Part shown: positions 1 through 39,669 of the stretch, in pieces | How the letters are laid out: every line of letters starts with the position of its first letter | Numbering within the stretch: the stretch's first letter is position 1 | Source: Rhizobiales bacterium Ga0077530 | Lineage (GTDB): Bacteria > Pseudomonadota > Alphaproteobacteria > Rhizobiales > Hyphomicrobiaceae | DNA: 39,669 nucleotides | Direction of reading: 5' to 3' | Assembly (NCBI GenBank): GCA_001464855.1 | Contig: LNEA01000021.1 | Coordinates: 1 to 39,669, forward strand | Program-made: the position numbers and the translations under genes | The notes under the pieces: model-generated | Database searches by the model: none | Told to the model about the DNA's origin: nothing | The model's input: the letters and a program-made list of their open reading frames with translations, nothing else

Positions 1-82
1 CGATCTCGCCTACGCTGCGCTCCGGCCAGATCAGATGCTGGCCGATGGCGGCCCGACTCTAACTTAATTCCTGGTATCGCAA

Positions 83-256
83 CTAGGGGCAGGCCACAGC
101 AATGAGCACATCGGCCGGCCCGGTCGATGCAGCGGCCACCCCGACGATCAGACTTGCGGTCGATACGATACCGTCGTTGGCCCCGAGCACAGCAGCACGA
201 AGCCAGCCGATTCGATCGACCACATGCATTTCGAAATGTCTGCCGAGCCTACTCAT
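83..256 (-). pseudogene. VIT1-like metal transporter, N-terminal fragment
   Basis: Minus-strand reading of 57 codons from ATG at 256 to TAG at 83. The stretch WLRAAVLGANDGIVSTASL followed by IVGVAAA matches the first membrane helix region of the VIT1/CCC1 family of iron and manganese transporters, whose members are usually about 230 residues. Here the frame stops just after that helix, and nothing recognisable as the rest of the family follows towards base 1. I therefore read it as a truncated remnant. The family assignment is from recalled motifs, not a search. Confidence 0.6.
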
Positions 257-571
257 GCTTCAAGCATCCTGTTCCATTGCTCGAGATTTAACAAACCCAG
301 CGTCGATCGATGCGGATGACATACGCGCTCATGCATTCCATTTTGCGCTCTACCTACTTCCTGCCACCGTCTAAGGACAAATGTGGTCGGCGAAGAACGG
401 CAAGTCGGCATCACGATGCATCGAAGGTCAAATGATGTATCAAACGATAAGTGGTCACTCCATCGAGACAGATGCTTGTCTCGCGTTCCGGAGCGGCGCG
501 TGCGCGATATGGACGGGGCTTGAGTGATGCCAGGGAGATGCCTCTGATAGCGCCGCTGCGTCACTGGGAGA
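257..571. other. Region without a recognisable gene
   Basis: Between the VIT1-like fragment and the first FixK-type box I see no reading frame with a recognisable domain. Open frames exist on both strands, but none has a convincing ribosome binding site or a protein-like pattern. It may hold decayed coding sequence. Confidence 0.4.
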
Positions 572-585
572 TTGATGTCCATCAA
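572..585. promoter_or_regulatory. FNR/FixK-type box TTGATGTCCATCAA
   Basis: Perfect dyad TTGAT-N4-ATCAA, matching the FNR/FixK consensus TTGA-N6-TCAA. It ends 76 bases before the ATG of the Spy-like gene at 662 and would also serve the cytochrome c gene at 1209 if the two are co-transcribed. Confidence 0.8.
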
Positions 586-661
586 TGAGCCTTTTGGCTG
601 CCCATGCGAAATTTATCCGATGTGAGACACGAAGTTTTTGGTCCTGCATCAGGAGGCAGTC

Positions 662-1183
662 ATGCCGACCCCCAAAAAGACAATCCTCGCCTTGCTGACA
701 GTATCGGCCCTCTCGGCTACCTCAGTCGCTTTGGCTCAAGGGGGGCCGGGCATGGGGTATGGTGGTGGACCGGGCCGTGGATGGCACATGTGGGAAGGTT
801 GGGGCCCCCGCTGGGGTGGCCCTGATACGATGATCGACAGGGTCGATGGTCGTCTCGCTTTCCTGAAGACCGAACTGACGATCACTGACGCCCAAACAGC
901 GGCGTGGGACAAGCTGGCTGAGGCAATCCGGAAGTCGGCGGCCAGCCGTACCGAGCGAATGCGCGGCAAGTGGTCAGGTGACGAACCCGGCAAGACCCTC
1001 GTCGAGCGCCTTGAGGCTCATGAGCAATTCATGTCAGCGCGTCTCGATGAACTGAAGCAGATCAAAGCCGCTTGGTCCGAACTCTACCAGGGCCTTACTG
1101 AAAGTCAGAAGAAGGAGGCCGACGAGATCGTGTTGCCCATGATGGGGATGGGCGGTCCCGGTATGGGAATGCGTTTCCGATAG
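662..1183 (+). CDS. Spy/CpxP-like periplasmic protein with LTxxQ motifs
   Basis: Predicted 173-residue exported protein. The ATG at 662 is preceded by AGGAGG at 651-656; an in-frame TTG at 638 lies upstream of this site and is less likely. Residues 1-27 form a signal peptide (basic start, hydrophobic core, ALA-like cleavage site). A Gly/Pro/Trp-rich stretch follows, then a helical region with LTITDAQ and LTESQKK, the paired LTxxQ motifs of the Spy/CpxP family of periplasmic chaperone-like and metal-stress proteins. The tail is rich in Met and Gly (residues 160-173), which could bind metal; that is inference. The cytochrome c gene follows after 25 bases, so the two are probably one operon under the box at 572-585. 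Confidence 0.85.
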   Translation: MPTPKKTILALLTVSALSATSVALAQGGPGMGYGGGPGRGWHMWEGWGPRWGGPDTMIDRVDGRLAFLKTELTITDAQTAAWDKLAEAIRKSAASRTERMRGKWSGDEPGKTLVERLEAHEQFMSARLDELKQIKAAWSELYQGLTESQKKEADEIVLPMMGMGGPGMGMRFR

Positions 1184-1208
1184 CCAGCGGTTCAACAAAG
1201 GAGTCGTA

Positions 1209-1580
1209 GTGAGGCAACATCCGATCCGCGCGTTCATGCTGAGGCGAAGAGCAGGCATAGCTTTTGTGCTCGCTACTCTGCTTCTGGCCGTGCCTTCCGT
1301 AGAGACTTTCGGTCAAGAAGACTTAGTGGAACGCGGGAGTGAGATCGCCGCACGCGAATGCTCTCGCTGCCACGCCGTGACGCAAGTGGGCGGAAGTCCT
1401 CACAACAAGGCGCCGCCCTTCCGTGATCTGCCGAGAAAATATCCGGTCGAACACCTCGCCGAATCCTTGGCCGAGGGCATTGTGGTCGGACACAATGATA
1501 TGCCCGAGTTTCTGTTCGAACCTGACGATATCGAGGCGCTTCTGGCCTATATTTCGGGGCTCGCCCGGCAACCTCAGTAA
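1209..1580 (+). CDS. Small monoheme cytochrome c
   Basis: 123-residue exported c-type cytochrome. GTG start at 1209 with AAAGGAG at 1197-1203. Basic N-terminus and hydrophobic segment at about residues 17-30, then heme motif CSRCH (Cys51, Cys54, His55). The likely sixth ligand is Met97 in GHNDMPEF, followed by the final helix (DDIEALLAYISGL) typical of class I cytochromes. It probably carries electrons in the periplasm; its partners cannot be told from sequence. It is a close paralogue of the frameshifted gene at 10204, sharing KYPVEHLAESLAEGIVVGH with two conservative changes, and more distantly of the genes at 25883 and 29710. It lies downstream of the Spy-like gene and converges with the metal ATPase gene. 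Confidence 0.9.
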   Translation: MRQHPIRAFMLRRRAGIAFVLATLLLAVPSVETFGQEDLVERGSEIAARECSRCHAVTQVGGSPHNKAPPFRDLPRKYPVEHLAESLAEGIVVGHNDMPEFLFEPDDIEALLAYISGLARQPQ

Positions 1581-1605
1581 GGCCGTTGTCGATCCACTGG
1601 GCATG

Positions 1606-3567
1606 TCAGGCCTCTGATAGGGCCTCGCGTCGTCGTCGTTGCTCGTCAATCGCACTTCTCGCCGACTGCATCATGTACGATCGCCCATCGGCTCGGATGG
1701 GATCGAAAAGAAGTCGAAGCCCGTTGAGCACGACAAGCACCGTGCCTCCCTCGTGTCCCACCACAGCCAATGGCAGTGGCAAGTCGAATAGCAGTGCGCC
1801 GGCCACGAGCACGATCATCGCGCCCATCGCAAACCCAAGGTTCTGGCGGACAATGCGCGCTGTGCGCCGCGCAAGTCGATGTGCGGCGGCTAACCGAGCC
1901 ATATCTTCGGAGAGCAAGGCCACGTCGGCTGCCTGAAGCGCCACCTCACTTCCGGCCGCACCCATCGCAATGCCGACGTCCGCTCGCGCCAGAGCGGCCG
2001 CGTCGTTCACGCCATCTCCAACAAACGCGACCTTGCCGGTCCTTGCCATAGCCTCGACCAGACGGACCTTATCTTCCGGCAGAAGATCAGCCTTGATGTC
2101 ACCTTCCGAGAACCCAAGTTCCGTGCCGATGCGCTGAGCAACGGGCCATCGATCGCCGGTCATCATGGTGATCTGAGTGATGCCCACTTCGCGCAGAGCT
2201 TCGAGGGCGTCCCGGGAGGTCCCGCGCACGCCATCGGCTACCGTGACAGCCCCCAGCACTCTGCGGCCCCGCCCCATCCAGACGACGGTCTCCGACCCTC
2301 CCGTCATCGCCTTGAACGCCGGTGTGGTTAAATCTGCACCCATCCGGGCTGCCATGCGCGGGTTTCCGGCCCAAACATCGCCCTCGCAATCGCGCCCAGT
2401 AATGCCTTCGCTCGGATGGGTAACTACGTTGGAAACTGCGATAGGCGTAAGTGATCTTCTCTCCGCCGTGCGGCGAATTGCGGCCGCGATACCATGCTCA
2501 GAATGAGCCTCCAGACCTGCCAGGAGCCGCAAGAAGTCATTCTCGGCCATCGCAGGCGATATGACTGCGGAGACTTCCGGTTGTCCTGTTGTCAATGTGC
2601 CCGTCTTGTCGAAGGCGAACTGTGTCACTGCAGCGAAATTCTCGAGTGCAGCACCGCCCTTGAACAAAACACCACCCCGTGCCGATGCTGAGAGCGCTGA
2701 AAGGATCGCTGCAGGAACGCTGATGACAATCGCGCACGGGCTTGCAGCAACGAGCACCACTGCGGCGCGGTAGAGCGCATCCTCCCATTCCCGGCCGAGC
2801 CACAACAGAACGCCGAGGACTAGGGCAGACCCAGCAAGCACGGCAATGGTATAGCGCTGTCCGAACCACGCGCTGAAACGCTCCGAAGGGGCCCGAGCTG
2901 CCTGCGCCTCTGTAACGAGTTGGATCATCCGTGCCACAGTGCTGTCGTTCGCCGAAGCGGTGACGCGCATCTCAAGGACGGCGCGATGGTTGACCGTGGC
3001 CTCGAAGACTTTCGCGCCCGATGACTTGCGGACCGGCATAGATTCACCAGTCACCGTCGACTCATCGAGGTGTCCATCACCGTTGATGATGACGCCATCC
3101 ACGGGGATCTTGGCACCGGGTCGCACTATCAGCACATCACCGACAACGACTTCGGAGATAGACACCTCTTCGATATCTGCGGCGGCGCTCTTACGTAGGG
3201 CCGTCTCTGGGCGCAGCGCCATGAGCGCTTCGACCTCCCGCCGCGCACGCCCCATGGCCAAGGTCTCGAGTGTCGTGGATAGGCTGAACAGGAACAGCAA
3301 TACAGCGCCTTCCGCCGGGGCGCCCACGGCAGCTGCAGCTAGCGCCGCAATCACCATTAGAAGATCGATATCAAGGACGCGCGCGCGCCAAAGCTCGACC
3401 AGGGCTCGCCATGTTGCCGGAAGACCCCCCGCAAGATACACAAGACCAAAGCCGAAGGCGGCAAGCGTTTGCAGGTCCACATATGGGGCGCCAAAACCCA
3501 AGACTATGCCAATGAGTGTGAGCGTGCTTAGCAAGATGCAAAAACGCTCGATAGCTCGGTCGCTCAT
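1606..3567 (-). CDS. P1B-type heavy-metal ATPase (P1B-4 signature)
   Basis: 653-residue metal-translocating P-type ATPase of the inner membrane. It has TGES (about 173-176), SPC in the fourth family helix (276-278), DKTGTLT with phosphorylated Asp320, MMTGD, GDGVNDAAALA and a late HEGGT (about 605). SPC together with HEGGT, and no N-terminal metal-binding domain, is the pattern of the P1B-4 group (CoaT, CtpD, PfeT, Nia), which export cobalt or ferrous iron. The substrate here is inference. The ATG at 3567 is preserved by MSDRAIERF and has a purine-rich AAGGATCAGAGAGG before it; a GTG 33 codons upstream is possible but adds a non-conserved extension. It converges with the cytochrome gene at 1209. 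No FixK-type box was found directly upstream. Confidence 0.9.
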   Translation of the reverse strand: MSDRAIERFCILLSTLTLIGIVLGFGAPYVDLQTLAAFGFGLVYLAGGLPATWRALVELWRARVLDIDLLMVIAALAAAAVGAPAEGAVLLFLFSLSTTLETLAMGRARREVEALMALRPETALRKSAAADIEEVSISEVVVGDVLIVRPGAKIPVDGVIINGDGHLDESTVTGESMPVRKSSGAKVFEATVNHRAVLEMRVTASANDSTVARMIQLVTEAQAARAPSERFSAWFGQRYTIAVLAGSALVLGVLLWLGREWEDALYRAAVVLVAASPCAIVISVPAAILSALSASARGGVLFKGGAALENFAAVTQFAFDKTGTLTTGQPEVSAVISPAMAENDFLRLLAGLEAHSEHGIAAAIRRTAERRSLTPIAVSNVVTHPSEGITGRDCEGDVWAGNPRMAARMGADLTTPAFKAMTGGSETVVWMGRGRRVLGAVTVADGVRGTSRDALEALREVGITQITMMTGDRWPVAQRIGTELGFSEGDIKADLLPEDKVRLVEAMARTGKVAFVGDGVNDAAALARADVGIAMGAAGSEVALQAADVALLSEDMARLAAAHRLARRTARIVRQNLGFAMGAMIVLVAGALLFDLPLPLAVVGHEGGTVLVVLNGLRLLFDPIRADGRSYMMQSARSAIDEQRRRREALSEA

Positions 3568-3952
3568 GCCTCTCTGATCCTTACAGTTCGTTAACTGGCC
3601 AAGTCGCGCGATCTGACCGGGTAATGTCGAGGGGCGGTCAGGAACGTTTCGCTCGTCTACACACACCGTAGCGATGAACTGGTGAACCGCTGTGGTTCCC
3701 TGAGCTCAGGTTTGAGAGTAATTTCAGAAGTCAGTGTATAGCGCTCAGAGGAGCCACGGACGGCAGGGCTCGGTCAAAATCAGAGTGGGCCAATATCTTC
3801 GATGCGGTCGCTTGTTTGTGCTCTGATTACGTGGATCAATTGATCCATAGTAGTCGGACATCAGACGACGTTCTTCACCTCTCGCTGAGAGCGGTGGCCA
3901 AATGCCTTACGATTGGCGATTTCGAAGAAAGCCACTTCATGAGCGGTTGCGG
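3568..3952. other. Intergenic region upstream of the metal ATPase
   Basis: No recognisable gene. It lies between the start of the metal ATPase and the end of the HlyD-type adaptor gene, both on the minus strand, so it should hold the ATPase promoter. It contains the 16-bp perfect palindrome at 3832-3847. Confidence 0.5.
3832..3847. promoter_or_regulatory. Perfect 16-bp palindrome TGGATCAATTGATCCA
   Basis: Exact inverted repeat without a loop, 264 bases upstream of the ATPase start at 3567. Its half-sites ATCAA and TTGAT are those of an FNR box but in the opposite order, so it does not fit the FixK pattern. It may be an operator for another dimeric regulator; the function is unknown. Confidence 0.4.
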
Positions 3953-5197
3953 CTATTGACTCCAATTGGTTTGTAACGCCGCCTCCACCCGCACGCCATC
4001 CCCAACGCGGTCGCTTGGATAAGGGATGACGCTCGTTCCTTCCTGAAGACCACCGCGCACCTCCGCGAACGTTGAATTGCGCTCGCCAATCTCGATTTCG
4101 GCGACCCGCGCGCGGCCGCCTTCGGCGACAAAGACCGCCCATGCGCTGCCCCTGCGAAAGAGTGCGCTGACCGGTACGAGCACCGCATCGGCGGCGTGAT
4201 AGATACCGATACGAGCGAAGATGCGGTAATCATGCCCGAGGCCGGGGGGCGAGCCGTTGCTATCGGCAAGATCGAGGATCACGCGGACCCGTTGCTCTTC
4301 GATTCCCAGGGCAGAGACTTTAGTGAACCCAGAAGGCTCGACGCGTCGAACGCGCGCCTTGAGCGGCGTCCGGCCACCCCACGCTTCGATCATTGCGTCT
4401 GCACCCTCCGAGACGCGGACCGCCTCCGCGGAAAGGAGTTCCACGACAATCTCGATATCGGATGGATTCCCGATCTCGACAAGCGGCGTGCCCGCCACGA
4501 TGTCTTTCTCGCTCTCCTGGAGAAGTTTGAGCACGAACCCGTTCTCAGGCGCCATGACCCGTACGCAGCAGGTTGCTGGGACGCGTCCCAAAGCGGCTTC
4601 GTCCGGTGGAAGCAGCCGTGCTTCCGCGCTCTCGAGTTCACGCTTGCGCACCTCCTCGTTCGCTTGAGCACGCGCCAGCGCGGCCTTGCGCATGTCTACA
4701 TCGCTCCGCGCCTTCTCGACAGTGCGCGGCGAAATCGCTGCCGTGTTCTGCAATGCCTCCGCGCGCGACAACTCGGATTCTACGAACTGCAGATCCGTGC
4801 GAGCGGCACGAATTTCGGCCTCCGCAAGTGCCACGAACGCCTTCGCTGCAGCCACATGTGCGGTCTGCTCGCGCGTCGTGCGCAGATCCAGTAGCGGCGG
4901 CGCCGAGGGCTCTACGATCGCAACCACTGTATCGCCCTTCTTCACTTCGTCGCCAGCCTTCAACTCAACGCGCTGTAGCTTGCCCGTGATCGGGGACGAG
5001 ACGGTGTAGACGCGCCGGATGCGCGTCTTGCCTTCTTCGTCAACGGTGACCGTAAGCGGGCCTCGCGATATAGCCAACAGGTCGACGGGTACTGGCTTGG
5101 GCCAGAGCGCCCATCCAAAGCCCGACGCGAGGATTACTCCCAGCAGGACCAGCAAAGCTCTCTTTACTTGAATGTTCGCCAGCACCACCATTGGCAT
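3953..5197 (-). CDS. HlyD/MacA-like periplasmic adaptor of an ABC exporter
   Basis: About 414-residue membrane-fusion protein. An N-terminal membrane anchor (ALLVLLGVILASGFGWALW) is followed by a first biotinyl-lipoyl half (SSPITGKLQRVELKAGDEVKKGD), a long alpha-hairpin at about residues 105-200 rich in Ala, Glu and Arg, the second lipoyl half (APENGFVLKLLQESEKDIVAGT) and beta-barrel and membrane-proximal domains. Such adaptors link an inner-membrane pump to an outer-membrane channel. It is the last gene of a three-gene minus-strand operon (ATPase, permease, adaptor), starting 22 bases after the permease ends. Alternative starts are GTG at 5200 and ATG at 5191. No outer-membrane TolC-like gene is nearby. 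The substrate is unknown. Confidence 0.85.
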   Translation of the reverse strand: MPMVVLANIQVKRALLVLLGVILASGFGWALWPKPVPVDLLAISRGPLTVTVDEEGKTRIRRVYTVSSPITGKLQRVELKAGDEVKKGDTVVAIVEPSAPPLLDLRTTREQTAHVAAAKAFVALAEAEIRAARTDLQFVESELSRAEALQNTAAISPRTVEKARSDVDMRKAALARAQANEEVRKRELESAEARLLPPDEAALGRVPATCCVRVMAPENGFVLKLLQESEKDIVAGTPLVEIGNPSDIEIVVELLSAEAVRVSEGADAMIEAWGGRTPLKARVRRVEPSGFTKVSALGIEEQRVRVILDLADSNGSPPGLGHDYRIFARIGIYHAADAVLVPVSALFRRGSAWAVFVAEGGRARVAEIEIGERNSTFAEVRGGLQEGTSVIPYPSDRVGDGVRVEAALQTNWSQ

Positions 5198-5219
5198 CAC
5201 CTTTTGGGCTGTCTCGTTG

Positions 5220-7583
5220 TCAATCGCGTGCCTTCAGAACAGAGACCAAGTCGAGACGGTTCACGCGCCGGCGCACGATTAGCGCTGAGACCAGCGCTGC
5301 TGCAATCACCACGAGACTCGCCTTTGCATAGGTCGCCCGCTCAATCGTAAAAGGTACGCGATATAGATCGCTGGAGAAGGCCTGGATGAGCAGCCAGCCG
5401 AAGCCATATCCGATCAGCCATCCGAGCGGCACGGCGATTAACAAAACGATCGCCAACTCGGTGAGCAAGATCCTCGACACTTCGTTGCGTGTGAAGCCGA
5501 GGACGCGCAGACTCGCTATCTCTCGTGCGTGCTCGGATAGCTGAATGCGCGCACTATTGTAGACGACGCCGAAGGCGATGATCACGGCCAGCGCCACATA
5601 TACCGTTACCATATAGTCGATGTTTTGCTTGATCGTTGAGCGGAAGCGACTAATGGACCGCTTCTGCAGGCCGATGGAGGACACCACGGGCGTGGACTTG
5701 ATGGCGTCGAACAGAGCCCTCTCCTGCAGCACGTCATACGCGATATGTGCGCCGCTGACCCGGGGTCCCTCATCGAGCAGATCAGCCAGCGCCTCCAGAC
5801 CCATGAAGGCGGAGAGGCCGAGGTAGCTCGTAACGATGTCGCTGACAATCACCCGGCGCTGTACCCGCTTGCCTTCCAGGACCTCGACCTCGACCACATC
5901 GCCGCGACTGACATGCAGCAGCTCTGCAACTCGTGTATCGATCACCAAGCCCTGGCTCGGCAATCCCTGGGGTCGCAGATTAGCGTCCAGTATGCGCGAC
6001 AGATCCATGTCCGCAGGCTTGCCAGAGATCGAGAGTCTGCGCACGCGATGGCCGTTGCGCAGGCGGACTGGAACTGTGCGAAAGGGCTCGGCCCGCAGCA
6101 CCCCCGGCAATTGCCGCACGGAATCGATAGCCCGCATGTTCTGCGGGTCATTGAATCCGACAGTTGCGTGCTGGCGGTCAATCTTGAAGAACGCCACATT
6201 GACCATGCTCTCGACCGAGTCGAAAGAGAGAAGCGCCGTGATCAGCAAGCCACTGGCAAGCGCGATGCCAAGAACCGTGACTGCCGCGCGCATCGGCCAT
6301 CGTGCCATATGGCGCAAAGACATGATTGTCATCTGCGACAGTGGCAGACGCGCGTGGATATGCGAGGCGAGACCGCGGTTATATCGCGGCGGCGCTGGTG
6401 GCTGCATGGCTACCGCCGGCGCGAGACGAAGGACCTGAGCTACCGCGCGCAGAGCACCGGCGACCGCCGAGGCTACCGATACGGCACCGGCGATAGCATA
6501 GGTGCTTGCGTCGTTTCTAAAGATGAGGAAGGGGAAATGGAAGAATTCAGCATAGAGCCGCGTGACACCCTGACCAAGCCATGCCCCCATGATGAATCCA
6601 ATGACAATGCCGATTCCCGTGATGGCGATCACGAGCTTTATGTAGTGCATCGCAATCGTTAGAGGGCCGTATCCTATGGCCTTCAGCAAACCAATCTGTT
6701 CGCGCTCGAGCCCAATCGCGCGCGTGAGGATCATGTTGATGAGAAATGCTGAGACCAGAAGAAAGATTGGCGGTATGACGCGCCGCATTGCGGCTAGTTG
6801 CGCCAGCTCGGCATCCAGGAACGCATGAGAGAACTGATCCTTGCGCGTGAACGCTCCGGTGCCTCCATACCGCTCGAGGACAGCATCGAGCGTCTTCATG
6901 ACCTGCTCGGGGTTAGCACCCCGAAGGAGGCGGATGCTCACCGCATTGAACGCCCCCTCGAGGTCGAGGATCCCGGCAAGCGCTCGTTCGGCCATCCAGA
7001 TGACCGCGAATCGACGATCGTCCGGCACAAGATCGCCTGGACCAATGGCGTAGATGAACTCTGGCGAGAGCGCGATCCCAACGATCCTGAGTGTGCAAAG
7101 CTTGCCGTTGAGAAGCGCTCTGAAGGTATCCCCCGATCGAAGTCTGTTGGCCTTGGCGAATGCCTCGTTGACGACGACCTCATCGGAGCGGTCAAATTCC
7201 GGCAGCCGGCCCGCGCGTAAGTGCAGGCGGTTCTGCTGGCCGTCTATCCGCTCAGGAACGGAAACCACCTGCCCGGTAGCTGGCTCTACAAGATTTGCGA
7301 CGTCTAGGACCGCGTAGTGCAAGATCCTGAAGTCTGCCACAGCAACACCGTCGATGCCCTTAATCTGCTCGCCAACGGATCTCGGTGCGCGCTTGATCTC
7401 TGCGAAAATATCGCCGAAGCGATAGCGCTCATAGTAAGCGATGCGTGTTTCATCGAGCGAGCGGTAGGCGCCACTCGCAAGGACGAATGTCGCAGCACCG
7501 CCCGCAATGACGAGGGCAATGGCGAGCGCCTGTGCCCACATGCGTCGGAGATCGCGCAGCATCTTCCGATCTAGCGTCCGCAT
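5220..7583 (-). CDS. FtsX/MacB-type ABC transporter permease
   Basis: 787-residue inner-membrane permease with two FtsX-like units. The first helix is at about residues 17-37, followed by a large periplasmic domain. A cluster of helices lies near 270-395, with a second unit beginning around 430 and closing with three helices at about 660-780. The last segment contains the family pattern IASLRVLGFTRNEVSRILLTE, the cytoplasmic coupling region of FtsX-like permeases. The length and duplicated layout match DevC/MacB-like export permeases that work with a separate LolD-type ATPase. The start is 4 bases after the stop of the ATPase gene, indicating tight co-transcription. The exported substrate cannot be inferred. 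Confidence 0.85.
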   Translation of the reverse strand: MRTLDRKMLRDLRRMWAQALAIALVIAGGAATFVLASGAYRSLDETRIAYYERYRFGDIFAEIKRAPRSVGEQIKGIDGVAVADFRILHYAVLDVANLVEPATGQVVSVPERIDGQQNRLHLRAGRLPEFDRSDEVVVNEAFAKANRLRSGDTFRALLNGKLCTLRIVGIALSPEFIYAIGPGDLVPDDRRFAVIWMAERALAGILDLEGAFNAVSIRLLRGANPEQVMKTLDAVLERYGGTGAFTRKDQFSHAFLDAELAQLAAMRRVIPPIFLLVSAFLINMILTRAIGLEREQIGLLKAIGYGPLTIAMHYIKLVIAITGIGIVIGFIMGAWLGQGVTRLYAEFFHFPFLIFRNDASTYAIAGAVSVASAVAGALRAVAQVLRLAPAVAMQPPAPPRYNRGLASHIHARLPLSQMTIMSLRHMARWPMRAAVTVLGIALASGLLITALLSFDSVESMVNVAFFKIDRQHATVGFNDPQNMRAIDSVRQLPGVLRAEPFRTVPVRLRNGHRVRRLSISGKPADMDLSRILDANLRPQGLPSQGLVIDTRVAELLHVSRGDVVEVEVLEGKRVQRRVIVSDIVTSYLGLSAFMGLEALADLLDEGPRVSGAHIAYDVLQERALFDAIKSTPVVSSIGLQKRSISRFRSTIKQNIDYMVTVYVALAVIIAFGVVYNSARIQLSEHAREIASLRVLGFTRNEVSRILLTELAIVLLIAVPLGWLIGYGFGWLLIQAFSSDLYRVPFTIERATYAKASLVVIAAALVSALIVRRRVNRLDLVSVLKARD

Positions 7584-7587
7584 GAAA

Positions 7588-8313
7588 TCACCAGGAGATC
7601 TCGGATGGCGCCTTGCGCGCCTTGTTTATCTCGACACTCGTAATTCGGCCGTCGCCGAAGTAGAAGGTGCGATGCGCGATTTCCCGAATGGCGGCATTGT
7701 GCGTAATGAGCGCCGTTGTTGTTGCAAGCTCCTTATTGATCCGCATGAGTGCCTCCAGAACGCGTACGCCCGTCTTGCTGTCCAGCGCGCCTGTAGGCTC
7801 ATCACAAAGTAGCACGTCGGGTCGCTTAGCAATCGCACGGGCAATCGCCACGCGCTGCTGCTCGCCACCTGAGAGCTGTGACGGGAAATGGTCCATACGT
7901 GCGCCGAGCCCGACTATGTCTAAGGCAGCCTCCGGCGTCATCGGCGCCCGCGCAATCTCTGTAACCAGGGCCACATTCTCACGTGCCGTGAGAGCTGGAA
8001 TGAGGTTGTAGAACTGAAAAACGAAACCGACGTGATTTCGCCGATAGGCCGTCAGGCCGGCATCGTCGAGGGCAGTCAGGTCATGCTCGCGAAAGCGCAC
8101 CGTGCCGGCCGTTGCATGATCGAGGCCGCCCAGAATATTCAACAGAGTCGACTTACCGGAGCCGGACGGGCCGAGCATTACGACCAACTCGCCAGGTTGC
8201 AACGTTAAGTCCACTCCCGCCAGGGCGCGAACTTCCACCTCACCGCTACGATAGACCTTGGTCAGGCCGCGCACTTCGAAGACCAAGTCCGACATGCGCA
8301 GATCGTTCCCCAT
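7588..8313 (-). CDS. LolD/MacB-type ABC transporter ATP-binding subunit
   Basis: 241-residue ATPase with Walker [11 protein letters not shown]-loop region [14 protein letters not shown], signature [16 protein letters not shown], Walker [12 protein letters not shown] and switch histidine in ALITHN. The sequence around [11 protein letters not shown] is typical of the MacB/LolD/DevA group that energises FtsX-like permeases. It is the first gene of the ATPase-permease-adaptor operon. Start is ATG at 8313; an in-frame ATG at 8295 (MSDLVFEV) is a reasonable alternative, and neither has a strong ribosome binding site. Upstream lies a decayed UspA gene, with no clear FixK-type box within 200 bases. 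Confidence 0.9.
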
Positions 8314-8369
8314 CAGAGAGTCCGCTTCTCGTGGGTGAAGTTACGGCAAAGGAGCGGACGGAAATCAGC

Positions 8370-8806
8370 TATTTGGCCCAACGTCACTGCCACATTCACG
8401 AGTTGAAGCACTTTGATCGCTACCGATCCGAGCAGCAACCCTCGCACGCCACTTATGGCGCGAGTGCCCTTGATGGTGTTCGATGTCGCCATCTCTGGTC
8501 ACCCGCTAGATTGCTACCGCGATCCCACTCAGTTCGACGCGCGTATCGTTTATTCGCCGGCTCCCTCGCAGAGTGCTCGCGACTTGGCCACAACTTCGGA
8601 TTTGACGTGCCCTTCCTGCTCTGCGTTCCAGGAAGGTGACATTGTTCCGGCGCCATTTGGCAGATTCTGAGTACTAGGGTTCGCAACTTGAGAACTACAA
8701 CGCTACGTGCCGGCCTAGCTCCCGCTTGCCTATTGGCCAATCTCATGGCGCGAATAGAGGCTGCAGAGCCGTCGAATGTGATCAATATCCTTCAGCCTAT
8801 TAATCT
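8370..8806 (-). pseudogene. Decayed universal stress protein gene
   Basis: On the minus strand, three separate frames together resemble one UspA protein. The N-terminus is RILITFDGSAASIRAMRL followed by ANRQAGARPARSVVVL, the nucleotide-binding start of the family. The middle reads EQEGHVKSEVVAKSRALCEG. The C-terminus is GTRAISGVRGLLLGSVAIKV, matching the family's G-x9-GS ATP-binding loop and last helix. Several stop codons and frame changes lie between them, so no complete product is possible. It lies just upstream of the ABC exporter operon. The limits are approximate. Confidence 0.6.
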
Positions 8807-9047
8807 TCGTTTGGCGGCGGCAACTCGTCCTGTTGCATTTCCCATAGCCGCAGATAAATGCGCTGGAGAGATGGGCGAGAAGTTCAATGGTTGGTTGCGG
8901 TGGGGCGGTTGCTTCATCAAGAAGTTAGAGACAGAACCCGCGACCAACATTGACCTTCCGCAAGGGAACGCTGCGGGGCAGATATGGTCGTCGACGTCTC
9001 GCCATTGCCGTCAATAATGGACTAATCCGTTATCGTCGGCGAGAGAT

Positions 9048-9061
9048 TTGACGCAGCCCAA
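9048..9061. promoter_or_regulatory. Weak FNR/FixK-like site TTGACGCAGCCCAA
   Basis: One mismatch to TTG(A/C)-N6-(T/G)CAA, ending 39 bases before the GST start at 9101. A second candidate, TTGACCTTCCGCAA at 8950-8963, fits the degenerate pattern but is 137 bases upstream. Both are weaker than the sites listed elsewhere. Confidence 0.3.
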
Positions 9062-9100
9062 TGACGGTGCTGTCGCACCTAACCCCAGAGTGAGGAAGAC

Positions 9101-9724
9101 ATGAAGCTCTATGTCACACCAACATCGCCCTATGCGCGCATTGCTCGTGCGATCGTTCTAGAGAAGCGTCTCGCCGACCGCGTTGAGGTCATCAATGCAA
9201 TCACACGGAAGGTGGAAAGCCCGTACTACGCAATCAATCCATCGGGTCGTGTGCCGTATTTAGTGCGCGATGATGGCGTCGGGATCGAGGACAGTCGTCT
9301 TATCGCATCCTATCTCGACTCACTCGACGGAATCCCGTCAATTATCGAGCCGCTCGATCTTGAGAACTGGGAATCTGGTCGGCTCGAAACTTACGCACGC
9401 AGCATGGTTGACGGAATCAGTGTTTGGGTGCGCGAGATGCGCCGACCGGAGAACGAGCGGTCGCCAACCATGCAGGCTCACGAAGCTTCACGCGCGGGAA
9501 GGCTCGCGGACTTCTGGGAAATTGAAATCACCGCACCCTTAATGAATGGCCCGCTCAATTTGTCCCAGCTCTTCCTGATTTCAGGATTGGACTTCGCGGC
9601 GTACGGGCGCATGGGCGATTTCACAAATGGGCGACCACAACTCGCGAAATGGGCGGCACGGATGCGGCAACGCCCATCACTTGCAGCCACGACGCCAATG
9701 AGCGTGACTAAACGGCTCGCTTAG
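9101..9724 (+). CDS. Glutathione S-transferase family protein
   Basis: 207-residue soluble protein. The N-terminal thioredoxin-like domain begins MKLYVTPTSPYARIARAIVL, with the family's cis-proline context NPSGRVPYLV (about residues 47-56) and the glutathione-contacting EDSRLIASYLD. The C-terminal part is helical, as in GSTs. The residue in the usual catalytic place is a Ser/Pro-rich SPYARI, so an active-site Ser is likely, but the substrate is unknown. GAGGAAG ends 3 bases before the ATG, a usable ribosome binding site. It stands alone between two stretches of non-coding or decayed DNA. Confidence 0.85.
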   Translation: MKLYVTPTSPYARIARAIVLEKRLADRVEVINAITRKVESPYYAINPSGRVPYLVRDDGVGIEDSRLIASYLDSLDGIPSIIEPLDLENWESGRLETYARSMVDGISVWVREMRRPENERSPTMQAHEASRAGRLADFWEIEITAPLMNGPLNLSQLFLISGLDFAAYGRMGDFTNGRPQLAKWAARMRQRPSLAATTPMSVTKRLA

Positions 9725-10141
9725 TAACAATCAACTCGTCAGGGGATAGTGATCCGACCCGCCGCACCGTTCCCGCCATGGAGATGACTGAAGGCCGGGG
9801 ATCGAAGTATTGCTAGTCCATTGGTATTTCCCGGAACTACCATCAGCGAACGGCCGGCGGCTCTGTGCCGGCGCGGCTTGCGACAAAGTCCTGTCTTGCA
9901 GGGGCTCGACGCGGATCACGCCTGGGAGATGCGAATATCGCGCTGACACCTGCGACGATCCCGCCATCAGCAAGCTGACCATGCCGAGCGAAGTGACAGT
10001 TCTCGGAAGCTGCGAGGGGTTTCGCCGCGCTGCACGTTCAGTTCCTCACTGCACGCTTGCTTTCGACCGGACCGGCACCAAAGGCTTCCGCCGAGGAAAC
10101 ACGGCACCTGGGCGAGTTAATTCTCGGACGGTGTGTCGAAT
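9725..10141. other. Region without a recognisable gene
   Basis: About 400 bases between the GST gene and the promoter of the frameshifted cytochrome. The longest plus-strand frame (9810-10145) is Cys- and Arg-rich, has no domain pattern, and runs into the FixK-type box, so I do not call it a gene. It may be decayed sequence. Confidence 0.4.
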
Positions 10142-10155
10142 TTGATAGACGTCAA
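10142..10155. promoter_or_regulatory. FNR/FixK-type box TTGATAGACGTCAA
   Basis: Matches TTGA-N6-TCAA, with the fifth bases also partly symmetric. It ends 48 bases before the start of the frameshifted cytochrome c gene at 10204, so the promoter looks intact although the gene is broken. Confidence 0.75.
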
Positions 10156-10203
10156 GGCTCGCGGCCAAATGACGTGCACTTGTAAACTCACGTTGTTGCT
10201 CTG

Positions 10204-10550
10204 ATGGTTCGCTCAATGTCAAAGCGCGTATTTGTGCTCAGCGTCGCAATAGGATTGTTACTTCTTGTTGCTCTATCGACTCTCGTGGTCGGCCAACAGA
10301 CGCTCCACGAGCGTGGTCGGGCCCTGGTCGAACGCGAGTGTGCGGGCTGTCACGCGGCCTCACACATGGGCCAAAGTCCGCACAAAATGGCGCCACCATC
10401 CGCAAACTGCCAAAAAAGTATCCGGTTGAGCACGTGGCGAAGTCGTTGGCCGAGGGCATCGTGGTCGGTCACAAGGACATGCCGGAGTTTCTTTTTGAGC
10501 CAAGCGATATAAAGGCGATCCTGGCGTATATCTCCAGTCTCGCCGGATAG
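10204..10550 (+). pseudogene. Small cytochrome c gene broken by a one-base deletion
   Basis: The first frame begins at ATG 10204 with a signal peptide and heme motif CAGCH (Cys46, Cys49, His50) and reads normally to HKMAPP. The homology then continues in another frame as RKLPKKYPVEHVAKSLAEGI to the stop at 10550. Against the paralogue at 1209, where CCC-TTC-CGT encodes PFR, this gene has CCA-TC-CGC at 10396-10403, one base short. The first frame runs on to a stop at 10512 and loses the sixth-ligand Met (GHKDMPEF) and last helix. The rest of the sequence is well conserved, so the change is recent or a sequencing error. The promoter box is intact. Confidence 0.85.
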
Positions 10551-10657
10551 TGCCGTCCCTGAACCATCGACCTTTCTTGCCTGGCTGTCGTGAACGCAGC
10601 GGCTCAGGCCCAAGCAAGTTAATGCGGACCGACTGACGACGGTGCTCAAAGTCCTGC

Positions 10658-10711
10658 TGATACTGGCCGACATGCGACATCGGGAGAGACTGGCAACATC
10701 TGCCAGTATCA
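10658..10711. repeat. 10-bp inverted repeat, 34 bases apart
   Basis: TGATACTGGC at 10658-10667 and its exact complement GCCAGTATCA at 10702-10711. It lies in the 258-base space between the broken cytochrome and mlaE, just before a FixK-like TTGATGAGTATAAA (10719-10732, one mismatch). It could be a hairpin or an operator pair. No gene is seen in this space. Confidence 0.4.
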
Positions 10712-10808
10712 CCCACGATTGATGAGTATAAATGTCGGAACCGATTGAAGGCCGCAGGTCCAACACGTCGAGTGATCGACGGCCTCGCGCATACGAAAAG
10801 AGGTATCT

Positions 10809-11945
10809 TTGAGCCCTTCGCCATATCTGCGCGCCGTCGATCGTGATGGCAAGACGGAGCTTGCGGCGGCAGGATCCTGGACGGCATCTCACGCCACCGA
10901 ATTGGAGCGCGTTATCGATGCTGTCGACGGCGATGCGGCGGTGGCGAAAGCGGCCGCGATCAATATGCGCGGCATAGAAGCGTTCGACACCTATGGCGCC
11001 TGGCTGCTGGAACGCCTGATACGCTCGCACGAGGCGCGCGGACAAATCCTTCCGATCGTCGGTCTCGCCGAGCGATATCAGGGCCTGCTCGAAGAGGTCC
11101 GCCACGTGAACCGGGAGGCGACCGATGCCAAAGCTGATGCCAATTTCGTAGTTCTGACGCTTGAGACCGTGGGGCGAGGGGTGGAGAATCTTGGCCGCGA
11201 TCTCGTCATGTTCGTCAATATGCTGGGCTCATTGTGCTTCGCCGCGATGGCAATGGTGCTGAAGCCCAGGAGCTTCCGGCTGATGTCTGCCGTCCATCAC
11301 CTCGATCGCGTCGCCTGGCAAGCGGTGCCGATCATTCTGCTTATCACCTTTTTGATTGGCGGCATCATCGCCCAGCAGGGCTTCTTCCACTTTCGCAAGT
11401 TCGGCGCCGACGACTACGTGGTCGACATGGTCGGGATTCTGATCCTGCGTGAGCTCGGCGTGCTGATCGTGGCGATCATGGTGGCCGGCCGCTCAGGCAG
11501 CTCCTACACGGCCGAGATTGGCTCCATGAAAATGCGGGAGGAGATCGACGCGCTCCGCACTATGGGGCTCGATCCCGTGAGCATCCTCTTACTGCCGCGC
11601 GTCGTCGCACTGGTGATCGCTCTCCCCCTCCTGACGTTCCTCGGATCCATGGCCGCGCTCTATGGCGGCGGTCTAGTCGCTTGGCTCTACGGGGGTATGA
11701 ACCCGGAGATTTTCATTGCGCGTCTCAAGGAGGCAATCTCCCTCACTCACTTCAAAGTCGGTTTGATTAAAGCGCCGTTTATGGCGCTCGCGATCGGGGT
11801 CGTCGCTTGTTCGGAAGGCCTCAAGGTGCGAGGGAGCTCCGAGTCCCTTGGGCTTCAGACCACGGCCTCGGTGGTCAAATCGATCTTCCTCGTGATCGTG
11901 CTCGACGGACTGTTCGCCATATTCTTTGCCTCCATCGGGATGTGA
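10809..11945 (+). CDS. mlaE: MlaE-type lipid ABC permease with N-terminal STAS domain
   Basis: 378-residue inner-membrane protein. Residues 1-105 resemble a STAS domain fused to the permease. From about residue 130 the MlaE/YrbE core follows, with five or six helices and the family pattern GRSGSSYTAEIGSMKMREEI and LRTMGLDP. The start is TTG at 10809 with AAAAGAGG a few bases before. It overlaps the ATPase gene by one base (TGATG at 11943-11947). With the next two genes it forms a complete MCE-type phospholipid transporter for moving lipids between inner and outer membranes. Known Mla systems act in outer-membrane lipid asymmetry; the direction of transport here is inferred only by family. Confidence 0.9.
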   Translation: MSPSPYLRAVDRDGKTELAAAGSWTASHATELERVIDAVDGDAAVAKAAAINMRGIEAFDTYGAWLLERLIRSHEARGQILPIVGLAERYQGLLEEVRHVNREATDAKADANFVVLTLETVGRGVENLGRDLVMFVNMLGSLCFAAMAMVLKPRSFRLMSAVHHLDRVAWQAVPIILLITFLIGGIIAQQGFFHFRKFGADDYVVDMVGILILRELGVLIVAIMVAGRSGSSYTAEIGSMKMREEIDALRTMGLDPVSILLLPRVVALVIALPLLTFLGSMAALYGGGLVAWLYGGMNPEIFIARLKEAISLTHFKVGLIKAPFMALAIGVVACSEGLKVRGSSESLGLQTTASVVKSIFLVIVLDGLFAIFFASIGM

Positions 11946-12742
11946 TGGCGATGAACACACTGAATGAGGCGCCTGCCATCCGCGTACGCGACCTTGTGGT
12001 AGGTTTCGGCGATCGGGTCGTGCTGGACCATCTGGCCCTCAACGTGCGCCGCGGTGAGATCTTGGGCTTTGTCGGCGGCTCGGGAAGTGGCAAGTCGGTG
12101 CTGTTGCGCACCATCATTGGCCTGTTGCCGAAGCGTCAGGGCACCATCGAAGTGCTCGGCGTCGATCTTGGCCCAGCAAATGACGAGGCATGGCGAGCAC
12201 TGGAACGGCGATGGGGCGTCCTGTTCCAGCATGGCGCGCTTTTCTCGTCGCTGACTGCGTTGCAGAACGTGCAAGTTCCTATGCGCGAGCACCTGGTGCT
12301 GTCCGAGCGCTTGATGCGCGAGGTCGCGCTGGCCAAGCTGGAGATGGTCGGGCTCAATGCACGCGACGGCGACAAGCTGCCTTCGGAACTGTCGGGCGGC
12401 ATGACGAAGCGTGTGGCCTTGGCCCGGGCGCTGGCCCTGGATCCGGAGCTCGTGTTTCTGGACGAGCCGACCTCAGGGCTTGATCCGATCGCCGCCGGAG
12501 ATTTCGACGAGCTCATCCGTACCTTGCAGCAGACACTTGGTCTCACCGTCTTCATGGTTACGCATGACCTCGAAAGCCTGAATACGGTTTGCGACCGCAT
12601 CGCCGCGCTCGCCGACGGCAAGGTGATTGCCATCGGCTCGATATCGGAGATGCGTCGATCGCCACACCCATGGATGAAGGCGTATTTCCAGGGGAAACGT
12701 GGCCGCAAATTGTCCCCTGGCCTCTCGGCAATGGAAAGCTGA
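11945..12742 (+). CDS. mlaF: MlaF-type ABC transporter ATPase
   Basis: 265-residue ATPase with Walker A GGSGSGKSV, a Q-loop in VLFQHGALFSSLT, signature LSGGMTKRVALARALA, Walker B LVFLDEPTSGLDP and switch His in MVTHDLES. The motifs FQHGALFSSLT and LSGGMTKR are characteristic of the MlaF branch rather than other ABC importers. The ATG overlaps the mlaE stop by one base, and mlaD begins 3 bases after this gene ends, so the three are translationally coupled. An in-frame ATG two codons in is also possible. Confidence 0.92.
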   Translation: MAMNTLNEAPAIRVRDLVVGFGDRVVLDHLALNVRRGEILGFVGGSGSGKSVLLRTIIGLLPKRQGTIEVLGVDLGPANDEAWRALERRWGVLFQHGALFSSLTALQNVQVPMREHLVLSERLMREVALAKLEMVGLNARDGDKLPSELSGGMTKRVALARALALDPELVFLDEPTSGLDPIAAGDFDELIRTLQQTLGLTVFMVTHDLESLNTVCDRIAALADGKVIAIGSISEMRRSPHPWMKAYFQGKRGRKLSPGLSAMES

Positions 12743-12745
12743 ACG

Positions 12746-13912
12746 ATGGAAGTTCGCGCGCGCTACGTCCAGATGGGCATTTTTACGCTGGCCGTGCTGG
12801 CCCTCGGTTTCGGCTTCGTCTACTGGCTTAACAACGCTGGCGGCTTCGGCGATCGTGTCAACTATCGTGTGCAGTTCGAAGGCCCCGTCGCGGGCCTGCT
12901 CCGGGGGTCGGCCGTGCTCTTCAACGGCATCCGCGTAGGCGAGGTAACCGAGCTCAGTCTCGATCCCGCAAAGCCACGCCAGGTTTGGGCGACCATTGCC
13001 GTCGGCCGCGATACCCCGGTGCGCAAGGATACGGAGGTCAGTATCGACTTCCAGGGGTTGACGGGCTCTCCCGTCGTGACCCTGACCGGCGGAAGCTCGC
13101 CGGAGGTGCTCACCAGCGCAAAGGGGGAGCCATCTGTTCTCACGGCACGCACGGATGCCGGCGAGACCATGTCGCAATCCGCCCGCGACGTATTGCGCCG
13201 CATTGACGGGATCTTGGCCGAGAACGCGCAGCCACTACGTAGTCTTCTTGGCAATATCGATACGTTTGCTGGGGCGCTAGCAAGGAACTCCGACAAGGTC
13301 GACGGTATCGTGGCTGGCCTCGAGCGAATGACAGGCGGCGCAACTGCCAAAGCGCGAGCCAACACCTTCAATCTTCGACCGCTCCGCATCGCGGAAAGCA
13401 AGGAGCGGGCCCCAGGCATTCAGATTATCGTTCCTGAGCCTTCTGCTCTCATGAGCCTCGACACTGAAAAGATCGCCATCGTATCGGCCGACGGGTCGCT
13501 CTCTGCGTTGACGGATGGACAGTGGAGTGATGCCGTGGTGCGCATCGTGCAGACCACCATCGTCCGCGGTCTCGAGGACAGTAAGGCATTTGCAGGTGTG
13601 AGTCGGCCGCTGGAGGAGTTGACCTCTGACTTCCGGCTGGCGATCGATGTGCGCAAGTTCCAGATCGGTGCCAGCCAAGTGTCAGAAGTAGAACTCGGCG
13701 GAAAAATCATCGATAGCAAAGGCCGCATTGTTGCGGCCGAGGTGTTCCGCTCGTTGGCCCCGATCGCCGCGATAGATGCTGCGGCAGCCGTTGCGGGGTT
13801 CGATCAGGCCATGGGCAAGGCAGGACCGGAGCTCATCACATGGGTTGCGCGAGTGATTGCAAGTCAAGCAACCCCCGGGCCAGCAGCAGTGAAAAAGGAT
13901 ACGGGCAACTAA
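12746..13912 (+). CDS. mlaD: MlaD-like MCE protein with C-terminal PqiC-like domain
   Basis: 388-residue membrane-anchored periplasmic protein. One helix at about residues 9-28 is followed by an MCE/MlaD domain (about 38-115: YRVQFEGPVAGLLRGSAVLF, then NGIRVGEVTEL). A helical linker spans about 130-205. Residues 225-375 resemble the ABC-type transport auxiliary domain normally found as the separate lipoprotein PqiC/DUF330 (SLDTEKIAIVSADGSLSAL, then GQWSDAVVRIVQTTI). The fusion therefore seems to join a lipid-binding hexamer subunit to its auxiliary partner. It follows mlaF by 3 bases. No separate mlaC or mlaB is seen next to it. The domain limits are estimates by eye. Confidence 0.85.
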   Translation: MEVRARYVQMGIFTLAVLALGFGFVYWLNNAGGFGDRVNYRVQFEGPVAGLLRGSAVLFNGIRVGEVTELSLDPAKPRQVWATIAVGRDTPVRKDTEVSIDFQGLTGSPVVTLTGGSSPEVLTSAKGEPSVLTARTDAGETMSQSARDVLRRIDGILAENAQPLRSLLGNIDTFAGALARNSDKVDGIVAGLERMTGGATAKARANTFNLRPLRIAESKERAPGIQIIVPEPSALMSLDTEKIAIVSADGSLSALTDGQWSDAVVRIVQTTIVRGLEDSKAFAGVSRPLEELTSDFRLAIDVRKFQIGASQVSEVELGGKIIDSKGRIVAAEVFRSLAPIAAIDAAAAVAGFDQAMGKAGPELITWVARVIASQATPGPAAVKKDTGN

Positions 13913-13920
13913 ACCCCCAC

Positions 13921-14130
13921 TTGCGAGAAATTGCTCTTTTCAAGTATCCGGCGATCGCGGTGGAGGCGTTCCCTGCGGTTGTGAAAGCACTGCGATCCGC
14001 TCCCGATAGGCCTCGGCTGACGGGCGTGGTGATCTACGTTCTAATCCTGCCGCTCGTGATCTTTGGATAATTGCGTCAGCGTCTATCAGACCGTCAGCTT
14101 TCCGGCCTACGGCCGCCGAAGGAAGAGGGG
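13921..14130 (+). pseudogene. Fragment of a membrane protein, frameshifted
   Basis: Plus-strand reading of LREIALFKYPAIAVEAFPAV continues to LTGVVIYVLILPLVIFG, a membrane helix, and stops at 14070. In the next frame it seems to continue as DNCVSVYQTVSFPAYGRRR. I recall a rhizobial protein of unknown function with a coiled-coil start, a helix of the VIY-LILPLV type and then VTVYQ-FPAYG. The neighbouring gene at 14232 matches the start of that same family. This looks like a displaced and frameshifted piece of it. The family recall is unverified and the limits are approximate. Confidence 0.35.
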
Positions 14131-14231
14131 GCGCGAAGCGTGCCTGGAAGCCCCTCTATGTCGTGTCCATTGTCCTCGCGCCATCGATGCGGTGAAGCCT
14201 TAGTCAGCGACCACAGGAAGGACCGGTCGAC

Positions 14232-14570
14232 ATGGACGACGGCAAGGCGGATGGAGTTGTACTCCACCTGATGGATCGAATAGCCGCGCTCGAGCGGGAA
14301 CTCGCGGCTGAGATCGCTAAGGAAAGGGCTGAGTTGCGCGTCGGCCTTGAACAGGGTCGGGTTGCATTTGAGCAAGAGGTGCTTCGCCAGCATCGGGCGT
14401 TGAAGACCCGTTTGTCACGCTACCTTCTACGCGCGCATCCGCTTGTGGCACTGAAGCGCAGCATGCCCTACGCTTCGATTGATGATCTGCCTCTGTTTGC
14501 CAGATCAAACCTTCCGACGAACGCGCAACAGACTTATCTCGGCGGAGCGGCGCTATTACAAGGCAGGTGA
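14232..14570 (+). CDS. Small coiled-coil protein of unknown function, possibly truncated
   Basis: 112 codons from ATG 14232. Residues 10-65 form a strongly charged helical stretch (DRIAALERELAAEIAKERAE) of coiled-coil type, followed by YLLRAHPLVAL, after which the sequence loses a clear pattern (KRSMPYASIDDLP). In the rhizobial family that I recall, a membrane helix and a Cys-containing C-terminal half would follow, so this may be a truncated copy. The preceding 300 bases contain what looks like the missing helix segment. No strong ribosome binding site was seen beyond GGAAGG about 8 bases upstream. Function unknown. Confidence 0.45.
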   Translation: MDDGKADGVVLHLMDRIAALERELAAEIAKERAELRVGLEQGRVAFEQEVLRQHRALKTRLSRYLLRAHPLVALKRSMPYASIDDLPLFARSNLPTNAQQTYLGGAALLQGR

Positions 14571-14599
14571 GCGTTGGGTCGCACGCTAGTCCATGAGAC

Positions 14600-15046
14600 C
14601 TCCAGTTCAAGACATGTCAAATACCAATCGCGATCGGGATGGGACCGTTGTCGTCACTCTTCGACGTGGCGACGTTTTCCTTGCTTCATGCCGGTCTGGG
14701 CGTCGGGCGGCTCATCCAGATTGGCTTGACCGAGCGGATGACGAAAATCACGAGAATCTGCGTCACGATCGATTCAATAAACCATGCGGTCCTAAAAACG
14801 GCGACGTCGCCCCATCCGATGCTTGTTGCGACCTCTCTCGGAGCGCTTGCAGCGGCGCTCATCTTGGCGCTCACGCCTATCGGCCACGTCTTTGGCTTTG
14901 TACCTCTGCAGCCGCTTGTACTGACGGCCATCGCCGTGATCGCTGTTGGATATCTCGCGATGGCGGAAGGACTGAAGCGCGTCGCAATGCCCTCCAGAAG
15001 CGGCGCGCATCGCCGGGCAAGCGCCCCGATCATCACCGGCAGATGA
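14600..15046 (+). pseudogene. C-terminal fragment of a P-type cation ATPase with an internal inversion
   Basis: The plus strand reads MGPLSSLFDVATFSLLHAG from 14639, the helix start seen in MgtA/PMA-type ATPases. From about 14811 it reads HPMLVATSLGALAAALILAL, then TPIGHVFGFVPLQPL and VGYLAMAEGLKR, the last two helices of the same family. The segment expected between them (FRTAWFIESIVTQILVIFVI, then RSVKPIWMSRP) is present but encoded on the minus strand between about 14703 and 14808. Flipping those roughly 106 bases restores one continuous family-like sequence. The head, phosphorylation and ATP domains are absent from the window, so this is a remnant. It converges with, and overlaps by a few bases, the end of the Usp gene at 15033. 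Confidence 0.75.
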
Positions 15047-15470
15047 GAACCGGCGTAGTGCTATGAGTCAGCACGTTGACCGCTGCGCTACCCAGGAGCA
15101 AGCGGCCCAAGCCGCGTCGGCCATGTGACGCCATGACGATCAAGTCGCATCCAATCGACTTTGCACACTCCAGAATGCCCTCTGCCGGGTATTGATCCTT
15201 GACGTGCATGCCTTTGCAATCAACGCCGATCTCGTTTGCGGCGATGTCGACGGCGGCGAGCACTCTTGCGGCACTTTCGGTGACGGATTTCTCGAACTCG
15301 TCGATCGGAAATGCGATCGCTGCTTCTCCCGTGACATAGGCCGTCCACGGTTCGGTGACTGTCACGGCAGAGACTCTTGCATTCAAGTCTTTGGCAAGCT
15401 GCAGACCTGCCATAACAGCCTTGTTTGCCAGTTCCGAGCCGTCAGTTGCAATCAGAATGTGCTTGTACAT
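15033..15470 (-). CDS. Universal stress protein (UspA family)
   Basis: 145-residue single-domain Usp beginning MYKHILIATDGSELANKAV. The C-terminal loop SHGRRGLGRLLLGS, followed by LTHSTTPVLICR, fits the ATP-binding G-x9-GS pattern, with Ala in place of the first Gly. Members are induced in stress or stasis and bind ATP; the specific role is unknown. A FixK-type box lies 89 bases upstream. The start ATG at 15470 is preceded by CTAGGAT. It shares closest resemblance in the window with the decayed Usp at 20601, including the ending TTVLICR against TTPVLICR. Confidence 0.93.
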   Translation of the reverse strand: MYKHILIATDGSELANKAVMAGLQLAKDLNARVSAVTVTEPWTAYVTGEAAIAFPIDEFEKSVTESAARVLAAVDIAANEIGVDCKGMHVKDQYPAEGILECAKSIGCDLIVMASHGRRGLGRLLLGSAAVNVLTHSTTPVLICR

Positions 15471-15559
15471 GGGTTCTATCCTAGGAGGAGGATTCGATTG
15501 GACGCCAAGAAGGTAGCGCGCTTCATTGTTTGAGCAGCGCCCAATTTCGGAGCGCTTCT

Positions 15560-15573
15560 TTGATGCAGCTCAA
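15560..15573. promoter_or_regulatory. FNR/FixK-type box TTGATGCAGCTCAA
   Basis: Matches TTGA-N6-TCAA; on the minus strand it reads TTGAGCTGCATCAA. It lies 89 bases upstream of the Usp start at 15470 and is almost identical to the boxes at 16143 and 20004. Confidence 0.75.
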
Positions 15574-15659
15574 CGTGCCCACTTCAGGGCGCTGCCCATT
15601 GGGCCCATTTCGAGTGGCAAATCTTCCGCTGCGCTGGAGCTAGATTTTTCAGATAGACT

Positions 15660-16067
15660 CTATGTCTTTGACGGAGTTGGCGGTTTCGTTCCCACGGGAG
15701 CGATAAGCGGCGGCACCTCAGGATTGGTCCGCAAAGTCTCAAGATAAGCGAGGATATCCTGAATCTCATCTCGGGTGAGCTGATTATCCGGCATTGGCAA
15801 GTGGGGCAGGATAAGAACGTTGCTGATGCGCTCTGCAGACTGCCCCGGCCTATTTGCAATGCCTCGGAACGTACCGATACCCTCAGGTACTGCCGCGGTG
15901 GCCGCGCCACTGACCACGTGACAGCTGGAACAAAGGCGGACTGCCAGCTCTCGCCCGCGCGTTGCCGACGGCTCGAGCGCGTGTACGAAGGCACCATGCG
16001 AAACCGCCGAAAGGCAAGCTGCCGTCGCCACAACTCTGGCACTTCTTCTCGCGCTGTCCGTCCACAT
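15660..16067 (-). CDS. Small monoheme cytochrome c
   Basis: 135-residue exported cytochrome with heme motif CSSCH (Cys46, Cys49, His50) and probable sixth ligand Met92 in LPMPDNQLT. The final helix is DEIQDILAYLETL. A signal-like segment covers residues 8-30. The ATG at 16067 is chosen because GGAGGG stands 9 bases before it; a TTG at 16094 would place that site inside the gene. The spacing between heme and Met and the pattern LPHLPMPDNQLT-DEIQDI put it in a different sub-group from the 1209-type cytochromes, closer to cytochrome c domains of the class I type with a PMP motif. A FixK-type box lies 75 bases upstream. The C-terminus is Pro-rich. Confidence 0.88.
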   Translation of the reverse strand: MWTDSARRSARVVATAACLSAVSHGAFVHALEPSATRGRELAVRLCSSCHVVSGAATAAVPEGIGTFRGIANRPGQSAERISNVLILPHLPMPDNQLTRDEIQDILAYLETLRTNPEVPPLIAPVGTKPPTPSKT

Positions 16068-16142
16068 ATGCCGAATCCCTCCAACCGATGCCAACCCGCA
16101 GTGTTTCGATATCAGAACAGGGCTTAACGAGCCTCGCCGTCC

Positions 16143-16156
16143 TTGATGCAGCGCAA
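16143..16156. promoter_or_regulatory. FNR/FixK-type box TTGATGCAGCGCAA
   Basis: Fits TTGA-N6-(T/G)CAA; on the minus strand TTGCGCTGCATCAA. It lies 75 bases upstream of the cytochrome start at 16067. The identical 14-mer occurs at 20004-20017. It could also influence the plus-strand gene at 16375, 218 bases away, but that is less likely. Confidence 0.7.
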
Positions 16157-16374
16157 GGTCAACGGGATCTCTTGGATCCAGAAATGGTGCGGATGTGAGT
16201 TGCGCACTTCATTGAATACTCAATTCTCGCGACGCGCCGGGCCGTTCTATGTGGCGAACGTCTGTCGGATTGTTTCGATGGCTGCAGAATGAAGCGCATC
16301 GTCGTCGCCGTCTCACAAAATACCAATCGTCGCGCTCCCTCTTCCATGGGCGAGCAAGCAGGTGGAGTGATGAA

Positions 16375-16836
16375 ATGAAACGCGAGAGGACCTGGATTGT
16401 GATCGCCGATGGCCGCCAAGCCAAAGTGCTTGAGAGCCATGGGCCAAATTCTAATCTAGTTCCTGTCGATGACATGGTCTTTTCCAAGGAACTCCCTGCC
16501 GATCGCAACATTCAACGTGATCGTCCGGGCCGCAGCTTTGAATCGTCCGGTCCCACGCGTCATGCAATGGAAAATCGGACCAGTCCGCACAGGGAGCTGA
16601 AGCGTGAGCTTGCCGGTGAAGTGGTTGATAAGCTCGACAGCAGCCTGAGAGAGGGAAGGTTCGATCGCATCGCGCTCGTCGCGCCGCCGACAGTGTTAGG
16701 CGATCTGCGAGATGCACTTTCAGAGTCGCTCCGTGCGAAGCTCGTCGCCGAACTCGCAAAGGATCTCACGAAGGTGCCGCCCCAGGAGCTCCCGCGTCGC
16801 TTGGAGGCTATCTGGGGATCTAAAACACACCGCTAG
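16375..16836 (+). CDS. baeRF12-like (host attachment-type) protein
   Basis: 153-residue soluble protein beginning MKRERTWIVIADGRQAKVLE. This start, together with the later RFDRIALVAPPTVLGDLRDA, is typical of proteins annotated as required for attachment to host cells, now placed in the baeRF group related to archaeal/eukaryotic release factor eRF1 domain 2. They are often found beside stress genes, and the molecular role is not established. GGTGGAG at 16361-16367 supports the ATG at 16375; longer in-frame starts exist but add a low-complexity Arg/Ser extension. The next gene downstream is hsp20 with its own box. Confidence 0.75.
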   Translation: MKRERTWIVIADGRQAKVLESHGPNSNLVPVDDMVFSKELPADRNIQRDRPGRSFESSGPTRHAMENRTSPHRELKRELAGEVVDKLDSSLREGRFDRIALVAPPTVLGDLRDALSESLRAKLVAELAKDLTKVPPQELPRRLEAIWGSKTHR

Positions 16837-16872
16837 GGTAGGGCAGCTCGGTATTCGAGGATGGCAGCCATC

Positions 16873-16886
16873 TTGCGGTGAATCAA
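16873..16886. promoter_or_regulatory. FNR/FixK-type box TTGCGGTGAATCAA
   Basis: Fits TTG(A/C)-N6-(T/G)CAA, ending 85 bases before the Hsp20 start at 16972. It uses TTGC in the left half, as allowed for FixK-type sites. Confidence 0.6.
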
Positions 16887-16971
16887 TGTGACCCGTCCCG
16901 GCGTCGGCTAGAAAACTTCGTCTCAAAGAGGGCGACTTGCGCCCAAAAGTATTGAAGACAGGAGTAATCAG

Positions 16972-17463
16972 ATGGCAAAGACTGACGTAGCAAAGTCTCC
17001 GGAATCGACGCCGTCGCGTCCAGTCGACGTGTTCGCTGCCATGCGCGGCGAAATGGAGCGGATGTTCGAGCGGTTCGAACATGGCTTCCCACGCTGGCCC
17101 TCGCTTTTCCGCCAAGGCAATGGTGCGATCGTCGTTCCGGAGCTCGACGTCAAGGAAAGCAGTGATTCGATTATGATCGAAGCTGAGCTTCCGGGCGTCG
17201 ATGAGAAAGAGGTCTCCGTGACCTTCGCGAACGGCATGCTGACGATCAAGGGCGAGAAGAAGCAGAGCAGTGAAGAGACAAAAGATAACTACTATCTCTC
17301 GGAGCGCAGCTACGGCGCTTTCGAACGCGTGCTTCGTCTGCCGGAGACTGTCGACGACACGAAAATCGAGGCGAAGTTTGACAGGGGTGTGCTCAAGATC
17401 AAAGCCGCCAAGAAGCCAGAGGCCATCAAGGCCCAGCGAAAGATTGAGATCAAGAAGGCGTGA
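16972..17463 (+). CDS. Hsp20/alpha-crystallin small heat-shock protein
   Basis: 163-residue small chaperone. The alpha-crystallin domain covers about residues 52-150, with LPGVDEKEVSVTFANGMLTI, then KGEKK, and the late FDRGVLKIKAAKK that includes the GVL core signature. The N-terminal arm has MRGEMERMFERFE. It prevents protein aggregation without ATP. AGGAGTAATCAG precedes the ATG. A FixK-type box lies upstream and a strong hairpin follows the stop, so it is probably a single-gene transcript. Low-oxygen induction would be unusual for a classical heat-shock gene but matches HspX-like use in dormancy (inference). Confidence 0.95.
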   Translation: MAKTDVAKSPESTPSRPVDVFAAMRGEMERMFERFEHGFPRWPSLFRQGNGAIVVPELDVKESSDSIMIEAELPGVDEKEVSVTFANGMLTIKGEKKQSSEETKDNYYLSERSYGAFERVLRLPETVDDTKIEAKFDRGVLKIKAAKKPEAIKAQRKIEIKKA

Positions 17464-17479
17464 TTGTCTCGACACCAGG

Positions 17480-17506
17480 GGCGCAGTCAAACGTTCAGAC
17501 TGCGCC
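17480..17506 (+). terminator. Hairpin terminator after hsp20
   Basis: GGCGCAGTC (17480-17488) and GACTGCGCC (17498-17506) form a perfect 9-bp stem with a 9-base loop, followed by TTAT. It begins 16 bases after the hsp20 stop. Confidence 0.75.
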
Positions 17507-17597
17507 TTATGTTCGGATGCCGGGGTTGATTGGCGACTAGCATCCAATCAACTAGGGGAAGGTCGTCGCAGCGGCTTGAGAAGATGTTCGAGTCCAG

Positions 17598-18599
17598 CTA
17601 CATGGAGCCGGGGCCGTCTGACGCATCAAGTGCGAATTCCGCGACGACTGCGGCGTGATATGAGCCGAGCAATTGATCTCCTTTGGAATAGCCCACGACC
17701 TCATCGCCAAGCGCCTCATTGTGGGCTTCGATCGTGCGGAACTGCCCATACAAAGCGCGGCTCGCAAGGATATGATCCAACATCTGCGGGCGGCCATGGT
17801 GCAGGACACTCCAGCGTCGATCGCTTGAGATCGCGCGATCGAGGACAACGAGCGTCTTCGCACTGAGCGAGCCGTTACCCGTATCTTCCTCAGCGCCGAC
17901 CACAATCTTGATCGGCGTCTCGTAGTCCTCGGCGTTGAAATCGCCGGCTACTGCGACGAGCCGGTGGGGATCCGGCTCGAGCAGTTCATCCATGACCATT
18001 CGCAGCTCAAGGGCTTGGGCTCCACGTCGCACGGCAGACAGAAAAAAGCCTTCGGCCCATCCAGAAATACTCTTCCAGACGAAGGGCGCAACTTTCTGTC
18101 CTTGGATGGCTGCAGCGAGAGGGGCACGGAAGTGAAGATTGACGATGGTCAAGCGTCGGCCGCTGCCGAGGTCGACTTCGACAATCAGGATGGGGCGGTC
18201 GAAACGAAGCGGCTCGGGTTCTGAGGCAGTAGGGTCGGCGGTCTTCACGAGATATTGCAGAGGCGGCATCAATTGGTGGCGCAGCTCCCGGGTACTCAGA
18301 AAGGGCAGGCGCGATAGCGTGACAACATTGTGGACATCGGCGACACCCTGCCCATCGACACCTGTCGTCGAGGCTCGATGATAGTCGGCATATCTCGTTC
18401 CAACGAGCAAGAGGTCGAGAGCAGCCAGTGTACGCTCGTGTCGCCCTTTGATGCGCTGGCCATTGATTTCCTGCAGGCAGATGACGTCTGCGTCGAGGCG
18501 GGCAAGCGCTGGCCTCAGTATCTCGGCGCGCGCCTCCAGCGGCATCCGGGCTTTTGGGCCGAGATCGAGACTCTCCAGATTGAACGTTGCAATTCGCAT
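17598..18599 (-). CDS. Endonuclease/exonuclease/phosphatase family protein
   Basis: 333-residue protein of the DNase I-like fold. Seen motifs are MRIATFNLESL at the start, DADVICLQEING (metal-binding Glu), TIVNLHFRAP, VAVAGDFNAEDYETP (catalytic GDFN) and the late LDHILASRAL, matching the family DHI motif; a Ser-Tyr-His near the end (GSYHAAVVAEF) supplies the final catalytic His. The family hydrolyses phosphodiesters in nucleic acids, lipids or sugars; the substrate cannot be told. No signal peptide is visible. It lies downstream of the two exported unknown proteins on the same strand, 98 bases after the second, and may share their transcript. Confidence 0.85.
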   Translation of the reverse strand: MRIATFNLESLDLGPKARMPLEARAEILRPALARLDADVICLQEINGQRIKGRHERTLAALDLLLVGTRYADYHRASTTGVDGQGVADVHNVVTLSRLPFLSTRELRHQLMPPLQYLVKTADPTASEPEPLRFDRPILIVEVDLGSGRRLTIVNLHFRAPLAAAIQGQKVAPFVWKSISGWAEGFFLSAVRRGAQALELRMVMDELLEPDPHRLVAVAGDFNAEDYETPIKIVVGAEEDTGNGSLSAKTLVVLDRAISSDRRWSVLHHGRPQMLDHILASRALYGQFRTIEAHNEALGDEVVGYSKGDQLLGSYHAAVVAEFALDASDGPGSM

Positions 18600-18697
18600 C
18601 ACGATCCTAGATGGGCGATTGCGCCAGCTGTGTCCGGCGCGACTATCTCGAGCACATTATCGACAGGCTGGCAGCGCATGCGCCATCCTCCATGGCA

Positions 18698-19309
18698 CTA
18701 GGACGGCTGATTGAAGGCCTCGAGAATCGTTCGTACGAGCCTCAGCCTCCCGACCACGGAAAGCTTGGTGATGGAGATGCATTGATCTTCTATGCACACC
18801 CGCGCGTTTTCGAGATCCATTTCGACTGAGAGGAGGCTCACGCCGGGATCCCATTCGCAGTTGCCGGGCTCAGCAGTGACCCACTCCCGTACGCGATTGA
18901 CCACGAACCCCATCTCCGTTGAAGTCACGATCGCGTCGAAGCATTGTCGGAAATGCCCCATTCTGAATGCTTTGCTATCGAAGACCGGAGGCTGTGTCCG
19001 GCACTTGGCTAATGTGTCCTGTCCCTTCGAGCATGTGAATCCCAGATAGCGGTCGGTCACGCGCGTTCTCACAGGACTGGTGCAGTGTCTGTCAATCGCC
19101 CACTGTTCCATCCGCAATCGCTGATCTGCACTCACAACAGGCGTGCACGCGATAGGAATTCCGCTTTCCGCGACTGCCGAACTCGTACTCAAAAAGAGCG
19201 TCGCGCCTGCGATGAGCGCAAACGACGCGACAGAATTCACCTGTACGTCGAGGAACTCCTTCATGCGTTCGATGCGGCCATGGAACCATTGGAGTTGAAT
19301 GCAACTCAC
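18698..19309 (-). CDS. Exported Cys-containing protein of unknown function
   Basis: 203 codons from GTG 19309, which is preceded by AAGAGGAG at the right distance. ATG 19264 (MKEFLDVQV) lacks such a site but would give a more usual signal peptide. The hydrophobic segment SVASFALIAGATLFLSTSSA ends in AVAES, a likely signal peptidase site. The mature part has several spaced Cys residues that could form disulfides, and an EFLDVQ/EMDLENARVCIEDQCISI stretch of alternating hydrophobic residues. I do not recognise a domain. It follows the gene at 19371 by 61 bases on the same strand and probably shares the FixK-type promoter at 19922. Confidence 0.7.
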   Translation of the reverse strand: MSCIQLQWFHGRIERMKEFLDVQVNSVASFALIAGATLFLSTSSAVAESGIPIACTPVVSADQRLRMEQWAIDRHCTSPVRTRVTDRYLGFTCSKGQDTLAKCRTQPPVFDSKAFRMGHFRQCFDAIVTSTEMGFVVNRVREWVTAEPGNCEWDPGVSLLSVEMDLENARVCIEDQCISITKLSVVGRLRLVRTILEAFNQPS

Positions 19310-19370
19310 TCTGACTCTCCTCTTGGCGACCCGCCGATTGCTCGTGTCTGACCAGATCTCATCGGTACGG

Positions 19371-19865
19371 CTAGCCCTTAACCAGCGTGATCGTGACGCT
19401 CTTCATGGAAATGCCCTCGGTCGAGATCACAACGGTCTGCCTTGAGCCGCCAAAGGTGACGGACATCGACCCGGAGAAGCCCCCTCCCGTGATCGACACG
19501 TTCAAACGCGTGGCCGAGACACGGCCTTCTGCGCTCCCGGACGCGTTGAATGTCCGTTCCTCCCAGTCACCTGTGACTTTTTCTCCGCGCTGCGTGAGGT
19601 GTCCGCGAACCTCGATCTGGTTGCTGTCGCTTCTGCATCGTATGGCCAGCGCAAGTCTCTCTCCTCCTTCGGAGTAGTACGCGTTACATCTCACGCGTTC
19701 GGTCTGGCCATCCTGGTATCTGATCTGACCCGATCCGGTCCATGTGCCGACGAGTGCGTCAAAGGCGGTAGCGCCTGCCGCTGCTGTGGCAAAGGAGGCG
19801 ACGATCGCCGCAGCCGCTAGAACTCGCCAATATGCGGCGCCGACCGGCTCTCTTGCTCGTTCCAT
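19371..19865 (-). CDS. Exported beta-rich protein of unknown function
   Basis: 164 residues from ATG 19865, chosen because CAGGAG precedes it by 8 bases; ATG/alternative starts to 19895 are less supported. A signal-like segment ends around AAAGATA. The rest is rich in alternating polar/hydrophobic strands with many Gly: FDALVGTWTGSGQIRYQDGQ, CNAYYSEGGERLALAIRC, GDWEERTFNASGSAEGRV. This gives the look of a lipocalin-like or small beta-barrel fold. Similar hypothetical proteins are common in rhizobia by recollection. A perfect FixK-type box lies 56 bases upstream. Confidence 0.7.
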   Translation of the reverse strand: MERAREPVGAAYWRVLAAAAIVASFATAAAGATAFDALVGTWTGSGQIRYQDGQTERVRCNAYYSEGGERLALAIRCRSDSNQIEVRGHLTQRGEKVTGDWEERTFNASGSAEGRVSATRLNVSITGGGFSGSMSVTFGGSRQTVVISTEGISMKSVTITLVKG

Positions 19866-19921
19866 AGAAAACTCCTGCTCACTGACTGCTGACATTCTCC
19901 AACGTCGGAGAAGGACGACGA

Positions 19922-19935
19922 TTGACCGCGGTCAA
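19922..19935. promoter_or_regulatory. FNR/FixK-type box TTGACCGCGGTCAA
   Basis: A complete 14-bp palindrome, the most symmetric site in the window. It lies 56 bases upstream of the minus-strand gene start at 19865. Confidence 0.8.
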
Positions 19936-20003
19936 CTCGATGCCTCTCCTGAAGAGAAATTCGCGCGAGTGCACCCACTCCTGGGCGACGAATGTTCGTC
20001 AGC

Positions 20004-20017
20004 TTGATGCAGCGCAA
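20004..20017. promoter_or_regulatory. FNR/FixK-type box TTGATGCAGCGCAA
   Basis: Fits TTGA-N6-(T/G)CAA and is identical to the site at 16143. It ends 59 bases before the DUF2267 start at 20077. With the box at 19922 it forms a divergent pair, one site for each direction. Confidence 0.7.
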
Positions 20018-20076
20018 TTCCGCCGCACCTGGAATGTGATCCCTTGGCGGCGCGTGCCGAATAGAGGGGTGTCACC

Positions 20077-20532
20077 ATGAGCGTTCCACCAACTGTCAGC
20101 CATGCCGTCCAGCAGATGCAGGTTTGGCTGAAATCGTTATGCGACACCGGAGGATATTCGGATGAAGCCGAGGCGCTGTCCGTACTGAGAGTGGTTCTTC
20201 ATCAACTTCGGGATCGACTGACGCCTGATGAGGCCATCGACCTTGGCGCTCAGCTGCCGCTGATCGCGCGCGGCATTTATTACGAAGGCTGGCGACGATC
20301 GAGGACGCCTGCAAAGGCGCGTTCGCAAGACGCGTTCTTGCAGGGCGTGGCGGCACAATTAGCGCCGCACCCGATCAAGGCGGAAAATGCAGCGAGAGAC
20401 GTCTTCTCGCTGCTGGCGCAGGCGATCGACTCGGGTGAGATCGCGGATGTCATTGGCCAGTTACCCGCTGGCATCAAGGAGCTGTGGCCAGAAGGCATGC
20501 GCACATGGGCGGCAAAACGGGGTAGAGCATAA
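20077..20532 (+). CDS. DUF2267 family protein
   Basis: 151-residue soluble helical protein. The patterns EALSVLRVVLHQLRDRLTPD, then LGAQLPLIARGIYYEGW, and IADVIGQLPAGIKELWP are the hallmark of DUF2267, a domain found in stress-linked gene neighbourhoods and without a fixed biochemical role. GAGGGG stands a few bases before the ATG. It has its own FixK-type box and converges with the decayed Usp gene at 20601. Confidence 0.9.
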   Translation: MSVPPTVSHAVQQMQVWLKSLCDTGGYSDEAEALSVLRVVLHQLRDRLTPDEAIDLGAQLPLIARGIYYEGWRRSRTPAKARSQDAFLQGVAAQLAPHPIKAENAARDVFSLLAQAIDSGEIADVIGQLPAGIKELWPEGMRTWAAKRGRA

Positions 20533-20600
20533 GGCGCGGTGCGAACGCGTGAGAAGTGATTTGGCCTGCAAGTGATCGCATCATTTCGTTGAAGCAATGT

Positions 20601-20960
20601 TCACCGGCATATCAGGACCGTTGTCCTGCTGAGGGTCAGGGCGCCGAGGGCGACGCAGCCTAGCAAGAGTCGGCCCAATGCTCGCCGGCCGTAAGACGCC
20701 AAAATGATCAGATCGCACGACCGTGCCTTCGCCGCCCCCAAGTATGCCTTCTACGGATCTTGGCCTTCGACAGGATCTGGGCCGCGTTAGCGGCCACGGC
20801 TGTCTCGTATTCTTCGAACGGGAACGAGAAAGCCGAATCTCCCATAATCTGGATCGCCAGATGAAGCTGAGCAGGGCCTTCACCCTCATTTAGCCAGGGC
20901 CGATTGAACGCGAAGCGACAAAGACGACACTCCAAGCTGCCTTGGCGCCGCCGGAAGCTC
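20601..20960 (-). pseudogene. Decayed universal stress protein gene
   Basis: Minus-strand remnants of one UspA protein lie in different frames. One reads AIQIMGDSAFSFPFEEYETA then AANAAQIL (compare AIAFPIDEFEKSVTESAARV in the Usp at 15033). Another reads CDLIILASYGRRALGRLLLG, then a tail ending TTVLICR and TGA at 20601-20603. The join near 20750 changes frame, and the N-terminal part around 20900-20960 is degraded. No complete product is possible. The remnant sits between DUF2267 and the four-CBS gene. Confidence 0.75.
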
Positions 20961-21006
20961 CACCGGCTATGCTCGCCGATGCGCGACGCTCCTGCGGCTG
21001 CGCCAA

Positions 21007-21849
21007 CTACCAAAGACACTCCTTGAGGTGTTCTTCCTCGTCCAGTCGATCCAGCTCGATTCCCGTGAAATCTCCTCGAGTGACGACGCCGAGTATTTTG
21101 TGGTCCTCGACCACCGGGAGATGGCGAAATCCGCCATCGTTCATGACACGCAATGCTTCGATGGCGTGGCAGGTCGGTGAGATCGTCATCAGATCCTTCG
21201 TCATTGCGCTCGAAAGACGCAGTTTTTCCGCATCCTTGTCGAGGGCGATCACTCGGATTGCATCACGCCCAGTGAATATCCCCGTGAGATGCCCCTTTCC
21301 GTCGATCACAAGCACACCGCCGCACTTGCGCCTGCGCATGGAGCGGCACGCCTGCTGTACAGATTTGACGCCGGGGAGGGTGAACGGCTTGGTGCAATCG
21401 AGCACATCCATCAGGCGTCGATCCAGGGTGCCACCAGCGCTATCCACCGCATGCCTTCTGGCAAATTCCTCCAGCTCCATGCCTTTGAAATCTCGCAGCG
21501 ACACGACACCGCAAATCTTGCCGTTGTCGATCACCGGCAGGTGTCGAAAGCCACCTTCGGTCATGGCGCGGAGTGCATTGATGGCACTGTCGCTTGGGCT
21601 GATGGATGTGGGGTTGCGAGTCATTGCTTGGGCAAGACGGGTGCTGCTGGCATCCTTGACTCTCGCCAACAGCCGGACTGCATCGCGACCCGTGAAGATG
21701 CCACTGAGACGCTTCATGTTATCGACGACTAGAACCGATCCGGTGCCACGCTCGCGCATGAGCCTGCACGCATTACCAACGGTCTCATCCGCAGCAAGAA
21801 CGAGCGGCTTTTGATCCTTGACGATGTATGCCAGCGGTCGGTTTGTCAT
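21007..21849 (-). CDS. Four-CBS-domain protein
   Basis: 280 residues made almost wholly of two CBS pairs. Repeats are visible as SGIFTGRDAVRLLARVKDAS, ICGVVSLRDFKGMELEE, TGIFTGRDAIRVIALDKDAE and ILGVVTRGDFTGIELDR, each preceded by a GFRHLPVI-type or VLVVD-type strand. The second pair repeats the first closely, so it arose by internal duplication. CBS pairs bind adenine nucleotides and often act as energy sensors. The ATG at 21849 (MTNRPLAYIV) is preferred; a TTG at 21873 is in frame. The FixK-like site at 21889 lies 39 bases upstream. No effector domain is attached. Confidence 0.92.
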   Translation of the reverse strand: MTNRPLAYIVKDQKPLVLAADETVGNACRLMRERGTGSVLVVDNMKRLSGIFTGRDAVRLLARVKDASSTRLAQAMTRNPTSISPSDSAINALRAMTEGGFRHLPVIDNGKICGVVSLRDFKGMELEEFARRHAVDSAGGTLDRRLMDVLDCTKPFTLPGVKSVQQACRSMRRRKCGGVLVIDGKGHLTGIFTGRDAIRVIALDKDAEKLRLSSAMTKDLMTISPTCHAIEALRVMNDGGFRHLPVVEDHKILGVVTRGDFTGIELDRLDEEEHLKECLW

Positions 21850-21888
21850 GATGAAGTGTATTCTCCTCGCCAATCGCCACGGCCATCA

Positions 21889-21902
21889 ATGACACAGATC
21901 AA
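21889..21902. promoter_or_regulatory. FNR/FixK-like site, minus strand TTGATCTGTGTCAT
   Basis: One mismatch (last base) to TTGA-N6-TCAA. It lies 39 bases before the four-CBS gene start at 21849, with the partner box for the opposite direction 64 bases away. Confidence 0.5.
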
Positions 21903-21966
21903 AAAAGCGAACATGCTGCATCGCAGCGAGGCGCGCTTCTGTGATTGCCAGTGCCGCTGGCCTCCG

Positions 21967-21980
21967 TTGACCAACATCAA
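21967..21980. promoter_or_regulatory. FNR/FixK-type box TTGACCAACATCAA
   Basis: Exact TTGA-N6-TCAA, ending 54 bases before the CBS-BON gene start at 22035. It overlaps a second dyad, CAACATCAATGTTG (21972-21985). Confidence 0.7.
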
Positions 21981-22034
21981 TGTTGACGACGCGCTCCCTG
22001 GTATTCTTCGACTTTCAACCTGACGGGGTGTGCC

Positions 22035-22733
22035 ATGCAAGCCAAGGACATAATGACCCGAGACGTTACTACAGTGTCGCCGTCGGCAACTGTCCGCGAA
22101 GTCGCCAAACTCATGGCGAGCAAGCGGTTGAGCGGACTACCTGTCGTATCTTCGGATGGACGGCCTGTGGGTATGCTCACAGCCAGCGATCTGCTACACC
22201 GCGTCGAAACCGGAACCGAGAAACGATCCTCCTGGTTCACGAGCTTCTTCTCAAATCCCGACGACATGGCGCGCCAGTATGCCAAGGCGCATGGGCTGAA
22301 GGCGCATGAAGTCATGTCACGTCACGTAGTATCCGTGCGCGACGATGCCGATCTCAGCGAGGTCGCGGACGTCCTCGACAGGAACAAGTTGAAGCGCGTT
22401 CCGGTCGTGCGGGATGGAGCGCTGGTAGGCGTCATCTCGCGCAGCGATATTGTCCGGGTTCTCAGCGAATCGAGCGTGGGTCAACCCGTCGCAAAGTCGA
22501 ACGACGTCGGCTTGCAGAACGCAATATGGCAGGAGATTCGTAAGCAGAAATGGCTCGACAGTGGGTATGTCAACATCATGGTCAATGACGGAGTCGTCGA
22601 GGCCTGGGGCATGGTGGCGTCGGCGGAGCAACGCAATGCGCTTGTGGTGCTACTCGAAGAAGCCGCAGGCGCGGCCAAGATCGAGGATCATCTCAGGGTT
22701 GGTATGCCAAGCACGACCGCGGGATTGGTCTGA
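22035..22733 (+). CDS. CBS-pair protein with C-terminal BON domain
   Basis: 232 residues. The first CBS motif is MQAKDIMTRDVTTVSPSATV to VGMLTASDLL. A second, HEVMSRHVVSVRDDADLSEV to VGVISRSDIVRVL, follows a charged linker (residues 58-85). From about residue 160 a BON domain follows (YVNIMVNDGVVEAWGMVASA, then EQRNALVVLLEEAAG). This CBS-CBS-BON order is a known alphaproteobacterial arrangement in oxygen-limitation and stress clusters. CBS pairs bind adenine nucleotides; BON domains bind lipids or membranes in other proteins. The cytochrome gene follows after 11 bases and is probably co-transcribed. A FixK-type box lies upstream. Confidence 0.92.
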   Translation: MQAKDIMTRDVTTVSPSATVREVAKLMASKRLSGLPVVSSDGRPVGMLTASDLLHRVETGTEKRSSWFTSFFSNPDDMARQYAKAHGLKAHEVMSRHVVSVRDDADLSEVADVLDRNKLKRVPVVRDGALVGVISRSDIVRVLSESSVGQPVAKSNDVGLQNAIWQEIRKQKWLDSGYVNIMVNDGVVEAWGMVASAEQRNALVVLLEEAAGAAKIEDHLRVGMPSTTAGLV

Positions 22734-22744
22734 CGAACCGCATC

Positions 22745-23143
22745 ATGGGCGCACAACGTGACGCGACGCCCGCTCCTGGTCAGCGTCACGCACGCACTGA
22801 GTGTTGCCGCACGCCTCGTGGTATCGTTCGAAGTGTCGCGCGTACGGTGATGCTCTCTCTTCTTTTTGCCGCCGTAGAGCCTGCTCGTGGAGAAGATGGG
22901 AGGGCCTTGCTGGAAAGACACTGCGGCAGGTGCCACGCAGTTTCCGAAAGCGCTAAAAGCCGCCAGACTAGCGCACCGAATCTATGGGTCATCTTGCGGT
23001 CCTATGAGCAGGAGCAGCTCGAGTTCGAACTCTCCGAAGGTATCGGCTCGCGACACAGTAAGATGCCGCAGATCCAGTTCTCATCCGAGGAGATATCAAA
23101 CATCCAGGAATTTCTGTTCGGCCCGGCCCAGCGGGCGCGGTAG
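22745..23143 (+). CDS. Small monoheme cytochrome c
   Basis: 132 codons from ATG 22745, 11 bases after the CBS-BON gene. Heme motif CGRCH (Cys60, Cys63, His64); probable sixth ligand Met107 in SRHSKMPQIQF; last helix EEISNIQEFLF. The true start may be further in, because the first 30 residues are Arg/Cys-rich and the signal peptide seems to begin near SVARTVMLSLLFAAVEPARG. No clear ribosome binding site supports any one start. It has no box of its own and probably depends on the promoter at 21967. It is distinct from the 1209-type cytochromes in the heme-to-Met segment. Confidence 0.82.
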   Translation: MGAQRDATPAPGQRHARTECCRTPRGIVRSVARTVMLSLLFAAVEPARGEDGRALLERHCGRCHAVSESAKSRQTSAPNLWVILRSYEQEQLEFELSEGIGSRHSKMPQIQFSSEEISNIQEFLFGPAQRAR

Positions 23144-23243
23144 CGGGCAGCCTTGACCGGATCAGCGGAAGCTAAGCGAACAGCCGCCGCGCAGAGTCCT
23201 CTCGATCTTGATCGGGGACAGGCAGACGAGAAGGTCAGGAGCG

Positions 23244-24602
23244 ATGAGAGTCACATTCCTCGGCGCGACGGGAACGGTAACCGGGTCCAGATACCTGATC
23301 GAGCACGACAGAACATGTATTCTTATCGATTGCGGCCTGTTCCAGGGGAATCCCGAACTCCGACAGCGCAACTGGCAAGCTGCACCATTCAACCCGGCCG
23401 CGCTCGATGCTATCCTTCTTACTCACGCGCATATCGATCACAGCGGCGCCATCCCGCGGCTCGTTCGTGATGGGTTCAAGGGACCCATCTACTGCTCCGA
23501 GGCAACGGCCGATCTCTGTGCCATCCTGCTTCCCGATAGCGGTCGCATCCAAGAAGACGATGCCGAGACTGCCAACCGCTACGGCTATTCCCGGCACGCC
23601 CCGGCATTACCACTGTATACCGAAGCCGACGCACACATTGCGCTGGAGCAGTTCAGACCAGTGGGCCTTGGTACGCCGCATGACCTATCCCCTGAACTGA
23701 GCTTCACCCTGTCGCGGGCCGGTCATATCCTCGGCGCCTCTTTCATCGACCTGCGTAGCGGTGACGGTACTTCCATCCTGTTCACAGGCGATATCGGACG
23801 CCCCAACAGCCCTGTCATGAAAGCGCCCGCTCAGTTGCAGGGTGCCGACTATATCGTCCTTGAATCGACGTACGGCGATCGGCGGCATGGCGAAAAAGAT
23901 CCATCCGATCAAATCGGCGATGTGATCCGCCGGACCGCTGCGCGGGGCGGCACCGTTGTCGTGCCGGCTTTTGCGGTGGGCAGAACGCAGGATCTGCTCT
24001 TCCACCTCTACACACTCAAGCAAGCAGGGCGCATTCCCGATCTTCCCGTGTTTCTCGATAGCCCCATGGCCATCAACGCGACAGAACTGCTGCTCCGTCA
24101 CAAGAACGAACACCGTCTATCCCCCCAGAAATGCGCCGCGGTATGCGCCATCGCCCGCTACGCACGCACCGTCGACGAATCCAAGGCCATCAACGCCAGT
24201 CCCATCCCCAAGGTCATCATTTCCGCGAGCGGAATGGCAACTGGTGGCCGAGTGCTCCACCATCTCAAGGCGTATGTCGGTGACCCTCGCAATGCTGTAT
24301 TGCTCGCTGGATACCAGGCGCCAGGAACACGAGGGGATCGCCTCGCACGCGGCGAGTCGAGCCTCAGGATCCATGGCCGTGACTGGCCTGTGCGCGCCGA
24401 AATCGCCCAACTCGACACGATGTCTGCACATGCCGATTACGCAGAAATTCTCGATTGGCTGAAGAACTTCCGCTCACCACCACGCAAGGTCTTCATAACC
24501 CACGGCGAGCCCAAGGCCGCCGAAGCCATGCGGCAGCACATTACTGAGATGTTCGGCTGGGAGGCCACTGTTCCCATCTTCGCGCACCATGAGGTGCTGT
24601 AG
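23244..24602 (+). CDS. MBL-fold/beta-CASP RNase-like hydrolase with RNA specificity domain
   Basis: 452 residues beginning MRVTFLGATGTVTGSRYLIE. The metal-binding motif is THAHIDHSG (His61, His63, Asp65, His66), with further ligands in SRAGHILGAS and FTGDIGRP. A beta-CASP insert and the C-terminal RNA-specificity motif follow: SASGMATGGRVLHHL, then LAGYQAPGTRGDRLA, and MSAHADYAEILDWL with the final FITHGEP. This is the CPSF73/YSH1-like bacterial and archaeal group with predicted RNase activity. AGGAGCG precedes the ATG at 23244. It lies 100 bases after the cytochrome gene and may belong to the same transcript. Related proteins occur in low-oxygen regulons, which fits the context (inference). 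Confidence 0.92.
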   Translation: MRVTFLGATGTVTGSRYLIEHDRTCILIDCGLFQGNPELRQRNWQAAPFNPAALDAILLTHAHIDHSGAIPRLVRDGFKGPIYCSEATADLCAILLPDSGRIQEDDAETANRYGYSRHAPALPLYTEADAHIALEQFRPVGLGTPHDLSPELSFTLSRAGHILGASFIDLRSGDGTSILFTGDIGRPNSPVMKAPAQLQGADYIVLESTYGDRRHGEKDPSDQIGDVIRRTAARGGTVVVPAFAVGRTQDLLFHLYTLKQAGRIPDLPVFLDSPMAINATELLLRHKNEHRLSPQKCAAVCAIARYARTVDESKAINASPIPKVIISASGMATGGRVLHHLKAYVGDPRNAVLLAGYQAPGTRGDRLARGESSLRIHGRDWPVRAEIAQLDTMSAHADYAEILDWLKNFRSPPRKVFITHGEPKAAEAMRQHITEMFGWEATVPIFAHHEVL

Positions 24603-24604
24603 TC

Positions 24605-24625
24605 ACGTCGTTCCCGTCACGACGT
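24605..24625 (+). terminator. Hairpin after the MBL hydrolase gene
   Basis: ACGTCGT (24605-24611) and ACGACGT (24619-24625) form a 7-bp stem with a 7-base loop, starting 2 bases after the stop codon. There is no clear T-run, so its role as terminator is uncertain. Confidence 0.4.
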
Positions 24626-24731
24626 CGTGCGCGGACACGACACAGTTCGCAATGCGAGCCAGAACTCGACTGTCAGTTGCGGGGCCTTCCAACAAAAGGA
24701 CCGACGCGCGACCCGTCGCTCACCATTGCTC

Positions 24732-24745
24732 TTGATGTCGGTCAA
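24732..24745. promoter_or_regulatory. FNR/FixK-type box TTGATGTCGGTCAA
   Basis: Exact TTGA-N6-TCAA, ending 102 bases before the start of the hibernation factor-cold shock gene at 24848. Confidence 0.75.
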
Positions 24746-24847
24746 TGTTGCGAGCGCTGCGGCGCGTAGAAAAACGAAATGCCGCGAAAGATGGCACGAT
24801 CCTGAGGTCTGCGGCCTCGCGCAGTTGGATCAAGGAGCACGTGTTCC

Positions 24848-25414
24848 ATGCAAGTTCCCCTCCAAATAGCCTTCGAGCATCTTGATCATTCGGATGCCCT
24901 GGAGGCAGCCGTGCGCAAGGAGACAAAGCGGCTCGAGCGCTTTCATAATCGCATCACGTCGATGCGCGTGGTGCTCGCGCGGGCGCAGCATCGGCGGCAC
25001 GAAGGCGATACCTACAGTGTTCGCATCCATATCGCTGTGCCGGGCGGCAAACACATAGACATCAGTCGAGATCCATCGGCAACCGGTCGGCATGAGGATA
25101 TGCATGTCACGATCAGAGACGCATTTGATGCTGCCGGGCGGCAGCTACAGGATCAGGACCGCAAGATCTCAGGCGACGTCAAGGCACACGAAGTTCCGCC
25201 GCACGGGATCGTCGCGTCTCTAGTCCCAGAGCGCGACTACGGCTTTATCGCGGCATCCGACGGGCGCGAGATCTATTTCCACCGCAACAGCGTCATCGGT
25301 GCCAAGCTAGAGGACCTACAGCCTGGGCAGGAGGTGCGCTTCTCGGAAGCAAAAGGCGACAAAGGCCCCCAGGCGACATTCGTCCGCCCCATCGGCAAGC
25401 ATCACATAAGTTGA
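24848..25414 (+). CDS. HPF/RaiA ribosome-hibernation domain fused to a cold-shock domain
   Basis: 188 residues. Positions 1-105 resemble HPF/RaiA (LQIAFEHLDHSDALEAAVRK, then ETKRLERF, and a late VTIRDAFDAAGRQLQD), which bind the small ribosomal subunit and silence translation. Positions 115-183 form a cold-shock domain, with RDYGFIAASDGREIYFHRNS containing the nucleic acid-binding RNP1-like and RNP2-like segments. It lacks the long-HPF dimerisation tail. AAGGAG stands 10 bases before the ATG. A FixK-type box lies upstream, so translation would be turned down when oxygen falls. The domain assignment is firm; the joint function is inference. Confidence 0.93.
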   Translation: MQVPLQIAFEHLDHSDALEAAVRKETKRLERFHNRITSMRVVLARAQHRRHEGDTYSVRIHIAVPGGKHIDISRDPSATGRHEDMHVTIRDAFDAAGRQLQDQDRKISGDVKAHEVPPHGIVASLVPERDYGFIAASDGREIYFHRNSVIGAKLEDLQPGQEVRFSEAKGDKGPQATFVRPIGKHHIS

Positions 25415-25503
25415 GCCGCAACGATTGGATTGGCATTAGTGCGATCCAGGCGTCGATCTGCTTCGCCCGCTACTCGATGTCGGACCATTTTCCGACATCC
25501 ATC

Positions 25504-25878
25504 CTACTGCTTGCGGCGAAGACCCGTGATGTAAGCAATGAGATCGTCACGATCCTGGCCGGTGACCACGAGATTTGGCATTTCGGCGTGGGGGGTCTGA
25601 AGAAACACTCCAAGTGCCCTCTCGTTGAGGCCGGGAAGCCCCGAAAGGACACTGAATGGCGTTGCCTCGAGGCGCGGTGAGGCCTTTTCCGCTGGCGCTA
25701 CCGCGTGGCATTGCGCGCATATCGCCTCAGCGTAGGCACGCCCACGCCGAGCATCGCCAAGCTCCGCGCTTGCTGCCGGCGACGAGAGGAGCGCCAATGC
25801 CATCGCGGTAGCGGCCGCCGCCTTCACAATATCGGTCGGTCTGACCTGACGATCCGGAGATTTGTTGTGCGTGTGCAT
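25504..25878 (-). CDS. Small monoheme cytochrome c
   Basis: 124 residues from ATG 25878. A signal-like segment (DIVKAAAATAMALALLSSPA) ends near ASA. Heme motif CAQCH (Cys54, Cys57, His58), probable sixth ligand Met100 in TPHAEMPNL, and last helix DRDDLIAYITGLRRKQ. The upstream TPR-cytochrome gene ends at 25883, 4 bases before this start; an in-frame ATG at 25893 would overlap it. The two are clearly one operon under the box at 26934. Two adjacent, different cytochromes may act as a relay pair (inference). Confidence 0.9.
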   Translation of the reverse strand: MHTHNKSPDRQVRPTDIVKAAAATAMALALLSSPAASAELGDARRGRAYAEAICAQCHAVAPAEKASPRLEATPFSVLSGLPGLNERALGVFLQTPHAEMPNLVVTGQDRDDLIAYITGLRRKQ

Positions 25879-25882
25879 CTCG

Positions 25883-26881
25883 CTACTTCCCATTCAGGCT
25901 ATTGATGTAGGCGACGATCCTGTCGATCTGCGCATCGGGCAAAGCGAACTGCGGCATCTCGTCGTGGCGCGCGGCGATGGCGCGCGTCAGAGGTTCGCGC
26001 AATGCCTGAATTGGATGGCGCAGGTGTAGAGCACGAAATCGAGGTGCCTTCGGGTTGGGACTCGCTCCGTCACGCCCAACAGCATGGCAACCGCTGCAAT
26101 GCGCTTCGACGAGGCCTTGGCCTTCCTTGACTCGACTGGCTGTCTCCTCGATGAGTCCGCTCTCTGCGCGGAGGCGCTTGAGGCCATCTCTGGCTCCGAC
26201 TAGGCTTGGATCGAGGAGCAAGGCGCGACGGAAGTCTTCGATGGCGAGCTGGCGCCTGCCGCGCTGCTCATGGACGTAACCGCGATTGTTGTAGGCCAAC
26301 GCGTAGATCGGGTTGAGCGTGATGGCGGCCGTGAAGTCTTCGATCGCACGATCCGGCTCGCCGCTATTGCTGTAGGCAAGTCCCCTGTTGTTGTAGGTGT
26401 TGGCGCCAGCTGGGTTGAGGGCTATCGCTTCCGAAAAGTCAGAAATCGCTTTCTTCTCGTCGCCCTCTACGAGATGTGCGTGACCCCGGCCATTATAACC
26501 AATGGCGGATTTCGGGTTCAGACGGATCGCCTCACTGTAGTCGGCGATCGCACCCACTAGGTCGTTGAGGCGCACATGAACTAGTCCGCGGCTGATGTAA
26601 AGCGGTCCTTCCGCCGGATTGAGCCGGATGGCTTCGCCGAGATCGGCCAGTGCAAGATCCAGGGCACCGGCATCGGACCTTGCGCGGCCGCGATTACGGA
26701 AGGCCATCGCCTTATCAATCGGTGAATAAGCAGAGTTGGCGATGATTTCGGAACAGGCGGAGAGTTGAATCTCAGCACTGGTGGCGGATCGGCAGTCATC
26801 GATCACATCGGCACGCGCTGCCCCGCCGCCCAAGGCCACCAACCAAACGAAAATGAGTGTCGCGACCGTAGACCGATGCAT
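25883..26881 (-). CDS. TPR-repeat protein fused to a cytochrome c domain
   Basis: 332 residues. Start ATG 26881 is fixed by GAGGAGG just upstream; the frame stays open to 27163, but that extension lacks a ribosome binding site. A signal peptide covers residues 1-24. About five tetratricopeptide repeats run from residue 57 to 235, each showing the Y/F-x-x-RG and A-I-x-D-x-x-x-A-I-x-L-N/D-P pattern. A cytochrome c domain follows: CSGCH (Cys262, Cys265, His266) and Met309 in ARHDEMPQF, with the last helix AQIDRIVAYINSL. The heme domain resembles that of the gene at 1209. The TPR part probably binds a partner protein in the periplasm (inference). First gene of a two-gene operon. Confidence 0.93.
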   Translation of the reverse strand: MHRSTVATLIFVWLVALGGGAARADVIDDCRSATSAEIQLSACSEIIANSAYSPIDKAMAFRNRGRARSDAGALDLALADLGEAIRLNPAEGPLYISRGLVHVRLNDLVGAIADYSEAIRLNPKSAIGYNGRGHAHLVEGDEKKAISDFSEAIALNPAGANTYNNRGLAYSNSGEPDRAIEDFTAAITLNPIYALAYNNRGYVHEQRGRRQLAIEDFRRALLLDPSLVGARDGLKRLRAESGLIEETASRVKEGQGLVEAHCSGCHAVGRDGASPNPKAPRFRALHLRHPIQALREPLTRAIAARHDEMPQFALPDAQIDRIVAYINSLNGK

Positions 26882-26933
26882 TGAAGCTCCTCCTCGAGAA
26901 TTTCTACTGTCGAGCACCGGTCGATCATCGAAA

Positions 26934-26947
26934 TTGACGCTAATCAA
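26934..26947. promoter_or_regulatory. FNR/FixK-type box TTGACGCTAATCAA
   Basis: Exact TTGA-N6-TCAA, 52 bases upstream of the TPR-cytochrome start at 26881. Confidence 0.75.
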
Positions 26948-27119
26948 ATTGGGCATTCCAGAGCGGCAATGTCCCCTAGGAGACGCAAAAACTTGCGTGC
27001 GGCCCCCTCTATGGCATTTCTTCGGGGGCCAAGCGCGGGCGCCTTTGTTCCATGTCAAAGCGTGGTTTGGACTAGGCGCGAGATACTTCCAACATGAGAA
27101 TTGTGGGGCAAGCACATCT

Positions 27120-27200
27120 ATGAGAAGTTCTGGCGTCGTCGGCGTGGTGGGTATCCTCCTCATCGTCGTCCTAGTGCTGGTCTTGACGGGCCGACTTTAA
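27120..27200 (+). CDS. Possible tiny single-helix membrane protein
   Basis: 26 codons encoding one hydrophobic helix (GVVGVVGILLIVVLVLVL) and a TGRL end. It resembles the C-terminal half of the small DUF3309-type proteins common in rhizobia, but is shorter. No clear ribosome binding site is seen, so it may be a remnant. It lies between the divergent TPR-cytochrome and ABC genes. Confidence 0.3.
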   Translation: MRSSGVVGVVGILLIVVLVLVLTGRL

Positions 27201-27334
27201 ACTCAACAGCCAGAACGCCAAACGGGTCAGCCGTTAGGCGCTAGCGAGTTAGGCGGATACCGCTTCGGCGGCGATGCCAGTTCGGCCGTTTTTGTGCGCG
27301 ATGCCCTTCCCCGCGCCAATTGCCGGAGTTCCAT

Positions 27335-29077
27335 GTGTCTTCTGGCCGGTCACGACGATTCCTGCATCTGTCCCTTGGATTCTGGAGTGGGGCAACGCGC
27401 GTGCGTGCGTGGCTTCTGACCCTTGCCGTGCTGGTGTTCCTAGTGGCGAACCTCGCCGCCGCCCTGGCGGTCAATCTCTGGAACAAGTTCTTCTTTGACG
27501 CGCTCGAGCAAAAGGACACAAGGACTGTCCTCCTCAGCATCGGTCTTGCCCTGATGTTAGCTTTGTTATCCGGGGCGTGCTTCGTTGGAGGTTTGCACGC
27601 GCGCATGCGCCTGCAGGTGCGATGGCGGCAGTGGCTGGCTCACACACTCATCAATCGATGGTTGGCAGATCGTCATTTCTACCAGCTGAGTATTCTGGCG
27701 ACAGAGGCCGACAACCCCGAAGCCCGCATTGCTGAAGATGGAAGGCTTGCGATCGAGCTTCTCGTCGATCTTTCTCTTGGCGTCCTAAATGCCGTACTCG
27801 CCGCAGTCTCATTCATTAGCATCTTATGGGTAGTGGGTGGGTCACTGACCGTGGCGGGCTATACCATCCCCGGCTACATGGTGCTCGCTTGCATCATTTA
27901 TTCCGCCATCACGAGTCTAGGCATGTTCCTGATGGGACGGCCACTGGTGCTCCGAGTCGAAGAGAAATCAGCCGGTGAAGCGCAACTGCGTTACGAACTC
28001 ACCCGCGTCAAGGACAATGCCGAAATCATCGCCTTGATGGGCGGCGACGACAATGAACGGGCACGGCTGGACGTCACCCTTGCCGAACTCGTGCATCGCT
28101 GGCTTCGTGTCATCACTTGGCAGGGGCGGATGAATTGGCTGATAGGATCCAATCTTATTTTGGCATCGACTGTTCCATTGATTCTAGGAGCTCCAAAGTA
28201 TCTCGCAGACGAGATGACGCTGGGTTCCCTGATGCAGGCCGCCACGGCCTTCATGCAAGTGCAGGTCGCGCTCAACTGGCTTGCCGACAATGCTCTGCGC
28301 CTCGCCGACTGGTTCTCGTCCTCGCATCGAGTAACGCAATTGACCGACGCCATCGACCGCCTGGAAGAAAGTCTCGGCACCTTTAGTGAGACCGGGGCGA
28401 TCAGGTTGGGGGTGAGCCCGGACGATCGCGTTCATCTTCGTCAACTCAAAATTGCGCTGCGTGACGGAGATCTAATGATTGACGGCGAGGAAGCCGTTAT
28501 TTCACCCGGAGAGAAAGTACTCATCAAGGCCGAAGGCGGAACCGAAAAGAGCGCGTTCATTCACGCAGTGGCCGGCTTATGGTCGTGGGGGAGCGGAGAA
28601 ATTCTGCGTCCACAGGGGGCTAATATCGCCTTCATCTCGCAACGTCCTTATTTGCCCCTTGGAACGCTTCGCACCGCGTTGCTCTATCCGGACCAAGGAC
28701 ATGAGGTCTCCGAAGAACGACTCCGAGATGCTCTCACGCGCTGCGGCCTTCGACATCTCATTCTGCGGCTCGACGACACCGATCAATGGACCTCCCTGCT
28801 GTCGAGCAGCGAACAGCAGCGCTTCGCCTTTGCACGTGCACTGATTCAGCCACCCGATATTCTCATCATGGATGAACCGACCTCGGCGCTGGACGAACTC
28901 AGTCAGCTCAAATTGATGGAGTACATGCGCAATCTCTTGCCGGGCACCATGGTTATTCATGCGGGCCACGGAACAGGCCTCGAGCAGTTCCACGATCGCG
29001 AACTGGTGCTGGTCCGGTCGTATCGAGATGTCCCGTCTGCACGCGGGGCGGCACCTAGCGATGCGCTCAAACGCTGA
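27335..29077 (+). CDS. SbmA/BacA-like ABC transporter (YddA type) with degenerate ATP site
   Basis: 580 residues from GTG 27335, preceded by CGGAG; TTG 27320 is in frame. The N-terminal membrane domain has helices near 25-45, 60-80, 145-170, 185-205 and 270-290. Its SbmA/BacA-like pattern includes NKFFFDALEQKD, RWRQWLAHTLINRWL and NPEARIAEDGR. The ATPase domain has an intact Walker B (ILIMDEPTSALDE), but Walker A reads AEGGTEKSA, with two of the three conserved Gly replaced (one by Glu). The signature reads LSSSEQQR with Ser for the key Gly. ATP hydrolysis is therefore doubtful, although the frame is open throughout. Relatives import peptides or vitamin B12-like cargo; the cargo here is unknown. 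Confidence 0.85.
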   Translation: MSSGRSRRFLHLSLGFWSGATRVRAWLLTLAVLVFLVANLAAALAVNLWNKFFFDALEQKDTRTVLLSIGLALMLALLSGACFVGGLHARMRLQVRWRQWLAHTLINRWLADRHFYQLSILATEADNPEARIAEDGRLAIELLVDLSLGVLNAVLAAVSFISILWVVGGSLTVAGYTIPGYMVLACIIYSAITSLGMFLMGRPLVLRVEEKSAGEAQLRYELTRVKDNAEIIALMGGDDNERARLDVTLAELVHRWLRVITWQGRMNWLIGSNLILASTVPLILGAPKYLADEMTLGSLMQAATAFMQVQVALNWLADNALRLADWFSSSHRVTQLTDAIDRLEESLGTFSETGAIRLGVSPDDRVHLRQLKIALRDGDLMIDGEEAVISPGEKVLIKAEGGTEKSAFIHAVAGLWSWGSGEILRPQGANIAFISQRPYLPLGTLRTALLYPDQGHEVSEERLRDALTRCGLRHLILRLDDTDQWTSLLSSSEQQRFAFARALIQPPDILIMDEPTSALDELSQLKLMEYMRNLLPGTMVIHAGHGTGLEQFHDRELVLVRSYRDVPSARGAAPSDALKR

Positions 29078-29113
29078 TCAGGTGCTGAGGGTCTACCGCC
29101 TTCCGGACGCTGT

Positions 29114-29159
29114 TTTTACATGACCCCGCCATGAGGCGGAGTGAAGCTAGGGTGTAAAA
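29114..29159. repeat. Nested inverted repeats after the ABC gene
   Basis: TTTTACA (29114-29120) pairs with TGTAAAA (29153-29159). Inside, CCGCC (29126-29130) pairs with GGCGG (29135-29139) around a 4-base loop. The stretch lies 36 bases after the ABC stop and 73 bases before the DksA-type gene. It could be a terminator, an operator or a leader structure; no T-run follows the inner hairpin. Confidence 0.4.
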
Positions 29160-29231
29160 CGATGATTTAAGCCGTTCTATTGCCGCCTAAGCGCTTGCTA
29201 TGCACATAGGTACAATTGATGGAGTAGCGCA

Positions 29232-29558
29232 ATGCCCGATACTGCCGCCGCCAAAGTCCGTCTCGAGACGCAACTCGCCGAGCTGGAAAATCGTCGGGAT
29301 CGAATTTCAAAGGATTTGGATGAACCGCTTAGTCGCGATTCTTCCGAACGAGCTATCGAGATGGAGGACGACCTTTCGCTAGAGGGGCAAGCTGTTCTCA
29401 TCACGCGCGAAATCGCCTCTGTGAAGCGAGCGTTGACACGAATTGAGAAGGACACCTACGGGGAGTGTGTTCGGTGCGGCGCCGAAATCGCGCCCAAGCG
29501 TCTTGAGGCTCGCCCAGAGGCAGCATTGTGCTTTCCATGCGCGAGCAAAGAACAGTAA
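29232..29558 (+). CDS. DksA/TraR-type zinc finger protein
   Basis: 108 residues. An N-terminal coiled coil (LETQLAELENRRDRISKDLD) is followed by EDDLSLEGQAVLITREIASV and a C-terminal zinc finger, CVRCGAEIAPKRLEARPEA then CFPC (four Cys). This matches short DksA/TraR proteins that enter the RNA polymerase secondary channel. The coiled-coil tip lacks a DxxDxA motif that I can identify; it has DDLS instead, so its effect on polymerase may differ. GGAG precedes the ATG. No FixK-type box was found upstream. Confidence 0.9.
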   Translation: MPDTAAAKVRLETQLAELENRRDRISKDLDEPLSRDSSERAIEMEDDLSLEGQAVLITREIASVKRALTRIEKDTYGECVRCGAEIAPKRLEARPEAALCFPCASKEQ

Positions 29559-29604
29559 CGATTTTATATCGATCACCTGAAGGGGCAGCACGAGACACAA
29601 TCGT

Positions 29605-29623
29605 GACGGCACATGGTGCCGTC
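29605..29623. terminator. Hairpin after the DksA-type gene
   Basis: GACGGCAC (29605-29612) and GTGCCGTC (29616-29623) form a perfect 8-bp stem with a 3-base loop, 46 bases after the stop at 29558 and before the convergent cytochrome gene. No T-run follows. Confidence 0.5.
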
Positions 29624-29709
29624 GACTGTACAAGAGAGTTCCAGCGCACCGTAAGTTAGCGGCTCGGCTGAGTTCGCCCAACGTTTAAGGCCGCGTTATT
29701 GGGCGGGCA

Positions 29710-30087
29710 CTATTGGCGCTTTCGCCGGGGCACATATGCGGGGGCAACTGGTGTCAGTGAGTCAATGTAAGAGAGAAGCGACCTTATATCCGGCTGCGAG
29801 ACCGTGAACATCGGCATTTCGTCGTGGCCTGCAATGACACCGCGGTCACGCGCTTCGATCAGCATCGCAATTGGGAACCGCGTGTGCAATTGGCGGAACG
29901 GTATGACGATAGCGTGAGGCGGCGCGTCGTTGTGCGAGATGGCATGGCAGTGCGAGCATTTCTCGACCGCAATCGCGTATCCCCGCTTCAATGCATCGTC
30001 TTCAGCTCGCGCGGGAAGTGCGGATATACTGAGGCACAGGGAGATGAATGCCGTCTTGGCCAGCCTCAGGCAATTGCTGGACATCAT
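29710..30087 (-). CDS. Small monoheme cytochrome c
   Basis: 125 residues. A signal peptide (KTAFISLCLSISALPARA) is followed by heme motif CSHCH (Cys44, Cys47, His48). The probable sixth ligand is Met91 in AGHDEMPMF, with last helix DIRSLLSYIDSL and a basic Pro-rich tail. The segment FRQLHTRFPIAMLIEA to GVIAGHDEMP follows the same plan as the 1209 and 25883 heme domains. The start is one of TTG 30090, ATG 30087 or ATG 30084; AGGAG lies 11 bases before the second. It follows the Usp gene by 65 bases on the same strand and may share its transcript. Confidence 0.88.
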   Translation of the reverse strand: MMSSNCLRLAKTAFISLCLSISALPARAEDDALKRGYAIAVEKCSHCHAISHNDAPPHAIVIPFRQLHTRFPIAMLIEARDRGVIAGHDEMPMFTVSQPDIRSLLSYIDSLTPVAPAYVPRRKRQ

Positions 30088-30152
30088 CAAGTTGCAGGCT
30101 CCTATCAGGCACTCGACAGCAGGTGGGAGGATTGCCGCGAGGGCTCAATGGT

Positions 30153-30632
30153 TCATGCCGGAGACCGCGAGGCGACACGATCGGGACCCCGGTACACCAG
30201 CACCGGCAAATCCGAGTGGGTCAACACCTTTTGGGTAACGCTTCCAAGCAGCACGGCTTTGATGCCACTACGCCCGTGAGATGCCATCAGGATCATATCC
30301 GCGCTCCTCGACATGGCGGCGTCGATTATCGCCTCGTGCGGGTGGCGATTTTCCACGATCAGTGAGTCGGCACTCACTCCTGCCGTTTTGGCTTCATTTA
30401 GGGCGGCGGACAGTGTTTGGTCTGCATCTGCAGCCAGATATCCGAGCGCCTGGCGGCGGACGGCCTCGGGCAGACCCGCAAATGCAGTGCCCTGATCACC
30501 AAGGGTGGCAAGCGGCGCAGTCACGGTCAGAAAGGTGATATGGGCGCCCAGCGCACCGGCAAGGCGAATGCCTTCTGCCACGGCCTTGCCGGCCAGATCT
30601 GAGCCGTCCGTGGCTATAAGGATGTGTTTCAA
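30153..30632 (-). CDS. Universal stress protein (UspA family)
   Basis: 159 residues from TTG 30632 (LKHILIATDGSDLAGKAV). The start is set by homology; GGGGGC lies about 9 bases upstream. An ATG at 30689 is in frame but would add a non-family extension. The ATP-binding loop is SHGRSGIKAVLLGS followed by VTQKVLTHSDLPVLVY, with Ala replacing the first Gly of the motif. The middle part contains an acidic/Ala-rich helix unlike the Usp at 15033, so the two are separate lineages. No FixK-type box was found in the 130 bases upstream. Confidence 0.9.
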   Translation of the reverse strand: MKHILIATDGSDLAGKAVAEGIRLAGALGAHITFLTVTAPLATLGDQGTAFAGLPEAVRRQALGYLAADADQTLSAALNEAKTAGVSADSLIVENRHPHEAIIDAAMSRSADMILMASHGRSGIKAVLLGSVTQKVLTHSDLPVLVYRGPDRVASRSPA

Positions 30633-30639
30633 GACGGTA

Positions 30640-31094
30640 GCCCCCGATCGCCATTCGGTAATAGTGATACCATGCGCAAATGATCGCATGATATCCGCGC
30701 GGATGCCTCTGGGCCCATTGGCGAGCGCCCGCACTTGAACGCTAGATCTGCTACGAAAACCTGCTACAGTATGCAGCAGTAGCAGACGAGCAATACATCG
30801 TTAAATCAATGACTTATGCGCCACATCCATCCCGTCCCCTACGGGGCTCCATAATTCTCTCGCGCGGCGTGCGCGTCTCCTAACTTTTAGAAGACCGGAT
30901 ACGGCGCTTATCGCGACGTCGCGCCCGCGACCGCGCTCTCCAGTTGGCTAAATGGCTTCAACGATCTATAGGCGGACAGCCGAAGGATGATGGTGGTTGT
31001 GTCCCCGGCGTGTCCCAACTCAAACCGCAGACTCGATAGGTCAACGAACCGGCGGGTAAATTAGTGCGCGAAATCAATTAGGTTAGCTGAACTT
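30640..31094. other. Intergenic region before tRNA-Leu
   Basis: No recognisable gene. It contains direct and inverted copies of one heptamer, CTGCTAC at 30748-30754 and 30761-30767 with GTAGCAG at 30779-30785. It separates the stress and cytochrome block from the housekeeping genes and holds the tRNA promoter. The tRNA 3' end is not duplicated elsewhere in the window as far as I could see. Confidence 0.45.
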
Positions 31095-31181
31095 GCGGAC
31101 GTGGTGGAACTGGTAGACACACAGGACTTAAAATCCTGAGATGGCAACGTCGTGCGGGTTCGAGTCCCGCCGTCCGCACCA
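31095..31181 (+). tRNA. tRNA-Leu (anticodon TAA)
   Basis: 87 bases including an encoded CCA. The 7-bp acceptor stem is GCGGACG with CGTCCGC, discriminator A. The anticodon stem is CAGGA/TCCTG with loop CTTAAAA, giving anticodon TAA at 31129-31131. The variable arm is long, as expected for leucine, and the T arm is GCGGGTTCGAGTCCCGC. Confidence 0.97.
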
Positions 31182-31378
31182 AATCGCCGGGCTGTTGACC
31201 GACGCCAAGCCCAGACTCCAGCAAATCTCCATGACTTCTCCACGCTCGCTTCAAGCGCGCCGGGCGGCATCGACCTATATCAGCCTCACGGACGCCGAAT
31301 GGCGCCGCATCGTGACGCAGACCGGTCAAACCGGCGCGTCGACGCCAATGAGCACCAAGAAGCCGACAGGAGATGATC

Positions 31379-31600
31379 ATGAGCCAACAATCGACCCCCA
31401 TGGAGGCCTCTGGTTTTGGCGCCGAGGTTCTCGCGTACTTCGCAGCCACCACGAGCGCGGTGGTCGCGGCGATCCAAGCGCCACGGCTCGAACGTGCCGG
31501 GCGCTCGGTGCGATCCACGATTGCTGATCGCTATAGCGACGCGGACCTCGCGGGCTTCGGCTGGAGCGCCGAGGACATCCGACGCCTCAAATCCAAATGA
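31379..31600 (+). CDS. Small protein with DUF1127-like C-terminal end
   Basis: 73 residues from ATG 31379, with AGGAG 6 bases before it. The N-terminal half is Ala-rich and helical (AYFAATTSAVVAAIQAPRLE). The end, DRYSDADLAGFGWSAEDIRR followed by LKSK, resembles the closing motif of DUF1127 proteins (LxDxGL-x-RxDI). The next gene is a clearer DUF1127 protein, so this may be a diverged sister. DUF1127 proteins in alphaproteobacteria act in RNA turnover and phosphate or stress response; the function here is unverified. Confidence 0.7.
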   Translation: MSQQSTPMEASGFGAEVLAYFAATTSAVVAAIQAPRLERAGRSVRSTIADRYSDADLAGFGWSAEDIRRLKSK

Positions 31601-31645
31601 TCGTTTCGATGACGAAAAAACTTCAAAAAACCAAGGACCACGACC

Positions 31646-31939
31646 ATGAGCACGCAGAACATTCCAATCGAGGGGGCAGCATGTGACGCCCTGACCAACG
31701 AAAATTTGAAGTCCGTTTCTACTGCCGCGGTTGCCGCCGGCAAAGGTCTCATCTGGCGCGCCGTTACCGAGTTCATCCGCTACCGGGCGCTCAGGGCTGC
31801 GGAGGCAAAGCTCTACGGTCTCGACGACCGGATGCTGAAGGACATCGGTCTCGATCGCAGCGAGATCAAGTCGGCGCTGCTGAACGCTCGGCAGGAGCGC
31901 CTCAATGGCGCGCGCTATCTCGAACCGCCGATCGTCTGA
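31646..31939 (+). CDS. DUF1127 domain-containing protein
   Basis: 97 residues. AAGGA precedes the ATG. The DUF1127 motif occupies about residues 45-80: YRALRAAEAKLYGLDDRMLK followed by DIGLDRSEIKSAL, with the L-DRMLKDIGL-RSEI core complete. The N-terminal 40 residues are a longer lead than usual and contain an amphipathic segment. It follows the previous small gene by 45 bases and probably shares its transcript. Short Arg-rich members of this family are RNA-associated in alphaproteobacteria. Confidence 0.9.
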   Translation: MSTQNIPIEGAACDALTNENLKSVSTAAVAAGKGLIWRAVTEFIRYRALRAAEAKLYGLDDRMLKDIGLDRSEIKSALLNARQERLNGARYLEPPIV

Positions 31940-31949
31940 GGGCATCCCC

Positions 31950-32828
31950 ATGCACGAGACTCCTTCAAGTCGGTGGTCCGAAAGGACCGCCGGCGACGAC
32001 GCTGGCTGCCTATCGCGGTTTCCGGCTCCCGTCATCGCACTGCATTGCTCGGGCGCCGATGGCGGCCAATGGCGCAAGCTGCCGGGCGTGCTCGGTCCGC
32101 GCTACGAGGTTTTTACTCCGAGCTTCATCGGGTGTGCCGACATCGGCCCGTGGACCGGCGAACGCGCCTTCACGCTGGCAGACGAAGCGCGGGCCGTAAT
32201 TGGCCTCGTCGACGCCCTTGCGGCGCCGGTGCATCTCGTCGGGCATTCCTACGGCGGCGCCGTGGCGCTGAAGGTCGCGAGCGCGCGCCCGTCAGCGATC
32301 GCCAGCGTCACGCTGTATGAGCCATCGGCGTTTCACCTGCTGCGGCAGGTCGGGAACCGCGGACGAAGTGCCCACGCCGAAATTGAAGCGATCGCGTCGG
32401 CGATCGGCGCAGGGCTCGTATCGGGCGCCTATCAGTCGGCCGCTGCTCAGTTCGTCGACTACTGGAACGGCGCCGGTGCATGGGCCGCCCTTCGGCCCGC
32501 CGTCCGCGACGCGCTGATCCGATGGCTACCGAAAGCACCGCTCGACTTCAGGGCGTTGATCGAGGATACGACGACGATCGGGAGCTATGGCCGGATCTCG
32601 TGCCCGGCACACATCCTCAGGGGCGAATACGCCCGAGGCCCGAGCCGCCTCATCGCCGAGATTCTGGCTCGCACACTACCACGGACGACATTGGACGTGC
32701 TGCCGGGCGCCGGCCACATGGGGCCGGTGACGCATCAATCTGAAGTTTACGCGTGCATCGCCGGCTACATTCGTGCCGCCACGCATTCAGAACGGCCGGC
32801 CGATCACGTCAGATCGAAGGCCGCCTGA
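31950..32828 (+). CDS. Alpha/beta-hydrolase family protein
   Basis: 292 residues from ATG 31950, with GAGGG upstream; a longer in-frame start overlaps the DUF1127 gene. The nucleophile elbow is VGHSYGG (Ser100), the oxyanion region is HCSGADGGQW (about 32-41), and the catalytic His is in PGAGHMGP near residue 259. A cap region lies between. No signal peptide is seen. The fold is shared by esterases, haloperoxidases and C-C hydrolases; the substrate is unknown. It is only 10 bases from the DUF1127 stop. Confidence 0.88.
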   Translation: MHETPSSRWSERTAGDDAGCLSRFPAPVIALHCSGADGGQWRKLPGVLGPRYEVFTPSFIGCADIGPWTGERAFTLADEARAVIGLVDALAAPVHLVGHSYGGAVALKVASARPSAIASVTLYEPSAFHLLRQVGNRGRSAHAEIEAIASAIGAGLVSGAYQSAAAQFVDYWNGAGAWAALRPAVRDALIRWLPKAPLDFRALIEDTTTIGSYGRISCPAHILRGEYARGPSRLIAEILARTLPRTTLDVLPGAGHMGPVTHQSEVYACIAGYIRAATHSERPADHVRSKAA

Positions 32829-32899
32829 AACCGCTCGCCGTGCGTCCTCGCCACCGACCAGGGCAGTCAGATCCTGGAGCGGCGAGGCGCGCGGCACCG

Positions 32900-33331
32900 T
32901 CAGCCTGTAGCGATGTAATCGCGCATCGCCATCGCTTCCATTTCGACTTCGGCAATGTGGTGCTTCACCACGTCGCCGATCGAGATGATGCCAGCAAGCG
33001 CGCCATCGGACACAACCGGCAGATGCCGGCAACGCCGCGCCGTCATACGGCTCATCAGTTGATCAATGGTGTCGCCAGCCGTGCAGGTAAGCACGTCGCG
33101 CGTCATGACTTCAGACACCGGCCAATCGAGCGCCGCCACGCCTTCTTTCGCCAGCGTGTGCACAATATCGCGCTCGGATACGATCCCGGCGATGTCCCCG
33201 GACTTATCCGTGACAACCACGGCACCAATGCGCTTTGAAGACAGGCGACGCGCCGCGGTCATCAACGTAGCGTCGATGCGCACGGTCTCGACTGCCTGCC
33301 CCTTAACCTTCAAAATGGAAGCAACATGCAT
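32900..33331 (-). CDS. Two-CBS-domain protein
   Basis: 143 residues beginning MHVASILKVKGQAVETVRID. It has one CBS pair: GAVVVTDKSGDIAGIVSERD followed by IVHTLAKEG, and HLPVVSDGALAGIISIGDVV followed by KHHIAEVE. This short type is widespread in rhizobia and is thought to sense adenylates. GGGAGGA precedes the ATG. It lies convergent to the hydrolase gene. No FixK-type box is visible upstream, unlike the CBS genes at 21-22 kb. Confidence 0.93.
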   Translation of the reverse strand: MHVASILKVKGQAVETVRIDATLMTAARRLSSKRIGAVVVTDKSGDIAGIVSERDIVHTLAKEGVAALDWPVSEVMTRDVLTCTAGDTIDQLMSRMTARRCRHLPVVSDGALAGIISIGDVVKHHIAEVEMEAMAMRDYIATG

Positions 33332-33688
33332 GGGCGTCCTCCCGTTGCACCGGTTGAGGATGACCCATCGCGCGGGTTACAGGGCACCCGCCCCTATTTG
33401 CCCTGTCGCACCACGAAGCGATCACCGAGTGGCCGATGGCATCGTTCGTCGTTGCAAAAATCGTCGCGCAGCGCTGTCAACGCGCCGCGCCGATACGTAT
33501 AAATTGGACTACAGGCTGGTGTGTTGCAAGGGGGGAGCACCGCACTCACAGCACGGAATGCTGCGGCGCACAATGGACGCAGGCGCGCCAGCCCCGGGGG
33601 CATTGATCGCGTCGTCCGCCGCGCCTAAAGGTACCGCAACGGATTGGTGCACGCCGGTGCACACGGTCGATGTAGTTGGAGAACGGGC
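33332..33688. other. Intergenic region between divergent CBS and aldehyde dehydrogenase genes
   Basis: No recognisable gene. It must hold promoters for both divergent genes. A plausible sigma70-like -10 (TATAAA near 33498-33503) is present, without a clear -35. I saw no FixK-type box. Confidence 0.4.
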
Positions 33689-35122
33689 ATGAGCAACGAC
33701 AAAGGCATGAAGTATTTCATCGGTGGATCGTGGGTCGCGCCCTCGGCCAAGAAGGCGATCGACGTCATCAATCCCGCGACCGAGCAGCCCTTCGCCAAGG
33801 TCGCGCTCGGAACCAAAGCGGATGTTGACCGCGCCGTCGCCGCCGCGCGCGCGGCCTTCCCGAGCTTCGCAGCATCGTCGCGCGAGGACCGCCTGGCACT
33901 GCTGGAAAAGATCGCCGCCATCTACAAGCGTCGCTTCGGCGAAATGGGCGAGACGATCAGCCGCGAGATGGGCGCGCCGCTGTCTTTCGCGACACGGTTT
34001 CAGGCCGGTGCCGGCATGGGCCACTTCCGCACCATGCACGGCATCCTCAAAACGTATCCTTTCGAGGAACGGCACGGCGCCACCGAGATCCTGCGCGAGC
34101 CGATCGGCGTCATCGGGATGATCACGCCGTGGAATTGGCCGGCCAACCAGATCTCCTGCAAGATCGCAGCGGCCCTCGCCGCCGGCTGCACGATGGTGCT
34201 GAAGCCGTCCGAAGTCGCGCCGTTCTCGGCGATTCTGATCGCGGAAATGCTGGAAGAGGCGGGTGTGCCCGCTGGCGTTTTCAATCTCGTCCATGGTGAC
34301 AAGGTGGTTGGTCAGGCGATGGCCGAGCATCCCGGCATCGACTGCATGTCTTTCACCGGCTCGACCGGCGCCGGGATCGACGTCGCGGTTCGCGCGGCGC
34401 CGACGGTCAAGCGTGTCGGGCAGGAGCTTGGTGGCAAGTCAGCGAATATCCTTCTCGACGACGTCGATTGGACGAAAGTCGTCACAGAGGGCGTGAAGCT
34501 GTGCTTCCGCAATTCCGGTCAGTCGTGCAATGCGCCGACGCGGATGCTGGTGCCGTCCAAGCGCATGGCAGAAGTCGCGGCGATCGCGAAAGCGGCGGCG
34601 GAATCGGTGAAAGTCGGCGATCCGTCAGCGGCCGACAGTGAGATGGGACCGGTTGTCTCGGACCTGCAGTGGCGCAAGATCCAGGATTTGATCCAGTCCG
34701 GCATCTCGGATGGTGCGACGCTTGTCACCGGCGGCCCCGGCAAGCCCGAAGGCCTCAACCAGGGGTACTACGTCAGGCCCACGGTATTCGCCGATGTGAA
34801 GCCTGAAATGCGGATCGCGCGCGAGGAAATATTTGGGCCGGTGCTGTCGATCTTGGGCTACGCCGACGAGGCCGACGCCGTGCGCATTGCCAACGATCAC
34901 CAATTCGGGCTCGCCGGCTACGTCAACAGCAGCGACGTCGAGCGGGCAAAGCACGTCGCGCGGCAGATCCGCGCCGGCATGGTGACCGTCAACATGGCCA
35001 ACGCCGACCCGTCGGCGCCGTTCGGTGGCTATCGCCAGTCCGGCAACGGCCGCGAGTGGGGCCAGCATGGCATCGAGGAATATCTCGAGATCAAAGCCGT
35101 CATGGGCTGGAACGCCGCCTGA
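33689..35122 (+). CDS. Aldehyde dehydrogenase family protein
   Basis: 477-residue NAD(P)-dependent dehydrogenase. Visible motifs are PWNWP with catalytic Asn149, KPSEVAP (Lys172), the coenzyme-binding FTGSTGAG, general base Glu246 in QELGGKSANI and nucleophile Cys280 in NSGQSCNAPTR. The end is EIFGPVLSI, GREWGQHGIEEYLEIKAV. Length and motif spacing are those of the main ALDH superfamily and every catalytic residue is present. The substrate aldehyde is unknown. The ATG at 33689 follows GGAGAACGGGC; the frame extends upstream to 33644 without homology. It stands alone before rnpB. Confidence 0.95.
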   Translation: MSNDKGMKYFIGGSWVAPSAKKAIDVINPATEQPFAKVALGTKADVDRAVAAARAAFPSFAASSREDRLALLEKIAAIYKRRFGEMGETISREMGAPLSFATRFQAGAGMGHFRTMHGILKTYPFEERHGATEILREPIGVIGMITPWNWPANQISCKIAAALAAGCTMVLKPSEVAPFSAILIAEMLEEAGVPAGVFNLVHGDKVVGQAMAEHPGIDCMSFTGSTGAGIDVAVRAAPTVKRVGQELGGKSANILLDDVDWTKVVTEGVKLCFRNSGQSCNAPTRMLVPSKRMAEVAAIAKAAAESVKVGDPSAADSEMGPVVSDLQWRKIQDLIQSGISDGATLVTGGPGKPEGLNQGYYVRPTVFADVKPEMRIAREEIFGPVLSILGYADEADAVRIANDHQFGLAGYVNSSDVERAKHVARQIRAGMVTVNMANADPSAPFGGYRQSGNGREWGQHGIEEYLEIKAVMGWNAA

Positions 35123-35188
35123 GGGCTGCTAACCGGCTCAAGCGGAAGACCTTGACGCGCGGCAGCGGGCACCCCCTATGTGCGCCCT

Positions 35189-35594
<406 letters not shown>

Positions 35595-35600
35595 ATTTTC

Positions 35601-35626
35601 ACTCCGCGCACTCACGTGCGTGGAGT
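35601..35626. terminator. Hairpin between rnpB and pheT
   Basis: ACTCCGCGCAC (35601-35611) pairs with GTGCGTGGAGT (35616-35626) around a 4-base loop, 11 pairs with one G-T. It lies 6 bases after rnpB and 6 bases beyond the pheT stop, so it can act in both directions. There is no T-run on either side. Confidence 0.6.
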
Positions 35627-35632
35627 GGCCAT

Positions 35633-38056
35633 TCACCCGCGCACGTCGCCGCCCGTCGCCTTTTTGACCTCGGCGATGACTTTCTTGGAAACGGCGTCAA
35701 TCTCGGCGTCGGTCAATGTTTTCTCGGTCGGCGCAAGTGTGACCTCGATGGCGAGCGACTTTTTGCCGGCGCCGATCGCATCACCCTCGAACAGATCGAA
35801 GACGCGGATGTTCGAGATCAGCGCCTTGTCCGCGGCAGCCGCGGCTTTCATGACGTCGCCCGCTGCCACATCGCGATCGAGGATAAACGCGAAGTCGCGC
35901 GTTACCGGCAGCAGGTCAGCCGCGACCAGCGGCGGACGCGCCTTCGACTTCTTGCGCTCGGCAGGGAGCCCACTCACGAACACCTCGAACGCCGACACGG
36001 GGCCAGTCACATCAAGCGCCTTCAGCGTCGCGGGGTGCAGCTCGCCGAACTGCGCGAGCACAACCTTAGGCCCGAGCCGAAGTGTGCCCGAGCGTCCCGG
36101 GTGGAACCACGCTGGCGCGTCACGCGTGATCTGCGCGCGTGAAGGATCGACGCCGAGCGCCGCAAGCAGAGCAGCTGCATCAGCCTTGATGTCGAACACG
36201 TCGGCAGGCTTCGCCGCGCCGTCCCAATGGCGGCCCGCCCCGAGTAGCTGCGCCGCGCCCATACGCACGCCCGATGCCAGCAGATGCTGATCCTCGGGCT
36301 TATCGCCGCGATAGACTTGCCCGACCTCGAACAAGGCCACATCGGCAAAGCCGCGGTTGCGGTTGCGCTGCGCCGCCGTCAGCAGACCGGGCAAAAGGCT
36401 CGGCCGCATGGAACTCATCTCGGTCGAGATCGGATTGGCGAGTTCCAGCGCGTCGGAGCCGCCGCCGAACTGCTCGGCCCACGCGCGCGGCGTGAATGAC
36501 CACGTGATCGCTTCGACGAAACCGCGCGTCGCCAGCACGCGGCGAGACCGACGCGCGCGACGCTGCACTTCCGTCAGCACCGAATGCGTCACGCCGTGCT
36601 GGCGCGGCATCGCCACCGGCGGGACGTTGTCGAGCCCCGCGATCCGCACGATCTCCTCGACGATATCCGCTGAGCCATGCACATCTGGGCGCCACGTCGG
36701 CACCGCCACCTGCACCGTGTCGCCCTTGCCTTCAACTGTGAAGCCGAGATCGTCCAGCGTTTTCCTCGCCGCCGCGTCCTTGATATCGAGCCCGGCAAGC
36801 TTCTTCACCCGCGAGAACGCGAACGAAATAACCGTCTTCTTGACCGGCGCCTCACCCGCAACCTTCGCCCGCGACGGCGCGCCGCCGGCAACGTCGAGCA
36901 TCAGGCGCGTGCCGAGATCGAGCCCGCCCATGATGAAGCCGGGATCGACGCCGCGCTCGAAGCGATAGCGTGCATCGGTTTGCAGTCCGGCCTTGCGCCC
37001 CGTCGCCGCGGTCAGCAATGGATCGAAGTAGGCGCACTCGATGAGCACATTGGTTGTGTCATGCGTCGAGCCCGAGGGCTCACCACCCATGATGCCGCCA
37101 AAACCGAGCACGCTTTTGTCGTCGGCGATGACGCACATGCCATCCTCGACCGCGTGCTCCTTGCCATCGAGGCCGAGGAACCGCTCACCGTTGCGGCCAT
37201 TGCGCGCGCGGATGGCGCCGACCAGTTTGTCGGCGTCGTAAACGTGGAGCGGACGGCCAGCGTCCATGCTGACGTAGTTCGTCACGTCGACAACGGCGTT
37301 GATCGGCCGGAGCCCGATGGCCTTGAGCCGCGCCTGCATCCATGCTGGTGACACGCCGTTCTTGATGCCGCGTAGGTAGCGCCCCGCGAACACGGGGCAC
37401 GCATGCTTCAGCTCAGGTGGAAATTCGAGACGTATGTCGACCGGGCAATCGAACGTGCCCTCGACGCCCGGCGTCTCGCGCTCCGGCTTGAGGGTGCCGA
37501 GTCCGCAGGCGGCGATGTCGCGTGCGATGCCGCGCACCCCCGTACAATCCGGCCGGTTGGGCGTCAGCTTGACCTCGACGACCGGATCACCGAGTACCAT
37601 GACATCGATATAGCGCTTGCCGACCGAACCGGCGTAGGCGTCGCCGAGATCGATGATCCCCTCGTGATCCTCGGATAGCTGCAGCTCGCGCTCCGACACC
37701 AGCATGCCGTTCGAGACCACGCCGCGCACGGGGCGCTTGTCGAGCGTGATGCCGGTGCCTGGAATGTAACTACCGAGCGGCGCGAATACGCCGATCATGC
37801 CGGCGCGGGCGTTCGGCGCGCCGCACACGACCTCGACCACGCCGCTGCCCGTGTCGACCTGGCAGACGCGCAGCTTGTCGGCGTTGGGGTGCTGCTTGGC
37901 GTCGACCACGCGGGCGACAACGAACGGGCTCAGCGCCTTGGCGGGGTCCTCGACGCTCTCGACTTCGAGGCCGATGATCGACAGGCGATCGACGATCTGA
38001 TCGAGCGTCGCCGTCGTGTCGAGATGGTCGCGCAGCCAGTCGAAGGTGAATTTCAT
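35633..38056 (-). CDS. pheT: Phenylalanine-tRNA ligase beta subunit
   Basis: 807 residues, the normal length. The N-terminus MKFTFDWLRDHLDTTATLDQ leads into an EMAP-type tRNA-binding domain (residues about 40-150). B3/4 and B5 domains follow, then the synthetase core and the C-terminal anticodon-binding FDX-ACB domain (from about 710, LPVTRDFAFILDRDVAAGDV and ending VKKATGG). It forms the alpha2-beta2 enzyme with PheS. The ATG at 38056 is chosen by homology; an upstream extension to 38107 has no family support. pheS is not next to it: infC lies directly upstream, 164 bases away. This is unusual. Confidence 0.97.
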   Translation of the reverse strand: MKFTFDWLRDHLDTTATLDQIVDRLSIIGLEVESVEDPAKALSPFVVARVVDAKQHPNADKLRVCQVDTGSGVVEVVCGAPNARAGMIGVFAPLGSYIPGTGITLDKRPVRGVVSNGMLVSERELQLSEDHEGIIDLGDAYAGSVGKRYIDVMVLGDPVVEVKLTPNRPDCTGVRGIARDIAACGLGTLKPERETPGVEGTFDCPVDIRLEFPPELKHACPVFAGRYLRGIKNGVSPAWMQARLKAIGLRPINAVVDVTNYVSMDAGRPLHVYDADKLVGAIRARNGRNGERFLGLDGKEHAVEDGMCVIADDKSVLGFGGIMGGEPSGSTHDTTNVLIECAYFDPLLTAATGRKAGLQTDARYRFERGVDPGFIMGGLDLGTRLMLDVAGGAPSRAKVAGEAPVKKTVISFAFSRVKKLAGLDIKDAAARKTLDDLGFTVEGKGDTVQVAVPTWRPDVHGSADIVEEIVRIAGLDNVPPVAMPRQHGVTHSVLTEVQRRARRSRRVLATRGFVEAITWSFTPRAWAEQFGGGSDALELANPISTEMSSMRPSLLPGLLTAAQRNRNRGFADVALFEVGQVYRGDKPEDQHLLASGVRMGAAQLLGAGRHWDGAAKPADVFDIKADAAALLAALGVDPSRAQITRDAPAWFHPGRSGTLRLGPKVVLAQFGELHPATLKALDVTGPVSAFEVFVSGLPAERKKSKARPPLVAADLLPVTRDFAFILDRDVAAGDVMKAAAAADKALISNIRVFDLFEGDAIGAGKKSLAIEVTLAPTEKTLTDAEIDAVSKKVIAEVKKATGGDVRG

Positions 38057-38189
38057 GAACGGATCTCGCAATGAGGCGCTAGCGCCAAGGCCTGCCGGCG
38101 GCGCCACTCATGGAACGATTTCAGGGGGAATTCAACCGCGCCAGCAGGCTGCGGCACCACTGCGGCGCCGCCCAGCCTGCCATCTGGCT

Positions 38190-38214
38190 GCCGCCGGGCA
38201 CGGATGCCGGCGGC
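38190..38214 (-). terminator. Hairpin after infC
   Basis: GCCGCCGG (38190-38197) and CCGGCGGC (38207-38214) form an 8-bp GC stem with a 9-base loop, 6 bases beyond the infC stop. No T-run follows on the minus strand. It separates infC from pheT. Confidence 0.5.
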
Positions 38215-38220
38215 GCAAGG

Positions 38221-38760
38221 CTATTTTGGCGCCAGCACCATGACCATCTGGCGGCCCTCGAGGCGCGGCTCCGATTCGACCTTGGAAATCTCAAGGACGT
38301 CGGCTTTGACGCGCTGAAGCACGGCCATGCCCAGTTGCTGGTGGGCCATCTCGCGACCACGGAAGCGCAGGGTCACCTTGACCTTGTCGCCCTCCTCGAA
38401 AAAGCGCCTGATCGAACGCATTTTCACGTCGTAGTCGTGATCGTCGATGCTCGGACGCATCTTGATCTCTTTAATTTCGACGATCTTCTGCTTCTTCCGC
38501 GCCTCGGCCTGCTTCTTTTGCTCCTGGAATTTGAATTTTCCATAATCCAGGATCTTGGCGACCGGCGGGTCAGCGTCGGGCGACACCTCGACAAGGTCGA
38601 GCCCGGCCTCAATAGCTTGACGCAGGGCCTCGAGCGTTTCCACCACCCCGACGTTATCACCGTCCGCATTAATCAGGCGGACTTGCCGCGTGCGGATCTG
38701 ATCGTTCATTCTGGGGCCCGACGGCTCGCGCTCCGGGCCTGCGCGCATGGGACGACGTAT
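38221..38760 (-). CDS. infC: Translation initiation factor IF-3 (ATA start)
   Basis: 179 residues. The IF-3 N-domain ([20 protein letters not shown]) and linker ([20 protein letters not shown]) lead into the C-domain ([20 protein letters not shown]). IF-3 binds the 30S subunit and proofreads start codons. I place the start at ATA 38760-38758 because TTAGGAG stands 6-7 bases before it and because alphaproteobacterial IF-3 begins with RRP-type residues as here (IRRPMRAGP). The ATGs at 38748 and 38709 lack a ribosome binding site at a useful distance. A rare start codon fits the known self-control of infC, in which IF-3 rejects its own AUU-type start. Confidence 0.92.
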
Positions 38761-38973
38761 GTTGCTTCTCCTAAGAACGGCCGATGAATGCTGTATGTGG
38801 GTCTGATCGGGCAAACGGTGCCGCCCCGGCCACGGGCGACATCTGGCCGCAGAACCGGCATAGAGAAGGGCGATTTTCAGGCACCTGTCAAGCCGAAGCG
38901 CGCGCTCAATGCCGCTTACGCCGGGATTTCGAGTTGCAGCAGATCCCCTATCGTGCGCTGAGGACGCTGCGGA

Positions 38974-39467
38974 ATGAACAGAGTGCTCGTCATCGGCTGC
39001 TCCGGGGCCGGCAAATCGGTGTTCTCGCAGCGGCTCGCGGCGAGAACCGGTCTGCCACTCGTCCACCTAGACCAGGAATTCTGGCGGCCGGGCTGGATGC
39101 CTTTGGCGCCCGACGCCTGGCGCCAGCGCGTCGCTGCGCTCGCGGACGAACCCCGCTGGATCATGGACGGCCAGTACGGCGGCACCCTATCCCTCCGGCT
39201 GAAGCACGCGGATACGGTTTTCGTCTTCGACATGCCGCGCTGGCTCTGCATGACACGCGTCCTCCGCCGGACGGTTCGCCACTTCGGCCGCACGCGCAGC
39301 GATATGGCGCCAGGTTGCGTCGAGCGCTTCGATTGGGAGTTCCTGAAATACATCTCGCGACTCTGGAGGGGTTCGATGGCACGGTGATCATGCTGCGGAG
39401 ACCCGCTGAGGTGGACGCCTACCTCGCCCAACTCGAGCACATAGTCGCGTCTCTATCGGCGTCATGA
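38974..39467 (+). pseudogene. Small P-loop kinase (topology-modulation type), frameshifted
   Basis: The frame from ATG 38974 has P-loop GCSGAGKSV, then [15 protein letters not shown] and WIMDGQYGGTLSLRL, as in small adenylate kinase-like proteins annotated as DNA topology modulation protein. It reaches FDWEFLKYI and then ends at 39387 after 13 unrelated residues. The expected C-terminal part, LEGFDGTVIMLRRPAEVDAY then LAQLEHIV, is present in the next frame down to TGA at 39467. A short out-of-frame deletion near 39355-39365 would explain this. The product, if made, lacks its last 30-40 residues. Sequencing error is possible. Confidence 0.6.
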
Positions 39468-39587
39468 CAGATCGACCGCCACCGCACTTGCGTCGTCCGG
39501 ACACATGACCCACTCTGCCAGCCAACAAACGCGCGGCACCACATGCCGACAGTCCGAGGAAACCGCGCCCGCTAAGGAGCACATGCG

Positions 39588-39669
39588 ATGAAACTGATGT
39601 GGTTCCACCTGATGCCGTATACCGAGTTGCCGGATGACTTCCGCCAGAAGCATCCCTCGGTGTGGGTCG
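39588..39669 (+). CDS. Luciferase-like monooxygenase, N-terminal part (cut by window end)
   Basis: 27 codons from ATG 39588 to the end of the window without a stop. AAGGAG at 39574-39579 supports the start. MKLMWFHLMPYTELPDDFRQ resembles the beginning of rhizobial LLM-class flavin-dependent oxidoreductases. Too little is visible for a substrate or a firm call. Confidence 0.55.
   Translation, partial: MKLMWFHLMPYTELPDDFRQKHPSVWV

Follow-up and report, generated by a model that had tools for sequence, protein, structure and literature searches.

The window analysed here, a 39,669-nucleotide stretch of contig LNEA01000021.1 from Rhizobiales bacterium Ga0077530, contains a patch of broken genes of about 1.1 kb with an MlaD-like gene on one side and an intact universal stress protein gene (15033..15470, minus strand) on the other, the latter marking the border of the scrambled patch. 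Within this patch, positions 14639-15046 correspond to the last ~135 codons of a P-type ATPase of the MgtA type (Mg2+, type IIIB). Six-frame translation places the left part, MGPLSSLFDVATFSLLHAGLG, and the right part, with PHPMLVATSLGALAAALILALTPIGHVFGFVPL, in a single plus-strand frame, and the family segment that is absent between both flanks, DVAVFRTAWFIESIVTQILVIFVIRSVKPIWMSRP, is encoded on the minus strand. Homology to intact relatives delimits a left piece (14639..14704, plus strand) and a right piece (14809..15046, plus strand) that carries PHPMLVATSLGALAAAL and, further on, AEGLKRVAM and a stop; reverse-complement homology delimits the inverted segment of ~104 bp between them (14705..14808, minus strand).

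The left edge of the homology to intact relatives falls exactly at 14639, and the upstream part of the ATPase gene is absent; ~690 N-terminal codons are gone from the relic, and the E1-E2 ATPase and HAD catalytic domains are likewise absent from it. When the lost parts were sought elsewhere in the genome, no other piece of the gene was recovered and distant paralogues only were found, the other P-type ATPases of the genome having at most 43% protein identity. Because the rest of the ATPase is absent, we treat 14639-15046 as a pseudogene, and because the catalytic domains were not found there, it is classed as a relic rather than as a working MgtA-type member. A working small protein made from the present ORF was also considered and was rejected, given that the inverted stretch in its plus-strand reading has antisense-only matches. 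As read from the sequence, 14639-15046 is a dead C-terminal ATPase fragment, internally inverted, that cannot give rise to a pump. It aligns with the C-terminus of the MgtA/MgtB-type magnesium P-type ATPases (TIGR01524, type IIIB), but unlike members of that family it comprises the last ~135 codons only and is internally inverted.

The closest intact ATPase is L062, a near-complete protein (TIGR01524, 724.5 bits, cut-off 610.75) encoded in the same-genus genome G003 (contig 669, 2361-4838, minus strand). Among all 31 relatives, the left, middle and right pieces each gave their best score with L062; since this best relative is common to all pieces and the middle one is reversed, the relic is one gene with one flipped segment and not as a mosaic of two genes. 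When the three pieces were searched by tblastn against 30 relatives that a protein search had identified, the matchable pieces lay in normal left-middle-right order and on one strand in every relative, and the inverted order was not found in any of the 31 homologues compared, L062 included. One candidate, L028, had appeared to encode the inverted segment in the sense direction (58% across residues 18-55); it was rejected as an ordinary ATPase that had been matched on its antisense strand. The antisense reading of the L028 ATPase gene is a trap for protein-level searches. A plasmid collection gave no relevant match to the arrangement, and the exact 24-base left junction was found in none of the viral contigs.

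Substitution rates bear on the age of these changes. Compared with L062 in their original sense, the window pieces have a dN of 0.14 against a dS of 0.98 overall, and the inverted piece has a dN of 0.11 and a dS of 0.92. The low dN relative to dS therefore suggests that coding constraint acted for the greater part of the period after the split, and we infer from these values that inversion and truncation both happened comparatively recently, with the own branch of G003 adding to the constraint.

Evidence for the inversion and its ends

An initial annotation had described a P-type ATPase remnant carrying a small internal inversion, and this description is borne out by profile scores, which rise when the segment is un-flipped. 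The score for Cation_ATPase_C (Pfam; cut-off 27.3) increases from 24.9 bits as is to 50.4 bits after un-flipping, and that for PRK15122 (NCBIfam) from 23.2 to 55.1 bits. Aligned to L062, the middle piece scores 116 as the reverse complement and 20 in the forward direction, and the highest score among 500 shuffles was 33. We regard the presence of the inversion in the sequence as confirmed.

The exact ends of the segment can be placed within narrow limits. In a DNA alignment to L062, left homology covers 14639-14702, reverse-complement homology covers 14705-14813 and right homology starts at ~14806; the inversion ends are uncertain by ~5 bases (14702-14708 on the left, 14805-14810 on the right). 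Identity to the nearest relatives is only ~75%, which blurs the junctions by this ~5 bp and hides intermediate steps. Un-flipping 14705-14808 (104 nt; equivalent to 14706-14807) yields one open frame of 408 bases, as does un-flipping 14703-14807 (105 nt; equivalent to 14698-14812). The initial annotation had proposed an inversion of ~106 bases whose reversal restores a continuous ATPase; the inversion and the single open frame stand, but a flip of exactly 14703-14808 introduces a frameshift that puts the middle out of frame and gives two stops, where a length of ~104 fits. Correspondingly, the flipped translation aligns continuously with ATPases for 14705-14808 (the 50.4 bits given above) but not for 14703-14808. 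The two in-frame flips differ in the residue spacings that they produce. In most relatives, 26 residues precede the F of FRTAWF and the stretch from that F to the P of HP counts 33; the same spacings in the window are 26 and 34 with the 14705-14808 flip and 25 and 35 with the 14703-14807 flip, and the former is therefore the simpler. The ATPase relic is 3 bp above the usual homologue length.

Short repeats occur near both ends. A 5-bp inverted match is formed by GGGCG (14698..14702, plus strand) as its left arm and CGCCC (14808..14812, plus strand) as its right arm; the initial annotation had placed the left arm correctly but the right arm at 14809-14813. This match abuts the inversion in one in-frame model, and its length of 5 bp is within chance: when random window site pairs 106 bases apart were scored for an inverted match within 8 bases, 15% of the pairs equalled or exceeded it (P ~0.15). 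No inverted repeats of 10-40 nt were found at the inversion ends, and the longer repeats that were found do not bound the segment. An imperfect 13-bp inverted repeat (14663-14675/14804-14816) was examined as an exchange site and rejected, as its left arm is ~30 bp away from the junction, on the outer side. A perfect 12-bp palindrome, GGCGACGTCGCC (14800..14811), runs across the right junction. Neither a serine nor a tyrosine recombinase was detected among the window ORFs scanned with Pfam, a set covering part of the small ORFs. The suggestion that GGGCG/CGCCC were recombination sites, or marked an old invertible element, is not upheld by a 5-bp match with a chance of 15%, a scan that returned no recombinase and homologues of which 31 of 31 are in normal order.

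Broken genes beside the ATPase relic

Shards of a conserved ~207-aa protein lie at the left of the patch. The C-terminal shard (aa 182-207 plus stop; 13940..14017, minus strand) was recovered by tblastn and gave a DNA alignment score of 41, where shuffles reached at most 31. The middle shard (aa 74-113, with a frameshift; 14017..14137, plus strand) and the N-terminal shard (upstream bases plus aa 1-73; 14205..14454, plus strand) are both flipped in place relative to the sister genome G002. The ~207-aa protein is present in several related genomes (L085, L086, L087, L088 and L091), and its residues 114-181, conserved cysteine motifs included, were not found in the available genome sequence. Directly after the flipped N-terminal shard, and adjoined by the ATPase relic, is a further relic that we take to be ChaB-like (14463..14592, plus strand). 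This relic consists of 27 N-terminal codons, an apparent internal deletion of ~30 codons and a weakly supported C-terminal part with a stop, which scores 30 where shuffles reach up to 32.

The order in G002 (L064) provides a reference for the arrangement of these genes. In that genome the same universal stress protein gene, the ChaB-like gene and the gene for the ~207-aa protein follow one another, with the last two divergently transcribed; when G002 is turned to match the window, the ~207-aa protein is encoded on the minus strand by one continuous gene, its C-terminus leftmost. The window order is C-terminal shard (minus), middle shard (plus) and N-terminal shard (plus), with the C-terminal shard oriented as in G002, and two in-place flips restore the G002 order of the gene. 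The end of the N-terminal shard and the start of the middle shard map to one and the same point of the parent gene, and 4 bp (CTGA) are common to both. Taken with the ATPase segment, at least three apparent in-place flips, together with deletions, occur in 13.94-15.05 kb, and the junction overlaps are 0-5 bp. Judged against the homologous genes, the flanking ~1 kb thus holds further apparent micro-inversions and deletions, which the initial annotation had missed.

Possible origin of the rearrangements

The reading that we favour, to which we would give a probability of roughly 55%, is that the inversion is the irreversible scar of a local break-and-rejoin event (by end-joining or template switch) in a decaying locus, and not a switch. 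Pieces of a non-essential broken stretch would have been rejoined the wrong way round by error-prone repair, and the ATPase relic would record one inversion event of ~104 bp, recent relative to the split from the nearest relative and arising without a recombination site. Ku/LigD end joining would be the best fit, with microhomology template switching as the alternative. The inversion junctions need no long repeat; overlaps of 0-5 bp, in-place flips, deletions and gains of 3-4 bases are all expected from wrong-way rejoining of broken pieces. The 4-bp shared breakpoint and the 3-bp excess in the ATPase would be compatible with staggered break ends that were filled in before joining.

Components of this pathway are encoded in the genome. 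Ku was detected at 165.6 bits, above the cut-off, and adjacent to it on the same contig is a fragment of the LigD polymerase domain, cut by the contig end, that covers profile positions 1-106 of 245 and scores below the whole-family cut-off. Ku/LigD end joining is enriched in Proteobacteria (PMC7719229). The locus resembles bacterial Ku/LigD non-homologous end joining in that the machinery is in the genome and that short overlaps and wrong-way rejoining fit its products; it differs in that the attribution here is one that we infer from sequence. A single repair episode or mechanism would lie behind all of the events, on the assumption that the draft assembly is correct here, and the rearrangements may all have been simultaneous. 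The bolder version of this idea, a chromothripsis-like 1-kb episode in which a dispensable locus was broken at several points and fragments of ~100-350 bp were flipped in place by Ku/LigD with three flips and at least three deletions at once, strikes us as doubtful. Some observations count against break-and-rejoin more generally: the draft genome is fragmented and is the only assembly available for the species, and the ~207-aa C-terminal shard and the end of the ChaB-like relic have modest scores. In addition, the 5-bp inverted match at the ends is also usable by template switching.

One may postulate instead that the DNA of the cell is not inverted and that assembly mis-oriented either contigs of ~100-350 bp or chimeric reads produced by whole-genome amplification, a scenario that we consider somewhat unlikely. 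It would accord with the state of the draft genome (747 contigs, 88% complete), with flipped pieces that are all short and kept in order like mis-oriented small contigs, and with an un-flipped ATPase fragment that is in frame and without decay. There are no N runs in the window, however, joins with overlaps of at most 5 bp are hard for a de Bruijn assembler, and decay is apparent whatever the orientation: the ATPase lacks ~690 codons, its neighbour lacks aa 114-181 and carries a frameshift, and the middle of the ChaB-like gene is gone.

Replication template switching (quasipalindrome or microhomology-mediated break-induced replication), in which the opposite strand is copied, would produce one inversion at GGGCG/CGCCC, and we judge this unlikely as the explanation of the locus. 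The repeat edges do abut the inversion in one in-frame model, and inverted repeats usually lie on either side of human-chimpanzee microinversions, half of these repeats measuring 4-8 nt (PMC8755829). The match is nevertheless within chance, the model that uses it requires two unusual length changes in the parent gene where the 14705-14808 flip requires one, and the other flips are not explained by template switching on its own. The human-chimpanzee events are moreover 17-33 nt long and abut inverted repeats (PMC8755829), sizes that the segment of ~104 bp exceeds; they resemble it in being a clean local flip of a short segment with breakpoints close together, but the window has a match of at most 5 bp at chance level and other rearrangements around it.

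A reversible, recombinase-driven invertible element (inverton), or the relic of one, is very improbable. Bacterial invertons, intragenic ones included, share with this locus a short inverted segment in a coding sequence, but known invertons have repeats of 10-40 nt (PMC11892184); the window is without such repeats at the segment ends, without a nearby recombinase among the ORFs scanned and without a second orientation in the 31 homologues, and the host gene is dead. Least credible of all is that the original middle was replaced by a reverse-oriented fragment inserted from a different ATPase copy, as the other P-type ATPases in the genome, which might have served as donors, are too divergent (≤43%), and the middle piece corresponds to the segment that this very gene lacks, with its best relative common to both flanks.

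If the assembly is right, the locus would preserve in compact form a natural instance of small-scale bacterial inversion that was independent of homology, the point of interest being the clustering of apparent micro-inversions. Such inversions are usually missed by gene-level comparison, in which a flipped 100-bp piece is taken for a broken gene, and an antisense-homology scan of pseudogenes can uncover them.

To the right of the patch, 15033-30734 has the appearance of a stress or low-oxygen type gene island that contains universal stress proteins, CBS/BON proteins, c-type cytochromes, a host-attachment protein and DUF2267. An ORF at 20581-20905 (minus strand) returned no Pfam hit and is probably a second, broken universal stress protein copy, with two stretches that match the G002 gene. 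In another protein of the island (24848-25414), S30AE (ribosome hibernation) and cold-shock domains are fused.
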